Origin: Caballeronia sp. Lep1P3
GTDB lineage: Bacteria > Pseudomonadota > Gammaproteobacteria > Burkholderiales > Burkholderiaceae
DNA: 64,000 nucleotides
Assembly: GCF_022879595.1 (NCBI RefSeq)
Contig: NZ_CP084268.1
Span: forward strand, 124,001 to 188,000
Direction of reading: 5' to 3'
How positions within the stretch are numbered: the stretch's first letter is position 1; each line of letters starts with the position of its first letter. Shown here in pieces: positions 1-64,000 of the stretch. The notes beneath the pieces are model-generated. The model saw only the letters and a program-made list of their open reading frames with translations. It ran no database searches and had not been told where the DNA came from. The translations under genes and the position numbers were made by a program.

Positions 1-1395
1 CTCAAGCCCGGGCAAGCTGCCGAACGGCTGGGGCTGAGTGTGCGGCAGATCGAGCGCCTGGTGCTGCGCTATTGTGCAGACGGTGCGCGCGGTCTGGTGT
101 CGGGCAAGCGCGGGCGCGCGGGGAATCATCGGCTGCCTGAAGGCGTGGCGCAGCGCGCGATCGCGCTGATCCGCGAGCGTTACGCGGATTTTGGTCCGAC
201 GCTGGCGGCCGAGAAGTTAGCCGAGTGTCACGGTATCAAGCTGGCGGTCGAGACCATTCGCGCGCTGATGACGGCCGCGGGGCTCTGGGTGCCGCGCAAG
301 CAGCGCCCGCCGCGGATTCATCAGCCGCGTAATCGCCGGGCGTGTCTGGGCGAGCTGATCCAGATCGATGGCAGCGAACATCGGTGGTTCGAAGACCGGG
401 CGCCGCCCTGCACGCTGCTGGTGTTCATCGACGATGCGACGGGTCGGCTGATGACGCTGCATTTCACCGCGACCGAGTCGACCTTCAGCTATTTCGAGGC
501 GCTCTCGAAGTATCTAACGACCCACGGCAAGCCGATCGCCTTCTACAGCGACAAGGCCGGCGTCTTCTACGTCAAGAACCGCTCGAGCACGGCAGGCAAA
601 GGCGTGACGCAATTCGGCCGGGCCTTGTACGAGCTGAACATCGACGCGTTTTGTGCGAACACGAGTCAGGCCAAGGGACGGGTGGAACGCGCCAACCTGA
701 CGCTACAGGACCGGCTGGTCAAGGAGCTTCGGCTACGGGACATCAGCACTTGGGAGGCAGCCAACGCTTATGCGCCCTCCTTCATCGCCGATTTCAATCG
801 CCGTTTTGGTCGCCCGCCCAAGAGCGATCACGATGCCCATCGACCGCTGCGTGACGATGACGATCTCCGCCAGTCCCTGACGCACCGCGTCTGGCGCAAG
901 GTCACGCACGCGCTGACGGTGCAATACGACCGAGTGATGTACTTGTTGGAAGACACGCCTGCGAACCGCCGGCTGATTCACCAGCAGGTTGAAGTGGTCG
1001 AGTACCCGGATGGTGAGGTCGAGGTGCAGGCGGATGGCGAAGTGCTCGCTTGCGCCACGTATGACCGCATTGCACGGATCGATCAGGGTGCGGAAGTCGA
1101 GAACAAGCGGCTGGCACATGCACTCGAAGCTGCGCGACTCCTGCAGGCCAAACGCGATGATCGTCGTGCCTCCGATGCGCCGTCACGCACGCATCGTGGT
1201 GAACAGGTTCGAGCCAAGAAAGCGCTTGAAGGACTGAAGAAGCAACGTGCACTGAGCATCACCGACATGAACGAAGCGATTCTCGAAGTCAGCGCAAAAG
1301 CCATGCGGGAACGGGAGGCGGCTGCGCCGCCCCGACCCCGCAACCGGAATGAAAGTAAGCCAAACATCGGTGCAAAACGCGACATTTGTATTTAG
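1..1395 (+). CDS. ISNCY (IS1202-type) transposase, 5' truncated by the window
   Basis: DDE integrase-core transposase. The frame is open to base 1 (first codons read LKPGQAAERLGLS, a helix-turn-helix start), so the true start lies outside the window; GTG at 40 is only an internal candidate. Counted from that GTG, catalytic acidic residues are D110 (IQIDGSEHRW), D171 (YSDKAGVFYV) and E216 (KGRVERANLTLQDR), with a long basic C-terminal tail typical of ISNCY proteins. The reading frame shows no internal stop or frameshift, so the element may be intact. The stop codon lies inside the terminal repeat motifs at 1379-1438. Family call is by motif layout; the subgroup is less certain. Confidence 0.85.
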   Translation, partial: LKPGQAAERLGLSVRQIERLVLRYCADGARGLVSGKRGRAGNHRLPEGVAQRAIALIRERYADFGPTLAAEKLAECHGIKLAVETIRALMTAAGLWVPRKQRPPRIHQPRNRRACLGELIQIDGSEHRWFEDRAPPCTLLVFIDDATGRLMTLHFTATESTFSYFEALSKYLTTHGKPIAFYSDKAGVFYVKNRSSTAGKGVTQFGRALYELNIDAFCANTSQAKGRVERANLTLQDRLVKELRLRDISTWEAANAYAPSFIADFNRRFGRPPKSDHDAHRPLRDDDDLRQSLTHRVWRKVTHALTVQYDRVMYLLEDTPANRRLIHQQVEVVEYPDGEVEVQADGEVLACATYDRIARIDQGAEVENKRLAHALEAARLLQAKRDDRRASDAPSRTHRGEQVRAKKALEGLKKQRALSITDMNEAILEVSAKAMREREAAAPPRPRNRNESKPNIGAKRDICI

Positions 1396-1438
1396 CTGGC
1401 ACCGCGACATTTGAACTTAGCGGGGACATTTAAGTAAC
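1379..1438 (+). repeat. Right end of the insertion sequence with repeated terminal motifs
   Basis: Two near-identical copies of GCGACATTTgtaTTTAGC / GCGACATTTgaaCTTAGC (1379-1396 and 1404-1421) are followed by a third degenerate copy starting GGGGACATTTAAGTAAC (1422-1438). Repeated subterminal motifs at an IS end are usually transposase-binding sites. The first copy overlaps the transposase stop codon. The outer boundary is placed near 1438 by the end of the repeats; the left end and target duplication are outside the window. Confidence 0.6.
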
Positions 1439-1497
1439 GGCTGTATTTCAATTCCGCGTCTTCAACCAACGCCCAGACATCGATGCAACGTTCGCAT

Positions 1498-2397
1498 TCA
1501 GCCCAACTCTTCGAACAACCAGTCCTGGAAGCTCTTCACCTTCGGCGAGTCCACCGATGACTTCAGCAAGTTCAACGTATAGCCGTTGACAGCGAGCCCG
1601 TCGAAGCCGAACGGCGCGACCAGCTTCGCCGTTTCCAGTTCGCGCTGCACGAGCAGGAGGCTCTCCAGACAGACGCCGACGCCATCGGCCGCCGCGCTGA
1701 TCGCCATGAAGGAACGATCGAAGCGCGGCCCGCGCGAAATATCGAGCGGCGTCTTGCGATAAAGGCGCATCCAGTCGCGCCATCCGACGAGGCAGTTCTC
1801 GCTGTGAATCAGCGTGTGATGCCGCAGGTCCGCGACCGTGCGGATCGGATGAGCGCCTTCCATCAGCTTCGGCGAACAAAGCGGCACGATCGTCTCGGAC
1901 GGCAGATCGAGCACCAGCGTGCCCGCCGGCTGCAGTCTGCGTGCCCCGTAACGCAGGTCGATGTCGACCGCTGCGCGCGTCAGGTCCACCGGTTCGTTCG
2001 ACGCATTCAGCCGCAAGTCGATATCCGGATGCCGCGCCGAGAAGCGCGCAAGACGCGGCATCAGCCACTGAGTCGCGAAACTCGGCGTCGAATGCAACGT
2101 GAGAATGTCGCTTTTCGCGACGCGGCCGATATTGCGCGTGGCTTTCTCGATGCGCGCGAACGCCGCGCCAATCTCCTCCGCATAGGCGCGGCCGCTGTCC
2201 GTGAGCAGCACCGCGCGATGCACGCGATGAAAGAGCCGCACGCTCAACTGCTCCTCGAGCAGCTTGATCTGATGACTGATTGCCGAAGGCGTCACGAACA
2301 GTTCTTCTGCTGCAAGCGCGAAGGATTCGAGCCGCGCGGCCGCCTCGAACGCCTGTATCGACTTGAGCGTCACGCGATTGTGCATTGCAGTGATCAC
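1498..2397 (-). CDS. LysR-family transcriptional regulator (GcvA-like)
   Basis: 299 residues, normal LysR length. The N-terminal winged helix (about residues 8-68) contains SIQAFEAAARLESFALAAEEL and TPSAISHQIKLLEEQL; the rest is a periplasmic-binding-like effector domain (about 95-295). It is read away from the transketolase/TRAP operon that starts at 2536, the usual arrangement for a LysR activator and its target, so it probably senses the substrate or an intermediate of that operon. The effector cannot be told from sequence. Confidence 0.85.
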   Translation of the reverse strand: MITAMHNRVTLKSIQAFEAAARLESFALAAEELFVTPSAISHQIKLLEEQLSVRLFHRVHRAVLLTDSGRAYAEEIGAAFARIEKATRNIGRVAKSDILTLHSTPSFATQWLMPRLARFSARHPDIDLRLNASNEPVDLTRAAVDIDLRYGARRLQPAGTLVLDLPSETIVPLCSPKLMEGAHPIRTVADLRHHTLIHSENCLVGWRDWMRLYRKTPLDISRGPRFDRSFMAISAAADGVGVCLESLLLVQRELETAKLVAPFGFDGLAVNGYTLNLLKSSVDSPKVKSFQDWLFEELG

Positions 2398-2448
2398 CTG
2401 AATTCAATTCAACGCTGCGCCACTTTAATTCGTTTGAGCGCACGTCTA

Positions 2449-2464
2449 CAAGCGAATACGCTTG
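2449..2464. promoter_or_regulatory. Candidate operator between LysR and the transketolase operon
   Basis: Inverted repeat CAAGCG-AATA-CGCTTG (perfect 6-base arms, 4-base spacer) lies between the divergent LysR start (2397) and the operon start (2536), about 70 bases upstream of the latter. Position and symmetry fit a regulator site; assignment to the adjacent LysR is inference, and the motif is not a classic T-N11-A box. Confidence 0.4.
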
Positions 2465-2535
2465 ATTCATCGCCAAATGCTTCGCGAAAGGGAAAACCCT
2501 GAAGCATGCGCAGACCTCAATTAAGGAGACTCAGC

Positions 2536-3369
2536 GTGGACAAGAGCATCGCGCAACTCGCGCAGCACGCTCATCGCATTCGCCGCAACGCGCTTTTGAT
2601 GGGCGAAGTGCAGGGCCAGGGCTATATCGGCCAGGCGCTCGACATCGCCGATGTACTGGCTGTCGCGTACTTCGGCGCAATGAACTATCGCCCCGAAGAT
2701 CCCGAGTGGGAGGACCGCGACCGCTTTCTTCTCTCCAACGGCCACTACGCGATTGCGCTGTATGCGGCGCTCTTCGAGGCGCGTGTCTTGCCGGAACATG
2801 AACTCGAAAGCTATGGCAGCGACGACAGCCGCTTGCCGATGTCAGGCATGGCGAGCTATACGCCCGGCATGGAGATGTCGGGCGGTTCGCTGGGTCAGGG
2901 CCTCACCATTGCAGTGGGCCGCTGCCTCGGGCTCAAGCGCAAGAACTCGAAGTCCTTCGTCTACACCCTCTTCTCCGATGGCGAACTCGACGAAGGCGCG
3001 ATCTGGGAAGGACTGATGTCGGCGGCGCACTGGAAGCTCGACAACCTCATCGCGATGATCGACGTGAACAATCAGCAGGCCGATGGCCCGTCCTCGCAGA
3101 TCATGGCGTTCGAGCCGCTCGTGCCGAAGCTCGAAGCGTTCGGCTGGTACGTGCAGCGTATCGACGGCAATGACATCGGCGCCGTGAAGGAAGCCGTCGA
3201 TAACGCGCGCAATTTCAAGGAAGCGAAGCCGCGCATCATCGTGTGCGACACGAAGATGGGCTGCGGCGTGCCGTTCCTCGAAGAACGCGAAAAGAACCAT
3301 TTCATTCGCGTCGATGCGCACGAATGGAAGCTCGCGCTCGATGCACTGGACGCAGGGAGACAGGCATGA
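2536..3369 (+). CDS. Transketolase, N-terminal (TPP-binding) subunit
   Basis: 277 residues from GTG 2536; this start has an AAGGAG Shine-Dalgarno at 2523-2528, whereas the longer frame from 2506 has none. It forms the alpha half of a split transketolase. Visible are the DRDRFLLSNGHYAIALYA substrate/TPP loop, GGSLGQGL, and the TPP motif (SDGELDEG ... IDVNNQQ, with S replacing the first G of GDG). It overlaps the next gene by ATGA (3366-3369), so the two halves are translationally coupled and surely form one enzyme. Split transketolases act in several pathways (for example apulose-4-phosphate AptAB); the substrate here is unknown. Confidence 0.9.
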   Translation: MDKSIAQLAQHAHRIRRNALLMGEVQGQGYIGQALDIADVLAVAYFGAMNYRPEDPEWEDRDRFLLSNGHYAIALYAALFEARVLPEHELESYGSDDSRLPMSGMASYTPGMEMSGGSLGQGLTIAVGRCLGLKRKNSKSFVYTLFSDGELDEGAIWEGLMSAAHWKLDNLIAMIDVNNQQADGPSSQIMAFEPLVPKLEAFGWYVQRIDGNDIGAVKEAVDNARNFKEAKPRIIVCDTKMGCGVPFLEEREKNHFIRVDAHEWKLALDALDAGRQA

Positions 3370-4364
3370 GTACCGTCGCAAAGAAGCCGCGCCTGAAGAC
3401 CTCGGCGATGATCGCGTCGATTGCGGGCGAAGGACAGGTCACGCGTTCCGCGCCCTTCGGCCATGCGCTCGCCGAACTCGCGCGCACGAATACGAACATC
3501 GTCGGCATGACGGCCGATCTCGGCAAGTACACGGACCTGCACATCTTCGCGAAGGAATTCCCCGAGCGTTACTACCAGATGGGCATGGCCGAGCAACTGC
3601 TGATGGGCGCGGCGGCGGGCCTCGCGCATGAAGGCGCACAACCGTTCGTCACGACCTACGCGGTGTTCGCCACACGCCGCGCCTATGACTTCATCCACCA
3701 GACGATCGCCGAGGACAATCTCGACGTCAAGATCGTCGCCGCGTTGCCGGGCCTCACGACCGGCTACGGCCCGAGTCATCAGGCGGCGGAAGATCTCGCG
3801 TTGATGCGCGCGATGCCGAACATGACCGTCATCGATCCTTGCGATGCGCTCGATATCGAGCAGATGGTGCCTGCCATCGCCGCGCACAAAGGTCCGGTGT
3901 ATGCGCGTCTTCTGCGCGGCAACGTGCCCGCCGTGCTCGACGAATATGGCTACCAGTTCGAACTCGGCCGCGCGAAGCTCCTGCGCGACGGCGCGGATGT
4001 GCTGATGATTTCGAGCGGCATCATGACGATGCGCTCGCTCGAAGCCGCCAAAGCGCTGCAAGCGGACAACGTCGACGTCGCCGTGCTGCATGTGCCGACC
4101 ATCAAGCCGCTCGACACCGCGACCATCCTGCGCGAAGCGAACCGCACGGGCCGCATGGTCGTCGTCGCGGAGAACCATACCGTGATCGGCGGCCTCGGCG
4201 AAGCGGTCGCGCGCACGCTGCTCGGCGCGGGCGTCACGCCCGCCTTCCGCCAGATCGCCCTGCCCGACGCGTTCCTCGACGCGGGCGCCCTTCCCACGCT
4301 GCACGACCGCTACGGCATTTCCACCGAAGCGATGTGCGACACCATCAAAGGCTGGCTCGGCTGA
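3366..4364 (+). CDS. Transketolase, C-terminal (pyrimidine-binding) subunit
   Basis: 332 residues from ATG 3366, which overlaps the stop of the N-terminal subunit (ATGA). It carries the transketolase pyrimidine-binding domain: YYQMGMAEQLLMGAAAGLA with the conserved catalytic Glu in MAEQ, then TGYGPSHQAAEDLALMRAMPNM, followed by the C-terminal domain. It supplies the other half of the active site for ketol (C2) transfer. Part of the 2536-11183 operon, 51 bases before the SDR gene. Confidence 0.9.
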   Translation: MSTVAKKPRLKTSAMIASIAGEGQVTRSAPFGHALAELARTNTNIVGMTADLGKYTDLHIFAKEFPERYYQMGMAEQLLMGAAAGLAHEGAQPFVTTYAVFATRRAYDFIHQTIAEDNLDVKIVAALPGLTTGYGPSHQAAEDLALMRAMPNMTVIDPCDALDIEQMVPAIAAHKGPVYARLLRGNVPAVLDEYGYQFELGRAKLLRDGADVLMISSGIMTMRSLEAAKALQADNVDVAVLHVPTIKPLDTATILREANRTGRMVVVAENHTVIGGLGEAVARTLLGAGVTPAFRQIALPDAFLDAGALPTLHDRYGISTEAMCDTIKGWLG

Positions 4365-4415
4365 AGCCTTCGTTTCATCACACACACACCAACACATCAT
4401 CAGGAGAGTTCCATC

Positions 4416-5177
4416 ATGTCAGAGTCGCGTCTTCTCGAAGGCAAGGTCGCCGTGATTTCCGGCGCGGCGTCGCCGCGCGGAATCGGCATGGCGACAGCCC
4501 GCATGTTCGCGAAGCACGGCGCGAAGATCGCCATCTTCGATCTCGACGAAACCGCCGCACAGGAAGCCGCGAGCAGCATCGGGCCGGAGCATCGCGGCTA
4601 TGCGTGCAACGTGACCGACCGCGCCGCGTGCGATGCAGCCGTGGAGAAAGTGATCGCCGACTTCGGCGCGATCGACGTGCTCATCAACAACGCGGGCATC
4701 ACGCAAGCCGTCAAGCTGCTCGATATCGACCCACAAAGCTGGGACCGCATTCTCGACGTGAACCTGCGCGGCGTGCTGTATCTGTCGCAAGCGGTGGTGC
4801 CGCAGATGAAGCGGCAAGGCGGCGGCTCTATCGGCTGCATGTCGTCGGTATCGGCGCAGCGCGGCGGCGGCATTCTCGGCGGCCCGCACTATTCGGCGGC
4901 GAAAGCGGGCGTGCTCGGTCTCGCCAAAGCGATGGCGCGCGAACTCGGCAATGACGGCATCCGCGTCAATTGCGTGACGCCCGGCCTCATTCAGACGGAC
5001 ATCAACGCGGGCAAGATCAGCGACGACAAGCGCACCGAGATTCTCGCGGGCATTCCGCTGAACCGTCTCGGCGTGCCGGACGACGTGGCGGGCGCTTTCC
5101 TGTTCCTCTCCGCGCCGATTTCTTCGTACATCACCGGCGCGGTGATCGACGTGAACGGAGGCATGCTGATTCACTGA
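4416..5177 (+). CDS. SDR-family oxidoreductase
   Basis: 253 residues, classical short-chain dehydrogenase. Motifs: cofactor glycine loop GAASPRGIG (about 16-24), FDLD at the end of beta-2 (Asp favours NAD(H)), NNAG, and Ser/Tyr/Lys in MSSVSAQ ... HYSAAKAG. GGAGA lies before the ATG. Its place between split transketolase and the TRAP transporter suggests it oxidises the imported polyol or sugar to a ketose, or reduces a transketolase product. Substrate unknown. Confidence 0.88.
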   Translation: MSESRLLEGKVAVISGAASPRGIGMATARMFAKHGAKIAIFDLDETAAQEAASSIGPEHRGYACNVTDRAACDAAVEKVIADFGAIDVLINNAGITQAVKLLDIDPQSWDRILDVNLRGVLYLSQAVVPQMKRQGGGSIGCMSSVSAQRGGGILGGPHYSAAKAGVLGLAKAMARELGNDGIRVNCVTPGLIQTDINAGKISDDKRTEILAGIPLNRLGVPDDVAGAFLFLSAPISSYITGAVIDVNGGMLIH

Positions 5178-5267
5178 CGCATAGAAACACCAGGAAGCAC
5201 GACGCGCCTTCAAGAGCGCGTTTCGAGAACAAAATCCATCGCCATGAAAGGTTTGGAGGAGCACACC

Positions 5268-6308
5268 ATGACACATCGCACGAAACAAGGCGGCATCGAC
5301 AGGCGCTCGTTCCTGAAGACGGGCGCCGCCATCGCCGCGGCCGCGCCGCTCTGGAGTCTCACGACGCGCAACGCGTTTGCCGCCGACTTCTCCTACAAGC
5401 TAGCGACCGGGCAGGACCCCACGCATCCGGTGAACATCCGGGCGCAAGAGGCGTGCGACAAGATTCGCGCCGCGACCGGAGGCAAGCTCGACATCAAGGT
5501 GTTCCCCGCGAATCAGCTCGGCTCCGATACCGATCTGCTCTCGCAAGTGCGCAGCGGCGGCGTCGAGTTCTTCAACCAGGCATCGTCGATTCTCGCGACG
5601 TTGACGCCCGCAGCGGGCATCGTCAATACGGGTTTCGCGTTCCCGGACTACGGCACCGTGTGGAAAGCGATGGACGGCGATCTCGGCGGTTATATCCGGG
5701 CGCAGATCGAAAAGAGCGGCATCATCGCCGTGTCGAAGCCGTGGGACAACGGCTTCCGTCAGATCAGTTCGTCGACGCGCGTCGTGAAGACGCCTGCGGA
5801 CCTCAAGGGCTTCAAGATTCGCGTGCCGCAAGCGCCGATGCTCACGTCGCTCTTCAAGTCGCTCGATGCCGGCCCCGCGCCGATCAACTTCAACGAACTG
5901 TATTCCGCGTTGCAGACGGGCGTGGTCGAGGGTCAGGAGAATCCGCTGCCGATCATCGCGACAGCCAAGCTCTACGAAGTGCAAAAGTCGATCAGCCTCA
6001 CGTCGCACGTGTGGGATGCCTACTGGATTCTCGGCAATCGCCGCGCATGGCAGGCGCTGCCGCCCGACATGCGCGCCATCGTCACGCGCGAGTTCGAAGC
6101 CGCCGGCATGCTGCAGCGCGCGGACATCGCCAAGCTCAACGGCAGCCTGCGCGACGACCTGAAGAGCAAGGGCATCAACATGGTCGAAGTGGACCGTGAG
6201 GCATTTCGCGGCGCGCTGAAGAAAACGAGCTTCTATAGCGACTGGAAGGCCAAGTACGGCGAGCAGGCGTGGAGCACGCTCGAAAAGTACACCGGAAAAC
6301 TGGTATGA
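5268..6308 (+). CDS. TRAP transporter substrate-binding protein, DctP family
   Basis: 346 residues from ATG 5268, chosen because GGAGGAG sits six bases upstream; the in-frame ATG at 5244 has no such site. The N terminus has a twin-arginine-type signal (DRRSFLKTG at 11-19, hydrophobic stretch, cleavage near AFA-AD at 38-40), so it is likely exported folded. DctP features include the RVPQAPM segment and VEGQENPL. It delivers an organic acid or sugar acid to the permease encoded next; the genes overlap by ATGA. Confidence 0.9.
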   Translation: MTHRTKQGGIDRRSFLKTGAAIAAAAPLWSLTTRNAFAADFSYKLATGQDPTHPVNIRAQEACDKIRAATGGKLDIKVFPANQLGSDTDLLSQVRSGGVEFFNQASSILATLTPAAGIVNTGFAFPDYGTVWKAMDGDLGGYIRAQIEKSGIIAVSKPWDNGFRQISSSTRVVKTPADLKGFKIRVPQAPMLTSLFKSLDAGPAPINFNELYSALQTGVVEGQENPLPIIATAKLYEVQKSISLTSHVWDAYWILGNRRAWQALPPDMRAIVTREFEAAGMLQRADIAKLNGSLRDDLKSKGINMVEVDREAFRGALKKTSFYSDWKAKYGEQAWSTLEKYTGKLV

Positions 6309-8173
6309 AAGCCATGCATTCCACCCTGCCTGCGCATCCGACGCCCCAGCGAATCGCGGGTTTTGTCGATACATGGCTCGGCCATCTCGTCGAGATTCCG
6401 GCCGCGTTGCTGGTCATCGCCGAGATCGTCGTGCTGCTCGCCGGCGTGACGAGCCGATATCTGCTGCACAATCCGCTCGTGTGGTCCGACGAACTCGCGT
6501 CGATGCTGTTCCTCTGGCTCGCGATGCTCGGCGCGGTGGTCGCATTGCGGCGCGGCGAGCACATGCGGATGACGGCGCTCGTTGGCATGGCGTCGCCGCG
6601 CGTGCGCGCGTTTCTCGATGTCGTCGCCATCGCCGCGCCGCTCGCATTCATGGCGCTGGTGATCGGCCCCGCGCTCGACTTCGCGCAGGACGAATCGTTC
6701 ATCACCACGCCCGCGCTCGAAATCTCCAACTCGTGGCGCGCGGCGGCGTTGCCGATCGGTTCGGGCCTGATGCTGCTCGTCGCGTGCCTGCGCCTCTTCA
6801 GGGTCGGCGACTGGAAGCTCACCATCGGCGCACTCGTGCTCGTCGCGGCGGTTGCGGGTGCGTTCTATGCGGCAGGCCCGTTCCTCAAAGGCCTCGGCAA
6901 CTTCAACCTGCTCATCTTCTTCGTCGGCCTCGTTGCGGCGTGTGTGCTGTCGGGCGTGCCGATCGCCTTCTCGTTCGGCCTCGCGACCTTCGGCTATCTG
7001 GCGCTTACGACGAGCACGCCACTCGTCGTCGTGGTCGGGCGCATGGACGAAGGCATGTCGCACCTGATCCTGCTGTCGGTGCCGCTCTTCGTGTTCCTCG
7101 GACAGTTGATCGAGATGACCGGCATGGCAGCCGCGATGATCGCGTTTCTCGCGAGCCTGCTCGGTCATGTGCGCGGCGGCCTGTCGTATGTGCTCGTCGG
7201 CGCGATGTATCTCGTCTCCGGCATCTCCGGCTCGAAAGCCGCGGACATGGCGGCGGTCGCCCCCGTGCTGTTCCCCGAGATGAAGGCGCGCGGCGCGAAA
7301 CCGGGCGATCTCGTCGCGCTGCTCGCCGCCACCGGCGCGCAGACCGAAACCATCCCGCCGAGCCTCGTGCTCATCACGCTCGGCTCGGTCACGGGCGTAT
7401 CGATCTCCGCGCTCTTCACGGGCGGCATGCTGCCGGGCATCGTGCTCGCCATCACGCTATGCACCGTCGTGTGGTGGCGCTATCGCGTGGACGATCTTTC
7501 CGGCGTGAAGCGCGCGAACCGTGGCGAGATTCTGCGCAAGTTCGCCATCGCCCTGCCCGCGCTCGCGCTGCCCTTCGTGATTCGCGCGGCCGTGGTCGAA
7601 GGTGTCGCGACGGCGACGGAAGTCTCGACGATCGGCATCGCGTATGCGGTGCTGGCCGGGCTTCTGATCTATCGCCGCTTCGAATGGGCACGCTTGAAGC
7701 CGATGCTCATCGACACCGCCGCGCTCTCCGGCGCGATCCTGCTCATCATCGGCGCCGCCACGAGCATGGCATGGGCGCTCACGCAATCGGGATTCTCGGG
7801 CCAGCTCGCGCGCACGATGGCCGCGCTCCCCGGCGGCGGGTGGATGTTCATGGCGGCGTCGATCCTCGTGTTCATCGTTCTCGGCAGCGTGCTCGAAGGC
7901 ATCCCGGCCATCGTGCTGTTCGGGCCGCTGATGTTCCCCATCGCGCGGCAAATGGGCATCAACGACGTGCATTACGCGATGGTCGTGATCCTCTCGATGG
8001 GCGTCGGTCTCTTCGCGCCGCCCTTCGGCGTCGGTTATTACTCGGCGTGCGCGGTGAGCCGCATCCATCCCGACGAAGGCATGAAGCCGATCCTCGGCTA
8101 TATCGCGGCGCTGATCGTCGGCCTGATTCTGGTGGCCGCCGTGCCCTGGTTCTCCACCGGCTTCCTGCACTAA
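6305..8173 (+). CDS. TRAP transporter fused small-large permease (DctQM)
   Basis: 622 residues from ATG 6305, overlapping the DctP stop (ATGA 6305-6308). Residues about 20-170 are a DctQ-type four-helix small subunit (WSDELASMLFLWLAMLGA); about 205-620 are the DctM large subunit with many membrane helices. QM fusions are common. It works with the Tat-exported DctP as a sodium- or proton-driven importer. The only high-affinity transporter in this operon, it sets the pathway's entry substrate, which is not identifiable from sequence. Confidence 0.92.
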   Translation: MKAMHSTLPAHPTPQRIAGFVDTWLGHLVEIPAALLVIAEIVVLLAGVTSRYLLHNPLVWSDELASMLFLWLAMLGAVVALRRGEHMRMTALVGMASPRVRAFLDVVAIAAPLAFMALVIGPALDFAQDESFITTPALEISNSWRAAALPIGSGLMLLVACLRLFRVGDWKLTIGALVLVAAVAGAFYAAGPFLKGLGNFNLLIFFVGLVAACVLSGVPIAFSFGLATFGYLALTTSTPLVVVVGRMDEGMSHLILLSVPLFVFLGQLIEMTGMAAAMIAFLASLLGHVRGGLSYVLVGAMYLVSGISGSKAADMAAVAPVLFPEMKARGAKPGDLVALLAATGAQTETIPPSLVLITLGSVTGVSISALFTGGMLPGIVLAITLCTVVWWRYRVDDLSGVKRANRGEILRKFAIALPALALPFVIRAAVVEGVATATEVSTIGIAYAVLAGLLIYRRFEWARLKPMLIDTAALSGAILLIIGAATSMAWALTQSGFSGQLARTMAALPGGGWMFMAASILVFIVLGSVLEGIPAIVLFGPLMFPIARQMGINDVHYAMVVILSMGVGLFAPPFGVGYYSACAVSRIHPDEGMKPILGYIAALIVGLILVAAVPWFSTGFLH

Positions 8174-8229
8174 TTCTCACTGTCCAGTTCATTCATGCCG
8201 CTCCTCGACGGGAGCGGCAAGGAGAAGTC

Positions 8230-10209
8230 ATGTCTTCAATCGACACGCAGAGGCTGTCGAACGCCATCCGCTTTCTGTCCATCGACGCGATCGTTCGCGC
8301 GGGCGAAGGTCATCAGGGCGTGCCCCTCGGCATGGCCGAAATAGCCACGGCCTTGTTCACGCGGCACATGAAGTTCAATCCCGCCGATCCGCAATGGCCC
8401 GATCGCGACCGCTTCGTGCTCTCGAACGGCCACGGCTCGATGCTGCTCTATTCGGTGCTGCATCTCGCGGGCTATGCGAACTTCGGGATCGACCAGATCA
8501 GAACGTTTCGCGACATGGGCTCGCATTGCGAAGGCCATCCCGAGTTCGACACGGCATCCGGCATCGAAGTGACGACCGGCCCGCTCGGACAAGGCATCGC
8601 GAATGCGTTCGGCATGGCGGTCGCGGAGGCGTATCTGAACGCGAAGTTCGGTGACGGCATCGTCGATCACCACACGTATGCATTCGTCGGCGACGGCTGC
8701 CTGCAGGAAGGCGTGGGGCAGGAAATGATCTCGCTCGCGGGCCATCTGAAGCTCGGCAAGCTGATCCTGTGCTGGGACGACAACCGCATCACCGATGACG
8801 GCAGCACGTCGCTTTCGATCAGCGAGGATGTGAGCGAGCGGTTTCGCGTCGCGGGCTGGCATGTGATCGAAGTCGACGGACACGATCTCGAAGCGGTGTC
8901 GAACGCGCTCGACGAAGCGAAGCACGACCCGCGGCCTTCGATGATCGCGTGCCGCACGACGATTGCACGCGGCATTGCACGCTTGCAGGGCCAGCGCGGC
9001 GGTCACAGCGGCCGTCTCTTCGACAAGGACGCCGACGCTGCCCGCAATGAACTCGGCTGGCCGCACGCGCCGTTCGACATTCCCGACGACGTGCTTCACG
9101 CATGGCGCGAAGCGGGACGGCGCAGCGAGCATGAATATCGCGCGTGGCGTGAACGTGTCGCCGCATTGCCTGCCGGCGAGCGCGCGGAGTTCGAACGCAT
9201 TCAGTCGGGCGAACTGCCCGAAGGCTGGCGCCGGACGCTCGAAGCCTACAAGCGCGAAGCGAGCCGCCGCGAAGATGTGCCCGGCGGCATCCTGATTTCC
9301 GCCGAGATCAACGATCTGCTGGCGAGCGTGATACCCGAGCGCATGGTCGGCTGCGCGGACCTCGAAGCGCCGACGAGCCACAAGCGCAGCTTGCGCGCGT
9401 TCACGGCCGAGGATCGCGGCGGGGCCTACGTCCATTGCGGCGTGCGCGAGCACGTCATGGGCTCGATGGCCAACGGCATGGCCGCGCACGGCGGCGTGAT
9501 TCCGCTTGCCGTCACCTATCTCGCGTTCTCCGACTACGAGCGCCCCGCCATGCGCATGGCCGCGTTGATGGGCCTGCCGGTGAAGTTCGTCTTCAGCCAC
9601 GACTCGATCGGCGTCGGCAAGAACGGACCGACGCATCAACCGGTCGAGATTCTCGCGTCGTTGCGCGCGATGCCGAACATGCACGTCTTCCGTCCCGCCG
9701 ATGCCGTCGAAGCCGCCGAATGCTGGATGCTCGCCTACGAGCGCAAGACCGGCCCGAGCACGATGGTCTTTGCGCGCCAGGAACTGCCGCTCGTGCGGCG
9801 CACGCACGACGACACGAACCTCTCGGCGCGCGGCGCATACGTGCTCGCGGAAGCGCAAGGCGGCGCGCGGCGCGTGACCCTCATCTCGACCGGCTCGGAA
9901 GTCGCGATCGCACTCGCGGCGCGCGAAGAGTTGCAGGCGACGGGCATTCCGACCGCTGTCGTATCGATGCCTTGCTGCGAACTGTTCGACGAGCAAGAGG
10001 CGTCGTATCGCACGAGCGTGCTCGGTGTCGACACGGTTCGCGTCGCGGTGGAAGCGGCCGTGCGCTTCGGCTGGGATCGTTACCTCGGCGATCGCGGCGG
10101 CTTCGTCGGCATGAAAGGATTCGGCGCATCGGGACCTGCGCCGACGCTCTATGAGCACTTCGGCATCACGCCCGCGCATGTCGTCGGCGAAGTGAAGCGG
10201 TATCTCTGA
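8230..10209 (+). CDS. tkt: Transketolase, full length
   Basis: 659 residues from ATG 8230, preceded by AAGGAGAAG. All three domains are present: N-terminal TPP domain (RDRFVLSNGHGSMLLY; GPLGQG; VGDGCLQEG ... DDNRITDDG), pyrimidine domain with the catalytic Glu in HCGVREHVMGSM and the FSHDSIGVGKNGPTHQPVE loop, and the C-terminal domain. Genomes normally keep a housekeeping tkt elsewhere; this one sits with a split transketolase in one operon, implying two successive or parallel C2-transfer steps. An upstream extension of this frame runs open through the TRAP gene but is a GC-bias artefact. Confidence 0.93.
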   Translation: MSSIDTQRLSNAIRFLSIDAIVRAGEGHQGVPLGMAEIATALFTRHMKFNPADPQWPDRDRFVLSNGHGSMLLYSVLHLAGYANFGIDQIRTFRDMGSHCEGHPEFDTASGIEVTTGPLGQGIANAFGMAVAEAYLNAKFGDGIVDHHTYAFVGDGCLQEGVGQEMISLAGHLKLGKLILCWDDNRITDDGSTSLSISEDVSERFRVAGWHVIEVDGHDLEAVSNALDEAKHDPRPSMIACRTTIARGIARLQGQRGGHSGRLFDKDADAARNELGWPHAPFDIPDDVLHAWREAGRRSEHEYRAWRERVAALPAGERAEFERIQSGELPEGWRRTLEAYKREASRREDVPGGILISAEINDLLASVIPERMVGCADLEAPTSHKRSLRAFTAEDRGGAYVHCGVREHVMGSMANGMAAHGGVIPLAVTYLAFSDYERPAMRMAALMGLPVKFVFSHDSIGVGKNGPTHQPVEILASLRAMPNMHVFRPADAVEAAECWMLAYERKTGPSTMVFARQELPLVRRTHDDTNLSARGAYVLAEAQGGARRVTLISTGSEVAIALAAREELQATGIPTAVVSMPCCELFDEQEASYRTSVLGVDTVRVAVEAAVRFGWDRYLGDRGGFVGMKGFGASGPAPTLYEHFGITPAHVVGEVKRYL

Positions 10210-10229
10210 ACCTTCATCACGGGACAAAC

Positions 10230-11183
10230 ATGAAGATCGTCTTTCTCGATCGCGAAACGCTCGCGCCGCAGATCAACCTGAAGCGCCCCGCGTTCGAACA
10301 CGAACTGGTCGAGTACGACCGTACCGCGCCGGACCAGGTGGTGTCGCGCTTGCAGGGCGCGAGTATCGCGATCACCAACAAGGTGGCGATCACCGCCGAT
10401 GTGCTCGCGCAATTGCCGCAACTGAAGCTGATCGCGGTGGCGGCGACGGGCACCGATTGCATCGACAAGGCCGCGTGCGCGAGGCATGGCGTCGTCGTTT
10501 CGAACATTCGCGGCTATGCGGTCAACACCGTGCCCGAACATACCTTCGCGCTGATGCTCGCGCTGCGGCGCAACGTGATCGCCTATCGCGACGATGTGCT
10601 CAACGGCGAATGGCAGAAGAGCGGCCAGTTCTGTTTCTTCAATCATGCGATCCGCGATCTCGGCGGCGCGACGCTCGGCATCATCGGCGAAGGCGTGCTC
10701 GGGCAGCGCGTCGCGGAAATCGCGAAAGCGTTCGGCATGAAGCCGCTCTTCGCGGCGCACAAGGGACGCGACGGCCTCGGCCCGCTCTACACGCCGTGGG
10801 ACGAGGTGCTCGCGACGAGCGACGTCATCACGATTCACAGCCCGCTCACGCCGCAGACGCGCGGCATGTTGTCGAGAGCCGAATTCCGCGCGATGAAGAA
10901 CAAGCCGCTCATCATCAACACGGCGCGCGGCGGACTGGTGGACGAAGCCGCGCTCGTCGAGGCGCTCGACGAAGGCTGGATCAGCGGCGTGGGCTTCGAC
11001 GTGCTGTCGACTGAACCGCCCGCGCCCGATAACCCGCTGATGCGCGTGGCGGGCAGGCCGAATGTCATCGTGACGCCGCATGTCGCCTGGGCGTCGGACG
11101 AGGCACAGCAGTCACTCGCGGATCAGCTCATGGACAACATCGGGCGCTTCGTGGCGGGTCACGCGGTCAACGTCGTGTCGTGA
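10230..11183 (+). CDS. D-2-hydroxyacid dehydrogenase (hydroxypyruvate/glyoxylate reductase-like)
   Basis: 317 residues. NAD(P) fold GIIGEGVLG (150-158); catalytic R233 (TARGGLVDEAAL), E262 (STEPP) and H284 (TPHVAW) are all present. The segment after beta-2 (AAHKGR) is basic and lacks the usual Asp, which favours NADP(H). Last gene of the transketolase/TRAP operon, 20 bases after tkt. With transketolases moving glycolaldehyde-type C2 units, reduction or oxidation of glyoxylate/hydroxypyruvate-type acids is a reasonable role. Confidence 0.88.
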   Translation: MKIVFLDRETLAPQINLKRPAFEHELVEYDRTAPDQVVSRLQGASIAITNKVAITADVLAQLPQLKLIAVAATGTDCIDKAACARHGVVVSNIRGYAVNTVPEHTFALMLALRRNVIAYRDDVLNGEWQKSGQFCFFNHAIRDLGGATLGIIGEGVLGQRVAEIAKAFGMKPLFAAHKGRDGLGPLYTPWDEVLATSDVITIHSPLTPQTRGMLSRAEFRAMKNKPLIINTARGGLVDEAALVEALDEGWISGVGFDVLSTEPPAPDNPLMRVAGRPNVIVTPHVAWASDEAQQSLADQLMDNIGRFVAGHAVNVVS

Positions 11184-11371
11184 GGCGGACGGGCGGGCGG
11201 CGAATACGTATCGTCCAATTTTTTTCAGGCGTAGTTGAGGAAAACTGCATTGATCGGCAAGCGTCACCGCTGCCATTCTGATACCACGCGGCGGGAAAAC
11301 CAAAGCACGAATAACCGACCCCGTTGCATGCAGGCGCTCAAAGACGAAGCGCCCTGCCCTCATACAAATAT

Positions 11372-11393
11372 TGCGCGATTCAGTCATCGCGCA
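11372..11393. promoter_or_regulatory. Inverted repeat, candidate operator for the ABC operon
   Basis: TGCGCGAT-TCAGTC-ATCGCGCA: perfect 8-base arms with a 6-base spacer, about 220 bases before the ATPase start. It has no T-run, so it is not a terminator. It could bind a LacI/GntR-type sugar regulator, but no such regulator gene is in the window. Confidence 0.4.
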
Positions 11394-11450
11394 GGAGACA
11401 CGAAATGCCTTGTCAGCCCTCTCTTGCCGATTCGCCCGGCCCGGCGCTCA

Positions 11451-11480
11451 ACGGCGTCTAACGACGTCTAACGACGTCTA
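11451..11480 (+). repeat. 10-base tandem repeat, three copies
   Basis: ACGGCGTCTA, ACGACGTCTA, ACGACGTCTA in direct succession. Function unknown; the second and third copies are identical, so recent slippage duplication is likely. Confidence 0.6.
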
Positions 11481-11610
11481 GCCGCTCGCCCGCCGCGCAT
11501 TGCACACGGCACAGCACGGCACGTCAATCCGCGTATCAACCAAGCTGCCCGCAAACGCCGGCGCGGTCCTCGTGACATGCGTCGAGCTTTCGTATCGATG
11601 GAGAATCGCG

Positions 11611-13143
11611 ATGGCTCAAGAGCCGTATTTGCTGCATGCACGTTCGATCGTCAAGAGCTTCGGCCCGACGAGCGTATTGAAGGGATTCGATCTTTCCATC
11701 GCGCCGGGCGAAGTGCATGCGTTCCTCGGCGGCAACGGCGCGGGGAAGTCCACGTTCATCAAGATCATCTCCGGCCAGCACGAGCGGGACAGCGGCACGC
11801 TCCAGTTCGACGGACAGGACATGGGCGCTGCGTCGGCATCGCCCGTCGATTCGGGCATGATCGCGGTCGTCAATCAGGAACTCGCGCTACTGCCGCATCT
11901 GTCGGTCGCGGAAAACATCGCGATGCCGCGCCTGCATCGCGGGATGCGCACCTACAGCGAACGCGCATCGAAGGCGTTGGCGATCGATGCACTGTCGCTC
12001 ATCGACCCGCATTTCGCGCGAGAGTCGGTGGGACGTCTCGTGGGCGATCTGACGCTGCACGAACGACAACTCGTGGAGATCGCCCGTTCGCTCGGTTCCG
12101 GCGCGAAGCTCCTGCTGCTCGACGAACCGACTGCCAACCTCACCGCAGCCGAAACCGCGCGTCTCTTCGCGGTGCTGCGCAAGCTGATAGCGGATACCGG
12201 GCTCGCCGTGCTGTTCGTGTCTCACCGGATGCGTGAAATCCGCCAGATCGCGGACGTGTGCACCATCATCCGCGACGGCAAGACAGCCGTCGACCGCGTG
12301 CGGCTCGGCGATATCACGGACCGCCAGATCGTCGACTTCATGGGACAGAGCGCCGTGCCGGATGAGCGCGTCGAGAGCGAGGCGGAAGAAGCTATTCACG
12401 CGAGCGCGGAGAGCGAGCGATCGCCCGATGCAAGCCACGTTCGTGCGCAAGCGATCACGCTCCGGCACGACGGCATCGAAGTCGAAGTCGCGCCCGGCTC
12501 GATCATCGGCCTCGCCGGAGCGCCGACCGGCCCTGTCGCGCTGATCGAGGCACTCACGGGAATCGCGAGGCGCACCGCGTGGAGTATCACGCGCAACGGC
12601 GCGGCGATCCGGTACGCGAGCCCGTCGGCGGCGGCGCGCGCGGGCGTCGGCTATATCTCCGGCGACCGCGCGAACAAGGGCATTCTCGCCACGCTGCCGA
12701 TCATCGACAACCTCATGGCGGCGCGCCGCATCGTCGAGCGTCGCAGCGTCGCGCGCAGTGAAGAACTGGAACACGGCACAAGCCTGCTCAACGCACTCAG
12801 GATTCGCGCGGGATCGCTCTGGGATCTGCCATCGACGCTGAGCGGCGGCACGCAACAAAAGATTCTCGTCGCGCGCTGGCTCGCGCTCAAGCCCAAGCTG
12901 CTCATCCTCGAAGAGCCGACGCGCGGCGTCGACATTCGCACGAAGCGCGAAATCTACGCGCTCATCCGCAAGCTCGCGGCGCAAGGAACGGCCGTCGTCT
13001 GGTGGTCGACCGAATACGTGGAGCTGGTCGAGCTTTGCGACACCGTGCTCGCCTTCGACCTGTCGGGCCGGCCGACAGGCGTGCTGCGCCACGCCGAAGT
13101 CGACGAGACCAACCTCGCCAACGCAACCGGAATGGCCGCCTGA
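11611..13143 (+). CDS. Sugar ABC transporter ATP-binding protein (RbsA/MglA type)
   Basis: 510 residues from ATG 11611 (GGAGA upstream; the in-frame start at 11500 lacks a site). Tandem ATPase of the ribose-import family. Domain 1: Walker A GGNGAGKST (40-48), signature DLTLHERQLVEIARSL, Walker B LLLLDEPTANL. Domain 2: the P-loop region is degenerate (GLAGAPTGPVALIEAL, without the Lys), the signature LSGGTQQKILVARWL is intact and Walker B reads LLILEEPTRGVD. A weakened second P-loop is usual in this family. First gene of the four-gene operon to 16204. Confidence 0.93.
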   Translation: MAQEPYLLHARSIVKSFGPTSVLKGFDLSIAPGEVHAFLGGNGAGKSTFIKIISGQHERDSGTLQFDGQDMGAASASPVDSGMIAVVNQELALLPHLSVAENIAMPRLHRGMRTYSERASKALAIDALSLIDPHFARESVGRLVGDLTLHERQLVEIARSLGSGAKLLLLDEPTANLTAAETARLFAVLRKLIADTGLAVLFVSHRMREIRQIADVCTIIRDGKTAVDRVRLGDITDRQIVDFMGQSAVPDERVESEAEEAIHASAESERSPDASHVRAQAITLRHDGIEVEVAPGSIIGLAGAPTGPVALIEALTGIARRTAWSITRNGAAIRYASPSAAARAGVGYISGDRANKGILATLPIIDNLMAARRIVERRSVARSEELEHGTSLLNALRIRAGSLWDLPSTLSGGTQQKILVARWLALKPKLLILEEPTRGVDIRTKREIYALIRKLAAQGTAVVWWSTEYVELVELCDTVLAFDLSGRPTGVLRHAEVDETNLANATGMAA

Positions 13144-13187
13144 ATACGGCATAGGCCGCGCCAACAGCATTCAAACAGGAGACGATC

Positions 13188-14183
13188 ATGAAGACAGTCA
13201 CCCGCCCGATCGAGGGCGAAAGCAGTCAGTCGAGCGGTAGCGTGAGGCGCCTGCTGTCCACCTACCGGACCGAGATCGCGATTGCGATCGCGATCGTCAT
13301 CATCGAACTCGGCGTCGGCATGATCGTGCCGGCGGCACTGTCGGCGGGGAACATCGCGAACGTGTCACAGGCGGCCGCGCCGCTCGTCATCATGGCCTTC
13401 GGCGTGCTGCTCGTGATCATCACCGGCGGCATCGACTTGTCCGTTGGCTCGGTGTTTTCGTTGACGGGCATGGTCACGGGTCTCGCGATGGCGCATGGCT
13501 TCGGCGCGGTCGCAAGCAGTCTCGCCGGGCTTGCAGTCGGTCTCGTCATCGGCACGATCAACGGCGCGCTCGTCACCTTCGTCGGGCTTGCGCCGTTCGT
13601 CGTGACGTTGAGCACCTATGCCATTGCGGGCAGCCTTTCCTTCATCGTGACCGACGGCCACTCGCTTCCGATTTCCGACCCGGACTACTGGCTCCTCAAC
13701 TCCGGCTCGCTGGTTCCGGGCGTCATCAACTACGTCCTGTGGTGCGCGCTGTTGCTGGTGGCAATCGAGTTCTGTCTGCGCAAGGTGGTGGCAGGCCGCT
13801 GGTTGTATGCGATCGGAAGCAGCAGTTCGTCGGCGCGCGTCATCGGCATTCCCGTCAACCGCGTGCGCCTGAGCGCCTACGTGTTGTCGGGGCTGCTCGC
13901 GTCGTTCGCGGGCATCGTGAGCATCTCGTACATCAGCAATGCGGAAGCGACGGCCGGTTCGAGCCTCATGCTCCAGGCGATCGCAGCGGTCGTGATCGGT
14001 GGCGCGAGTCTTTTTGGCGGCACGGGTTCCGCCATCGGCGCACTCCTCGGCTCCCTGATGATCACGATCATTCAGAACGGCGCGAACCTCATCGGCGTGA
14101 ACAGTTTCTGGCAAGGCACCGTGACAGGTGTCGTCATTCTCATTGCGGTACTCGTCGACCGCATCACCAAAGCGCGGCGCTAG
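13188..14183 (+). CDS. Sugar ABC transporter permease (RbsC type)
   Basis: 331 residues, multi-helix membrane protein with the family segments GIDLSVGSVFSLTGMV, GTINGALVTFVGLAPFVVTLST and ASLFGGTGSAIGALLGSLMI. AGGAGAC precedes the ATG. It forms the channel of the importer with the ATPase 44 bases upstream and the binding protein 33 bases downstream. Confidence 0.93.
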   Translation: MKTVTRPIEGESSQSSGSVRRLLSTYRTEIAIAIAIVIIELGVGMIVPAALSAGNIANVSQAAAPLVIMAFGVLLVIITGGIDLSVGSVFSLTGMVTGLAMAHGFGAVASSLAGLAVGLVIGTINGALVTFVGLAPFVVTLSTYAIAGSLSFIVTDGHSLPISDPDYWLLNSGSLVPGVINYVLWCALLLVAIEFCLRKVVAGRWLYAIGSSSSSARVIGIPVNRVRLSAYVLSGLLASFAGIVSISYISNAEATAGSSLMLQAIAAVVIGGASLFGGTGSAIGALLGSLMITIIQNGANLIGVNSFWQGTVTGVVILIAVLVDRITKARR

Positions 14184-14216
14184 AGCCGCGTCGAACAGCA
14201 TCCAAAGGAGACAAAG

Positions 14217-15233
14217 ATGACTACCTGCGCTTTCGATACCACTCGCGCCTCGAAATGGCGTGTCGCAAACTGGACGGCAGCGGCTGCGCTCGCGCTTGCC
14301 GCCGTGACTTCTCATCCGGCGTTCGCGGAGGACAAGCAGACGGTCGCCTATATTGCGCCGTCGCTCGACATCTCTTACTGGCAGTGGGTGGCGTATGGCG
14401 TCAAACAGCGAGCGAAAGAACTCGGCATGAACTATGTCGAATTCACGTCGGAGAACTCGCCGGCCAAACAGATGGACAACGTTCGCACGGCGCTGACGCG
14501 CGGCGTGACGGCCGTGGTGATGGGACCGGTCAGTTCGACGAGCACGCCGCCCGTGCTTCGCCTGCTGAAGGACAAGGGCGTGCCGATTGCATTTACCGGC
14601 ATCGGCCCCGGCGCGGGACAGAAAGACTATACGTCGGCGGTGACGGCGAACAACTACGAGACGGGCAAGGCCGAAGGCTCCTACGTGTGCAAGCTCGCCA
14701 AGGAACGCGGCGGCAACAAGATCGCGATGCTGTCGCTGCCGCAAGACCGCGAGAACGCCCAGAAGTACATGAAGGGCGCGAAAGAATCGTTCGCCGCCGA
14801 TGGGTGCGATCTCGTGCAGGTTCTCGAAACGCACGGCCTGACGGTGAACGAAGCGGTCTCTCAGGCCAACGACATCCTCACGGCTCATCCCGATGTCAAG
14901 GCTATCTACGGCATGTATGACGAAGCGGCAACGGGCGCGGCCAAGGCGCTGCAGACGCGCGGACTGACGGGCAAGGTCGCCATTGTCACCGCCGATGGCA
15001 GCCCGACGACGATCCGTCTGCTTCGCGATGGCGCGATTCAGGGCATCTTCCTGCAGGAAGCGGTCGGCCAGGGCATCGATGCGACGACGCAGGTGCACAA
15101 TGCGCTCAACCATCAGCCGACGACGCAGGAACTCGCGCTGAAGGAGCCGCTGGTCACCAAGGACACGATCGACAAAGCCGACGCGCAGCAGACCGTGAAG
15201 CGCGTCTATCCGCCTTCGGCCGGCAGCTATTGA
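14217..15233 (+). CDS. Sugar ABC transporter periplasmic binding protein (RbsB type)
   Basis: 338 residues. Sec signal peptide (hydrophobic stretch about 20-37, cleavage near AFA-ED) followed by the type-1 periplasmic sugar-binding fold: [16 protein letters not shown] at the start, repeated Rossmann halves, and [21 protein letters not shown] near the C terminus. AAAGGAGAC precedes the ATG. The ligand is probably a monosaccharide or sugar lactone/acid, given the lactonase-like gene that follows. Confidence 0.9.
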
Positions 15234-15307
15234 ACGTCGTGCCGTCGCGAGCCGCCGTGCATGACTGGCGGCTCCGGAGCCGGGCAATCAAAGAAAACGG
15301 AGACATC

Positions 15308-16204
15308 ATGGACAACTTTCCCATCATCGACCCTCATCACCATCTGTACGACCTGAAGACAGGAAACTATCCGTGGCTGCAAGGCCCGATGCTGGACCGC
15401 GTGTTCGGCGACTATTCGGCGATTCGCAAGGACTATCTGATCGACGACTTTCTCGCCGACATCAAGAATCAGAATGTCGTGAAGACCGTGCATCTCCAGG
15501 TCGAGTACGACCACAACGATCCCGTCGCCGAAACGCGCTGGCTGCAAGGCGTCGCGAACGAGCACGGCTATCCGCATGGAATCGTCGGTTTCGCGGACCT
15601 GTCGTCGCCGGGTGTGCAGCAGGTTCTCGAGGCACATCTCGAGTTTCCGAACGTGCGCGGCATTCGTCAGTGCCTGAACTTCCACCGCGACCCGGTCAAG
15701 ACGTTCATCGACAGTCCGCATCTCATGAGCGATGCGCAATGGCGTGCCGGTTATGCGCTCCTCGAACGCTACGGTCTGTCATTCGACTTGCAGCTCTACT
15801 ACACGCAAATGGAAGAAGCGACCGCGCTTGCGCGTGATTTTCCCGACACGCCTGTCGTGCTCAATCACACGGGCATGCCGGTGGACCGGTCGCCCGAAGA
15901 AATCGACGCATGGAAGAAGAGCATGACGCTGCTGGCGAGCGCGCCGAACGTGTTCTGCAAGATATCGGGCCTCGGCATGGGCGACTGGAAGTGGACGGTC
16001 GACAGCATCCGTCCTTTCGTGCTGCATGCGATCGAAGCCTTCGGAGTGAAGCGGTGCATGTTCGCGAGCAACTTTCCGGTCGACAAGCTATTCAGCAGCT
16101 ATGACGATGTGTTCAACGCGTTCAAGACGATCACCCAAGGTTTCTCGGACGATGAACGACGCGCACTGTTTCATGACAATGCCGAGCGCGTTTATCGGCT
16201 TTGA
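15308..16204 (+). CDS. Amidohydrolase-2 family hydrolase (lactonase-like)
   Basis: 298 residues from ATG 15308 (GGAGAC just upstream; the frame from 15230 has no site). TIM-barrel metal hydrolase: IIDPHHHLYD gives the first-strand HxH motif, LNHTGMP a barrel His, and FASNFPVD the final-strand region where L-fucono-1,5-lactonases and related enzymes carry SDWP. Placed last in the sugar ABC operon, so hydrolysis of an imported or internally formed sugar lactone is the likely role. Confidence 0.85.
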   Translation: MDNFPIIDPHHHLYDLKTGNYPWLQGPMLDRVFGDYSAIRKDYLIDDFLADIKNQNVVKTVHLQVEYDHNDPVAETRWLQGVANEHGYPHGIVGFADLSSPGVQQVLEAHLEFPNVRGIRQCLNFHRDPVKTFIDSPHLMSDAQWRAGYALLERYGLSFDLQLYYTQMEEATALARDFPDTPVVLNHTGMPVDRSPEEIDAWKKSMTLLASAPNVFCKISGLGMGDWKWTVDSIRPFVLHAIEAFGVKRCMFASNFPVDKLFSSYDDVFNAFKTITQGFSDDERRALFHDNAERVYRL

Positions 16205-16230
16205 TCGGCTTCAATTGGCTTGGATCGGCT
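16191..16230 (+). repeat. 10-base imperfect tandem repeat spanning the amidohydrolase stop
   Basis: Four 10-base units: TTTATCGGCT, TTGATCGGCT, TCAATTGGCT, TGGATCGGCT. The stop codon TGA (16202-16204) lies in the second unit. Copy-number slippage here would move the C terminus of the hydrolase. Confidence 0.6.
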
Positions 16231-16298
16231 GCATAGGGCCGGCGTCGCGCATGCGGATCATGCGAATTCCGCAAAACGCGGCGCCGGCTCGCCCTTCC

Positions 16299-16466
16299 TT
16301 ATTGCCACTTCGCGTTTTTATGGCGGCTGCGGCCGACCGCGTCCCACAGCCTTTTGGCCTGCTTCTGTGGGGACTTCGAGTGGTCTTCGTGGTGAGGCTC
16401 TGCGTCGGCAGCGTGACCGAACGTGACGCCTCGCCTTGCGCGCCTGAACATATCGGCGAATCTCAT
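16299..16466 (-). CDS. Small hypothetical protein
   Basis: 55 residues from an ATG whose start is at 16466 on the minus strand. A very strong Shine-Dalgarno (AAAGGAGGT, about five bases upstream) argues for a real gene and against the longer frame from 16634. The product is basic and His-rich (MRFADMFRRARRGVTFGH ... HHEDHSK), without signal peptide or membrane helix. Read divergently from the ParA gene. I do not recognise the family. Confidence 0.6.
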   Translation of the reverse strand: MRFADMFRRARRGVTFGHAADAEPHHEDHSKSPQKQAKRLWDAVGRSRHKNAKWQ

Positions 16467-16654
16467 CGCGACCTCCTTTTGCGGCAAAGACACCGCGAAT
16501 TCAGTGTACTCCGCCGGCTCTTCCGCTGAAGCACCAATTGATCGACCGCCCGCTTCGATGCAGGCGCATGCGCTAATATCGGCATGAGTGTGACGTGCGG
16601 CGTTGCACCAGACTTCGTTCGAACGCCCGTTCATTTCCCGAGGAAAGCCAGCCG

Positions 16655-17419
16655 ATGCGACGTGTCGTCTTCAATCAAAAGGGTGGCGTGGGCAAGTCCA
16701 CCATCGTCTGCAATCTCGCTGCGATCAGCGCATCGCGCGGTTTGCGCACGCTCGTCATCGATCTCGATCCGCAAGGCAACGCGAGCCAGTATCTGCTCGG
16801 CGCAAGCGCGCCCGACGCGCAGCCGAATCTCGCGAGCTTCTTCGAATCGGCACTGAGTTACAGCTTTCGCGAACCCGCGTTCGATTCGTTCATTCACGCG
16901 ACGCCGTTCGAGAATCTCGACATCGTGCCGTCGCATCCGTCGCTGGAAACGCTGCAAGCCAAGCTCGAATCGCGCTACAAAATCTACAAGCTGCGCGACG
17001 CGCTCAGGAGCCTCACGGATTACGACGCCGTGTATATCGACACGCCGCCCGCGCTCAACTTCTTCACGCGCTCGGCGCTGATTGCGGTGGAGCGCTGTCT
17101 CGTGCCGTTCGACTGCGACGACTTCTCGCGCCGTGCACTCTATTCCGTGCTGGAAAACGTGCAGGAAATCCGCCACGACCACAATCCCGATCTGAACGTC
17201 GAAGGCATCATCATCAATCAGTTTCAGCCGCGCGCGAGTCTGCCGAGGCAACTCGTCGACGAACTGCGCGCCGAAGACCTGCCCGTGCTGGACGCGCATC
17301 TGTCTTCGTCGGTGAAGATTCGGGAAAGCCATCAACGCGCGCAGCCGATGATCTATTTCGAGCCGCGTCACAAGCTCGCGCAGGAATACGCCGCGCTGCA
17401 CGACGAACTCAATCGCTGA
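16655..17419 (+). CDS. ParA-family ATPase (orphan)
   Basis: 254 residues from ATG 16655 with GAGGAAAG upstream. Deviant Walker A KGGVGKST close to the N terminus with the signature Lys, Walker A' region DLDPQGNASQYL, and Walker B-like YIDTPPALNF. The family uses ATP-dependent dimers on DNA to position plasmids, chromosomes or protein cargo. No parB or parS-like repeat lies beside it, so a replicon-partition role is not supported; cargo positioning or an unrelated regulatory role are open. Confidence 0.88.
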   Translation: MRRVVFNQKGGVGKSTIVCNLAAISASRGLRTLVIDLDPQGNASQYLLGASAPDAQPNLASFFESALSYSFREPAFDSFIHATPFENLDIVPSHPSLETLQAKLESRYKIYKLRDALRSLTDYDAVYIDTPPALNFFTRSALIAVERCLVPFDCDDFSRRALYSVLENVQEIRHDHNPDLNVEGIIINQFQPRASLPRQLVDELRAEDLPVLDAHLSSSVKIRESHQRAQPMIYFEPRHKLAQEYAALHDELNR

Positions 17420-17431
17420 CGAACGCAGCCG

Positions 17432-18346
17432 CTACGCCGGTTTTTCCGCGCTCGCGCGCGCGGTCAGATGCTCGACCATGCGCTGCGCGGCGGGCTGGAG
17501 CATGTCGAAGCGCTTGTAGCACACGATAAAACGCCGCTCCGCCCACACGTCCGTCAGTGGAATGATGCGAACGCCTAGCTGCGGGCTATACGCCGTCGAT
17601 ACTTCCACCGGCACGACGCTGATTCCGAGGCCCGCCGCCACGACGCGGAACGCGGCATCGAAGCTGGAGACGATCACGCGAAACGCGATGGTGCGGCCCG
17701 CCTGCGCCGCCGCGCGTTGCAGCATGGTCTGGACCGCCGTGGCGGGTGGCAGGCCGACATGGTCGTAGTCGAGCGTCTGATGGAATTGCACGGTGGAAAG
17801 CGCGGCGAGCGGATGGGCGGGATGAACCGCCAGCGCAAGGCGATCGTGGCGGTAAGCGCGATGCTCCAGCCCTTGCAGTTCGACGTTGTCCCAGCACACG
17901 CCGACAGCGGCAGCGCCTTCGCGCAACTGGCGCACGAGATCCTGCGAGAGGCGTTCCTCGATGTCGACCATGATGTTCTTGTTGGCCGGCTCGCGCATGA
18001 AGGCGGCGATATCGTCGAGCAGTTTCTCCGCAATCGCCGACGCGGACGCGCACACGCTCACCCTTCCCTTCAGGCCGACGCCGAACGATGAAATGTCGTG
18101 GGCGATGCGATCCATCGTGAAGAGCACGCTCCTCGCGTGTTCGAGCAGCGCGAGGCCCGCTTGCGTGGGTTCCACGCCGCGCCGCGAGCGCGAAAGAATC
18201 GGCACGCCAAGGTCGGCTTCCAGTTGAGCGATGCGCTTGCTGATCGCCGATGGCTCGATGTGCGCGTCTTCCGCCGCCCGCGCGATATTGCGTTGATCGC
18301 AGACGGCTACGAATAGCCGCAGCGTCTTCAGGTCGAGTTCCCGCAC
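17432..18346 (-). CDS. LysR-family transcriptional regulator
   Basis: 304 residues, GTG start at 18346 with ACGGAGACG upstream. Winged-helix N terminus (MRELDLKTLRLFVAVCDQRNIARAAEDAHIEPSAISKRI shown in parts: RNIARAAEDAHIEPSAISKR), effector domain from about residue 90. Divergent from the HMG-CoA lyase/CoA-transferase/MFS operon, which it likely controls. Unusual 9-base repeats lie just upstream of its start. Confidence 0.87.
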   Translation of the reverse strand: MRELDLKTLRLFVAVCDQRNIARAAEDAHIEPSAISKRIAQLEADLGVPILSRSRRGVEPTQAGLALLEHARSVLFTMDRIAHDISSFGVGLKGRVSVCASASAIAEKLLDDIAAFMREPANKNIMVDIEERLSQDLVRQLREGAAAVGVCWDNVELQGLEHRAYRHDRLALAVHPAHPLAALSTVQFHQTLDYDHVGLPPATAVQTMLQRAAAQAGRTIAFRVIVSSFDAAFRVVAAGLGISVVPVEVSTAYSPQLGVRIIPLTDVWAERRFIVCYKRFDMLQPAAQRMVEHLTARASAEKPA

Positions 18347-18361
18347 TTTCGTCTCCGTGCT

Positions 18362-18388
18362 CTTCGTGCCCTTCGTGCCCTTCGTGCC
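18362..18388. repeat. 9-base tandem repeat, three copies
   Basis: CTTCGTGCC three times in direct succession, in the leader of the LysR gene (16 to 42 bases before its GTG). Read on the mRNA strand the unit is GGCACGAAG, purine-rich and partly Shine-Dalgarno-like. Copy number could alter spacing in the shared divergent promoter. Confidence 0.65.
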
Positions 18389-18507
18389 CTTCCCGTTCGG
18401 AACGTTGGCGCTTCCGAAACATCGCTTTACGAATACTGCGGAATCTCTAATGTGATGTCAAACGCCGGCGCACTGCAAGACCGGCATCGATACACGGAGA
18501 CAGCACC

Positions 18508-19449
18508 ATGCCCTCATTCCCCTCGGATGTCGTGATCCGCGAAGTCGGCTTGCGCGACGGCCTGCAAAGCATCAGAAGCATTCTTCCTACCGAACGCAAG
18601 ATCGAATGGATCGATGACGCCTACGCCGCCGGACAGCGCGAGATCGAAGTCGGCTCCTTCGTGCCGGCGCGTCTTCTTCCGCAACTCGCGGATACCGCCG
18701 AACTCGTCGCGCATGCGAAAACGCTGCCCGGCCTCTTCGTCTCCGTGCTGGTGCCGAACTCGAAGGGCGCCGAGCGCGCCATCGAAACGAAAGCCGACCT
18801 GATGCTCGTGCCGCTTTCCGCGAGCCGCGAACATAGCCTCGCGAACTTGCGCAAGGAACCGGAGGAAGTCGTCGCGGAAGTCGCCCGCATGCGCGCCGCA
18901 CGCGATGCCACCGGCTCGAAGACGCTGATCGAAGGCGGCATCGGCACGGCGTTCGGCTGCACGATTCAGGGCAACGTCGCGCAGGAAGACGTGCTGCGCT
19001 ACATGCAGGCGCTCCTCGATGCGGGCGCGGACCGCGTGAGCATCGCCGATACGGTCGGCTACGCCGGTCCCGCCGCCGTGCGCGCGCTCTTCGAGAAAGC
19101 GCGCAAGATCGCGGGCGAGCGCTTCTCGTGCGGCCACTTTCACGACACGCGCGGTCTCGCGCTCGCCAACGTCTATGCCGCGCTCGACACTGGGCTCGCG
19201 CGCTTCGACGCCACGCTCGCGGGCATCGGCGGCTGTCCGCATGCGCCCGGCGCGAGCGGCAATGCGTCGAGCGAAGACCTGGCGTTCATGCTCGCCGATA
19301 TGGGCATCGAAACGGGCATCGACATTCCTGCCTTGCTGAGACTGCGCGCGAAGGTCGCGCGGTGGCTGGAAGGCGAAACGCTCCACGGCGCGTTGTGGCG
19401 CGCCGGACTGCCCAAAACCTTCACCGCATCCGCTGCCCTCGACGCCTGA
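18508..19449 (+). CDS. Hydroxymethylglutaryl-CoA lyase family protein
   Basis: 313 residues. DRE-TIM aldolase/lyase fold: VGLRDGLQ metal/substrate motif, metal-binding HFHDTRG, and the lyase signature GGCPHAPGASGN with the catalytic Cys. It cleaves 3-hydroxy-3-methylglutaryl-CoA (or a close homologue such as citramalyl-CoA) to acetyl-CoA plus a keto acid. One base separates it from the CoA-transferase gene, so the pair likely activates then cleaves a free branched hydroxy-acid. Confidence 0.9.
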   Translation: MPSFPSDVVIREVGLRDGLQSIRSILPTERKIEWIDDAYAAGQREIEVGSFVPARLLPQLADTAELVAHAKTLPGLFVSVLVPNSKGAERAIETKADLMLVPLSASREHSLANLRKEPEEVVAEVARMRAARDATGSKTLIEGGIGTAFGCTIQGNVAQEDVLRYMQALLDAGADRVSIADTVGYAGPAAVRALFEKARKIAGERFSCGHFHDTRGLALANVYAALDTGLARFDATLAGIGGCPHAPGASGNASSEDLAFMLADMGIETGIDIPALLRLRAKVARWLEGETLHGALWRAGLPKTFTASAALDA

Positions 19450-19450
19450 G

Positions 19451-20608
19451 ATGACCATGACCAACGACACCCGACTTCCGCTCGACGGCATCCGCGTCAT
19501 CGAGTTCACGCACATGGTCATGGGACCGACGTGCGGCATGATCCTCGCCGATCTCGGCGCCGAGGTCATCAAGATCGAGCCGCCCGGCGGCGACAAGACG
19601 CGCAAGCTGCCGGGCCTCGGCATCGGCTTTTTCCGCTCGTTCAATCGCAACAAGAAGAGCGTCGTGCTCGACATCAACACGCCCGAAGGCCGGGAAGCCG
19701 CCGTCGAACTGATCGGCACCTGCGACGTGATGCTCGAAAACTTCCGCCCCGGCCTGATGACGAAGCTCGGCCTCGACTATGAAACGCTCGCGAAGCGCTA
19801 TCCGCGCCTCATCTATGTGTCGCACAAGGGCTTCCTGCCGGGACCGTATGAAAAGCGTCTCGCGCTCGATGAAGTCGTGCAGATGATGGGCGGGCTTTCG
19901 TATATGACGGGGCCCGTTGGACGGCCGCTGCGCGCCGGGACGTCGGTGAACGACATCATGGGCGGCATGTTCGGCGCGATCGGCGTGCTTGCGGCCTTGC
20001 GCGAGCGCGACGCGACCGGCCGTGGACAGGAAGTGCAAAGCGCGCTTTTCGAGAACTGCGTGTTCCTCTCGGCGCAGCACATGCAGCAATACGCGATGAC
20101 CCGCGAAGCGCCGCCGCCGATGCCCGCGCGCGTGTCGGCGTGGAGCGTCTACGACGTCTTCACGCTGGCCGGCGGCGAGCAGCTCTTCATCGGCGCGGTG
20201 AGCGACAAGCAGTTCATCACGCTGTGCGATGTGCTGAAACGCCCCGATCTCGCGGCGGAACCGAGGTTCGCAAACAACGCGCTGCGCGTGGCCGTGCGGC
20301 CGGAACTGCTGCAACGGCTCGGCGAAATCCTGAAGGATCATCGCGCCGACGAGCTCGCGCCGAAGCTCGAAGCGGCCGGCATTCCCTACGCGCCCATCGT
20401 GCGCCCGGAGCAACTGCTCGACGATCCGCATCTGAAGGCGAGCGGCGGACTCGCGCCGATGCAGACCGAAGACGGCAGCATGACCGATGTCGTCCTCTTG
20501 CCGATCACGATGGGCGGACGCCGCCCCGGCGTGCGTCAGGCGCTCGCGCGCGTCGGCGAGCATACGCAGGAAGTGCTGTCGCGCCTCAGGAGCCGCGTGA
20601 GCGCATAG
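19451..20608 (+). CDS. CaiB/BaiF-family CoA-transferase
   Basis: 385 residues, class III CoA-transferase. N-terminal GIRVIEFTHMVMGPTCGMILADLGAEVIKIE and NRNKKSVVLDINTPEGR are diagnostic; the catalytic Asp is expected in TSVNDIMGG. The second ATG at 19457 is an alternative start. It would transfer CoA from a donor such as succinyl-CoA to a carboxylic acid, whose CoA ester is then the substrate of the lyase encoded immediately upstream. Confidence 0.9.
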   Translation: MTMTNDTRLPLDGIRVIEFTHMVMGPTCGMILADLGAEVIKIEPPGGDKTRKLPGLGIGFFRSFNRNKKSVVLDINTPEGREAAVELIGTCDVMLENFRPGLMTKLGLDYETLAKRYPRLIYVSHKGFLPGPYEKRLALDEVVQMMGGLSYMTGPVGRPLRAGTSVNDIMGGMFGAIGVLAALRERDATGRGQEVQSALFENCVFLSAQHMQQYAMTREAPPPMPARVSAWSVYDVFTLAGGEQLFIGAVSDKQFITLCDVLKRPDLAAEPRFANNALRVAVRPELLQRLGEILKDHRADELAPKLEAAGIPYAPIVRPEQLLDDPHLKASGGLAPMQTEDGSMTDVVLLPITMGGRRPGVRQALARVGEHTQEVLSRLRSRVSA

Positions 20609-20696
20609 GGATCGACGCAGGACCGAAGCATGAATGCGCGACAGGCACCGGACATAAGCGTGCCGTCGTGCGAGCCGATGTCATCAGGAGACAACG

Positions 20697-22136
20697 ATGC
20701 AACCCACCGTCACCGCGGACTCGCATCCGCTCGCCCCGCCGCATGTTCATGTCGGCACTACGCCCGGCGCCGAGATTTCCGCGCGCATGGATCGCCTGCC
20801 CGTCGCCCGTCATCTGTGGGTGCTCGTCGGCCTGATCTCGCTTGGCGGCTTCTTCGAAATCTACGATCTCATCTTCACGGGCTATATCGCGCCGGGCATG
20901 GCAAAAAGCGGCCTGCTCCAGACGACCACGCACGCCTTCTTCGGCTTCACCGGCATAGCGGGCTTCATCGCCGCGACATTCGCGGGCCTGTTCGCCGGCA
21001 CGTTCGGCCTCGGCTGGATGCCCGACCGTTACGGCCGGCGCGCGGTTTTCACCGTTTCGCTGCTGTGGTATTCGGTCGGCTCGGCGATCATGGCCTTCCA
21101 GACGACGCCCGAGGGCGTGATCCTGTGGCGCTTCATCACGGGCATCGGCGTGGGCGTGGAGATCATCACCATCGACAGCTACGTCACGGAACTCGTGCCG
21201 CAGCACATGCGCGGCCGCGCGATGGCGTTCAACCAGATGGTGATGTTCGCGGCGGCGCCCGTTGCCGCGATCCTTTCGTACTGGCTCGTGCCGACCACGG
21301 CGTTCGGGCTGGACGGCTGGCGCGTGGTCGTGCTCGCGGGGTCGGTCGGCGCGGTCGTGGTCTGGTTCATCCGGCGCGCGGTTCCCGAGTCTCCGCGCTG
21401 GCTCGCGATGCACGGCGACGTGAAGAAGGCCGACGCGATCGTGCAGAAGATCGAAGGCATCGTCGAGCGTCAGTGCGGTGGACGCCTGCCGCCGCCGTTG
21501 CCGGTGATCGGGCAGCCCGCGCATCGGCGTGCCTCGTTCGGCGAACTGCTTCAGGCGCCGTACCGTTCGCGGCTCGTCCTGCTGATCGTCTTCAATTTCT
21601 GTCAGGCCATTGGCTACTACGGCTTCGCGAACTGGGTGCCGACGCTTCTCATCGGCCAGGGCATCACGGTGACGAAGAGCCTGCTCTATTCATTCGTGAT
21701 CGCGTTCGCATTGCCCGTCGGACCGATGATCGCGATGTTCTTCGCCGACAGGATTCAGCGCAAATTCCTGATCGTCGGCGGCGCGATCGCGGTGATCGTG
21801 TGCGGCCTTCTCTTCGCGCAGATGAAGTCGGTGGTGCCGCTCATCGTGCTGGGCGTGCTTATCAGCTTCGCGGGGCAATTGATTTCGGTGTGCTACCACG
21901 CGTATCAGGCCGAACTCTTTCCGACGGCGGTGCGTTGCCGCGCCAACGGCATCGTGTATTCGGCGAGCCGCATCGGCGCGATGATGTCCGGCTTTCTGAT
22001 CGCGTTCCTGCTTCGCGACTTCGGCGTGACAGGCGTGTTCACCGGCATCACGGCGACGATGGTGGTCGTCGCGGTGTCGATCGGCGTGTTCGGTCCGAAG
22101 ACGAACGGCTTGCGCCTCGAAGAGATCAATCACTGA
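20697..22136 (+). CDS. MFS transporter
   Basis: 479 residues with about twelve membrane helices. Family motifs FEIYDLIFTGYIAPGMA in helix 1, GWMPDRYGRRAVF in loop 2-3 and VPESPRWLA before the central loop place it among sugar/organic-acid proton symporters. AGGAGAC precedes the ATG. Third gene of the lyase/CoA-transferase operon, so it probably imports the acid they degrade. Its last 11 bases overlap the convergent histidine-kinase gene. Confidence 0.9.
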   Translation: MQPTVTADSHPLAPPHVHVGTTPGAEISARMDRLPVARHLWVLVGLISLGGFFEIYDLIFTGYIAPGMAKSGLLQTTTHAFFGFTGIAGFIAATFAGLFAGTFGLGWMPDRYGRRAVFTVSLLWYSVGSAIMAFQTTPEGVILWRFITGIGVGVEIITIDSYVTELVPQHMRGRAMAFNQMVMFAAAPVAAILSYWLVPTTAFGLDGWRVVVLAGSVGAVVVWFIRRAVPESPRWLAMHGDVKKADAIVQKIEGIVERQCGGRLPPPLPVIGQPAHRRASFGELLQAPYRSRLVLLIVFNFCQAIGYYGFANWVPTLLIGQGITVTKSLLYSFVIAFALPVGPMIAMFFADRIQRKFLIVGGAIAVIVCGLLFAQMKSVVPLIVLGVLISFAGQLISVCYHAYQAELFPTAVRCRANGIVYSASRIGAMMSGFLIAFLLRDFGVTGVFTGITATMVVVAVSIGVFGPKTNGLRLEEINH

Positions 22137-25100
22137 TCTCGCGCCGTTCCCTCGTCGCTTCGAAAACGCGGCGAAGAATCGTATCGAGCGAGGTCACGTC
22201 GTAGGGCTTGCGCAGCAGCATGCAGCCCTCGATGGCGGGCGCATCGTTCTGACCGGTCGCGAAGATCACCGGCAAGCCCGGCCTGCGCTGCCGCGCAAGC
22301 ACGGCGAGTTCGCTGCCGGGCATGTCGGGCAAGCCGATGTCGGTCAAGAGCACATCGACATCGTGTTGGTTCAGCACGGCGAGGGCGTCGGTCGACGTCG
22401 TCGCTTCGTGCACGACATGGCCGAGCGCTTCCAGCAGTTCCGCCGTCACCGCGCGAATGAGATCGTCGTCTTCCACATACGCGATGCGCAGGCCCTGCGC
22501 GCGTTCGTCGGTCGGCGGCGCGATGGCCGGATCGGAAGGCAGCGCGCCACTCGCCGATGCGGGCGCCATCGCCTGAATGGGAATGTCCGTCAATTCGGCG
22601 CCGGCAAGCCGGTTAAGCAGCACGCGACGAATCTTGCGGGCAAGCGCCTCGCGCGAGTACGGCTTGCTCAGCCGTTCCACGCCGGCGTCGAGCCGCCCGC
22701 CGTGCACGATCGAATTCTCCGTGTAGCCGGACGTGAACAGCACGGCGATGCCTGGAATACGCTCGCGCGCCTTCCTCGCGAGCTCGGTGCTTTTCATGGG
22801 ACCGGGCATCACGACGTCCGTGAAAAGCAGGTCGATATGCACGCCGCTTTCGACGATGGCGAGCGCGCTCATGGCATCGCTTGCGCGCAGCACGCGATAG
22901 CCGAGGTCGTTGAGCATCTCGATGACGGTCGCGCGCACTTGCTCGTCGTCTTCGGCCACGAGCACGACTTCGGTTCCACCTTCGGCCGGGCCGATGTCCG
23001 TGTGCACGCGCTGGTCCTCGGATTCGAGCGTGCGCGGCAGATAGAGCTTCACCGTCGTGCCGTGGCCCTGCTCGCTATAGAGCTTGATGTGTCCGCCGGA
23101 TTGCTTGACGAAGCCATACACCATCGACAAGCCCAGCCCCGAACCCTTGCCTTCCGGCTTCGTGGAGAAGAACGGTTCATAGGCGCGGCTCATGACTTCG
23201 GGCGTCATGCCGCTTCCGGTATCCGTCACCGCGAGCATCACGTATTGCCCCGACGCCGCTTCGGGATGCAGGTTCGTGTAGCTGTCGTCGAGAAAGGCGT
23301 TGCCGACTTCGATCGTCAGCTTGCCGCTTCCGTCCATCGCGTCGCGCGCATTGATCGCGAGATTGAGGATCGCGTTCTCGAGCTGCGCCGGATCGACGAA
23401 CGTATTCCATAGCCCGCCGCTGATGACCGTTTCGAGTTCGATCGCGTCGCCGAGACTGCGCCGCAGCATGTCGTCCATTTCGGAGACGAGCCGCGCGAGA
23501 CGCACCGCTTTCGGTTCGAGCGCCTGCCGGCGTCCGAAAGCAAGCAACTGGCTCGCGAGCCGGCTGCCGCGATGAACGCCGCCCAGTGCCTGTTGCAGGC
23601 GGCGTTCGGCGCGCTCGTTGCCCTGCACGTCTTTCGACAGCAATTGCAGATTGCCGGAGATGACCTGCAGCAGATTGTTGAAGTCGTGCGCGACGCCGCC
23701 CGTGAGCTTGCCGATGGTTTCCATGCGCTGCGATTGCTGCAACGCAAGTTCCGTCTGCCGCAGCGCTTCGGCCGACGCGACATCGGCGCTGATGTCGCGC
23801 CCCACCGCATGAATGAAGTCGTTGTCCGGCACCGCCGTCCATGAGAGCGTGCAATATCCGCCCTCGCGTCGCCGGAAGCGGTTGATGAACTTGAGCGTGC
23901 GGCTGCCGTCCGCGAGACGCTGGATTTCCGCGAGCGTCGGCGCGACGTCGTCGAGATGCAGGAGATTGATGAACGACTGCCCGATCAACTCGACCGCCGT
24001 CCATCCGAGCAGGTCCGTCCACGCGGGATTGACCGAGACGATCGACGCTTCCAGATCGGCGACGAGCATGAGGTCCGTCGAGAGACGCCACATGCGTTCG
24101 CGATCCGCGGCGCTTTCCGCGACCTTCTGCTCCAGATCCTGATTGACGCTTTGAAGAAAGCGGGCCGCCGTCTTCTGGTCGTGAATGTCCATGTTCACGC
24201 CGATCCAGCGCGTGATGCCGCCTTCCGCATTGCGCACGGGAAGCGCGCGGCACAGATGCCAGCGGTACGAGCCGTTCGCATCGCGCAGACGTGCTTCGTG
24301 TTCGAACGCGTGCTCGAAGCGCACGGCCTCGTTCCACAGATCCCGCGCATCGGACCCGTCTTCCGGGTGCGTGACCTTCGCCCAGCCTTCGTCGCGCAGG
24401 CTGCCCTCCGGCATGCCGGTGTATTGATAGCTTCGCTCGTTGATCCAGTCCACGCGCCCCGATGCTTCCGCCGACCACACCTGACACGGCAGCGCCTGCG
24501 CGAGCGTGCGAAACCGCTCCTCGCTTTCGCGCACGGCGCGCTGCGCTTCGATGTGCGCGGTCACGTCGTTGCCCTGCACGAAGACGCCGAGAATGTCGCC
24601 CGCCGCGTCGCGCACCGGCTGATAGCTGAAGTCGAGATAACGTGTCTCGGCCATCGAGCCGGGGTGCCGGTTGAGCGTGACCGGCTCCGCGAGACGCGCA
24701 GTCGGGGAGCCGAGCCGGTATGCCGCATCGAGCAGTTCGAAGAAGCCCTGGCCGTCGACTTCGGGCAACGCGTCTTTCACCGTCCTGCCGATGAGATCGC
24801 GCTGGCCGACGAGCTTCATGTAAGCGGGGTTCGCCAGCTCGAACGTGTGGCGCGCGCCCGTGACCATCGCAATGAAGCCCGGCGCCTGCTCGAACATGCG
24901 CCGCAAGCGTTCGCGGTCGTCCTGCAAGGCGCGCTTGGCGCGCACCTTCGCCGTGGTTTCGACGACGATGGACATGACCGCGACCGGATGCCCCGACTCG
25001 TCGAAGATCGGCGAATAGTCGAGATTCATCCACACTTGCTCGGGCGCGCCGTTGCGATAGAGCGTGAGTTCCTGATCTTCATAGCGCAGCGTTGCGCCGC

Positions 25101-25428
25101 GCAGACCGACGTTCATCACGTTGTCGTTAAAGTCGGCCACTTCGGGCCATCCTTCGCGCACGTTCGAGCCGAGCAAGTCCGGATGCCGGCCTGCTGCAAA
25201 GCCCGAATAGGCGTCGTTGTACAGCATGACGCCTGCTTCGCCCCATAGCGTGACGATGGGAACCGGCGACGACATGATGATCGACAGCGTGTTTTTCAGA
25301 ATGAGCGGCCATTCGGCAATGGGACCGAGCGGCGTTCTGGACCAGTCGCGCGTGGCAATTATTGCCGAACATTCGCCGCCGCCACTTAGAAACGGGAGCA
25401 GCGAATCGGTCATTCTGGGAGATGTCAT
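22126..25428 (-). CDS. Hybrid sensor histidine kinase with multiple PAS and two receiver domains
   Basis: 1100 residues, no obvious membrane helix, so a cytosolic sensor. Order: four PAS-type domains (about 30-165, 175-300, 305-420, 445-565), HisKA with the phospho-His in GGVAHDFNNLLQ (about 585), HATPase with N-box NLAINARDAMDGSG and G-box GKGSGLGLSMVYGF, receiver 1 (Asp in FTDVVMPG, about 820-945) and receiver 2 (Asp in LTDIGLPD, about 985-1095). The HDFNN dimerisation motif is typical of PAS-rich soluble hybrid kinases. No response regulator or Hpt gene is adjacent. Confidence 0.93.
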   Translation of the reverse strand: MTSPRMTDSLLPFLSGGGECSAIIATRDWSRTPLGPIAEWPLILKNTLSIIMSSPVPIVTLWGEAGVMLYNDAYSGFAAGRHPDLLGSNVREGWPEVADFNDNVMNVGLRGATLRYEDQELTLYRNGAPEQVWMNLDYSPIFDESGHPVAVMSIVVETTAKVRAKRALQDDRERLRRMFEQAPGFIAMVTGARHTFELANPAYMKLVGQRDLIGRTVKDALPEVDGQGFFELLDAAYRLGSPTARLAEPVTLNRHPGSMAETRYLDFSYQPVRDAAGDILGVFVQGNDVTAHIEAQRAVRESEERFRTLAQALPCQVWSAEASGRVDWINERSYQYTGMPEGSLRDEGWAKVTHPEDGSDARDLWNEAVRFEHAFEHEARLRDANGSYRWHLCRALPVRNAEGGITRWIGVNMDIHDQKTAARFLQSVNQDLEQKVAESAADRERMWRLSTDLMLVADLEASIVSVNPAWTDLLGWTAVELIGQSFINLLHLDDVAPTLAEIQRLADGSRTLKFINRFRRREGGYCTLSWTAVPDNDFIHAVGRDISADVASAEALRQTELALQQSQRMETIGKLTGGVAHDFNNLLQVISGNLQLLSKDVQGNERAERRLQQALGGVHRGSRLASQLLAFGRRQALEPKAVRLARLVSEMDDMLRRSLGDAIELETVISGGLWNTFVDPAQLENAILNLAINARDAMDGSGKLTIEVGNAFLDDSYTNLHPEAASGQYVMLAVTDTGSGMTPEVMSRAYEPFFSTKPEGKGSGLGLSMVYGFVKQSGGHIKLYSEQGHGTTVKLYLPRTLESEDQRVHTDIGPAEGGTEVVLVAEDDEQVRATVIEMLNDLGYRVLRASDAMSALAIVESGVHIDLLFTDVVMPGPMKSTELARKARERIPGIAVLFTSGYTENSIVHGGRLDAGVERLSKPYSREALARKIRRVLLNRLAGAELTDIPIQAMAPASASGALPSDPAIAPPTDERAQGLRIAYVEDDDLIRAVTAELLEALGHVVHEATTSTDALAVLNQHDVDVLLTDIGLPDMPGSELAVLARQRRPGLPVIFATGQNDAPAIEGCMLLRKPYDVTSLDTILRRVFEATRERREISD

Positions 25429-25921
25429 CGGGAATCGAGGCGCGCGCTTCGCTGGCTGAGTAAGCGAACGATTGTACCTTTGGCGAACAACCGACGTTGC
25501 TAAAGAAAATGCTTGCCGGAGGGCGTAAAAACGCGGAAATCGCGCTAGGCGGCTGAGGAATCGCCAGGCGGCGTATTCAATTCTTTAGAGACTTTTTTTA
25601 GAGAAGTTAGGCGCTTGAACATTCGCCAAGTCATGAATTTTCAGAGCGGGCGTAATAGGCTTTTCACCGTGACGCTCTCCGCAACGGTTTCCATGCCGAT
25701 CGCTTTACTGATTTCGATCACGCTCACGAACTCACTCGTAAAGCTGGGCCGCTGGTCTGCCGCGTGCTTGCGCCAATCGATGCGATCGCACGCGCATGCG
25801 TCCTTCGCCGGCCGTCGCCGGCGCGACGATAATCGGGGCGACATGCCCGACTGACGCGTCGAGAACTGCCGCTGCGCAGCGCGAGCATGCGTCGCGATCA
25901 TCGATGACACGGAGATACACC
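25429..25921. other. Intergenic region upstream of the histidine kinase and lipoprotein
   Basis: About 490 bases between divergent genes. Locally AT-richer than its surroundings (25490-25640). Short frames here, including one at 25615-25854, lack ribosome-binding sites and family resemblance. I see nothing else I can name; it must hold promoters for both flanking genes. Confidence 0.5.
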
Positions 25922-26230
25922 ATGAACAAGCCGTCGCCGAAGGCAGCGGTGCTGTGCGCTTGCGCCGTTCTCCTCGCGGGATGCGTCGCCGCCGGCGCGC
26001 CCGACAATGGAACGCATCTGACGCAGACGGAGTGCCGCGATCTCGCCGCGCTGCGCACGAATGCACCACCCACGATGGGCGAGCATCAGAGCGAACTGGC
26101 CGCACTGAGGAAAGCCGGCTACGACCCGTCGCCGTGGTACGACCCGTACTACCCGGAGGATTTGCAGGCGGCGCAGCGTCAGGTGGACATCTGGTTTCAG
26201 ACGGATTGCCAACGCACGCGGCCCGACTGA
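25922..26230 (+). CDS. DUF4148-like lipoprotein
   Basis: 102 residues from ATG 25922 (GGAGA upstream). Lipoprotein signal with lipobox LLAGC near residue 21, so the mature protein is lipid-anchored. The body matches the small Burkholderiales DUF4148 pattern: ELAALRKAGYDPSPWYDPYYPEDLQAAQRQV. The function of the family is unknown. Confidence 0.75.
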   Translation: MNKPSPKAAVLCACAVLLAGCVAAGAPDNGTHLTQTECRDLAALRTNAPPTMGEHQSELAALRKAGYDPSPWYDPYYPEDLQAAQRQVDIWFQTDCQRTRPD

Positions 26231-26326
26231 TTCACCCGTTCGCGCCTAAGGCACGCGGATTGCGGCCCGCCGCTGCACCGGCCGCAGCGCCCGCGGGCGG
26301 CGAACGCTCAACCTGGAGAGATCACC

Positions 26327-26560
26327 ATGAACATCGCAGTGAAGCGCATTCTTGCGTCTGCATTGGCATTAGGCGTTTCCACCGTCGTACTCGCGCAAGG
26401 CAATGCTGGCGGCGTACCGGGCGGCAATGGCGCCGGTCAGGGCGGCGTGGGAGTCGGAACGCCGAACGGAAACGGCGAGACAGGCACGCCTTCCGGTCCG
26501 GCGGGCAAGCACTCGACCCTTCCGAGAAGGCATCATCACAAGGCGAAGAAATCGAGCTAG
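26327..26560 (+). CDS. Small Gly/Asn-rich secreted protein
   Basis: 77 residues. GGAGAG precedes the ATG. Signal peptide with cleavage near VLA-QG (about 23), then a low-complexity Gly/Asn/Pro repeat region and a basic His/Lys tail (RRHHHKAKKSS). Only about 95 bases after the lipoprotein gene, so both may share a transcript. I do not recognise a functional family; a small envelope or matrix protein is possible. Confidence 0.6.
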   Translation: MNIAVKRILASALALGVSTVVLAQGNAGGVPGGNGAGQGGVGVGTPNGNGETGTPSGPAGKHSTLPRRHHHKAKKSS

Positions 26561-26746
26561 CGCGCGCTTCCGCTCGCCGGCGTTCCGGACCGCGATGCAC
26601 AGCATCGACGTCCGGTGCGCCGCTCCGTCGTTCCCGACTCGCCTTAGCTGCACAACCCCCGCACCATTGGCACTTTCCTCACTGTCCGCAATATGCAAGC
26701 GGCGGCATGCTTGCGTACTTCTCAACGCTTACAGGGCAAGCGTTTC

Positions 26747-27988
26747 ATGGAGCAAAAGTTCGATGCGATGGTGCTGGGCGGCGGCATCGTCGGCGTATGT
26801 GTCGCGCTGCATCTGCAAAAGCGCGGGCTGGCCGTCGCGCTCGTCGATAACAAGGCGCCCGGCAACGAGACATCGTTCGGCAATGCCGGCCTGATACAGC
26901 GCGAAGGCGTCTATCCCTACGCCTTTCCGCGCGACTTCGGCACGCTCGCGCGCTATGCGACCAATCGCGCGCTGGACGTCCGATACCACGCGCGTGCGCT
27001 TGCCGGCTTTCTGCCCTTTCTCTACCGATACTGGCATCATTCGCGCCCCGACCGTCACGCGGCGATCGCCCGCTCGTATGCGACGCTGATCGAGCATTGC
27101 GTGACGGAGCATCGCGCGCTCATCGACGAAAGCGGCGCGAACGGCTTGCTGCGCCCGGGCGGATGGACGAAGGTTTTTCGCACGCACGCCGCGATGGACG
27201 CGGCCGTGAAAGAAGCGCGTCTCTGGCAAACGGAATACGACGTGGGCTTCGATGCGCTCGATGCCGCCGCGCTGCACGCCTACGAGCCGGCATTGAGCAG
27301 CAGGCTCGTGGGCGCCGTGCGGCATACGTCGGCGGAATCCGTCAGCGATCCGAACGCGCTCGTCGCCGCTTACGCACGACGCTTCGAAGCGCTCGGCGGC
27401 CGCGTCGTGATGGGCGATGCACGCACGCTCGAAAACGGCTGGCGGCTCCGTACCGAAGCTGGCGTGATCGAGGCCAAAGCCGCGGTCATCGCGCTCGGGC
27501 CGTGGTCCGCGGAACTGGCGCGAAAGTTCGGCTACTCGCTGCCGCTGCAGGTCAAGCGCGGCTACCACATGCATTACGCCGCGCGGGACGGCGCGCGCCT
27601 GAACGTGCCGGTACTGGATGCGGAAGCGGGCTACGTCATCGCGCCAATGACACGCGGTATCCGTTTGACGACCGGCGTCGAACTGGGCCAACGCGACGCA
27701 CCGCCGACGCCGGTGCAACTCGATGCAGTCGAGCCGCTCGCGCGCGAGATTTTTCCGCTGGGAGAACGCATCGACGAAAAGCCGTGGCTCGGACGCCGCC
27801 CTTGCACGCCGGACATGATGCCGGTGATCGGACGCGCGCCGCGCCATGAAAACCTCTGGTTCGCCTTCGGTCACGCGCATCATGGCTTGACGCTCGGGCC
27901 CGTCACGGGGCGGCTCATCGCCGATCTGATGACGGGCGCGAAGCCTTTCGTCGATGCGCGTCCGTTTTCAGCGGACCGGTTCGTATGA
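26747..27988 (+). CDS. FAD-dependent oxidoreductase, D-amino-acid dehydrogenase (DadA) type
   Basis: 413 residues from ATG 26747 (the frame from 26693 adds 18 unlikely residues). FAD-binding DAO fold: MVLGGGIVGVCVALHLQKRG at the N terminus, NAGLIQREGVYPYAFPRD substrate loop, and the C-terminal MPVIGRAPRHENLWFAFGHAHHGLTLGPVTG. DadA enzymes deaminate D-amino acids to keto acids with electrons passed to the respiratory chain. It stands alone, so its substrate cannot be inferred from neighbours. Confidence 0.88.
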   Translation: MEQKFDAMVLGGGIVGVCVALHLQKRGLAVALVDNKAPGNETSFGNAGLIQREGVYPYAFPRDFGTLARYATNRALDVRYHARALAGFLPFLYRYWHHSRPDRHAAIARSYATLIEHCVTEHRALIDESGANGLLRPGGWTKVFRTHAAMDAAVKEARLWQTEYDVGFDALDAAALHAYEPALSSRLVGAVRHTSAESVSDPNALVAAYARRFEALGGRVVMGDARTLENGWRLRTEAGVIEAKAAVIALGPWSAELARKFGYSLPLQVKRGYHMHYAARDGARLNVPVLDAEAGYVIAPMTRGIRLTTGVELGQRDAPPTPVQLDAVEPLAREIFPLGERIDEKPWLGRRPCTPDMMPVIGRAPRHENLWFAFGHAHHGLTLGPVTGRLIADLMTGAKPFVDARPFSADRFV

Positions 27989-28154
27989 GCGTTAGAAAAC
28001 GCTCGATCGGTTAAGCATTGCGCAGCGCGCTTCTTAGGCAGTGCGGCTTGCAAGCTCGCCCGCATTCATGCAGGATGCCTTAGCACTCTTTCGCCTCTCG
28101 ACGTCTCAATACATCTGACATTGGACGTCAATGCCTGGAGAAAAGGAGCCGCGC

Positions 28155-28844
28155 ATGACGATGCCAGCGTTTCGCCCGCTCGTTTTCCATAAGCGCGCCG
28201 CGCTAGCCGGCGCTTTGCTGCTTCATCTCTTCGCGCCTTCGTCGTTTGCTCAGACGGGCGGTGCATGCATACCCGTCGCCGAACGAACGACCGAATTCGG
28301 ATGCTTCGTTCATGCCGAACAACACCTCGCGCCGCTGCCTGACGAAGCCGTGTTCTGGCACATCGACCGCTTTGCGAATCGCGCGGCGGCAGAGGCCGCC
28401 CGGGAACGCAACGGGACTGTCGTCGAAATTCTGGGGCAGGTCTGGCTCTTCACCATCGCCGAAAAGACATGGCGCGCCTCGTCAGGCGAACATGTCGCCG
28501 ATGTGGGTCCGCTGGAACGCCCTGCCGCAAAAGAACTCATGGCGACGTATATGGAAGGCGATTTCAAACCGGGCATGCAATCGACGGTGCATCGTCATCC
28601 TGGCACAGAGGCATGGTTCGTCCTCTCCGGCGCGCAATGCCTGGAGACGCCGCACGGCAAGCAAATGGGGCGGCCGGGCGGCCAGCCGGTCATCGTTGCG
28701 CCGGGTGAGCCGATGCTGCTCACGGGCGTCGGCACCGAAAGAGCCCATTGGCTCGTGCTGATCCTGATGGATGCCTCGATGCCGCGCGGCCTGCCCGCCG
28801 ATGACTGGACGCCAAAGGGCGTCTGCGAAGCGGCGGCATCGTAG
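28155..28844 (+). CDS. Secreted cupin-domain protein
   Basis: 229 residues from ATG 28155, chosen for AAAAGGAG six bases upstream. Signal peptide (cleavage near SFA-QT). A single cupin barrel in the second half: metal-site HRHPGTEAWFVLSGAQCLETP, then PGEPMLLTGVGTERAHWLVL. Small exported cupins of this kind are uncharacterised; a sugar- or acid-binding or enzymatic role is possible. Confidence 0.75.
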   Translation: MTMPAFRPLVFHKRAALAGALLLHLFAPSSFAQTGGACIPVAERTTEFGCFVHAEQHLAPLPDEAVFWHIDRFANRAAAEAARERNGTVVEILGQVWLFTIAEKTWRASSGEHVADVGPLERPAAKELMATYMEGDFKPGMQSTVHRHPGTEAWFVLSGAQCLETPHGKQMGRPGGQPVIVAPGEPMLLTGVGTERAHWLVLILMDASMPRGLPADDWTPKGVCEAAAS

Positions 28845-29244
28845 AGAGCGCGATTTTCATTCGACAAGTAATTCATACCTCTCGCCGAAATGCGTCGGCA
28901 AATTCTTTAGACAAAAGACTAAAGTCGATTTCTGCCCCGTCGATAAACAAGTAAGCAAGCGGCGAGGCAGGAAGCGATAAGGCAATATTTCCTTCCCGCC
29001 CGATGCTGCAAACGTTTGCAGTGTCTTCTCGTCCCGCCGACATGCCTTGCTCGTTCGCATCGCCTTCAAGCGGTGACGAACGGTTCGCAGCATTGCCCGG
29101 ATCAACTAACACCCACCCGCAGGGATACGCGGGACCGACGGCCCGTTGCCGATCCGCCCTTCACCGGGCGCTCCGGCCACGCGCCGGCTTATACAGGCAC
29201 GTCCATCCATCAGCATTCCTAACGATACTAACCAAAAAAAAATC
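28845..29244. other. Intergenic region before the glycoside-hydrolase-like lipoprotein
   Basis: About 400 bases without a credible gene. The first part is AT-rich and contains an inverted repeat CTTTAG-N8-CTAAAG (28905-28924) that could be an operator. The bases just before the lipoprotein start are an A-rich run (CCAAAAAAAAATC) instead of a Shine-Dalgarno. Confidence 0.5.
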
Positions 29245-30321
29245 ATGGCCAACCGTACCCGATCCGTCCTTAATGCGCGCAAAGGCGCGCTCGCTTCCGC
29301 TGCACTCGCCGCCAGCGTCCTGCTCGCCGCCTGCGGCGGTGGCAGCGCCGCCGATTCGGCCCTCGACACCGCAGCGGCCGCGAAAGCCGCCACTCTGCCT
29401 TCCAGCATCTTCTACGGCGCGAACGGCCACAATGACGAAGGCGGCGCGTATGACATCTCGACGCCCGCGCTGCAACTGCAACAGTTGAAGGACCTGGGCG
29501 CCACGATCTACCGCAACGAGGTCTACAACCTCGCATCCGCGAACAAGCTCGCGGGCATCGCGAAGACGATGGCTGCATCGGGCGTGACCGTTTATCCTGT
29601 TTTGCTCATCGGCGTCAGCAGCTTCACCAACGAAACGGACGCGTACAACGCCGGCTACACGCTCGGCAAGCAAACCGCGACCGCTTACAACTACCCGTAT
29701 TACGAGGTGAGCAACGAACTGGACGGCAGCATGCTGGTGGGCAATGTGGACGGCGTCTATCCGCAACAGTTCGACAACGCCAAGTTCAAGATCGCTCGGG
29801 GCATCGTGCGCGGCATGATTGCCGGCATCAAGTCGGTGGATACGAACGGCAAGATCATCATCGGCGGCGGCGCATGGATGCACTATGGCTTCGATCAGAT
29901 GCTCTGGAACGGCACGCAACCGGACGGCACGTCGGGCTATCCGAAAGTGACCTGGGACATCACCGCATGGCACTGGTACTCGGACCAGGGCGACATCACG
30001 CACGCTTGCGGCGGCACCGGCTGTCACGACATCCTCGCGACGCTGCAGCAGTTCGGCAAGCCCATCTGGATCAACGAGTTCGGCGTGCGGCCGTGGTACG
30101 GCACCGATGCGCAGGTCGCCTCGTATCTCGTCGGCAGCAAGATGATGGCCCAGTTCGCGTCGATCGCCTCGAAGTACAACATCCAGTCGATTCAGGCGTA
30201 TGAGCTTTACGACGACCCGGCTGGCGGCGAAGGCAATTACGGTCTTCTCAAGAACGACGGCAAGACGGTCAAGGCCGCGTATAGCGCGTTCAAGAGCTTC
30301 GTTGCAGCGAACCCGAGGTAA
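29245..30321 (+). CDS. Lipoprotein with glycoside-hydrolase (clan GH-A-like) barrel
   Basis: 358 residues from ATG 29245; no clear Shine-Dalgarno but an A-rich leader. Lipobox LLAAC near residue 29 and a Gly/Ala-rich linker. The barrel shows the two glutamates expected of clan GH-A: YYEVSNELDG (acid/base on strand 4) and PIWINEFGVRPWYG (nucleophile on strand 7), with WHWYSDQG between. So a surface enzyme acting on a polysaccharide is likely; the exact GH family is uncertain. No exopolysaccharide genes are adjacent. Confidence 0.75.
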   Translation: MANRTRSVLNARKGALASAALAASVLLAACGGGSAADSALDTAAAAKAATLPSSIFYGANGHNDEGGAYDISTPALQLQQLKDLGATIYRNEVYNLASANKLAGIAKTMAASGVTVYPVLLIGVSSFTNETDAYNAGYTLGKQTATAYNYPYYEVSNELDGSMLVGNVDGVYPQQFDNAKFKIARGIVRGMIAGIKSVDTNGKIIIGGGAWMHYGFDQMLWNGTQPDGTSGYPKVTWDITAWHWYSDQGDITHACGGTGCHDILATLQQFGKPIWINEFGVRPWYGTDAQVASYLVGSKMMAQFASIASKYNIQSIQAYELYDDPAGGEGNYGLLKNDGKTVKAAYSAFKSFVAANPR

Positions 30322-30329
30322 GCGGCAGG

Positions 30330-30368
30330 CGGGCAAGGCGAAAGGGAACGCCTGCCCGTTATTTCTTT
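30330..30368 (+). terminator. Rho-independent terminator after the GH-like lipoprotein
   Basis: Stem CGGGCAAGGCG / CGCCTGCCCG (one bulged base) around loop AAAGGGAA, followed by TTATTTCTTT. It lies 9 bases after the stop and ahead of the convergent catR gene. Confidence 0.7.
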
Positions 30369-30402
30369 GGGCAGCCCTTCGCAAAAAGACTTTAGCGGAC
30401 GC

Positions 30403-31287
30403 TCAAGCGTCCACGAAGACGCCGCGCGCCAATTCGCAAAAGAGCGCCGTCGTCGGGCCTTCATCGTGCTGACGCCGGCTCATGATAATGGGCGATACGA
30501 CACCCCCTTCCCTCAGCGGCTTATAGACGACGCCGCGCGCGCGCAAGCCTTCGACGCTTTGCGGCACGAGCGTCACGCCCACTTGCGCGGCCACGAGCCC
30601 CAACGCCGTTTGCAGCTCGCGCACTTCATGCACCGCGCGCGGTTCCAGCGCGTGATCCCGGAACGCCGACACTTGCTGGTCCGCATAACTCGGCCGCGGC
30701 GCGCTCGGATAAACGATCAACGTTTCATCGGCAAGCGCATCCAGCGTGACCGTGTCCGATGCAGCGAGCGCATGCGTTTCAGGCAGCGCCGCGACCATTC
30801 TTTCCTCGACGAGCACTTCGCGCACGAGTTGCACGTCGTCGAAACGCAATCGCCCGAAGCCCACGTCGATCCGTCCGCCTTTGAGCGCGCCCAGCTGCTC
30901 CACGGTGAACATCTCTATCAGGGACAGCTCGATATGCGGCGCCGCCTCGCGAAAGGCGCGTATCGCACCGGGCAAAGCGCCGTAAATGGCCGAAGGCACG
31001 AAGCCGATGACGATGCGTTCCTTCAATTGCGCGAGCTTGCGCGTGAGCGGCACGAGTTCTTCGCTTCCATCGATGAGGCGCTTGGCCTGCGCATAAAAAA
31101 TGCGCCCCGCTTCAGTCAGTCTTAGCGGGCGCACGCCGCGCTCGAATAGCGGCAAGCCGACGCTTTCCTCGATTTGCTGAATCTGCCGCGACAACGGCGG
31201 CTGCGTCATATGCAGCCGATTCGCGGCGCGCGTGATGTTCATTTCCTCGGCAACGGCGACGAAATAGCGAAGCTGGCGCAATTCCAT
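30403..31287 (-). CDS. catR: LysR-family regulator, CatR/BenM type
   Basis: 294 residues. MELRQLRYFVAVAEEMNIT at the start, MTQPPLSRQIQQIEESVG in the helix-turn-helix, and VPSAIYGALP in the effector hinge are typical of the CatR/CatM/BenM group that responds to cis,cis-muconate. It is divergent from catB-catA-catC with a palindrome between them, matching known cat loci. It likely activates catechol degradation when muconate accumulates. Confidence 0.85.
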   Translation of the reverse strand: MELRQLRYFVAVAEEMNITRAANRLHMTQPPLSRQIQQIEESVGLPLFERGVRPLRLTEAGRIFYAQAKRLIDGSEELVPLTRKLAQLKERIVIGFVPSAIYGALPGAIRAFREAAPHIELSLIEMFTVEQLGALKGGRIDVGFGRLRFDDVQLVREVLVEERMVAALPETHALAASDTVTLDALADETLIVYPSAPRPSYADQQVSAFRDHALEPRAVHEVRELQTALGLVAAQVGVTLVPQSVEGLRARGVVYKPLREGGVVSPIIMSRRQHDEGPTTALFCELARGVFVDA

Positions 31288-31320
31288 TCGGATCTTTGAA
31301 TTGAAAGTCGGTCATCGCAA

Positions 31321-31337
31321 CGATACACCGCGTATCG
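31321..31337. promoter_or_regulatory. Candidate CatR operator
   Basis: CGATAC-ACCGC-GTATCG, perfect 6-base arms with a 5-base spacer, in the catR-catB divergent promoter, about 105-120 bases before catB. The ATAC...GTAT core resembles LysR-family cat operators, though the spacer is shorter than the usual seven. Confidence 0.55.
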
Positions 31338-31441
31338 TCGCAAGAATGAAAAAACCAACCCTGAAGGTATGAAACCAGACCGAAACGGTGTTGGACGCGC
31401 GAGCCCGACCTTCTTAACATGAGCTTCAAGGAGAAAAGCTC

Positions 31442-32587
31442 ATGCACGCAAAAATTCAGGCCGTGGAGACGATTCTCGTCGATGTCCCGACCATCCGCCC
31501 GCATCGCCTTTCGGTCGCGACAATGAATTGTCAGACACTCGTGCTGGTCCGCATTCGATGCAGCGACGGCATCGAAGGGCTCGGCGAAGGCACGACCATC
31601 GGCGGTCTTGCATATGGCGAGGAAAGCCCCGAAAGCATCAAGGTCAACATCGATACCTATTTTGCGCCGATGATCGTCGGCATGGATGCAACGCGCCCCG
31701 GTTCGGTCATGGCCAGACTGCGCGCGACGCTTCAGGGCAACCGCTTTGCGAAGTGCGCGATAGAAACGGCGCTCTTCGACGCGCAAGCGCAACGCATCGG
31801 CGTGCCGCTGTCCGAGCTTTTCGGCGGACGCGTGACGGACAAGGTGGAAGTTGCATGGACGCTCGCAAGCGGCGACACCGCGCGCGACATCGACGAAGCC
31901 GAGCAGATGCTCGAAGCGCGCAGGCATCGCGTCTTCAAGCTGAAGATCGGCTCGCGCGCCGTTGCGGACGACGTCCGGCATGTCATCGCTATCAAGACCG
32001 CGCTCGGCGATCGCGCTGAAGTGCGCGTCGACGTAAATCAGGCATGGAACGAGACCGAGTCGATCTTCGCCGCCACACGCTTTCGCGAGGCGCAGATCGC
32101 GCTCATCGAGCAGCCTGTCGATGCGAAGAATCGCGCGGGGCTCGAACGGCTTGCACGCCTGTCGCTCGTACCCATCATGGCCGATGAAGCGCTGCACGGT
32201 CCCGCCGATGCCTTCACTATCGCAAGCGCGCGCGCAGCCGACGTGTTCGCCGTCAAGGTCGCACAGTCGGGCGGGCTGACGGGCGCGGCGCAGGTCGCGG
32301 GCATCGCGCTCGCGGCGAACATCGATCTCTATGGCGGCACCATGCTCGAAGGCGCAATCGGTACGATGGCATCCGCGCAACTCTTCAGCACCTTTGCCGA
32401 ACTCAAGTGGGGCACCGAACTCTTCGGCCCGCTTCTGCTTACGCAGGAGATTCTCACCGAGCCGTTGCGTTATGCGGATTACGCGCTGCATCTTCCGCAA
32501 GGAAAGGGACTCGGCATTGCACTCGACTGGGAACGCATCGACAGGTTGCGTCGCGATACGACGCGCGGCGCGAGCGTGGCAGTCTGA
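31442..32587 (+). CDS. catB: Muconate cycloisomerase
   Basis: 381 residues, enolase superfamily. Converts cis,cis-muconate to muconolactone. The catalytic KLK motif is in VFKLKIGS (about 169-174); metal ligands in VDVNQAW, IEQPVD and MADEAL; the C-terminal barrel has VKVAQSGGL and YGGTMLEG. AAGGAG precedes the ATG. First gene of the catBAC operon, 37 bases before catA. Confidence 0.95.
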   Translation: MHAKIQAVETILVDVPTIRPHRLSVATMNCQTLVLVRIRCSDGIEGLGEGTTIGGLAYGEESPESIKVNIDTYFAPMIVGMDATRPGSVMARLRATLQGNRFAKCAIETALFDAQAQRIGVPLSELFGGRVTDKVEVAWTLASGDTARDIDEAEQMLEARRHRVFKLKIGSRAVADDVRHVIAIKTALGDRAEVRVDVNQAWNETESIFAATRFREAQIALIEQPVDAKNRAGLERLARLSLVPIMADEALHGPADAFTIASARAADVFAVKVAQSGGLTGAAQVAGIALAANIDLYGGTMLEGAIGTMASAQLFSTFAELKWGTELFGPLLLTQEILTEPLRYADYALHLPQGKGLGIALDWERIDRLRRDTTRGASVAV

Positions 32588-32624
32588 CTTTTCATCTATT
32601 ACATGACTACGAACGGAGACAACG

Positions 32625-33533
32625 ATGGACAAGCAAGCAATCGACGCGCTGCTGCAGAAGTTCAACGAGAGCGCCACGAGCGAAGGCAATGCGCGCGTGA
32701 AAACGGTCGTGAACCGGATCGTGCGCGATCTCTTTTACACCATCGAAGACCTGGACGTGACGCCGAGTGAGTTCTGGTCCGCGCTCAACTATCTCGCCGA
32801 GGCGGGTCAAAGCGGCGAGCTGGGTTTGCTGGCTGCGGGCCTTGGTTTCGAGCACTTTCTCGATGCGCGCCTCGATGAAGCCGAAGCCAGCGCGGGACTG
32901 GAGGGCGGCACGCCGCGCACGATCGAAGGGCCGCTGTACGTCGCCGGCGCGCCGGAATCGGTCGGCCATGCGCGTCTCGACGACGGCACCGATCCGGGTC
33001 AGACGCTCGTGATGCGCGGCCGCGTATTGGACACCGAGGGCAAGCCGCTTGCGAATGCGCTCGTCGAAGTGTGGCACGCGAATCATCTCGGCAACTACTC
33101 GTACTTCGACAAGTCGCAGCCCGCATTCAATCTGCGCCGCTCGATCCGAACGGATGAGCAAGGCAACTACAGCTTTCGCAGCGTGGTGCCGGTTGGCTAT
33201 TCCGTGCCGCCGCAAGGCAAGACGCAGGCGCTGCTGGACCTGCTCGGGCGACACGGTCATCGGCCCGCGCACATTCATTTCTTCGTGTCCGCGCCGGGCT
33301 ATCGAAAGCTCACGACTCAAATCAACATCGATGGCGATCCGTATCTCTGGGATGACTTCGCATTCGCAACCCGCGATGGGCTCGTGCCCGAAATGCGCAA
33401 GGCCGAAGGCGCAGAAGGAAAGCCTTATGGCGTGGAAGGCAACTTCGCGCTGATCGATTTCGACTTCACGTTACTCGCCGAAAGCACTGCGGCGCCTGCC
33501 ACTGAGGTGGACCGCCTGCGCGCCGCGGCTTGA
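32625..33533 (+). CDS. catA: Catechol 1,2-dioxygenase
   Basis: 302 residues, intradiol Fe(III) dioxygenase. An N-terminal helical linker domain (about 1-100) precedes the catalytic barrel. Iron ligands: Y158 (GNYSYF), Y192 (VGYSVP), H216 and H218 (RPAHIHFF), with the expected spacing. It opens catechol to cis,cis-muconate. GGAGAC precedes the ATG. Catechol would come from the anthranilate dioxygenase encoded at 43510-46808. Confidence 0.95.
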   Translation: MDKQAIDALLQKFNESATSEGNARVKTVVNRIVRDLFYTIEDLDVTPSEFWSALNYLAEAGQSGELGLLAAGLGFEHFLDARLDEAEASAGLEGGTPRTIEGPLYVAGAPESVGHARLDDGTDPGQTLVMRGRVLDTEGKPLANALVEVWHANHLGNYSYFDKSQPAFNLRRSIRTDEQGNYSFRSVVPVGYSVPPQGKTQALLDLLGRHGHRPAHIHFFVSAPGYRKLTTQINIDGDPYLWDDFAFATRDGLVPEMRKAEGAEGKPYGVEGNFALIDFDFTLLAESTAAPATEVDRLRAAA

Positions 33534-33558
33534 AGCCGATTCTTTACTGGAGGCAAGA

Positions 33559-33849
33559 ATGCTGTTCCATGTCGAAATGACCGTCCAGCTGCCGCACGAC
33601 ATGAGCGCGGAGCGCGCGGCGGCTTTGAAGGCCGAAGAGAAAGAGATGTCTCAGAGACTGCAGCGCGATGGCGTGTGGCGGCATCTCTGGCGCATCGCGG
33701 GGCAGTATGCGAATGTCAGCATCTTCGACGTCGATAGTCCCGCGCACCTGCACGATGTGCTTTCGCAGCTGCCATTGTTCCCGTTCATGCGCATCGAAGT
33801 GCGGGCGCTGTGTCGCCATGCATCTTCCATTCGCGACGATGACCGCTGA
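33559..33849 (+). CDS. catC: Muconolactone delta-isomerase
   Basis: 96 residues, the normal family length. MLFHVEMTVQLPHDM at the N terminus and GVWRHLWRIAGQYANVSIFDVD are typical. It converts muconolactone to 3-oxoadipate enol-lactone. TGGAGG precedes the ATG. Last gene of the operon, followed by a strong terminator; the next enzymes (pcaD, pcaIJ, pcaF) are not in this window. Confidence 0.95.
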   Translation: MLFHVEMTVQLPHDMSAERAAALKAEEKEMSQRLQRDGVWRHLWRIAGQYANVSIFDVDSPAHLHDVLSQLPLFPFMRIEVRALCRHASSIRDDDR

Positions 33850-33858
33850 GTTGATCTC

Positions 33859-33880
33859 GCCCCTCCGTGGAGGGGCTTTT
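33859..33880 (+). terminator. Terminator of the catBAC operon
   Basis: Perfect 8-base stem GCCCCTCC-GT-GGAGGGGC followed by TTTT, ten bases after the catC stop. The convergent LysR gene ends in its T-run; on that strand there is no T-tract after the stem, so it acts mainly on the plus strand. Confidence 0.9.
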
Positions 33881-34790
33881 AACCCGACGTCTGAATCAGA
33901 TCCTCGATGACCCACCGCAAGCAATCCTCGGCAAGTTGGTCGAGTTGCCGCCCGGCGAGCGTCATCACCTGAAGCCGCCGCTGCGTGAGCAAAGGGTTAT
34001 CGAAGGCGATAGCGGTCAGTTCATCCGCACCGATTCGCTTCGCGACCGACACATAACCCGACGGCATGATCGCGTCCGGCACGACCTGCGCGAAGCGATA
34101 AAGCGCGGCCACGTAGCGGCTCGTCATCATCGGCACGATCTCGATGCCTTCCACATTGCACGCGATATCGAACAGTTGCCGATTCGTCGTGCCCTTGTCC
34201 TGCAGCAAGACCGGATACGCGGTCAGTTCCTTGAGCCCGATTGTCGAGCGCCCCGCAAGCGGATGCTCGAGATGCATCAGGGCCATCACCGGTGCGCGCT
34301 GCGTGAATTGCACGACGACGCCCGGCTCGGGCTTGAAGCTGAACGCAAGCGCCATCGACGCCTCGCCTGAAAGCAGCATCTGACTCGCGCGATCCGAGGG
34401 CACCACTTCGAGTTGTATCGCCACGTCGGGATGCTCGCGGCAGAACCCCGCGAGCGAGACAGGCAAAAAGTCGAACGCAAATCCCTCCGTGCAGGCGATG
34501 GTGATGCTCCGCGATCGCCGGCGCTCTTCCCCCTGTATCTCCTCGAAGACAGATTGCGCATCCGCGAGCGTGCGCTGTGCATGGCGCAGCAACAGGCGTC
34601 CCGCATGCGACAACACCATGCCCCGCGCATGACGCTCGAATAGCGGCACGCCGAGATCACCCTCCAGCTTCGCGATATGCCGGCTCAGCGCGGATACCGT
34701 GAGCCCGAGCTTTTCCGTTGCGGACGTAAGCGAGCCCGCTTGCGCGACGACCGAGAAATAGTAGAGCGACGGTTCAAGCAGCTTGCGCAT
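33879..34790 (-). CDS. LysR-family transcriptional regulator
   Basis: 303 residues. Winged helix at about 10-65 (SLTSATEKLGLTVSALSRHI), effector domain after about 90. Divergent from the M20-hydrolase operon starting at 34910, which it probably controls. A 14-base motif in this divergent promoter recurs upstream of the porin gene at 42266, so its regulon may include the porin. Confidence 0.86.
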   Translation of the reverse strand: MRKLLEPSLYYFSVVAQAGSLTSATEKLGLTVSALSRHIAKLEGDLGVPLFERHARGMVLSHAGRLLLRHAQRTLADAQSVFEEIQGEERRRSRSITIACTEGFAFDFLPVSLAGFCREHPDVAIQLEVVPSDRASQMLLSGEASMALAFSFKPEPGVVVQFTQRAPVMALMHLEHPLAGRSTIGLKELTAYPVLLQDKGTTNRQLFDIACNVEGIEIVPMMTSRYVAALYRFAQVVPDAIMPSGYVSVAKRIGADELTAIAFDNPLLTQRRLQVMTLAGRQLDQLAEDCLRWVIEDLIQTSG

Positions 34791-34841
34791 GACGGACGCA
34801 CATGACGAAAGGTTTGATCTACGCGCAAATGTACCTTGTTT

Positions 34842-34855
34842 GATTGCGAATACAA
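34842..34855. promoter_or_regulatory. Shared 14-base motif, copy 1
   Basis: GATTGCGAATACAA, 55-68 bases before the M20-hydrolase ATG and about 50 bases from the divergent LysR start. An exact copy lies at 42165-42178 upstream of the porin. Candidate regulator or promoter element common to both. Confidence 0.45.
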
Positions 34856-34909
34856 AAATACTTCGACGCGGCTAATCTGGTTCCAAGCCCGAACCCCATT
34901 CCATACGAC

Positions 34910-36298
34910 ATGTCCCGACAAAGCGCTCTCGCTCACGCCCGCACCCACTTCGATAGCGGCGACTTCCTCGTCACCTTGAGCCGCCGCGTCGCGCTTGCGA
35001 CAGAAAGCCAACGCGCCGATGCAGCACCGCTTCTGCGCCGCTATTTAAGCGAGGAAATCGAAAACTCGCTCGCGAAGCTCGGCTTCGTGTGCGAAATCGT
35101 GGAAAACCCCGTGGCCGGCATGCCGCCCTTCCTTGTTGGCGAGCGCATGGAGTCACCCGATCGTCCTACGGTGCTGCTATATGGACACGGCGATGTGATC
35201 GACGGCGACGCATCCAACTGGACGAACGAACGTTCGCCGTGGCGAGTGAGTGTCGAAGGCGAGCGCTGGTATGGACGCGGTATCGCCGACAACAAGGCGC
35301 AGCATTCGATCAATCTCGCAGCGCTCGCGGCCGTGTTCGCCGAGCGCGGTGAGTTGGGCTTCAACGCGAAGATCATCTTCGAAATGGGCGAAGAGGTCGG
35401 CTCGCCGGGACTCGACGCCATGTGCGAAGCACTGCGCGAACGCCTGTGCGCTGATTTGCTGATCGCATCCGACGGCCCGCGCCAGCGCGCGTCGTCGCCA
35501 ACGATCTTTCTCGGCTCGCGCGGCGCGCTGCATTTCCGTCTGCGCGTAACGAACCCGGCGGGCGCGCGTCATTCCGGCAACTGGGGCGGCGTGCTGGCGA
35601 ACCCGGCTACGGTGCTCGCCAATGCACTCGCCACACTCGTCGATGGCAAGGGCCGCATTCGCATCAACGGCCTTCTGCCGCCGCCGATTCCGCCGCACGT
35701 GCGCGAGCGCGTCGCGCAACTCGAAGTGGGCGCTGACGAAGGCGATCCCGCGCTGTCCGCGAACTGGGGCGAACCCGGACTCACGCCCGCCGAGCGCGTC
35801 TTCGCATGGAACACCCTCGAAGTGCTCGCGATGAACGCGGGCAATATCGCGCACCCCGTGAGCGCGATTCCGCGCGCGGCCGAGGCGGTGTGCCAGTTGC
35901 GCTTCGTCGTCGGCACGGACTGGCTGCACGCGAAGAAACTCATCGAAGAGCATCTCGCGCGTGAGGGCTTTCACGATATCGAAGTGACGATAGAGGCATC
36001 GGGCGCGGCCACGCGCCTCGATCCAAACGATCCCTGGGTCGCGTTCACCGAGCGCTCGATCGAGGCATCGACCGCCAAGACAGTGACGCTCTTGCCCAAT
36101 CTCGGCGGCACGATTCCAAACGAATGCTTCGCCGATACGCTCGGCCTCGCGACAATCTGGATCCCGCATTCGTATCCCGGTTGCCGTCAGCACGCACCCG
36201 ATGAACACGTGCTTGCGCCCGTCATGCGCGAAGCGTTGCAACTGATGACCGGCGTTTTCTGGGACCTGGGCGATGCCGACGTTCCCGGCGCGCGCTGA
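34910..36298 (+). CDS. M20-family metallohydrolase
   Basis: 462 residues from ATG 34910 (the longer frame adds 22 residues with no site). Two-zinc M20 peptidase/aminoacylase fold: H93 and D95 (YGHGDV), D127 (GRGIADNKAQ), E161-E162 (MGEEVGS), the ASDGPR segment and a late His in CRQHAPDEH. Family members remove peptides, acyl groups or, in NaaA, the amino group of a nitroanthranilate. First gene of the operon to 42046; next to a kynureninase-like gene and anthranilate dioxygenase, release of an aromatic amine or acid is likely. Confidence 0.85.
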   Translation: MSRQSALAHARTHFDSGDFLVTLSRRVALATESQRADAAPLLRRYLSEEIENSLAKLGFVCEIVENPVAGMPPFLVGERMESPDRPTVLLYGHGDVIDGDASNWTNERSPWRVSVEGERWYGRGIADNKAQHSINLAALAAVFAERGELGFNAKIIFEMGEEVGSPGLDAMCEALRERLCADLLIASDGPRQRASSPTIFLGSRGALHFRLRVTNPAGARHSGNWGGVLANPATVLANALATLVDGKGRIRINGLLPPPIPPHVRERVAQLEVGADEGDPALSANWGEPGLTPAERVFAWNTLEVLAMNAGNIAHPVSAIPRAAEAVCQLRFVVGTDWLHAKKLIEEHLAREGFHDIEVTIEASGAATRLDPNDPWVAFTERSIEASTAKTVTLLPNLGGTIPNECFADTLGLATIWIPHSYPGCRQHAPDEHVLAPVMREALQLMTGVFWDLGDADVPGAR

Positions 36299-36338
36299 GC
36301 CTCTGCCGAAGCTCCACCACTTCAACGGAAGACACTTC

Positions 36339-37631
36339 ATGGATTCGACTGTCATCGAGGATCGCATAGAGACGCAAAGCGCGAAGCCCTTTCGGCGGCT
36401 CATCGTCGCGACGAGCATCGGCAACGCGCTGGAGTGGTTCGACTTCGCCGCGTATGGCTTCTTCGCGGTCACGCTCTCGAAGCTCTTCTTCCCCGCACAC
36501 GACGAGACCGTGTCGCTTCTGATGACCTTCGGCACATTCGGGCTTTCGTATGTATTCCGTCCGCTCGGCGCGCTCGTTCTCGGGCGTTATGCCGACCGTC
36601 GCGGACGCAAGGCCGCGTTGCTCGTATCGCTCGCGCTCACCACGGTCGGCACGCTCGTTTGCGCGTTGATTCCGACCTATGCCGCAATAGGCCTCGCGGC
36701 GCCCATCGGTCTCATGACCGCGCGCATCCTGATCGCATTTTCGACGGGCGGCGAATTCGGCAGCGGCACCGCATTGATGATCGAGCAGAAGAGCAAGCGC
36801 AAGGCGTTCCTCGCAAGCTGGCAGTTCTCCAGCCAGGGCATGAGCACGGTGCTCGCATCGTTCGCGGGACTGGCTCTAAGCACGATGCTTTCGCCCGAAC
36901 AGATAGAAACGTGGGGCTGGCGCGCGCCGTTCATCTTCGGTCTTCTCGTTGCGCCGGTCGGTCTCTATATCCGCAAGCATATCGACGATACGTTGCCCGC
37001 TTCGTCGCAGCAGGCGCACAAGAGCGCACCCGTTCGCGATCTTCTCGCGCACAACAAGGGCCGCATCTTTCTCGCCGCGGGCATCATGGCGGTATCGACG
37101 GCGGCGAGCTATCTGATGATCCTCTACATGCCGACGTATGCGGTCAAGCAACTGCATCTGCCCGCATCGACAGGCTTCGCGGCCACGGTCGTGACCGGCA
37201 CTATCCTGATGCTCTTCACGCCTCTCATGGGCCATCTCGCGGACCGCTACGGCCGCAGCCGCATGATGGTGCTGTCCGCCAGCATCACGCTGGTCACCAT
37301 CTATCCGTGCTTCGCGTGGCTGCTGTCCAGCCCGTCGTTCGGCGTGCTCATGGCGATCATGGTGCTGGCCGGCGCGCTCAAGGCAATCTACTTCGGGCCG
37401 CTTGCCGCCGTGCTGTCGTCGCTCTTTCCCACATCGTTGCGCAGCACGGGGCTGGGCTTCAGCTACAACATCGGCGTGATGGCCTTCGGCGGCTTTACAC
37501 CGTGGCTCGTCACGGCGATGATCGGCGCGACGCACAACCCGCTTTCGCCTGCACTCTATCTGATGGCGTGCGCGTTGCTGAGTCTCGCGTGCATCGCGCT
37601 CTATCACTTCAAGCTCGTCAAATACATCTGA
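36339..37631 (+). CDS. MFS transporter, metabolite:H+ symporter (MHS) type
   Basis: 430 residues from ATG 36339 (GGAAG upstream). The start GNALEWFDFAAYGFFA and RPLGALVLGRYADRRGRKAAL are hallmarks of the MHS group, which imports shikimate, betaines, aromatic or dicarboxylic acids. About twelve helices. Forty bases after the M20 gene and four before the PLP-enzyme gene, so it probably imports this pathway's substrate. Confidence 0.9.
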   Translation: MDSTVIEDRIETQSAKPFRRLIVATSIGNALEWFDFAAYGFFAVTLSKLFFPAHDETVSLLMTFGTFGLSYVFRPLGALVLGRYADRRGRKAALLVSLALTTVGTLVCALIPTYAAIGLAAPIGLMTARILIAFSTGGEFGSGTALMIEQKSKRKAFLASWQFSSQGMSTVLASFAGLALSTMLSPEQIETWGWRAPFIFGLLVAPVGLYIRKHIDDTLPASSQQAHKSAPVRDLLAHNKGRIFLAAGIMAVSTAASYLMILYMPTYAVKQLHLPASTGFAATVVTGTILMLFTPLMGHLADRYGRSRMMVLSASITLVTIYPCFAWLLSSPSFGVLMAIMVLAGALKAIYFGPLAAVLSSLFPTSLRSTGLGFSYNIGVMAFGGFTPWLVTAMIGATHNPLSPALYLMACALLSLACIALYHFKLVKYI

Positions 37632-37635
37632 TTCC

Positions 37636-38796
37636 ATGACCATGACCCAGGACCTTCGCAACGGCTTGAACGACTTGGACGACTTCAGCGGCTGGCTCAT
37701 GTACCACTCGGTCGGCGTGTATCCGGGGCATCGTCACGCGATGCGCGACGCGCTCGCCTCGTTCGCCGATGTCTGGTGCGCCGCCGACGACACGCGCTGG
37801 GACGCGGCGCTCGGCGCGCGCGCGAAGCTGCTCGGCGACTGGGCCGCGCTCATCGGCGCGAGCGATGCAGAGGTCTTTGCCGCACAGAACGTCACCGATG
37901 CATTCGCGCGTTACCTCGACGGCCTCGCCGACAAGACGCTCGCGAATCGCACGGTGCTCGTCGCCGCCGACTGCTTTCCGAGTCTTCACTTTCTGCTTTC
38001 GGGTCTTGCTGAACGGCGCGGCTTCGCGCTACGCACGGTGCGCGTGCGCGAAGGAGAATCGTATGTGCGCGACGAAGACTTCATCGAAGCCTGGACCGAC
38101 GATGTCGCGCTCGCGCTCGTCACATGGGTATCGTCGCTGACGTCCAAGCGCGTGAGTCTCGCGGCGATGTGCGAACAGGCGCGTCGTCGCGGCAGTCTCG
38201 TCGCGCTCGATGTGACGCAGGGCATCGGCATCCTTCCGTTCGACGTGAAGGAAACGCCCTTCGACTTCGTGTGCGGCTCGACGCTGAAGTGGCTATGCGG
38301 CGCGCCGGGTACGGGCCTCGGCTATATCGCGTCGAAGTCGTTGCATGACAACGCAAACCCCGCCGTGCGCGGATGGTTCAGTCAGGAAGATCCGTTCAAC
38401 TGGAATATTCATTCGTTTTCCTATGCATCCGGTGCGCGTCGCTTCGACACCGGAACGCCCTCGATTCTGCCGTTCGTCGCGTCGCAACCGGGCATGTCGT
38501 GGCTGCGCGCGCAGCCTGCGGGCAGCGTGCGCGCACACAACCTCGCGCTCGCTCACGAACTCATCGCGATGGTCGACGACAAGGGCTATAGGCTGCTCTC
38601 TCCGCGCAACGACGACGAGCGCGGCGGCAGCATCATGGCCGAAGTGCCCGCGCATCTCGATGCCGCGAAGATCGTCCTGCAACTGAAGGGCGCCGGCGTC
38701 TTCGTCGATTCGCGAAGCCGCACGCTGCGTTTCTCGCCGGGCGTCTGCACCACGCGCGCGGGACTCGACCGGCTTGCGCAATGTCTGCCGCAATGA
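37636..38796 (+). CDS. Class V aminotransferase, kynureninase-like
   Basis: 386 residues, fold-type I PLP enzyme. Schiff-base K218 in CGSTLKWLCGAPG; D192 and Q195 in LDVTQGIG contact the cofactor; the C-terminal domain has FVDSRSRTLRFSPG. The pattern is closest to kynureninase, which releases anthranilate and alanine from kynurenine. No tryptophan dioxygenase or kynurenine formamidase gene is present, so a kynurenine analogue or a different beta-substituted amino acid is equally possible. Confidence 0.82.
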   Translation: MTMTQDLRNGLNDLDDFSGWLMYHSVGVYPGHRHAMRDALASFADVWCAADDTRWDAALGARAKLLGDWAALIGASDAEVFAAQNVTDAFARYLDGLADKTLANRTVLVAADCFPSLHFLLSGLAERRGFALRTVRVREGESYVRDEDFIEAWTDDVALALVTWVSSLTSKRVSLAAMCEQARRRGSLVALDVTQGIGILPFDVKETPFDFVCGSTLKWLCGAPGTGLGYIASKSLHDNANPAVRGWFSQEDPFNWNIHSFSYASGARRFDTGTPSILPFVASQPGMSWLRAQPAGSVRAHNLALAHELIAMVDDKGYRLLSPRNDDERGGSIMAEVPAHLDAAKIVLQLKGAGVFVDSRSRTLRFSPGVCTTRAGLDRLAQCLPQ

Positions 38797-38917
38797 TGCC
38801 GCGAAGACTTCGCTCACGCGCCCCGCGACGCATCGGAATCGCCTGTGCCCTGACGGGGCCGCCGGCTTGCGCGAGACATCGCGCAGCCGTTTCCCTTCTT
38901 CATTCAGGCGATTCCAT

Positions 38918-40051
38918 ATGAACTCCACCGTTCCCGCATCCGTTCTCGCTCAACGCTCCGACGCCGCCATCGACGGCGTGCAAGGCTTTCTTGTTCCCAT
39001 GCGCTGCACCGACCTTCCCTCGACGATGCAGTTCTTCATCGCGCGTCTGGGCTTTCGTCTCGACGCGATCTTTCCCGCCGATGGCCCGCGCACCGCGATA
39101 CTCTCGCGCGGCCTCTTCAAGATCAGGCTTGGGCTCGATGTCGAAGACGGCCTGCAAACGCTGCAAGTACTTTGCGACGATCCCTCGCAGACGCCGGGCG
39201 AAACGCGCGAGATCGTTGCGCCCAACGGCGTCGTCGTGCGTCTCGTGCATGCGAATCCGCCGATGCGCCTGCCCGAGACGCGCCAGCAACTCGTGCTTTC
39301 GCACGCCGGCGATGCGGCTCAATGGAGCGTCGGCCGCGCGGGCATGCGCTATCGCGACCTGTTGCCCGAGCGTCATGGCGGCGCGTTCATTGCATCGCAT
39401 ATCCGCATTCTCGATGGCGGCCCGGTGCCCGACTACGTCCACTTTCACAAGATCCGCTTTCAAGCCATCTTCTGCCGCAAGGGTTGGGTGCGGCTCGCGT
39501 ATGAAGGCCAGGGCAAGCCGTTCCTGCTCGAAGCAGGCGACTGCGTGCTGCAGCCGCCGGAGATTCGTCATCGCGTGCTGGAGAGTTCGGCGGGCGCGGA
39601 GGTCATCGAACTCGGCAGCCCCGCCGAGCACATCACGATGGCCGATCACGACATGGACTTGCCGACCTCGCTCTACGATCCCGCTCATGAATTCAACGGT
39701 CAGAGCTTCGTGCGTCATGTCGCGAAGCATGCGGCATGGGCGCCGTGGAAGTCGCCCGGCTTCGTCGTAACGGACACGGGCATCGGCCGCGCGACGAAGG
39801 GGCTTGCGGGCGTGCGCGTCGTGCGGCCCGCAAGCGCCGGACAGCAGGCCGCGCGCATGCACGATACCGAGTTCTGCTTCTTCTTCGTGCTTGCAGGAAG
39901 CATGGATGTGCGCGCGAACGGCGAGCAATGGCATCTCGCAGCGGACGACAGCATCGCGATTCCGGGCCAGCTCGCCTATACGTTCGCGAACTGCAGCGCA
40001 GACCTCGAACTGCTCGAAGTCACGCTGCCCGCAGACTTTTCGCTTGCCTGA
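38918..40051 (+). CDS. VOC-like plus two-cupin protein (possible ring-cleavage enzyme)
   Basis: 377 residues from ATG 38918. Residues about 20-105 resemble a glyoxalase/extradiol (VOC) half (MRCTDLPSTMQFFIARLGFR). Two cupins follow: cupin 1 with metal-site HFHKIRFQAIFCRKG and PPEIRHRV (about 180-230), cupin 2 with HDTEFCFFFVLAGS (about 310-370). Bicupins include gentisate and nitrosalicylate dioxygenases. The fusion with a VOC-like segment is unusual. Co-operonic with PLP enzyme, SDR and dienelactone hydrolase, so aromatic breakdown is likely but unproven. Confidence 0.75.
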   Translation: MNSTVPASVLAQRSDAAIDGVQGFLVPMRCTDLPSTMQFFIARLGFRLDAIFPADGPRTAILSRGLFKIRLGLDVEDGLQTLQVLCDDPSQTPGETREIVAPNGVVVRLVHANPPMRLPETRQQLVLSHAGDAAQWSVGRAGMRYRDLLPERHGGAFIASHIRILDGGPVPDYVHFHKIRFQAIFCRKGWVRLAYEGQGKPFLLEAGDCVLQPPEIRHRVLESSAGAEVIELGSPAEHITMADHDMDLPTSLYDPAHEFNGQSFVRHVAKHAAWAPWKSPGFVVTDTGIGRATKGLAGVRVVRPASAGQQAARMHDTEFCFFFVLAGSMDVRANGEQWHLAADDSIAIPGQLAYTFANCSADLELLEVTLPADFSLA

Positions 40052-40072
40052 CTGCATCGACGGGAGACGCTC

Positions 40073-40786
40073 ATGATCGATCGCACGACCATTGCTTTCG
40101 TCACGGGCGCGAATCGCGGATTAGGCGCGCAGTTCGTCGCGCGCCTTCTCGCACGCGGCGCGGGTAAGGTGTATGCCGCGTCGCGCGCAGGCGATGTCGT
40201 GATCCGCGATGCGCGCGTGATGCCCGTTGCCCTCGATATCACCGACGATGCGAGCGTGGCGCGCGCCGTCACGCTCGCCGCCGACACGACGCTGCTCGTG
40301 AACAATGCGGGCGCAAACCTGCATTCGGCCTTTCTTGCGCGCGATTCGATGGCAGCCGCGCGCGCGGAAATGGAAGTGAATTACTTCGGCACGCTGCGCA
40401 TGGCGCGCGCATTCGCGCCCGCGCTCATCGCAAGTGAAGGCGCGATCATCAATGTGCTGTCGATCCTTGCGCGCACGACACTGCCCGCAATGGCGTCGCT
40501 CTGTGCATCGAAGGCGGCGGCCTTGCGCCTGACCGAATCCTTGCGCGCGGAGCTTGCGCCGTATCATGTACGCGTGTTCGCGGCGCTGCCCGGCGCAATC
40601 GATACCGACATGAGCCGCGACTTCGACGGCCCGAAGCTCTCGCCTGCCGATGTCGCGGACGCCGCGCTCGATGCGCTGTCCGGCAGCACGAGCGAGGTCT
40701 ACATCGGCGCGATGGCGCAGCAGCTCGCGCATGGCTTGGCAACGGCACGCGCCGCGACACAGGCACAACTCCTTTCATTGCGATAG
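40073..40786 (+). CDS. SDR-family protein lacking the catalytic tyrosine
   Basis: 237 residues. Cofactor loop TGANRGLG (11-18), basic AASR after beta-2 (NADP(H) preference), NNAG (77-80), S130 and K147 are in place, but the Tyr of YxxxK is Leu: residues 143-147 read LCASK (codon CTC at 40499-40501). Without Tyr the usual hydride-transfer chemistry should fail. The gene is otherwise intact, preceded by GGGAGAC and packed in the operon, so it may bind cofactor or substrate for another role. Confidence 0.85.
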   Translation: MIDRTTIAFVTGANRGLGAQFVARLLARGAGKVYAASRAGDVVIRDARVMPVALDITDDASVARAVTLAADTTLLVNNAGANLHSAFLARDSMAAARAEMEVNYFGTLRMARAFAPALIASEGAIINVLSILARTTLPAMASLCASKAAALRLTESLRAELAPYHVRVFAALPGAIDTDMSRDFDGPKLSPADVADAALDALSGSTSEVYIGAMAQQLAHGLATARAATQAQLLSLR

Positions 40787-40810
40787 CCGCCTTATTCGAC
40801 GGAGACGACA

Positions 40811-42046
40811 TTGGGTTCTTACATCGATATAGACAGTCACGACGGCCAGCGCTTTCGCGCGTACCAGGCCGCGCCCGCGCAAGGCTCCGGTCCGGGCCTC
40901 GTGCTGCTGCAGGAAATCTTCGGCATCAACGCATACATGCGTTCGATGGCCGACCGCTTCGCGGAAGAGGGCTACGTCGTGCTCGTACCCGATCTCTTCT
41001 GGCGCATGAAGCCGGGCGTCGAACTCGGTTATGGCGAAGCCGACTTCGAAGAAGCATTGGGCTATAACGAAAAGTTGGATCTCGATCTCGCCGTCGCGGA
41101 CATCGGCTCGACGCTTGCCGCATTGCGCGCGCTGCCGATGCAGGCGGGCAAGGTCGGCGCCATAGGGTATTGCCTCGGCGGGAAGCTCGCGATGCTCGCC
41201 GCCGCGCGCCTCGACCTCGATTGCGCGACGAGTTACTACGGCGTCGGACTCGATGTCTATATCGATGAAGTGCCCACGATCCGCTGCCCGATGCTCTTTC
41301 ATTTCGCGGGCAACGACGCGCTCTGTCCGCTGCAAACGCGCGAGCGCCTTCTCGAAGCATTCGCGAAGAATCCGCGCATTGAATCGCATGTGTATGCGGA
41401 CTGCGACCACGCCTTCGCCACGCCGGAACGCCCGCAGTACGACAAGCCCGCCGCGACGATGGCCTACTCGCGCACCGTCGCGTTGCTGCGCGGCGTGCTC
41501 GGGCCGATCCACGATCTGAACACGCTGTGGGAGCGCCACTGCTATTACGAGTTCGCCACGCGCGACGTGGACGCGGTCATGCCCACGATGGTCGCGCAGC
41601 CCTACGTCAATCACGTCCCGACGATGACAGGCGGCGTCGGCCACGATGAACTCAAGCGCTTCTACCGTTATCACTTCGTGCATGCGAATCCCGCCGATAC
41701 GCGGCTCATTCCCGTCTCGCGCACGATCGGCGCGGATCGCATCGTCGACGAGTTCGTCGTTTGCGCGACGCATGACCGCGAGATCGACTGGCTGCTGCCG
41801 GGACTGGAACCGACCGGCAAGTACTTCGAAGTGCCGATGCTCGCGGTGGTGTGCTTTCGCGGCGACAAGCTATATAACGAGCATATCTACTGGGATCAGG
41901 CATCGGTGCTCGTGCAGATCGGCGTGCTCGATCCGACCGGGCTTCCTGTTGCGGGCATTCAAACCGCGAAGAAGATGATCGACGAGAGACTTCCCTCCAA
42001 TACGCTGATGCGCAATTGGGCGTCGAGCGAAGGCAAGCCGGTCTAA
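40811..42046 (+). CDS. Dienelactone hydrolase fused to an NTF2/SnoaL-like domain
   Basis: 411 residues, TTG start at 40811 with GGAG ten bases upstream. Residues 1-235 are a complete dienelactone hydrolase: E35, nucleophile C121 (GYCLGG), D169 (AGNDAL), H200 (DCDHAF). Residues about 240-400 form an NTF2/SnoaL-like domain (LWERHCYYEFATRDVDAVMPT; NEHIYWDQASVLVQIGVLD). Dienelactone hydrolases open lactones from modified catechols. The fused domain may bind or isomerise the product. Followed by a strong terminator. Confidence 0.87.
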   Translation: MGSYIDIDSHDGQRFRAYQAAPAQGSGPGLVLLQEIFGINAYMRSMADRFAEEGYVVLVPDLFWRMKPGVELGYGEADFEEALGYNEKLDLDLAVADIGSTLAALRALPMQAGKVGAIGYCLGGKLAMLAAARLDLDCATSYYGVGLDVYIDEVPTIRCPMLFHFAGNDALCPLQTRERLLEAFAKNPRIESHVYADCDHAFATPERPQYDKPAATMAYSRTVALLRGVLGPIHDLNTLWERHCYYEFATRDVDAVMPTMVAQPYVNHVPTMTGGVGHDELKRFYRYHFVHANPADTRLIPVSRTIGADRIVDEFVVCATHDREIDWLLPGLEPTGKYFEVPMLAVVCFRGDKLYNEHIYWDQASVLVQIGVLDPTGLPVAGIQTAKKMIDERLPSNTLMRNWASSEGKPV

Positions 42047-42076
42047 GGTCTCGATACGATCGATGAGTTGTGGTGA

Positions 42077-42110
42077 AGCGCGCTGTCCTCTCGGGCAGCG
42101 CGCTTTTTCT
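42077..42110 (+). terminator. Terminator of the M20-hydrolase operon
   Basis: Twelve-base stem AGCGCGCTGTCC / GGGCAGCGCGCT (one G-T pair) with loop TCTC, followed by TTTTCTTT. Confidence 0.92.
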
Positions 42111-42164
42111 TTGCGCGCGTCGGCATCGCTCAACCCTTGCGGTTCTTGCAAACCCAGGTTGATA

Positions 42165-42178
42165 GATTGCGAATACAA
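42165..42178. promoter_or_regulatory. Shared 14-base motif, copy 2 (porin promoter)
   Basis: GATTGCGAATACAA, identical to 34842-34855, here 88-101 bases before the porin start. Its ATACAA end is mirrored by TTGTAT at 42201-42206. Confidence 0.45.
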
Positions 42179-42265
42179 GGATCGTCGCGGGCCGGTACTG
42201 TTGTATGACGGAGTCGACGATTCTTTCGCACGCGCCGCCGATAACCCCACTACTCATCATTCGTT

Positions 42266-43447
42266 ATGCCAATGAACACAAAAACGATATCGTGCGCGGC
42301 GGTTCTCGCTGTCTGCGGCATTGGGCTGGCTCATGCCGGGTCCGCAACGCTCTACGGGCTCATCGACTATGGCGTCAACTATCAGAGCAACAGCGGCGGC
42401 GGCAGAATTTTCGGCGGATCGAGCGGCATCATGCAGGGCTCGCGCTGGGGCTTCAGAGGTATCGAAGACCTGGGCGGCGGTGTCTCGGCCCTGTTCCAGC
42501 TTGAGAACGGATTCGACTCCGGAAACGGCCGATTCCTGCAGGGCGGCGCGCTCTTCGGACGGCAGGCGTATGTCGGCCTCTCGAGCAACGTCTACGGCAC
42601 GTTCACGCTGGGACGTCAGTACGACTCGCTCGTGACCTTCGTCGAAACCCGCATGAACTCGTCGAACTTCGGCGGCGGCACGACCGCGCATCCCGGCGAT
42701 CTCGACAACCTGAATAACAGCAAGCGCGTCAACAACTCCGTGAAGTACGCGAGCCCGAGTCTCGGCGGCTTCACGTTCGGCGGCGTCTATGGCTTCGGGG
42801 GACAGGCCGGCGATTTCTCGCGCAATCAGATATGGTCCGCGGGCGTCGGCTATGACTACGGCAACTTCTCGGCGGGCGCGGCGTACATGAACGTGCGCAA
42901 CCCGAACCAGTCGTTCTTCACCGCGCTGCCGACAAACGTCTCGGGCACGAGCCTCAACAACATGACGGCAAGCCCGATCTATAGCGGCTATGCATCCGCG
43001 CGCACGTATCAGGCGATCGCCGCGGCGGGCCGCTATACGATCGGTCCCGCAACGGTAGGCCTCGTCTATAGCAATGTGCAGTTCAAGAATCTCGGCGATA
43101 CGTCTTCGGGATCGAATCCGTTGCGTCTGACAGGCACCGCGAAGTTCGATACGGCCGAAGTCAACGTCACGTATTACTGGACGCCCGCGCTTCTGAGCGA
43201 GCTCGTGTATAGCTACACGCGCGGCTCGGGCGTCGGAAGCATCGGCAGTTCGCGTTACAACAACGTATCGCTCTCGCTCGACTATTACTTCTCGAAGCGC
43301 ACCGATGTCTACGTCATCAGCAGCACGGAATTCGCGGGCGGCACGGATTCGACGGGACGCGCCGCGCGCGCCACGCTCAATGCGCTGACGGCTTCGTCAT
43401 CGAACCGGCAGACGTTCGTGCAACTCGGGATACGTCATAAGTTCTGA
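42266..43447 (+). CDS. Gram-negative outer-membrane porin
   Basis: 393 residues (or 391 from ATG 42272). Signal peptide ends near AHA-GSATLYGLIDYGV, the standard Burkholderiales porin start; GSRWGFRGIEDLGGGVSALFQLENGF and the closing QTFVQLGIRHKF strand are diagnostic of the 16-stranded trimeric OmpC-like porins. Located between two aromatic-degradation operons, it likely provides outer-membrane entry for their substrates. Confidence 0.93.
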   Translation: MPMNTKTISCAAVLAVCGIGLAHAGSATLYGLIDYGVNYQSNSGGGRIFGGSSGIMQGSRWGFRGIEDLGGGVSALFQLENGFDSGNGRFLQGGALFGRQAYVGLSSNVYGTFTLGRQYDSLVTFVETRMNSSNFGGGTTAHPGDLDNLNNSKRVNNSVKYASPSLGGFTFGGVYGFGGQAGDFSRNQIWSAGVGYDYGNFSAGAAYMNVRNPNQSFFTALPTNVSGTSLNNMTASPIYSGYASARTYQAIAAAGRYTIGPATVGLVYSNVQFKNLGDTSSGSNPLRLTGTAKFDTAEVNVTYYWTPALLSELVYSYTRGSGVGSIGSSRYNNVSLSLDYYFSKRTDVYVISSTEFAGGTDSTGRAARATLNALTASSSNRQTFVQLGIRHKF

Positions 43448-43463
43448 TACAGCGTTCCAAAGC

Positions 43464-43490
43464 AAAACCCCCGCGCGAAGCGGGGGCTTG
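43464..43490. terminator. Bidirectional terminator between porin and andA operon
   Basis: Perfect 7-base stem CCCCCGC-GCGAA-GCGGGGG. On the minus strand it is followed by TTTTGCTTT (end of the andA operon); on the plus strand by CTTGTT (end of the porin gene). Confidence 0.88.
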
Positions 43491-43509
43491 TTCCAGGCAA
43501 CGACAGCGA

Positions 43510-44727
43510 TCAAAGAAAACTGCGCAAGCTCTTCGACGTGTCGCGAAGCGCCATTGGGTCCAATGCCTTGCCCGCCGCGATCAAACGCTTGCAGACGCCG
43601 ATCTCGCGCCCTGCATTCACTACCGCGACCGCTTCGATCAAGCCCGCATGGTTCAACGCAAGCACGCAAAACGATCCTTCATGAGGCGAGCCCCGCACGA
43701 CCTTCTCTTCCGAGTCCGCGAAGATACCGAGCGTCTGCACGTTCGAATCGTATTGATCGGACCACAGCCACGGCGTCTCCGCATAGATCGCATCGCCGCC
43801 CAGCATGTTCGTCGCCGCGACGACCGGCTGATTCTCCGCGACCTGCCACGATTCCACGCGCAGCGAGCGCCCGAGCAGCGGATTGAAATGCATCGTCACT
43901 TCGCCGGCGGCATAGACGAACGGATCGCTCGTCCTGCACCGCTCGTCGACGACGATACCGTTATCCACCGCAAGCCCCGCGTCGCGCGCGAGTTCGACAT
44001 TCGGCACGACGCCGATGCCTACCACGACGACATCCGCCGGAATATCGCCGCCGCTCGTCGCGACCGTTCCGTGACGCACGCCAAGCGGCATCGTGGAGAG
44101 ACGCATCTCGACACCGTGCGAGCGATGCAGCGCATGCATATAGTCCGCGACTTCCTGCGGCATCGATCGTTTGAGCAGACGCTCCGCGGGCTCGATCAAT
44201 ACCGTCTCGCAACCCGCGCGCGCAGCGGACGCCGCGACTTCGAGCCCGATGAAACCGCCGCCGAGCACCGCAACACGCCTGCGCTTGCCAAGCGCCGCGC
44301 GCAGGCCGCGCGCGTCCTCGACTGTGCGCACGTAGTGCAGCTTCACGCCATCGTCAACGGGGCCGCTGAAGGGCCGCACACGCGAGCCTGTCGCGATGAG
44401 AAGACGTTCGTATTCGATGCGCGTTCCATCGCTCACGCGCACGGTCTTCGCCTCGCGATCGATTGCTTCCACGCGCAAGCCGAGCCGCAAGTCGATGCGC
44501 GCGCCGTCATACCATGCGGCATCGCGAATGAAGATGCGGCGCTCGCCTTCATCGGACATGAGCGCGGCTTTCGAGAGTTCGGGGCGGTCGTAGGGAAGCG
44601 CGGTTTCGTCGCCGATCATCACGATATGCGCGCTCCCATCGCGCTCGCGCAGCGTTTCGGCGGCGCGGCGCGCGGCGTGGCCGGCCCCGACGATGACGAA
44701 CGGCTTTGCGCCGGGCTTAGTCGACAT
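43510..44727 (-). CDS. andAa: Anthranilate dioxygenase, ferredoxin reductase component
   Basis: 405 residues from the ATG at 44727, which overlaps the ferredoxin stop by 11 bases. FAD domain VIVGAGHAARRAAETLRE at the N terminus, second dinucleotide fold VAVLGGGFIGLEVAASA, and YAAGEV near the FAD contact: a rubredoxin/ferredoxin reductase of the Rieske-oxygenase type. It passes electrons from NADH to the AndAb ferredoxin. The frame from 44745 adds six residues without a site. Confidence 0.87.
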   Translation of the reverse strand: MSTKPGAKPFVIVGAGHAARRAAETLRERDGSAHIVMIGDETALPYDRPELSKAALMSDEGERRIFIRDAAWYDGARIDLRLGLRVEAIDREAKTVRVSDGTRIEYERLLIATGSRVRPFSGPVDDGVKLHYVRTVEDARGLRAALGKRRRVAVLGGGFIGLEVAASAARAGCETVLIEPAERLLKRSMPQEVADYMHALHRSHGVEMRLSTMPLGVRHGTVATSGGDIPADVVVVGIGVVPNVELARDAGLAVDNGIVVDERCRTSDPFVYAAGEVTMHFNPLLGRSLRVESWQVAENQPVVAATNMLGGDAIYAETPWLWSDQYDSNVQTLGIFADSEEKVVRGSPHEGSFCVLALNHAGLIEAVAVVNAGREIGVCKRLIAAGKALDPMALRDTSKSLRSFL

Positions 44728-45040
44728 GAATTTCCACCCTGCCATCGACGACGCGTATCGGATAGCTTCGCACCGCTTCGGTCACCGGCGCGCATTGCGG
44801 CGCGCCTGTGCGGATATCGAAAAGCCCCTGATGCAGCGGACATTCCACGCAGCCGTCCTCGACGAAGCCCTCGGAGAGACGCGCCATGCCATGCGTGCAA
44901 AGGTCGTGCAGCGCGAACACTTCATCGCCCAGACGGAAGACCGCAATGGGCTTCTGCCCTGCCACTACAGCGGCGGGCTCGCCTTCTATGAAGTCGTCGA
45001 GCGCGCCGATCTCCTGCCATGTACTCGTCAGCTGGTCCAT
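44717..45040 (-). CDS. andAb: Anthranilate dioxygenase, Rieske ferredoxin component
   Basis: 107 residues. Rieske-type [2Fe-2S] ligands in CTHGMARL (Cys, His) and CPLHQG (Cys, His), spaced as in dioxygenase ferredoxins. It shuttles electrons from the reductase to the oxygenase. Third gene of the four-gene operon, ten bases after the small subunit. Confidence 0.9.
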   Translation of the reverse strand: MDQLTSTWQEIGALDDFIEGEPAAVVAGQKPIAVFRLGDEVFALHDLCTHGMARLSEGFVEDGCVECPLHQGLFDIRTGAPQCAPVTEAVRSYPIRVVDGRVEIHVD

Positions 45041-45050
45041 GCGTTACTCC

Positions 45051-45524
45051 TCAAATGGGCGTCGCGAGCAGCGTCTGCACGCGCGACGTGTCGTAGATCA
45101 CGCGCTTGCCGCGATAGCGCAGGCCGTCGTCGGTGCGCACGACCTGATCGAAGTACTTGCCCGCCTGATAGACGTGCGATTCACCGTTCGTGCGCGTCTG
45201 GATCACGACGTAGTTACTCTCGGTCTCGATCACGCCGTCTTTTTCGCCGGTCACCGTGAGGCCCGACGTCATATGCCGGTAGCTATGCTCTTCGTAGATA
45301 TTCGCGTGACGCAGCGACACCACGCGGTCGCGCAGCATCTTGCGGTTCGTGCAATGGATGATCCCGATGGGCAGGCCCCTGTCCGCGTTCTCCTTCGGCA
45401 CGATTTCGTACGTGCAGTCTTCCGTGAAGAGCGTGGGCCACGCTTCGAGTCTGTCGTTGTCGAGCGTGTTGATGTACTGGTCCTGCAGCATGTGCAGTTC
45501 GAACCACAGCTTCATTGCTTCCAT
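45051..45524 (-). CDS. andAd: Anthranilate dioxygenase, small (beta) subunit
   Basis: 157 residues, ring-hydroxylating dioxygenase beta subunit with an NTF2-like cone fold: LQDQYINTLDNDRLEAWPTL at the N terminus, RHANIYEEHSYRHM in the middle. It has no cofactor and supports the alpha3-beta3 structure. Twelve bases after the large-subunit gene. Confidence 0.88.
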   Translation of the reverse strand: MEAMKLWFELHMLQDQYINTLDNDRLEAWPTLFTEDCTYEIVPKENADRGLPIGIIHCTNRKMLRDRVVSLRHANIYEEHSYRHMTSGLTVTGEKDGVIETESNYVVIQTRTNGESHVYQAGKYFDQVVRTDDGLRYRGKRVIYDTSRVQTLLATPI

Positions 45525-45536
45525 GACTTCCCTCGC

Positions 45537-46808
45537 TCAATAGCCCATCAGCTTTTGATAACCGACCCAGAACTTGCGGATCAAACTTTCGGTTATGACC
45601 GTGTCCTGCTGGTCCGGATTGCCGCGCGACATCTCGATCACCGAGGTCGCATCGGCATCGCGGATCGTGCCGCGTTGCACGAGTTCCGTGGCTTCGGTGT
45701 CCTCCATCGAGATATAGCCTGCCGGCCCGACGAGGTTCGCCTGCTTGATGCGCAGCGCGCGCAGCTCGGGCGTGTCGTCGGCATAGCCGAAGAAGTGGAA
45801 GATCAGTTCAAAGTTGTCCGGGCCTTTCGGCAGGAGCTGACGCGCGACGAGCGTGTTGTGAATCTGCTGAATGACGAGTTGCGGAAAGATGGGCTGAATA
45901 TGGTTGGTCGTATCTTCTTCATACTCGGAAACGAGACCGAGAATGGAATCGTCTTCCAGGGCGAAACCTTCATCGAACGAACGGATGTTCTGCTGCTTGT
46001 ACGCCGACGATGTGTCTTCGCCCGTCTTCGTCACGGTGATGATGCTGTGCAGGCCATGCGTCGCGTCGGGAATGGAACGCGCTTTCATGCCGACGCGAAA
46101 GATATTGAACGTCGTATGGAACAGATGCAGCATGCTCGCGTGATACGGGTCCTTCACGTTCTCGAAGTACAGCTTCCAGTTGGACTTCGAATACTGGCGC
46201 GTGCAGCCGAGATACTCGATCGGCTTGTGAAAGATGCGGTCGATCCACGGACGCATCTGCTCGCCGAGATACTCGGGCAGTGGAGCGACTTCATCGCTGA
46301 AACTCGCAAAAACAAGGCCCTTGTAACTGTCGACGCGCAGCTTGCGAAGACTATGCTCTTTCGGATTGAAGTCGGCGGGCATGCCGCTCATGCCCTTCTG
46401 CCCGCGCCGGAAAGGTACGCCAAGCAGATTGCCGCTGTTGTCGAAGCTCCACTGGTGATACACGCACGTATGCGATGCCGCGTTGCCATGCGACTTGCGG
46501 CACACGGACGCGCCGCGATGCGCGCAGCGGTTCACCCACGCGGCGAGGCCGCCGTCTTCGAGACGCGTCACGACGACAGGCGTGTCGCCAACGAACGTGC
46601 TTTTATAGTCGCCCGCGTTCGGAATCTCCGCTTCGAGTGCGACGAAGTTCCATGTCGGCCCGCGAAAGATGCGCTCCTGCTCGCGGTCGTAGACTGCCTG
46701 CGAACTGAAGACCTTGTACGGCACGCGCGAGCCGTCGTCGTGCGGAAAGCGCACGGCATCGGAGTCCGGCTGCTTCATGAGCCGCACGGGGGATTCGGTC
46801 ATGTCCAT
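45537..46808 (-). CDS. andAc: Anthranilate 1,2-dioxygenase, large (alpha) subunit
   Basis: 423 residues. Rieske cluster ligands C95, H97 (NRCAHRG) and C115, H118 (CVYHQW); bridging and iron-binding D220, H223, H228 (VKDPYHASMLH). Overall sequence, gene order (Ac-Ad-Ab-Aa) and the divergent AraC regulator match the three-component anthranilate dioxygenase of Burkholderia, which converts anthranilate to catechol with loss of ammonia and CO2. A related salicylate-type substrate cannot be excluded. The catechol is the substrate of CatA. Confidence 0.87.
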   Translation of the reverse strand: MDMTESPVRLMKQPDSDAVRFPHDDGSRVPYKVFSSQAVYDREQERIFRGPTWNFVALEAEIPNAGDYKSTFVGDTPVVVTRLEDGGLAAWVNRCAHRGASVCRKSHGNAASHTCVYHQWSFDNSGNLLGVPFRRGQKGMSGMPADFNPKEHSLRKLRVDSYKGLVFASFSDEVAPLPEYLGEQMRPWIDRIFHKPIEYLGCTRQYSKSNWKLYFENVKDPYHASMLHLFHTTFNIFRVGMKARSIPDATHGLHSIITVTKTGEDTSSAYKQQNIRSFDEGFALEDDSILGLVSEYEEDTTNHIQPIFPQLVIQQIHNTLVARQLLPKGPDNFELIFHFFGYADDTPELRALRIKQANLVGPAGYISMEDTEATELVQRGTIRDADATSVIEMSRGNPDQQDTVITESLIRKFWVGYQKLMGY

Positions 46809-46894
46809 GAATATCGCTCCTGGTGGGGACAGCGCGGCGTCGAAGGACGCGCGCCCGTCCGTGTCGTTCTGGATGTTTTTTCTCGGCCTGTGCT

Positions 46895-46919
46895 GCTATT
46901 TTTGAAGGCGCAAAATAGC
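46895..46919. promoter_or_regulatory. Inverted repeat in the andAc-andR promoter
   Basis: GCTATTTT-N9-AAAATAGC, perfect 8-base arms, about 90-110 bases upstream of andAc. Candidate operator. Confidence 0.45.
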
Positions 46920-46923
46920 GGTG

Positions 46924-46959
46924 CTATCCGTTTCTGGCGGAAAGCGCCGCAACTATCCG
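46924..46959. promoter_or_regulatory. Direct repeats in the andAc-andR promoter
   Basis: CTATCCG at 46924-46930 and again at 46953-46959, 29 bases apart (about three helical turns). Paired direct repeats are the usual AraC/XylS operator layout, so these are candidate AndR half-sites. Confidence 0.4.
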
Positions 46960-46973
46960 AATCAGGCAGCTTT

Positions 46974-46997
46974 ATGAATTCCCTACATCGCCTATGA
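46974..46997 (+). CDS. Seven-codon mini-ORF coupled to andR
   Basis: ATG at 46974 encodes MNSLHRL and ends at TGA 46995-46997, overlapping the andR ATG by ATGA. andR itself has no Shine-Dalgarno, while the mini-ORF has a weak AGGCAG. It could deliver ribosomes to andR by reinitiation. Supported by arrangement only. Confidence 0.3.
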   Translation: MNSLHRL

Positions 46998-47950
46998 CAC
47001 GCCCCGAGTTTCGTCTGCGCGCATTGCGACGGCATCGCCTCTTCGAATCGGCCGATCTCGACGAGACGCGCGAACTCATCTCGCGCGTGATGCAGCCGCA
47101 TTCGCTCGTGCCGCAAGGCGAAGTGAACGGCCGCTCGCATATGGACTTCGTGCGCGTGGGCAGGCTCGGCATTGGGACGATCGCGTTCGGCGGCGCGATT
47201 CGCGTCGATGTCGAAGCCGTCGACGGCTATTACCTGATGATGTTTTGCGTTGCAGGCGAAGCGGAAGTGAAGCTCGCGGGCAAGACCGTGACGGTGAACG
47301 CGCAGACCGGCATCATCCGCGCGCCGGGCGAGCCGTTCAGCGCATCGCTGTCGGCGGGCTGCGAGCAGCTCGTCATGCGCATCGATCCGGCGTCGCTTCA
47401 CGCGAATGCGTCGATTGCCGCGCGCAAGGAAGGTGCGCTGCTTTCGCTATCGGGCGGCACGATGCGCGCGTGGAAAGAGCAGTTGAAGTTCGTCGCGAGT
47501 TCGCCGGACTTGCTGAATCAGGCATCGAGCGATGCGCGCGTCGGTGCGAATCTGGAATCGCTGCTGGTGAGTCTCATCGCCATCGACGAAGCGGCGCAGA
47601 CGCACGCCATCGGCCGGCTTGCGCCCGCGCCGCTTTTCATTCGACGCGCCATCGAGTTCATGCAGGCCAATCTCGCCTCGCCCATTCAGCTCGTCGGTAT
47701 CGCGAGTGCCGCGGGCGTGCCGGTGCGCACGCTGTCGGAGGGTTTCTTGCGGTTCAGGTCGGCGAGCCCGATGCTCGTCTTGCGTCACATGCGTCTCGAT
47801 GCGGCGCGCGCGGCGATACGCGCATCGACTTCCGATTTGCCGATTTCATCGATCGCGCTCGATTACGGCTTCACGCATCTGGGCCGCTTCGCGCAGGTCT
47901 ACAAGGAACGTTTCGGCGAATTGCCTTCGGTCACGCCGCGCCGCGCATGA
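46994..47950 (+). CDS. andR: AraC/XylS-family regulator of anthranilate dioxygenase
   Basis: 318 residues. N-terminal cupin-like ligand domain (about 30-190, AraC-binding-like, HMDFVRVGRLGIG), C-terminal double helix-turn-helix (about 215-315: LVGIASAAGVPVRTLSEGF and ISSIALDYGFTHLGRFAQVYKERFGELP). Divergent from andAc, as with AndR of the known Burkholderia locus, where it activates the operon in response to anthranilate. Confidence 0.85.
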   Translation: MTRPEFRLRALRRHRLFESADLDETRELISRVMQPHSLVPQGEVNGRSHMDFVRVGRLGIGTIAFGGAIRVDVEAVDGYYLMMFCVAGEAEVKLAGKTVTVNAQTGIIRAPGEPFSASLSAGCEQLVMRIDPASLHANASIAARKEGALLSLSGGTMRAWKEQLKFVASSPDLLNQASSDARVGANLESLLVSLIAIDEAAQTHAIGRLAPAPLFIRRAIEFMQANLASPIQLVGIASAAGVPVRTLSEGFLRFRSASPMLVLRHMRLDAARAAIRASTSDLPISSIALDYGFTHLGRFAQVYKERFGELPSVTPRRA

Positions 47951-47972
47951 GCGGCGTTACGCGCTTCGCTTC

Positions 47973-49475
47973 TCAACCGCCGTTGAGCTTCCCGCTGAGC
48001 CGCGCATGAAAATCGCGGCTGCGCTCATCGAGTCCGACGAATCGCACGGCACCGCCGCGTTGCCGATACTTCGTCTCGATGGAGTCGAGTGCCGCCACTG
48101 TCGATGCATCCCAGACCTGCGACTTCGCGAAATCGATGATGACCGAGCGCGGATCGGCGTGATAGTCGAAGCGGTCGACGAGATCGTTGCTGCTGCCGAA
48201 GAAAAGCGGTCCGTGCACTTCGTAACGCACGGTCTCGCCATCGTCCGAGACGGTACGCGTCGTTCGGATCACATGCGCGACGCGGCGCGCGAACAGCACC
48301 ATCGCGAGCAGCACGCCGCCTACGACGCCGATCGCGAGGTTGCCGGTGTACACCGTCAACACGACGGACGCGAGCATCACCGATGTCTCCATGAGCGGCA
48401 TGCGGCGCAGCGTGGCCGGACGCAGGCTGTGCCAGTCCACCGTCTTCACCGCGACGACCATCATCACGGCGGCAAGCGCGACCATCGGAATGCGCGCCAT
48501 CACCGAACTCAGTCCGGTGATGAGCAGGAAGAGCGTGGCCGCTGCCGCAAGCGTCGACACGCGCGTGCGCGCTCCGCCTATTTCCACGTTGACGACCGTT
48601 TGGCCGATCATCGCGCATCCCGCGATGCCGCCGAAAGCGCCCGCGCCGAGATTGGCGACGCCGAGCGCCCATGATTCGCGCGACTTGTGCGAGCGCGTCG
48701 CGGTGGTTTCGTCGACGAGCTTCGCCGTGAGCAACGTCTCCAGCAAGCCGACGAATGCAATCGAAATGGCCGTTTGCCACACGATTTTGAGCGTCGTCAG
48801 ATCGAACGGCACGGTCCACGGCGTGATGCCGGGCAAACTCGCGGGCATCGGATGATCCCCGCCGACGGTCGGCACGGCCCAATGCAGCGCAATGACAAGC
48901 ACCGTCGCCACGACGATGGCGACGAGCGGCGCCGGCACCGCGCGCGTCACGCGCGGCCCGATCAGCACGATGGCGAGCGTGACGGCAAAAAGCACATAGA
49001 CGGCGAGCGGCTTGTCGACGATATGCGGAATCTGCGCGCAGAAGATGAGAATGCCGAGCGCGTTGACGAAGCCGAGCATCACCGAGCGCGGCACGAATCG
49101 CACGATGCGCGCGAAGCCGAGAAGGCCGAACGCGATCTGGATCGCCCCGGCGAGCAGCACGGCGGGCAGGATGTACGCGGCGCCGTGCGCGTGGACCATC
49201 GGCGCGACGACGAGCGCCACCGAGCCGGCCGCGGCGGTGACCATGGCGGCCCGTCCGCCGAAGATGGACGTGACGAGCAGCAGCACCACGGACGCGAAGA
49301 GCGCCGAGCGCGGCTCGACGCCCGAGACGAAAGCGAACGAGATAACTTCGGGAATGAGCGCGAGGCTCGTCACGACGCCTGCGAGAATTTCCCGCACCCA
49401 TTCGGCGCGCGATGCAGGCAGCGAAATGCGCGAGAAGCCGCGCGGCGTGTCGGTCCCGGTGGCGGGATTGGTCAT
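47973..49475 (-). CDS. SulP-family anion transporter with STAS domain
   Basis: 500 residues. Membrane core of about 12-14 helices (about 25-380) with EVISFAFVSGVEPRSALFAS and GGIAGCAMIGQTVVNVEIGGARTRVSTLAA; C-terminal STAS domain (about 400-490) with VIIDFAKSQVWDASTVAALDSI. SulP proteins move sulfate, bicarbonate or dicarboxylates. The upstream region holds a Fur-like box, but it is closer to the divergent operon. Stands alone. Confidence 0.92.
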   Translation of the reverse strand: MTNPATGTDTPRGFSRISLPASRAEWVREILAGVVTSLALIPEVISFAFVSGVEPRSALFASVVLLLVTSIFGGRAAMVTAAAGSVALVVAPMVHAHGAAYILPAVLLAGAIQIAFGLLGFARIVRFVPRSVMLGFVNALGILIFCAQIPHIVDKPLAVYVLFAVTLAIVLIGPRVTRAVPAPLVAIVVATVLVIALHWAVPTVGGDHPMPASLPGITPWTVPFDLTTLKIVWQTAISIAFVGLLETLLTAKLVDETTATRSHKSRESWALGVANLGAGAFGGIAGCAMIGQTVVNVEIGGARTRVSTLAAAATLFLLITGLSSVMARIPMVALAAVMMVVAVKTVDWHSLRPATLRRMPLMETSVMLASVVLTVYTGNLAIGVVGGVLLAMVLFARRVAHVIRTTRTVSDDGETVRYEVHGPLFFGSSNDLVDRFDYHADPRSVIIDFAKSQVWDASTVAALDSIETKYRQRGGAVRFVGLDERSRDFHARLSGKLNGG

Positions 49476-49708
49476 GGCGGTATGGATCGGGGCAAAGACG
49501 CGAAGCGCTAAAACGCTGGAACACTGAGAGGCGCCGCACGCGGAGGACTTCGGGAGGTAACGGTCCCGCGCGCGCGTGGCTCGCGGGAGCGCGCATTTTA
49601 ACAGGATGGTGAATCTCGCGCCGACGGCGCGGTCGCGGAGGTTCGCTCGGCGTTCGCCTCGGACGAACGAAAAAACGTTCGCCGTTCAATGGACACTTAA
49701 ACTACACT

Positions 49709-49723
49709 TGCGAATGATTCGCA
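49709..49723. promoter_or_regulatory. Fur-box-like palindrome
   Basis: TGCGAAT-G-ATTCGCA, a perfect 15-base palindrome within CACTTGCGAATGATTCGCATTTTC, close to Fur boxes of beta-proteobacteria. It lies about 50 bases upstream of the DUF3649/PepSY/DUF3325 operon, a gene set commonly under iron control, so repression by Fur-Fe2+ is likely. Confidence 0.75.
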
Positions 49724-49772
49724 TTTTCTCGATCACGCGCACGCTGCTGCGCGTCGTGCAATTCGACCTTTG

Positions 49773-50042
49773 ATGACGCTTCCCTCTCTCCTTTCGCTAA
49801 TTTCGCGTATCGCCGCCGCGCTATTCGGCGGCTATGCGCTCGCCGCGCTGACGAGCGTGGCCGCGCTCACCTTGCCCGTCGACAAGCCGCAGGCGGTGCT
49901 TGCGGGCATGCTGGCGAGCTTCGCGGTGTATGCGTGCGCGGTCGTATGGGTCTTCGCGGTGAGAAGCGCGACGCGCGCGTGGGTCGGCCTCATCGTCGTC
50001 GGCGCGCCGCTTCTTCTGGCCGCGTGGAGCGCGCGGTCATGA
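49773..50042 (+). CDS. Small membrane protein, DUF3649-like
   Basis: 89 residues from ATG 49773 (a TTG immediately before it is an alternative). Two to three hydrophobic helices (FGGYALAALTSVAALTL; MLASFAVYACAVVWVFAV; LIVVGAPLLLAAW). DUF3649 proteins precede PepSY membrane proteins in siderophore-uptake operons. The stop overlaps the PepSY gene by ATGA (50039-50042). Confidence 0.72.
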   Translation: MTLPSLLSLISRIAAALFGGYALAALTSVAALTLPVDKPQAVLAGMLASFAVYACAVVWVFAVRSATRAWVGLIVVGAPLLLAAWSARS

Positions 50043-51664
50043 AGCGGTCCGCCATCGAGCCGCGCGGCATTCGCCAGACGATGTCCGAGCTGCATACGTG
50101 GGCGGGACTGCTCGCCGGCTGGATGCTTTACGCGATGTTTCTCACCGGCACGGTCAGCTATTTCAAGGACGAAACGTCGCAATGGATGCGCCCCGAGCAG
50201 CCGCATGCGCAGAGCACGCCGGATGCGGCAGAGGCCGCGCAGCGCGTCGCCGACACGCTCGGCAAGATGGCGGCGGGCAGCACGCAATGGAGCTTCGAGT
50301 TGCCGTCCGCGCGCACGAACGTGATGAACGCGTTCTGGCGCATGCCGCGTTCGTCGCCCGGCAAACGCGTGTTCGGCGAAGCCGCATTCGATCCATCGAC
50401 CGCGCACGCGACCACCGCGCGCGATACGTTCGGCGGCGAGTTCTTCTATCGCTTCCACTTCCAGTTCTACTACATGCCGCCGCTTGCGGGACGCTGGATC
50501 GCGGGCGTCTGCGCGATGTTCATGCTCGTCGCGATCGTGAGCGGCGTGATCACGCACAAGAAAATCTTCGTGGACTTCTTCACGTTTCGCTGGGGCAAGG
50601 GCCAGCGTTCGTGGCTCGATGCACACAACGCGCTCTCGGTGTTCGGCCTGCCCTTTCACGCGATGATCACGTATACGGGCCTCGTCACGCTCATGACGAT
50701 GTACATGCCGTGGGGCGCGCAGACCGCGTTCAATACACCCGCCACGCAAGAGGCAATGACGACGCAGCTAAGCGCCTTCATTCAGCCGGGAAAGCCGAGC
50801 GGCAAGCCCGCCGCGCTCGCGCCGGTCGATGCGATGGTCCGCGCCGCGCAAGCGCATTGGGGCAAGACCAACGTCGGACGCGTGACGATCACGCTTCCCG
50901 GCGATGCCAACGCGCGCGTGGCCGTGACGCGAGCCGAAGCCGCGCGTGTGTCGATGAGCCCGCAATACATGCTCTTCGATGGCGTATCGGGCAAGCTCAT
51001 CGAAGTGAGAGAGCATGTCGGCGGCGCGGCAGAGACGCGCGGCGTGCTTTACGCGCTGCATCTCGGGCGTTTCAGCGACCTGCAATTGCGCTGGCTCTAT
51101 TTCATCGCGAGTCTGGGCGGCACCGCGATGGTCGGCACCGGCCTCGTGATGTGGACGGTGAAGCGCCGTCAAAAGCTGCACGATTCATCGCGTACTCATG
51201 TGCGCTTCTGGCTCGTGGAGCGGCTGAACGTCGCGACCATCGCGGGCTTGTCCGTTGCGATGACGAGCTATCTATGGGCCAATCGTCTATTGCCATCGAC
51301 ACTCGCGCATCGCGCGGACGCTGAAATCAACGTGTTTTTCGCGGTATGGGGCGCGGCACTGCTTCATACGCTCATGCGCCCCGCGCGACGCGCGTGGATC
51401 GAACTGCTGTGGCTTGCGGCCTCGCTGCTCGCGCTGCTCCCTGTGCTCGATGCAATCACGACGCAATGTCCGCTATGGCGCAGTATCGCGCAAGGCGACT
51501 GGGTGTTCGCCGGCTTCGATCTGACAATGTGGGCCTTCGCCGCGCTCCATGCGATGCTCGCCGTGCGCGTCACGCGTCATCGTTCGCAGACGAAGACTCG
51601 CGCGGCAGAACGCGCGCGCGTTGCCGGCGTTGCCAGCGATGCGCGCGAAAAGCAAAACGCATGA
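50039..51664 (+). CDS. PepSY-domain iron-regulated membrane protein (PiuB type)
   Basis: 541 residues from ATG 50039 (ATGA overlap). PepSY-associated transmembrane protein: ELHTWAGLLAGWMLYAMFLTGTVSYFKDE (first helix and loop, shown in part: LHTWAGLLAGWMLYAMF), HFQFYYMPPLAGRWIAG, WLDAHNALSVFGLPFHAMITYTG and several C-terminal helices. Proteins of this family sit with TonB-dependent receptors and are thought to reduce or release iron from siderophores in the periplasm. No receptor gene is adjacent here. Confidence 0.88.
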   Translation: MKRSAIEPRGIRQTMSELHTWAGLLAGWMLYAMFLTGTVSYFKDETSQWMRPEQPHAQSTPDAAEAAQRVADTLGKMAAGSTQWSFELPSARTNVMNAFWRMPRSSPGKRVFGEAAFDPSTAHATTARDTFGGEFFYRFHFQFYYMPPLAGRWIAGVCAMFMLVAIVSGVITHKKIFVDFFTFRWGKGQRSWLDAHNALSVFGLPFHAMITYTGLVTLMTMYMPWGAQTAFNTPATQEAMTTQLSAFIQPGKPSGKPAALAPVDAMVRAAQAHWGKTNVGRVTITLPGDANARVAVTRAEAARVSMSPQYMLFDGVSGKLIEVREHVGGAAETRGVLYALHLGRFSDLQLRWLYFIASLGGTAMVGTGLVMWTVKRRQKLHDSSRTHVRFWLVERLNVATIAGLSVAMTSYLWANRLLPSTLAHRADAEINVFFAVWGAALLHTLMRPARRAWIELLWLAASLLALLPVLDAITTQCPLWRSIAQGDWVFAGFDLTMWAFAALHAMLAVRVTRHRSQTKTRAAERARVAGVASDAREKQNA

Positions 51665-51951
51665 CGCATGCCCTTGTTCTCGTGCTCTGCGCCGTATCGT
51701 TCGCGTGTCTCGCGCTCGCGACGGAGCGCGTGCAGCACGCGCTTTTCGCGCGTTCCATTGCGTGTGGATACGCGCGCTCCCTTCGTATCGCAGGCGCTTG
51801 CGGTTTGCTGCTTGCGCTGTGGCTCGACGTCGCCGACGAAGGCTGGGCGCTCGGCCTCGTTCGTTACAGCGGATGCACGACGCTTGCAGCCGGCTTGATC
51901 TATCTCGCGCTGATTGCCTGTGCGCGACGTGCCGGGAAAAAGCGGCTATGA
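51661..51951 (+). CDS. Small membrane protein, DUF3325-like
   Basis: 96 residues from ATG 51661, overlapping the PepSY stop by ATGA. Three hydrophobic segments (LVLVLCAVSFACLAL; IAGACGLLLALWL; LAAGLIYLALIACA). Completes the standard DUF3649-PepSY-DUF3325 triad. Confidence 0.75.
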   Translation: MTHALVLVLCAVSFACLALATERVQHALFARSIACGYARSLRIAGACGLLLALWLDVADEGWALGLVRYSGCTTLAAGLIYLALIACARRAGKKRL

Positions 51952-51958
51952 CCATTGG

Positions 51959-53167
51959 TTATAGCCAGTGCGTCTCGAAGCGGCACTCGGTCAGCGGCAC
52001 GCATCCATCGCGCGTCAGGAGCACCTGCTGTTCGAGCTTCACACCCTCGCTTCCGCCCTCTTCGCCGATGTAACTCTCGACGCACAGCGTCATGCCCGCT
52101 TCGAACACGCCGTCATAGCCCGCTTCGTGCCAGTCAATCGGATGCGCGATGGACGGATACTCGTCCACCATGCCGATGCCATGCGCGACACAGCTATAGC
52201 GATTCGTGACGTAGATGTCGGGTATCTTCCACGCCTTCTCGGAGAACTCGCGAAACGCCATGCCGGGCCGCAGCAGGTCCATGTTGAAGTGCACCTGCGA
52301 ATAAGCGCGCTCGTAGAGCCTGCGTTGGGCGTCGGTGGGCCGCGTGTCGCCGACGGTCCATGTGCGCGAAATATCGGAGCAGTAGCCGTGCGGCCCGACC
52401 ATGTCCGTGTCGAAGGCGAGCAACTCGCCTTGCCGAAGCATGCGCGGCGAACATTCGTGCATCCACGGATTCGTGCGATCGCCCGAAGCCAGCAGCCGCG
52501 TTTCGATCCATTCGCCGCCATGCCGGATGTTCTCGTGATGCAGATGCGCCCATAGGTCCTGCTCCGTGATGCCGGGCCGCAGTTCGCGACGCATGCGCTC
52601 GATGCCCGCCTCGCATGCACGCAGCGATTCCCCGATCAATGCGATTTCGCCGCTCGACTTGACCGTGCGCGCCATCTCCATCATGGCTTGCCCATCCATG
52701 AGCGCGAAGCCGTGCCGGACGAGGCAAGCAGCGCCGACCGCATCGAGACGGTCCACGGCGAGGCGCAATTCGCCGGGTGCGCGGCAACGCATGACATCGG
52801 CGATCTCCGCAGCCCAAAGTTCGGCGCGTTGCTGTGCATCGTGGCCCGCGCTGAAGAAGGTCCAGCCAAGCGCGCTGCGCAATTCGAAGTCCAGCGCGAT
52901 GCCGTCCCACACATGCTCGCAACGATGAAACTCCCAGCCGATGACACGGCCGTCCGCAAACACCATCACGTAGCGCGACGGATTGCGTCCGCTCCAGATT
53001 TGCATGTTCGACGTATCGGTGGCGTACCGGATGTTGACCGGGTCGTACAGCAGAATCGCAGAGCAATCGCTTCGGCGCAGCATCGCCAGCACACGCGACA
53101 GACGATACGCGCGAACGTCGGCCATCATGTGATCCGTGGACGCTTGAATCTCATCGTTCGTCATCAT
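51959..53167 (-). CDS. M24-fold metalloenzyme, DddP-like (candidate DMSP lyase or related onium enzyme)
   Basis: 402 residues, creatinase-type N-terminal domain plus pita-bread domain. Metal ligands D253, D255, D265, H329, E364, E379. The motif after H329 is HGIGMVDEYP: Asp335 replaces the second His found in M24 peptidases. As I recall the DddP structures (metal ligands D295, D297, D307, H371, E406, E421; catalytic D377; Y366), every interval matches, including Y324 and D335. Two bases... it lies 17 bases after the reductase stop and ends the Rieske operon. A lyase or C-N/C-S hydrolase on a methylated osmolyte is more likely than peptidase activity. Confidence 0.7.
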   Translation of the reverse strand: MMTNDEIQASTDHMMADVRAYRLSRVLAMLRRSDCSAILLYDPVNIRYATDTSNMQIWSGRNPSRYVMVFADGRVIGWEFHRCEHVWDGIALDFELRSALGWTFFSAGHDAQQRAELWAAEIADVMRCRAPGELRLAVDRLDAVGAACLVRHGFALMDGQAMMEMARTVKSSGEIALIGESLRACEAGIERMRRELRPGITEQDLWAHLHHENIRHGGEWIETRLLASGDRTNPWMHECSPRMLRQGELLAFDTDMVGPHGYCSDISRTWTVGDTRPTDAQRRLYERAYSQVHFNMDLLRPGMAFREFSEKAWKIPDIYVTNRYSCVAHGIGMVDEYPSIAHPIDWHEAGYDGVFEAGMTLCVESYIGEEGGSEGVKLEQQVLLTRDGCVPLTECRFETHWL

Positions 53168-53184
53168 CTGTCCTCCTTAGCGTT

Positions 53185-54303
53185 CTACAGATCCAGAACG
53201 ATGTCGGAGGTCGGGCGGCTGCAGCATAGGAGCCGGAAGCCCTTGGCAATCTCGCGTTCGCGGATACCGCCGTTGTGCTTCATATCGACATCGCCTTCAA
53301 GCAGTTTCGTCTTGCACGTCCCGCACACGCCCTGACTGCACGATGACGGTATCGCGACGCCCGCCCTGCGTGCCGCGGCAAGCACGGTCTCCGATGCGTT
53401 CATCGCGAACGTCCTCGACGACTTCGATAGCGTCACGTTGAAGATGCCCTCGGCCGCGCATGCAGGCTCGGGCGCAACGCCAGCGGTGATATCGAAGCTC
53501 TCCTGGTGATAGCGCGCCGGATCGTGGCCGCCCGCGCGCAACACATCGCGCACGGCGCTCATGTAGCCCGCCGGACCGCAGGTGAACACATCGCGCTCGG
53601 CGTAGTCCGGAAGCCATGCGGACAAGAGTTGGAGGCTCAGGCGCCCGGTCGCACCGGACCACATGGGTTCATCGCCCGTTCCTTCGCAGACGAAGAAGAC
53701 CTTCAAGCGCGGTGAGAGCGCGGCGAGCCGTTCCAGTTCGCGGCGAAAGACGATGTCCGCAGGCGTGCGCGCGCTATGCACGAACGCGATGTCGCGATCG
53801 AGACCGAGATCGATGCTCGCGCGCGTCATCGACATGAGCGGCGTAATGCCCGACCCAGCAGAGAGATAGAGCAGCTTCTGCGCCGCCGATGCGCTCGGCG
53901 TGAACACGCCCGATGGACCATACGCCCGCAGTTCGCAGCCCGCCTTCATGGTGTCGTGAAGCCAGTTCGACATGACGCCGTCAGGCACGCGCTTCACCGT
54001 GATCGATACCAGCCACGGACGCGTGGGCGGCGACGAAATCGTGTAGCAGCGCTCGACCGATTGCCCTTGCACGTGCGCCGATACGGTCATGAACTGGCCC
54101 GGCTCGAAGCGCACGGGCACGCCGTCTTCGGTGCGGAACTCGAAGGTCCTCACGTCGTGCGTTTCGTCGATCACGCGGCAGCATGTCAACGTCTGCTGCT
54201 CGCCGCTTGCCCAGGCCCGCGTGCCGGTGTCCCATGTGCGAGGGCTGCATAGCCGGTCGAAGGTTTCGGGCATGCGCAGGAAAGCCGTATCGATTGCGTT
54301 CAT
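53185..54303 (-). CDS. GbcB-like FAD/[2Fe-2S] reductase of the Rieske oxygenase
   Basis: 372 residues from the ATG at 54303, chosen for AGAGG eight bases upstream and its place just after the Rieske stop. Order: FAD domain with RCYTISSPP, NAD domain with LSAGSGITPLMSM and FTCGPAGYM, then a C-terminal plant-type [2Fe-2S] ferredoxin with CSQGVCGTC and a final Cys in LLCCSRP. This FAD-NAD-2Fe2S order is that of GbcB/StcB-type partners of betaine demethylases. Confidence 0.88.
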   Translation of the reverse strand: MNAIDTAFLRMPETFDRLCSPRTWDTGTRAWASGEQQTLTCCRVIDETHDVRTFEFRTEDGVPVRFEPGQFMTVSAHVQGQSVERCYTISSPPTRPWLVSITVKRVPDGVMSNWLHDTMKAGCELRAYGPSGVFTPSASAAQKLLYLSAGSGITPLMSMTRASIDLGLDRDIAFVHSARTPADIVFRRELERLAALSPRLKVFFVCEGTGDEPMWSGATGRLSLQLLSAWLPDYAERDVFTCGPAGYMSAVRDVLRAGGHDPARYHQESFDITAGVAPEPACAAEGIFNVTLSKSSRTFAMNASETVLAAARRAGVAIPSSCSQGVCGTCKTKLLEGDVDMKHNGGIREREIAKGFRLLCCSRPTSDIVLDL

Positions 54304-54316
54304 CGGATTCGCCTCT

Positions 54317-55573
54317 TTAGATTCCATGTGCATGCAGTCTCGCGGCATACCACTGCGAGAACTGTTCGACGTAGACCTCGGTGAAAGGCGAAAACACGCC
54401 GGGACGATAAGCCGGGTCCTGCGTGCCCTGATGCGTTATTTCGACGAGGTGCTTGTCCTGCGCATTCGTCGCGGCCCACACTTCGGTCAGTTCCTTGACG
54501 GTGTAATCGACGCCTTCCACCGCGTCCGCATGAACGAGCCACTTCGAACGCACGAGCGTTCTGTCGGGTGCAAGCGGAATGATGTAGGTCACCACTGCGT
54601 GATCGCTCATGACGTGCGTCCACGAGTTATGCGTCCATAGATGGTGGTCGCCGAGATCGCGCCGCGTGAGCTTGCCGAAGAGCTTCGCGCTCGCGACCTT
54701 CGTGCTCACGGTCTGCGACTCGCCGGCGCCGGCAATCACGAGTTGCTGCGTGCGAAATTGCGTCACCGCATCTTCGCCGAGCCATTCGACCGTATCGCCG
54801 ATGAACCCGTCGCGTTGCCAGCTTGCCTGAGATGCCGCATTGCGCGTCTTGTAGTCGTCGAGCGCGCGAAGCGATTCATCGCTCAACTCTTCCGCGCAAA
54901 AGCCGAAGTCTTCCGGCAGAAACGATGCGGTCAGTTCGGGATGCGTCGCCTGACAGTGATAGCACTCGCGGTTGTTTTCGACGACGAGCTTCCAGTTGCC
55001 GTTCTCGACGATCTCCTGCTCGAACGCGATCTTCGTGTGTTGCAGGTCATAGGGCGCGAGGCGCGGCGTGAGCGTATCGGCGAGCTTCGCGATGTCTTCG
55101 GGCGCGCGCTCGTCGAGGCACACGAAGATGTGCGCGCCGATCACCTTCGTATGCACGGGCATCAGGCTGCGGCAGGTGCGGTCGAAGTCGCGGCCCATGT
55201 GGCCCGCGTGGCGCAGCGAACCATCGAGATCGTAGGTCCACTGGTGATACGGACAAACGAGCATGCCGACGGTCGACTTGCCCGCTTCTTTCAGGCGCGC
55301 GCCGCGATGCCGGCACACGTTGCGATACGTGCGGATGTTCTCGTCGTCGTCGCGCACGATCATGATCGACGCACGCCCGATATCAACGGTCGATACGTCG
55401 CCGGACTCGGGTACGTCCGCCGTCACGCCGACGAGTATCCAGTGCTTGTGAAAGAAGACATCGACATCGTTGTCGAACACGTCGTCACGGCCGAACAGTT
55501 CGCCCGGCATGCCGTGGCCCGGCTCGCGGCTGCGAATCAGTTCGCCATGCGTTTTGATGTGCACTTCGGACAT
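54317..55573 (-). CDS. Rieske oxygenase, GbcA/stachydrine-demethylase type
   Basis: 418 residues. Rieske ligands C87, H89 (NVCRHRG) and C107, H110 (CPYHQWTYDLDG); mononuclear iron site in NNRECYHCQATHPEL (E203, H206, H211). The ECYHC..H pattern and the adjacent GbcB-like reductase are those of oxygenases that demethylate glycine betaine, proline betaine (Stc2) and carnitine-like compounds. It would remove a methyl group from an onium substrate as formaldehyde. A LysR-type palindrome lies just upstream. Confidence 0.87.
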   Translation of the reverse strand: MSEVHIKTHGELIRSREPGHGMPGELFGRDDVFDNDVDVFFHKHWILVGVTADVPESGDVSTVDIGRASIMIVRDDDENIRTYRNVCRHRGARLKEAGKSTVGMLVCPYHQWTYDLDGSLRHAGHMGRDFDRTCRSLMPVHTKVIGAHIFVCLDERAPEDIAKLADTLTPRLAPYDLQHTKIAFEQEIVENGNWKLVVENNRECYHCQATHPELTASFLPEDFGFCAEELSDESLRALDDYKTRNAASQASWQRDGFIGDTVEWLGEDAVTQFRTQQLVIAGAGESQTVSTKVASAKLFGKLTRRDLGDHHLWTHNSWTHVMSDHAVVTYIIPLAPDRTLVRSKWLVHADAVEGVDYTVKELTEVWAATNAQDKHLVEITHQGTQDPAYRPGVFSPFTEVYVEQFSQWYAARLHAHGI

Positions 55574-55679
55574 CGTTTTCTCCGCGTCTCAGGGGTGCGG
55601 GAATTCGAATGCTCCCGCGATGAACCCGAGTATTGGAGCAACGCAAAACGACGTCAACGCGCTTTATATGCAGCCTGGC

Positions 55680-55694
55680 ATAACTTCAAGTTAT
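55680..55694. promoter_or_regulatory. LysR box (T-N11-A palindrome) upstream of the Rieske operon
   Basis: ATAACTT-C-AAGTTAT, a perfect 15-base palindrome that contains T-N11-A (T 55681, A 55693), the consensus form of LysR sites. It lies 107-121 bases before the Rieske gene and between it and the LysR gene at 55712, so that regulator is the likely binder. Confidence 0.65.
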
Positions 55695-55711
55695 ACGTGG
55701 GCGCGGCTCGC

Positions 55712-56650
55712 TCAGAACGACTCGAGCGCAATCGATTCCGCGCGCAAGCCATCGATCAGACCGTCGATGGCCGGCGTGATCGTGCGTCCGTGCGGCACGA
55801 TCACGTAGTACGAATCGGGCGACTTATACGTTGCCACCGGAAGCCTCACGAGTTCGCGCGCTTGCAGCAGGTCGTGCACCAGCCGCCCCCAGCCGAGCGC
55901 GATGCCTTCGCCGTATCGCGCGGCGGCTATGGCATCCGTGTAGAGCGTGCATCGCAGCGCGAACTGAAGCCTGAGCGGGCGATGCCCGAGCGCGTTGAAC
56001 CACTCGTCCCATGTCATCCAGCCTTCGGATGTCGAGTCAGACTCGATGAGCGGCTCGTTCGCGAGGTCCGCAATCGACGCGGGCTTGCCTCGCGCGCGCA
56101 ACCATGCCGGCGAACAGACGGGAAAGACTTCCTCGTCGAAGAGAAAGGTCGCGCTGCCGTCCGCCCATGCGCCGTTGCCGAAGCGCACGACAGCATCGAT
56201 CTCCTTGTGGCGCAGGTCCGCGGTGAACATCTGCGTCGAGAGTTGCAGCCGAAGCTCGGGCATGGCCTCCTTGAGCCGCGAGAGGCGCGGCAAGAGCCGA
56301 AAGTGCGAGAACGCCGACGTTGCGGCAACCACGAGTTCCTGCTGGCCGGGATCGCTGACGAGCCGGTCGAATACGCCAGCGATCTTCTGCATCGACTCGG
56401 CCACGACGAGATACAGCTCGCGGCCTTCGTCCGTCAGTTCGATCGCGCGATGCAGCCGGCGAAAGAGCCGGCACCCGAGCGTGTCTTCGAGAAACTTCAC
56501 CTGCCGGCTGACTGCCGCCTGCGTCACGCCCAGTTCGTGCGCGGCCATCGTGAAGCTCTGCAAACGCGCGACGGCTTCGAACTCGACGAGCGCGGTCACC
56601 GAAGGAATCAGCCTGCGATAGCCTCTCGTTCGCGTGGATGTCGTTTTCAT
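55712..56650 (-). CDS. LysR-family transcriptional regulator
   Basis: 312 residues from the ATG at 56650; the frame from 56743 would add an Arg-rich stretch overlapping the cupin gene. Winged helix LQSFTMAAHELGVTQAAVSRQVKFLEDTLG, GcvA-like effector domain. Probably controls the Rieske/reductase/M24 operon through the palindrome at 55680-55694. Confidence 0.85.
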   Translation of the reverse strand: MKTTSTRTRGYRRLIPSVTALVEFEAVARLQSFTMAAHELGVTQAAVSRQVKFLEDTLGCRLFRRLHRAIELTDEGRELYLVVAESMQKIAGVFDRLVSDPGQQELVVAATSAFSHFRLLPRLSRLKEAMPELRLQLSTQMFTADLRHKEIDAVVRFGNGAWADGSATFLFDEEVFPVCSPAWLRARGKPASIADLANEPLIESDSTSEGWMTWDEWFNALGHRPLRLQFALRCTLYTDAIAAARYGEGIALGWGRLVHDLLQARELVRLPVATYKSPDSYYVIVPHGRTITPAIDGLIDGLRAESIALESF

Positions 56651-56696
56651 TTTCGCGGCGACGTGAGTGACTCTGAATGCGTCTCTTCGACGCCGG

Positions 56697-57050
56697 CTAA
56701 AGCGTCGATTCGCTGCCCGTGACGACGAGCACCGTGCAGCCATCGCGCGAGTGCGACCAGTGCGCGGTTCCCTTCGCGAAGGTCACGATCTGGCCGGCGG
56801 TGAAATCCGTGCCGTCCTGATCGGTGTACACGCCATCCATGATGAAGAGCAATTCGGTCGATTCATGGGTATGAAAGAGGGACTTCGCCCCGGCATCGAG
56901 CCGCATCCAGTAGCTCGTCCATGCGCCGCTATCGTCGTCGGCGACGGGAATGATCCAGAAGCCGGGATGACGTTCTCCTTCGATGAGCATCGGTTTCCAC
57001 GCGTCTTTCTGCACGCTGTGAACCGTGCGGCCCTGCGGTGTCTCTGTCAT
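56697..57050 (-). CDS. Single-domain cupin protein
   Basis: 117 residues. One cupin barrel: metal-site HTHESTELLFIMDGVY (His, His, Glu) and the later His in GTAHWSHS. Small cupins of this form often bind or modify small carboxylates. Between two LysR genes on the same strand as the Rieske operon; its precise role in the locus is unknown. Confidence 0.78.
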   Translation of the reverse strand: MTETPQGRTVHSVQKDAWKPMLIEGERHPGFWIIPVADDDSGAWTSYWMRLDAGAKSLFHTHESTELLFIMDGVYTDQDGTDFTAGQIVTFAKGTAHWSHSRDGCTVLVVTGSESTL

Positions 57051-57069
57051 GTGTTTTATCGTCGGATGA

Positions 57070-58083
57070 TTACGACACGGCGCGTTCCTCGCTGCGCGCG
57101 TTATCCTCGCGCCAGCTCGCCATCATGTCCTTCACTTCGCCCACGAGCCAGGTGCGAAAGAGCTTGTACTCCGGCCGCTCGACCGCGTTCTTGTGCGTGA
57201 TGAGATAGTGATACCGGTCGGCGAACACGAGACTTTCCTGCACGGGCCGCACGAGAACGCCCTGTTCCACCTGACGATGCACGAGGTGATGCCAGCCGAG
57301 CAGCGTGCCCTCGCCTTCTTCCGCTTGCGATACGAGCAGGCGATAGTCGTTGCTCTCGAGATGATCGGTTTCGACCATTCGTTCGCCGCCTTCGCCTTGC
57401 TGGAACCAGTTGCGCCATACGCGCCAGTCGACGTGCTCGCACACTTGCGTGCGGCCAAGCGGCGACAGATTGAGCGTTGGATATCTGAGCAGATCGAGCG
57501 CGCCCAACTTCCTTCCGCGATACTGCTCCTCGAAGAACCGCTTGCTGCAAACGGGATAGACGACATCGTGAAACAGGCGCTCGACTTCATACTCCGCTTC
57601 GCGAGGCGGGTTCTTCGTGATGATGACATCGGGATCGATGAGCCTGTCGAACTCCATGAAGTGATCCGTCACGATGACATTGAGTTTCACATCGGGAAAG
57701 AGCTTCCTGAATGCCTGAAGCCTTGGCGCGAGCCACAGCGCCGAGAAGGTATGCGACACGCAAACCGTCAGCGCCGCGCGACCGGCACGTCGCACTGTCT
57801 CGACGGTTTCCGCGATATTCATGATCGACAGATACGACGCGTTGTACAAAAGGCGTCCCGCTTCGGTCAACGCGATGTGTCTTCCCGAGCGGTCGAAGAG
57901 CGCCACTTCGAGCGAATCCTCGAGCTCCTTGATTTGCCGGCTAATGGCGGCTTGCGTCACGCAAAGCACTTCGGCGGCTTGCGTGAAGTTCTCGTAGCGC
58001 GCCGCTGTGACGAAGCATTTGAGCGCGCGCAGCGAAGGCATTTGCGCGAGCAGGCGGTCGGTAAAGATCTGCTTTTTCTGCAT
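57070..58083 (-). CDS. LysR-family transcriptional regulator (GcvA-like)
   Basis: 337 residues from the ATG at 58083 (AGAGG upstream); ATG at 58116 or 58041 are alternatives. Winged helix YENFTQAAEVLCVTQAAISRQIKELEDSL, effector domain from about residue 110. Second LysR in this block, probably for the ProC/ALDH/oxidase/DHDPS/glyA operon. Cupin gene begins 19 bases downstream. Confidence 0.84.
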   Translation of the reverse strand: MQKKQIFTDRLLAQMPSLRALKCFVTAARYENFTQAAEVLCVTQAAISRQIKELEDSLEVALFDRSGRHIALTEAGRLLYNASYLSIMNIAETVETVRRAGRAALTVCVSHTFSALWLAPRLQAFRKLFPDVKLNVIVTDHFMEFDRLIDPDVIITKNPPREAEYEVERLFHDVVYPVCSKRFFEEQYRGRKLGALDLLRYPTLNLSPLGRTQVCEHVDWRVWRNWFQQGEGGERMVETDHLESNDYRLLVSQAEEGEGTLLGWHHLVHRQVEQGVLVRPVQESLVFADRYHYLITHKNAVERPEYKLFRTWLVGEVKDMMASWREDNARSEERAVS

Positions 58084-58221
58084 GGTCTGGAGCCTCTGTA
58101 GCGCGGCAAAAGCCATCGCGTCAGATGCCGTCCTCGCGGAACGCCTGACCGATGGACTCGTTGTTGCTTATCTTACTGCCGCATTTTTATTCCGACGTGC
58201 CTTGCTCGCAAGCGCCCCGAG

Positions 58222-58992
58222 TCATGCGTTCGCGTTCAGTCGCTCGGCTACCGCGTTCATCGCGCTGCCGATCTGCGCAAAAAAGCCCTCGGATTCGAGC
58301 TTCGAATGCATGAGCGCGTTGATGCCGCCTTCGGTCGTGCACTGCATCGCGAGATCGGCGAACGAGTCGTGGCCAAGCTGCGCCATCTGCGCTAGCCCCG
58401 AGTAATAACCCGACAAAAAAGCGCGTGCACGGTCGTAGGGTACGCCCTCTTTCACAAGCCACTTCGCTTGTGCCTCGACGAACGTGTAATACGTCGACAT
58501 GGTCGCGGTCGCGGCGGAGAAGGCATCGAATTGACGTTCTTCGCTCACTTCCACCGCCGCGCCGACAGCCGAGAACAGCGCGGCGGCATGTTCATTCGGC
58601 GGATGAATCACCGTGCTGCCGAAGCCATGCGCCGTCGCGGGCAACGGAATGGCGCGGACGATCCGCGCTCCCGCGCCGATGCAGCGCGCAAGCTGCTCGA
58701 TCGTCAGTCCGGCAACGAAGCTGATGACGGTGTGCTCCGGCCGGAACGCGAGCGCGTGAAGCACATCCGTCGCGACGCCCGGCAATACCGCGATGCACGC
58801 GACATCGCACGCATCCAGCACGCGCTGATTGGATTCGCAGACGCGAACGCGATCGTCCAGCCTCGCGAGTTCCGCCGCCGTTTCAGCGTTGCGCGGCGAA
58901 AGCGCGATGCTTTCAACGTTCAAGCTCGAACGGCAGAGGCCCGTGACGACCGCCTTCGTGATGCCGCCGGAGCCGATAAAGCCTATATTCAT
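58222..58992 (-). CDS. Pyrroline-5-carboxylate reductase-like protein
   Basis: 256 residues. N-terminal NAD(P) fold GFIGSGGITKAVVTGL; C-terminal helical dimerisation domain with TTEGGINALMHSKLES where ProC has the PGGTT segment. ProC reduces cyclic imines (pyrroline-5-carboxylate) to proline; homologues act on related imines. Last gene of the glyA operon. A ring-imine reductase fits a proline-betaine or hydroxyproline-type route. Confidence 0.78.
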   Translation of the reverse strand: MNIGFIGSGGITKAVVTGLCRSSLNVESIALSPRNAETAAELARLDDRVRVCESNQRVLDACDVACIAVLPGVATDVLHALAFRPEHTVISFVAGLTIEQLARCIGAGARIVRAIPLPATAHGFGSTVIHPPNEHAAALFSAVGAAVEVSEERQFDAFSAATATMSTYYTFVEAQAKWLVKEGVPYDRARAFLSGYYSGLAQMAQLGHDSFADLAMQCTTEGGINALMHSKLESEGFFAQIGSAMNAVAERLNANA

Positions 58993-59034
58993 AGATGGAT
59001 TCCCGAATGTGCCGCAGTCATGTTCAATGCGGTA

Positions 59035-60531
59035 TCAGTCCGCGAGCTTGATCCATGTCGTCTTGAGCTCGCAATACTGGTCGTGCGCGTAGACAGACTT
59101 GTCTCTTCCGCCGAAGCCGGACTGCTTGAAGCCGCCGAAAGGCGTCGAGAGATCGCCTTCGCCGAAGCAGTTGACCGTGACCGTGCCCGCGCGAATGCGC
59201 GATGCGATTTTGTGCGCGTGGTTCACGTTGTCCGTCCAGAGCGATGCAGCGAGGCCATAGCACGTATCGTTGGCAATGCGCACCGCATCCTCGATATCGT
59301 CGTATTCGATGACGCACAGCACCGGCCCGAACACTTCGTCGCGCGCAATGCTCATCTCGGGCGTCACGTTGTCGAAGATCGTCGGCTCGACGAACCAGCC
59401 GCCGCTTTGCGAAAGCGCCGCGTTGCCGCCGCACACGAGATGCGCGCCTTCGGCCTTCGCCTTCTCGATGTGCGATAGCACCTTGTCGTAATGGCCGGCT
59501 TCGATGAGCGCGCCGAGTTTCACGTCGGGATCGAGCGGGTCGCCGGTGCGCCAGCCTTCGAGCACGCCCTGAATCTTTTCGAGCAACGCGGCTTTCATGC
59601 TCGACGGAACGATGATGCGCGAGCCCGCGCTACAGTTCTCGCCCATGTTCCAGAACGCGGCGGCGACCGCGTTTTCCGCGACGGCATCGAGATTCGCGAC
59701 ATCGGGCAACACGACTTGAGGATTCTTGCCGCCGCATTCGAGCACCACGCGCTTCAGGTTCGTATCGGCGGAATAGCGCAGGAAGCGTTTGCCCGTTTCA
59801 GTCGAGCCCGTGAACGCGACGAGGTCCACATCGCGATGAAGACCGAGCGCCTGCCCCGCGCCTTCGCCGAAACCCGTCACCACGTTGAACACGCCCGCAG
59901 GCAAGCCGGCTTCGATGGCGAGATCCGCGATGCGCAGCGTGGAAAGCGATGTCTGCTCCGCCGGCTTGATGATGACGCTATTGCCGACCGACAGCGCCGG
60001 CCCGATCTTCCACGCAAGCATGAGCGCCGGAAAGTTCCACGGCAGCACGCCTGCGACGACGCCTATCGGCTCGCGCGTAATCATGCTGACGACACCCGCA
60101 CCCGATGGCGAGAGCGCGTCATAGCGCTTGTCCGTGACTTCCGCGTGCCATCGGATGCACGCGGCCGACTCGGGAATATCGAGGCTCATGCATTCGCTGA
60201 CAGGCTTGCCGGCTTCGAGCGCTTCCAGAAGCGCGAGTTCTTCCGCATGTTCGTCGATCAGTTGCGCGAGCCGCAGCAACACGCCTTTGCGATGCGCGGG
60301 CGCGGCCTTCGACCAGACGCCGCTTTCGAATGCGTTGCGTGCTGCGGCGACCGCGCGGTCCACGTCGGCCGCTTCGCATTTCGCGATCTTCGCAAGCACT
60401 TTGCCTGTAGCGGGATTCAGCGTGTCGAAGCTCGCTTCAGATGCGGCGGCGCACCGTTTTCCTTCGATGAACGCGCGGCCATCGAGCGATACGCGCCCGG
60501 CCATCTGCTTCCATTCTTCGTATGTGCTCAT
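59035..60531 (-). CDS. NAD(P)-dependent aldehyde dehydrogenase (PuuC-like)
   Basis: 498 residues, complete ALDH. PWNFP (active-site Asn), FTGSTETGKR cofactor loop, general-base Glu in LECGGKN and nucleophile Cys in MGENCSAGSR. Closest in pattern to gamma-glutamyl-aminobutyraldehyde dehydrogenases; with a DHDPS-family enzyme beside it, an alpha-ketoglutarate-semialdehyde-type substrate is also plausible. Confidence 0.9.
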   Translation of the reverse strand: MSTYEEWKQMAGRVSLDGRAFIEGKRCAAASEASFDTLNPATGKVLAKIAKCEAADVDRAVAAARNAFESGVWSKAAPAHRKGVLLRLAQLIDEHAEELALLEALEAGKPVSECMSLDIPESAACIRWHAEVTDKRYDALSPSGAGVVSMITREPIGVVAGVLPWNFPALMLAWKIGPALSVGNSVIIKPAEQTSLSTLRIADLAIEAGLPAGVFNVVTGFGEGAGQALGLHRDVDLVAFTGSTETGKRFLRYSADTNLKRVVLECGGKNPQVVLPDVANLDAVAENAVAAAFWNMGENCSAGSRIIVPSSMKAALLEKIQGVLEGWRTGDPLDPDVKLGALIEAGHYDKVLSHIEKAKAEGAHLVCGGNAALSQSGGWFVEPTIFDNVTPEMSIARDEVFGPVLCVIEYDDIEDAVRIANDTCYGLAASLWTDNVNHAHKIASRIRAGTVTVNCFGEGDLSTPFGGFKQSGFGGRDKSVYAHDQYCELKTTWIKLAD

Positions 60532-60546
60532 GCTTGACCTCGTCGA

Positions 60547-61878
60547 TTAAAGTTCGGCGCCTGCCGAGAGTTCCTTGAACCAGATGGCCGTCGACACCGC
60601 GATGTCCGAGATGGGACGCCCCGGCAAGAGACGCGGCCGCGGATGACTGAGCGCCAGATCGATCAGTTCGTTCGAGTGCCCGAGCGCATGTTCCGCGATC
60701 AGCTTGCCGCTCGACGATCCTCTGCTAAGGCCGAGTCCGTTGCAGCCGATGGATTGATACACGCCATCCTCGCGCTTGCCGAAGAGCGCTCCGCTGTTGG
60801 CCGACAGGCACAGCGCACCGCCCCATGTGTATTCGAACTCGACGTCTTTCAGCATCGGAAAGCGCCTGTCGAAAGACCGTTGATGCAAGGCCTTCGCTTT
60901 AGCGAGATCGACATCGGACACGCTCACGTCCGGCCTGAACGCGAAGTGATTGCGCACGCAGATGCGATCGGTGATCAGCCGGCGCACAGTCGATCCAACC
61001 GGATCGGCGGGAATCAGCGCCCACGATGCATGACCGCCGAGCGCGGCCACTTCGTCCCGATTCATCACGCGCGTCATGGATGCGAAGGTGAAGACGGGCA
61101 GCAATCCGTTCGCGTCACGGCCGAAGGTCGCGGCATAGGAGTTGGTGCACAGAATGACCTGCCTGGCCGCGATCGATCCTTCAGCGAACGTAAGCGTCTT
61201 CTCGCCGGGACCGCCGTCCATTCGCTTCACTGCGCTTAGTTCGAATACCTTAACGTTTTGCGGAAGCGCCGCCGCTAGGCCGCGCATCAGCGCAGCGGGC
61301 TGCACGGTGCTGCAACCGGGCGTGTGAATCGCGCTGTGATAGAACGCGGTTCCAGTTACGCCCGCGATTCCAGCTTGGTCGAGCCATTGGAATGGTTCGC
61401 CAATCCGTTTCAGACCTTCCGCGAAGTGTTCGAGCGCGGTCTTGCCCCGTTTGTTGACGGCCGCGTGGTACTTGCCGTCGTCGCGCCAGTCGCAGTCGAT
61501 ACCATGTTCGATCACGGCAGCGCGCACATAGTCGATGCCATGACGCTGCAAGCGGATGTCCGCCTTGTCCGCATCGACGCTGCGCGAATAGCTTTCGCTG
61601 CTGATGTCGTGCGGCAGATCGACGAAGAACCCCGAATTGCGGCCCGCCGTGCCGCGCCCGATGCGGTCGGCTTCGACGAGCGCAATCGACGCATCCGGGC
61701 TTAGCTCCGCAAGACGCCGGGCCGCGCACAAGCCCGTAATGCCTCCACCGATGACGACCCAGTCGAAGCGAAGATCGGACTCGACCCTGACGGCATTCGC
61801 GGGCGGCGGAAGACTTTCCCACCAGCCGTTAATCCCGTCAGGCGTCGGCACGCGCCCGAAGTCTTGATTGGCACGCAT
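60547..61878 (-). CDS. FAD-dependent amine/amino-acid oxidase (DadA/PuuB type)
   Basis: 443 residues from the ATG at 61878; the in-frame GTG at 61887 overlaps the upstream stop and has the Shine-Dalgarno too close. DAO fold: FDWVVIGGGITGLCAARRL, GRGTAGRNSGFF, TWGGALCLSANSGALFGKREDGVY and GCNGLGLSRGSSSGKLIAEH. Such enzymes oxidise secondary amines, gamma-glutamylputrescine, sarcosine or N-methylproline-like imino acids. It could remove the second N-methyl group or open the ring imine after Rieske demethylation. Confidence 0.87.
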   Translation of the reverse strand: MRANQDFGRVPTPDGINGWWESLPPPANAVRVESDLRFDWVVIGGGITGLCAARRLAELSPDASIALVEADRIGRGTAGRNSGFFVDLPHDISSESYSRSVDADKADIRLQRHGIDYVRAAVIEHGIDCDWRDDGKYHAAVNKRGKTALEHFAEGLKRIGEPFQWLDQAGIAGVTGTAFYHSAIHTPGCSTVQPAALMRGLAAALPQNVKVFELSAVKRMDGGPGEKTLTFAEGSIAARQVILCTNSYAATFGRDANGLLPVFTFASMTRVMNRDEVAALGGHASWALIPADPVGSTVRRLITDRICVRNHFAFRPDVSVSDVDLAKAKALHQRSFDRRFPMLKDVEFEYTWGGALCLSANSGALFGKREDGVYQSIGCNGLGLSRGSSSGKLIAEHALGHSNELIDLALSHPRPRLLPGRPISDIAVSTAIWFKELSAGAEL

Positions 61879-61883
61879 CGAAT

Positions 61884-62774
61884 TCACTGCCCCTTGCGCA
61901 GCAACGGTTCGACCACGGAAGCGAAGGCCTTGCGCTCCTCATCGGTGAGCGTGCCGAGCGGCGCGCGCGCATTGCCCACAGGTACGCCCGCCAGTTCGCA
62001 GCCGTATCGCACGTACTGGATGAACTTGCCGCTGCGCTCGAGCAGTTCCAGCACCGGCAGCAGTTCGGCCATGAGCCGGCGTCCTTTGGCGAAGTCGCCT
62101 TTGGCGCACGTTTCCAGAAGCTCGACGTGCGACTCGGGGATGAAGTTGGCCGCCGCGCCCACCCAGCTCTTCGCGCCCCACGCGAAGAACTCGAGCGCCT
62201 GATCATCCATGCCGCAACTGAGCACGAGCCGGTCCGGGAAGTGCGTCGCCAGATGATGCAAGTGACCGATGTCGCCCGTGCTCTCCTTCATCGCCCTGAA
62301 ATTAGGCCGTTCGAGCAGCTTTTCGAGCACGGCATCGCTGATTTCGGTGCCCGTGCGCGCCGGAAAGTTATAGAGCATGACCGGCAGATCGACGGCGTCA
62401 TCGACCTTGAGGAAGTGCGCGAGCAGTTCATCCTGCGTGGGCTGCGCGTAGTACGGCGTCGCTAACAGCAGGGCCGACATACCCGCCTGCTTGGCGGCAA
62501 GGCCGAGGTGAATCACGTCCTTCGTCGTCGTCGCGTTGATGCCTGCGGTGAGCACCGTCTTGCCGCCGACCGCATCCGTGACCGTATCAAACGTGCGGAT
62601 GCGCTCGTCGAGCGTCAGCGCGTAATACTCGCCCGTGGTACCACCCACACCCAGTCCCGTCAGACGGCCGACGAGACCCTTCGCGTGTTTCGCGAGCAGC
62701 GCGTGATCGATCTCGCCGTCACCGTTGAAAGGCGTAACCAGCGGTGCATGTACTCCTTCGAAGCTGACCATCAT
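61884..62774 (-). CDS. DHDPS/NAL-family Schiff-base aldolase or deaminase
   Basis: 296 residues, GAGGAAAA before the ATG. TIM barrel with GTTGE (45-49), Y135 and R140 (YNFPARTG) and Schiff-base K163 (AMKESTGD). Besides dihydrodipicolinate synthase, the family includes pyrroline-4-hydroxy-2-carboxylate deaminase of hydroxyproline breakdown. As it is co-operonic with ALDH, DAO-type oxidase and a ProC-like reductase, a catabolic role is much more likely than lysine synthesis. Confidence 0.87.
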   Translation of the reverse strand: MMVSFEGVHAPLVTPFNGDGEIDHALLAKHAKGLVGRLTGLGVGGTTGEYYALTLDERIRTFDTVTDAVGGKTVLTAGINATTTKDVIHLGLAAKQAGMSALLLATPYYAQPTQDELLAHFLKVDDAVDLPVMLYNFPARTGTEISDAVLEKLLERPNFRAMKESTGDIGHLHHLATHFPDRLVLSCGMDDQALEFFAWGAKSWVGAAANFIPESHVELLETCAKGDFAKGRRLMAELLPVLELLERSGKFIQYVRYGCELAGVPVGNARAPLGTLTDEERKAFASVVEPLLRKGQ

Positions 62775-62827
62775 TTTTCCTCGACGTCGGTTTGTTTAGG
62801 ATGCCGTTGTATCTTGCGGATAGCGAT

Positions 62828-64000
62828 TCAAACGAGCGCGTCCGCGGGCGAATAGATCGGAAACTGGCTGCACAGGTCGCGCACGCGGCTGCGCACGGCG
62901 CGCTCGACGTCCGCATCGCCCTGCGAATTGCGCTGCAGCGCGCCCAGTACTTCGAGAATCATCTCGCCGATCAGACGGAACTCCTTCTCGCCGAAACCGC
63001 GCGACGTGCCCGCTGGCGTGCCGAGCCGGATGCCGGACGTGACAGTCGGGTTTTCCGTGTCGAACGGAATGCCGTTCTTGTTGCACGTAATGCCCGCGCG
63101 CTCCAGCGCCTTTTCCGCCTGCGTACCCGTGAGGCCCTTCGGTCGAAGATCGAGCAGAAGCAGATGATTATCGGTGCCGCCCGTGACGAGCCGCACGCCG
63201 CCTGCACTCAGCACGTCGCCGAGCGCGACCGCGTTCTTCAGCACCTGATCGATATACGTTTCGAATTCCGGCCGCAGCGCTTCGCCAAAGGCCACCGCCT
63301 TGCCCGCGATGACGTGCATCAACGGACCGCCCTGAAGGCCCGGAAACACCGCTGAATTGATTTTCTTCGCGATGTCGCCGTTATTCGTCAGAATGAAGCC
63401 GCCGCGCGGACCTCTTAGCGTCTTGTGCGTCGTGGAAGTGACGACGTCCGCAAAGCGCATCGGATTCTCGTGATGGCCTGCCGCGACGATGCCCGCGATA
63501 TGCGCCATATCCACCATCAGAAGCGCGCCCACGCTATCGGCGATCTCACGGAATGCCGCGAAATCCAGTGCGCGCGGATATGCAGAGTAGCCCGCGATGA
63601 TGAGTTTCGGGCGATGCTCCTCGGCGATGCGCCGCACATCGTCGTAATCGATGCGATACGTCTCACGACCGACGCCGTACTGCACTGCGTTGAACCACTT
63701 GCCCGACAGCGCGGGACGTGCGCCGTGCGTGAGATGACCGCCTGCGTCGAGGGCCATGCCCATGACCGTGTCGCCCGGCTTGAGCAGTGCGAGCATGACT
63801 GCGCCGTTCGCCTGTGCGCCCGAATGCGGCTGCACGTTGGCGAAGTCGGCGTCGAAGAGCGCCTTCACGCGATCGATGGCGAGCGCTTCGATGCGGTCCA
63901 CATGATCGCAGCCGCCGTAGTACCGCTTGGACGGATAGCCTTCCGCGTACTTGTTGGTGAGAACGGTGCCCTGCGCCTGCATGACGGCCGCGGATACGAT
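62828..64000 (-). CDS. glyA: Serine hydroxymethyltransferase, N terminus cut by the window end
   Basis: At least 390 residues; the frame stays open to base 64000 (upstream codons read IVSAAV, the conserved ENIVS... region), so about 35 N-terminal residues are missing and the ATG at 63982 is internal. [24 protein letters not shown] and the PLP-Lys segment [13 protein letters not shown] are diagnostic. It interconverts glycine and serine with methylene-tetrahydrofolate. In a demethylation operon it can absorb C1 units and glycine. Probably a second, catabolic copy rather than the housekeeping glyA. Confidence 0.92.

Follow-up and report, generated by a model that had tools for sequence, protein, structure and literature searches.

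A DddP-like M24 protein at the end of an apparent betaine-catabolic gene run in Caballeronia

DddP is a DMSP lyase of the M24 fold, and one survey lists as ratified four enzymes from the Roseobacter group, two Oceanimonas doudoroffii enzymes and that of Aspergillus oryzae (PMC8520302). Its six metal ligands, as named for the Roseobacter denitrificans structure (PMC4108388), are D295, D297, D307, H371, E406 and E421, while according to a review the sulfonium is bound by a Trp and a Tyr (PMC5395565). The Trp of that review presumably corresponds to W95, and the solved structures include, as indicated by their PDB titles, the mutants Y366A (4s00) and D377N (4s01). The ectoine hydrolases (DoeA/EutD), creatinases, prolidases and PepP share the M24 fold with DddP. 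In the current work, a window of 64,000 nucleotides of the genome of Caballeronia sp. Lep1P3 was analysed, in which an earlier note had pointed out an M24 protein with a DddP-type metal site.

Fold, metal site and relation to DddP

The gene in question (51959..53167, minus strand) encodes a DddP-like M24 pseudo-peptidase of 402 aa (P0001; PF00557, 113.5 bits), the reading frame of which was confirmed as open over these coordinates, and is the last gene of the run described below. In HMMER alignments to RlDddP and RdDddP, as well as in an alignment of the family, D253, D255, D265, H329, E364 and E379 fall on the six DddP ligands in the order given above, and Y324 and D335 fall on DddP Y366 and D377, each residue being where the earlier note had placed it. 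The codons of D253, D255 and D265 (FDTD...D), as derived from the ORF start, occupy 52373..52411 (minus strand), and the motif HGIGMVDEYP (residues 329-338; 52154..52183, minus strand) contains the ligand H329 and the putative general base D335. This motif has an Asp at the position where the aminopeptidase of the same genome (L169) carries the His of HExP, which bears out the claimed replacement of the peptidase His. Furthermore, W58 aligns with the conserved Trp that is W95 in DddP numbering.

Among PDB sequences, P0001 matches the DddP entry 4rzy at E 2.7e-96, compared to 3.6e-13 for the best peptidase, and as judged from sequence the match to the DddP structures is far beyond chance. The AlphaFold model of P0001 has a mean pLDDT of 86.1, with values below 50 at residues 56-62 and 232-237, W58 and W235 included. 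Fold comparison of this model with four DddP entries gave a TM score of 0.89 at 37-38% identity, while scores were mostly 0.64-0.74 for prolidases, 0.70-0.72 for creatinases and 0.70-0.73 for the ectoine hydrolase EutD, the identity to DoeA/EutD, creatinase, prolidase and PepP being 14-22% by fold alignment. In both sequence and fold, P0001 is thus nearest, among solved structures, to the DMSP lyases RlDddP and RdDddP, with prolidases, creatinase and ectoine hydrolase well behind. Five M24 matches above the Pfam cut-off are present in the Caballeronia genome, among which P0001 is the sole DddP-like one.

Although P0001 shares with DddP (NF043017; PDB entries 4rzy, 4s00, 4s01 and 4b28) the fold, the six ligands, the equivalents of Tyr366, Asp377 and Trp95, and 40% sequence identity to both RlDddP and RdDddP, it remains under the cut-off of the NCBI DddP equivalog model NF043017 (396.9 bits against a cut-off of 600, with two annotated DddPs at 849.8 and 870.4). 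It also lacks the N-terminal loop-helix appendix of DddP (residues 10-50), for which the open frame, at 405 aa, is too short and which is present in L066, L067, L073 and L092. Across 18 DddP-clade, 136 Burkholderiaceae-type and 30 gammaproteobacterial sequences, 95 aligned positions are conserved and identical, while 25 are conserved yet different from DddP, some of which flank metal ligands (from DddP to the window type: C376 to V334 or A, A407 to S365 and D422 to Q380). The chemistry may therefore have shifted.

A tree was built from 57 rows, including 50 of the gathered family rows, with six DoeA proteins and one PepP as outgroups; rows that were long or awkward (L080, L123, L075, L117 and L125) as well as the PepP L169 were omitted. 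The ratified DddP kinds were represented by Roseobacter-type rows, the fungal DddPs and the two from Oceanimonas doudoroffii not being among the rows, and the tree held neither a creatinase nor a prolidase proper. The proteins with both the Trp and the Asp (W/D type) formed a single group of 38 rows (support 100/98). Of these, 15 make up a DddP side (97/90) and 23 a window side (86/64), the latter with a core of 22 rows (100/99) from Burkholderiaceae, from Pseudomonas, Oceanospirillaceae and Halomonas, and from Rhizobium. On this free tree the DddP group (100/100) is separate from that window group. In AU tests, joining P0001 alone to the 12 DddP-type rows was rejected (p 5.25e-05), a constraint which also pulls P0001 away from its own close relatives and does not move the whole window clade; placing the 12 DddP-type and the 22 window rows in one clade was not rejected (p 0.081), though such a clade is absent from the free tree. 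A protein from Oceanimonas sp. CHS3-5 (P0237) is 81% identical to the Vibrio-type L073, which falls on the DddP side. By the tests available, namely score, appendix and clade, P0001 would not be DddP, and its reading as DddP itself was not upheld.

Regarding the placement inside a prolidase or creatinase clade that the earlier note had named as the contrary outcome, P0001 grouped on the tree neither with the ectoine hydrolases nor with the one PepP, and creatinases were compared by fold, at the TM scores given above. The six DoeA rows group apart, and P0001 scores 31.9 bits against a cut-off of 575 with the ectoine hydrolase model NF038259. The DddP-like M24 protein encoded on pSymA of Sinorhizobium meliloti (L064) and its relatives have the same six ligands and the Tyr as P0001, and L064 has an MttB-like gene and ProU-type transporter genes nearby; these proteins differ in having Gly for the Asp and Tyr for the Trp, and belong to another clade.

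The specificity of the metal site was assessed in 229 DddP-like sequences, a sample biased toward neighbours of the window protein as 119 of them came from the first protein search. All six ligands are kept in 225 of these, the remaining four being L080, with one substitution, and three sequences whose frames are truncated or interrupted, and therefore the metal site is a mark of the wide DddP-like family rather than of DddP. The ligand intervals (2-10-64-35-15), which the earlier note had reported to be the same as in DddP, are so in P0001; they are not specific to DddP, being exact in 171/229 sequences, branches without the Asp included, and the question of their generality is in this part answered against that note. 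W58 and D335 (W95 and D377) occur together in 200/229 sequences, while in 20 a Gly at 335 is paired with Y, F or N at 58, and nine show other combinations or gaps. In the aligned rows of PepP (one) and ectoine hydrolase (six), D255 is absent and the D255/D335 pattern is not seen. Caballeronia is a land-dwelling genus, and the non-marine genome type to which the earlier note drew attention is not exceptional, a relative being found, own genome included, in 32 of 58 genomes of the genus Caballeronia (E <= 1e-30) and in 41 of 398 genomes drawn from the phylum (E <= 1e-50).

The gene run ending in the M24 gene

The run lies entirely on the minus strand, and in the direction of transcription it begins in the window with a serine hydroxymethyltransferase gene (SHMT; 62828..64000, cut by the window end). 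Directly upstream of it, beyond the window and on the same strand, the run is headed by quaternary-amine ABC transporter genes of the ProU/choline type (L217), namely those for a binding protein of the choline/glycine-betaine type and a ProV-like ATPase, together with a probable permease ORF. SHMT is followed by genes for a DapA/DHDPS-family lyase (61884..62774; 188.7 bits, under the DapA cut-off of 206.15), a DAO-type FAD oxidase (60547..61887; under the cut-off of every NCBIfam model matched), an aldehyde dehydrogenase (59035..60531) and a pyrroline-5-carboxylate reductase-like protein (58222..58992; NF005063, 280.9 bits with a cut-off of 254). Then come a LysR-type regulator (57070..58116), a small cupin (Cupin_7; 56697..57050) and a further LysR-type regulator (55712..56743), these and the aldehyde dehydrogenase being assigned by profile match. 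A Rieske oxygenase of the betaine N-demethylase kind (54317..55573) and a GbcB-like ferredoxin reductase (53185..54348; NF058606, 348.3 of 500 bits) precede the M24 gene; judging from the starts of its relatives, the reductase probably begins at an internal ATG about 45 nt further in. The spacing suggests that the run is a single transcript, and a promoter and terminator scan of 51600-58300 returned no more sites than were found in shuffles. A nearly identical gene order, with a glycine betaine binding protein first, is present in Paraburkholderia largidicola.

The Rieske protein matches NF058607 (GbcA) at 396.3 bits, below the cut-off of 670, and its three best PDB matches are 3n0q, 3vca and 4qup, in agreement with the betaine-type Rieske demethylase that the earlier note had placed beside the M24 gene. 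We take 3vca to be the proline-betaine demethylase Stc2 and 4qup to be a relative of it. The window Rieske protein thus belongs to the same subfamily as GbcAB and Stc2, while its score sets it apart from GbcA. The genome has a second GbcA/B-like pair, located beside an OYE-type gene (L218) and itself under the GbcA cut-off (451.9), and therefore the pair in the window need not serve glycine betaine.

Profile searches of neighbouring genes named none as a DMSP or acrylate gene and recognised no epimerase in the run. An ortholog of DddD was not found in the genome, which yielded only partial CoA-transferase matches (12 places, 27-59% identity, each covering at most about 270 of 838 residues); an epimerase-like gene that is 39% identical to the Rhizobium phaseoli 4-hydroxyproline epimerase is located elsewhere in it. 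A second and unrelated Rieske system is encoded nearby in the window, comprising AndAc, the large subunit of anthranilate 1,2-dioxygenase (45537-46808, minus strand; 840.6 bits with a cut-off of 750), and its divergent regulator AndR (46994-47950, plus strand; 459.3 bits with a cut-off of 350).

Recurrence of the arrangement across genomes

The neighbourhoods of 105 family loci were compared, the flanks of which differ in length, a few being short, and 36 of which entered the set through their close relationship to a single Pseudomonas protein. A Rieske_W-like match (tblastn E <= 1e-10 over at least half of the query) lies near the M24 gene in 43/56 window-side loci, compared to 1/49 of the other family loci, the single exception being a Loktanella DddP locus. 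At L068, outside the clade, a ring-hydroxylating dioxygenase is annotated within 10 kb and was missed by the tblastn criterion. A literature search found no description of a DddP-like protein beside a Rieske demethylase.

Within the genus Caballeronia, an M24 gene product with at least 60% identity is found in 23 of 58 genomes (three as partial matches only) and the Rieske protein with at least 69% identity in 32. Both are present in 19 genomes, the M24 alone in four and the Rieske alone in 13 (Fisher p 0.001, ignoring shared descent), while for the M24 and the DapA-like protein the corresponding numbers are 19, four and six (p 1.4e-06, likewise ignoring shared descent). Accordingly, 6/25 DapA-positive and 13/32 Rieske-positive genomes of the genus have the module without an M24 of at least 60% identity.

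In several genomes, some of them of the same genus, the reductase-M24 pair is located apart from the Rieske cluster. At two loci of the genus (L127 and L129), an XRE-cupin type regulator and an acetyltransferase-like ORF, recognised by eye from the translation, precede this pair in the place of the Rieske gene. The Burk_A loci, in which the reductase is found in 12/13 and a Rieske_W match in 6/13, prompted the idea that M24 could be an O2-activating partner of the reductase; this was set aside since 11/11 genomes then searched have a Rieske protein of at least 70% identity somewhere. The gammaproteobacterial loci show a DapA-like match in 0/29, with BCCT carriers in 25/29, the FAD oxidase in 22, the aldehyde dehydrogenase in 21 and an EutQ-like cupin in 19.

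Some individual loci deserve mention. The plasmid of Pseudomonas sp. MPC6 (L063, typed as conjugative) carries at 18341-27864 an M24/Rieske cluster together with a CoA transferase and an iron alcohol dehydrogenase, in what appears to be an onium-catabolism island. In Marinobacter sp. X15-166B (L157), a window-type M24 gene has an internal stop and a DddP-side relative is split over two frames, this genome being the one among 19 searched with a match above 70% to the DddP-side query. A plasmid of Paracoccus denitrificans (L171, 11995-20670) brings together a gene of the DapA family with those for an aldehyde dehydrogenase, an FAD oxidase and a glycine-betaine/proline ABC system, and in the 25 kb seen neither an M24 nor a Rieske gene is annotated.

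Candidate substrates, chemistry and alternatives

The Rieske, reductase and M24 genes of Rhizobium phaseoli form a trio that lies next to a 4-hydroxyproline epimerase gene (580.7 bits with a cut-off of 376) and to genes for proline/glycine-betaine ABC transport, the FAD oxidase, the aldehyde dehydrogenase, the DapA-family protein, putA and formaldehyde detoxification; the epimerase was matched in three further Rhizobium-type loci. In addition, two clade-B Burkholderiaceae loci (L114 and L115) have nearby an Ldh2-type gene and a proline-racemase-family gene, the best model of the latter being t3LHyp dehydratase (325 and 334 bits, cut-off 550). These neighbours point to proline or hydroxyproline betaines, and a betaine of the (hydroxy)proline type is perhaps the most economical substrate class for the window M24. 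The gammaproteobacterial loci without a DapA-like match count against this hint. Considering that the gene ends a run of apparent betaine uptake and breakdown genes, the substrate of P0001 is probably a betaine rather than the marine sulfur compound DMSP. The reading that we favour, with a confidence somewhat above even, is that P0001 belongs to a group of di-metal, non-peptidase M24 enzymes near to and distinct from DddP, and serves a quaternary-amine (betaine) catabolic run; the earlier note's suggestion that the protein may act on an as yet unknown onium compound is supported as a possibility. Counting against the favoured reading are the genomes that have the module and lack the M24, the reductase-M24 pairs that stand away from the Rieske cluster, and the 25 positions at which the conserved residue is not that of DddP.

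By analogy with DddP, a short betaine or N-methylated amino acid would bind through its carboxylate to the dinuclear metal held by D253, D255, D265, H329, E364 and E379, while W58 and Y324 would pack against the onium and D335 would abstract the proton adjacent to the carboxylate to generate a carbanion. This carbanion could either expel a beta leaving group, as in a lyase of the DddP kind, or be re-protonated on the other face, as in a 2-epimerase. The Rieske oxygenase and its reductase would release the N-methyl groups in the form of formaldehyde, with SHMT possibly contributing to its assimilation, and the demethylated skeleton would be degraded by the FAD oxidase, the DapA-family protein and the aldehyde dehydrogenase. 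In proline betaine, DddP-type beta-elimination of the onium is impossible because the nitrogen sits on the alpha carbon, so that the outcome must differ, and this position of the nitrogen in alpha-amino-acid betaines is the main weakness of the preferred mechanism.

That P0001 is instead a true DMSP lyase, that is a terrestrial DddP releasing DMS and acrylate, appears quite unlikely to us. The full metal site with D335, Y324 and W58 and the identity of 40% to RlDddP and RdDddP are in its favour, all the more as a functional DddP of Fusarium graminearum is reported to be only 32% identical to RdDddP (PMC4108388), and one survey counts Pseudomonas and Mesorhizobium of marine sediments among the prominent carriers of dddP (PMC7039863). 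The Pseudomonas sp. MPC6 cluster, moreover, adjoins genes for a DddD-sized CoA transferase, a BCCT carrier, an alcohol dehydrogenase and a methylmalonate-semialdehyde dehydrogenase, and thus DMSP and betaine genes can share an island. However, this reading is opposed by the equivalog score, by the position outside the supported DddP group, by the missing appendix in a frame that could not accommodate it, by the failure to find a DddD ortholog in the genome and by the Oceanimonas sp. protein, which groups with the Vibrio-type DddP and not with the window protein. The M24 fold and the annotation of relatives as Xaa-Pro aminopeptidase or dipeptidase (PF01321 being listed for part) would agree with hydrolysis of a C-N bond in some peptide- or amidine-like conjugate, in the manner of prolidase, creatinase or ectoine hydrolase, but the Asp in place of the peptidase His, the extra ligand D255 that the aligned PepP and ectoine-hydrolase rows lack, and E-values and TM scores far worse to hydrolases than to DddP make it distinctly improbable.

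A 2-epimerase or racemase of (hydroxy)proline betaine, as an M24 analogue of the betaine epimerases of the enolase superfamily, is to be regarded as unlikely. A metal-bound carboxylate and a carboxylate base suit such chemistry, the run itself has no recognised epimerase, and an enolase-family hydroxyproline-betaine 2-epimerase and a proline-betaine racemase have been described (PMC5144071); the R. phaseoli locus, however, has the M24 and a 4-hydroxyproline epimerase both, with the epimerase also matched in the three further Rhizobium-type loci, and the Caballeronia genome carries its epimerase-like gene elsewhere. Displacement of the M24 by an enolase-superfamily (MLE-like) gene, which follows Rieske clusters without M24 in several genomes and was first read as a betaine epimerase, was considered as well and is unsupported: the idea was dropped because this gene, with its GntR- and MFS-like neighbours, looks by eye like glucarate dehydratase.

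Returning to the favoured assignment to betaine catabolism, the other branches of the DddP-like family have different neighbours. In contrast to the window-type loci with their Rieske genes, 12/16 DddP-clade loci have nearby a gene resembling haem-dependent oxidative N-demethylases (L086, the one member tested, matches PF11927), which occurs in 0/89 others; at L086, L090, L093, L094, L095, L099, L100 and L104 it is the next called ORF to the DddP-clade gene. HalD-like genes (PF23169, Halogenase D, in L124, the one member tested) are near 9/18 loci of a mainly Y/F-Gly group, compared to 3/56 window-side loci; at L076, L085, L096, L098, L102, L103, L122 and L124, such a gene immediately precedes the Gly-type M24 gene among the called ORFs. 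A mixed DddP-side group has MttB-like and DMGDH-like genes at 5/7 loci each and fatty-acid-desaturase-like genes at 4/7, while OYE-like genes are near 4/8 of the remaining family loci. These differing oxidative or methyl-transfer neighbours suggest a role in onium metabolism for the entire family. From gene neighbourhood we put forward, as a tentative and rather doubtful conjecture, that all DddP-like M24 proteins could be carbanion enzymes acting on onium carboxylates (betaines), each branch with its own demethylating oxygenase or methyltransferase (Rieske, haem N-demethylase-like, Fe/2OG HalD-like, fatty-acid-desaturase-like, OYE-like or MttB-like); on this view, DMSP cleavage as seen in DddP would be one specialised activity, or even a secondary one, and P0001 a not-yet-described nitrogen-onium lyase or epimerase.

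DddP-like M24 genes count as DMS-producing genes in metagenome surveys, one of which employs for DddP a permissive first step (HMM E-value 1e-30), with trees, residue checks and assays of two DddP sequences as later steps (PMC8520302). Should the Rieske-linked clade, which spans Burkholderiaceae, Pseudomonas, Oceanospirillaceae and Rhizobium, act on betaines and not on DMSP, loosely filtered counts would overstate the potential for DMS production. The favoured reading, if true, would add a further non-hydrolytic reaction to the M24 fold, for which the gene run narrows the candidate substrates to a short list.
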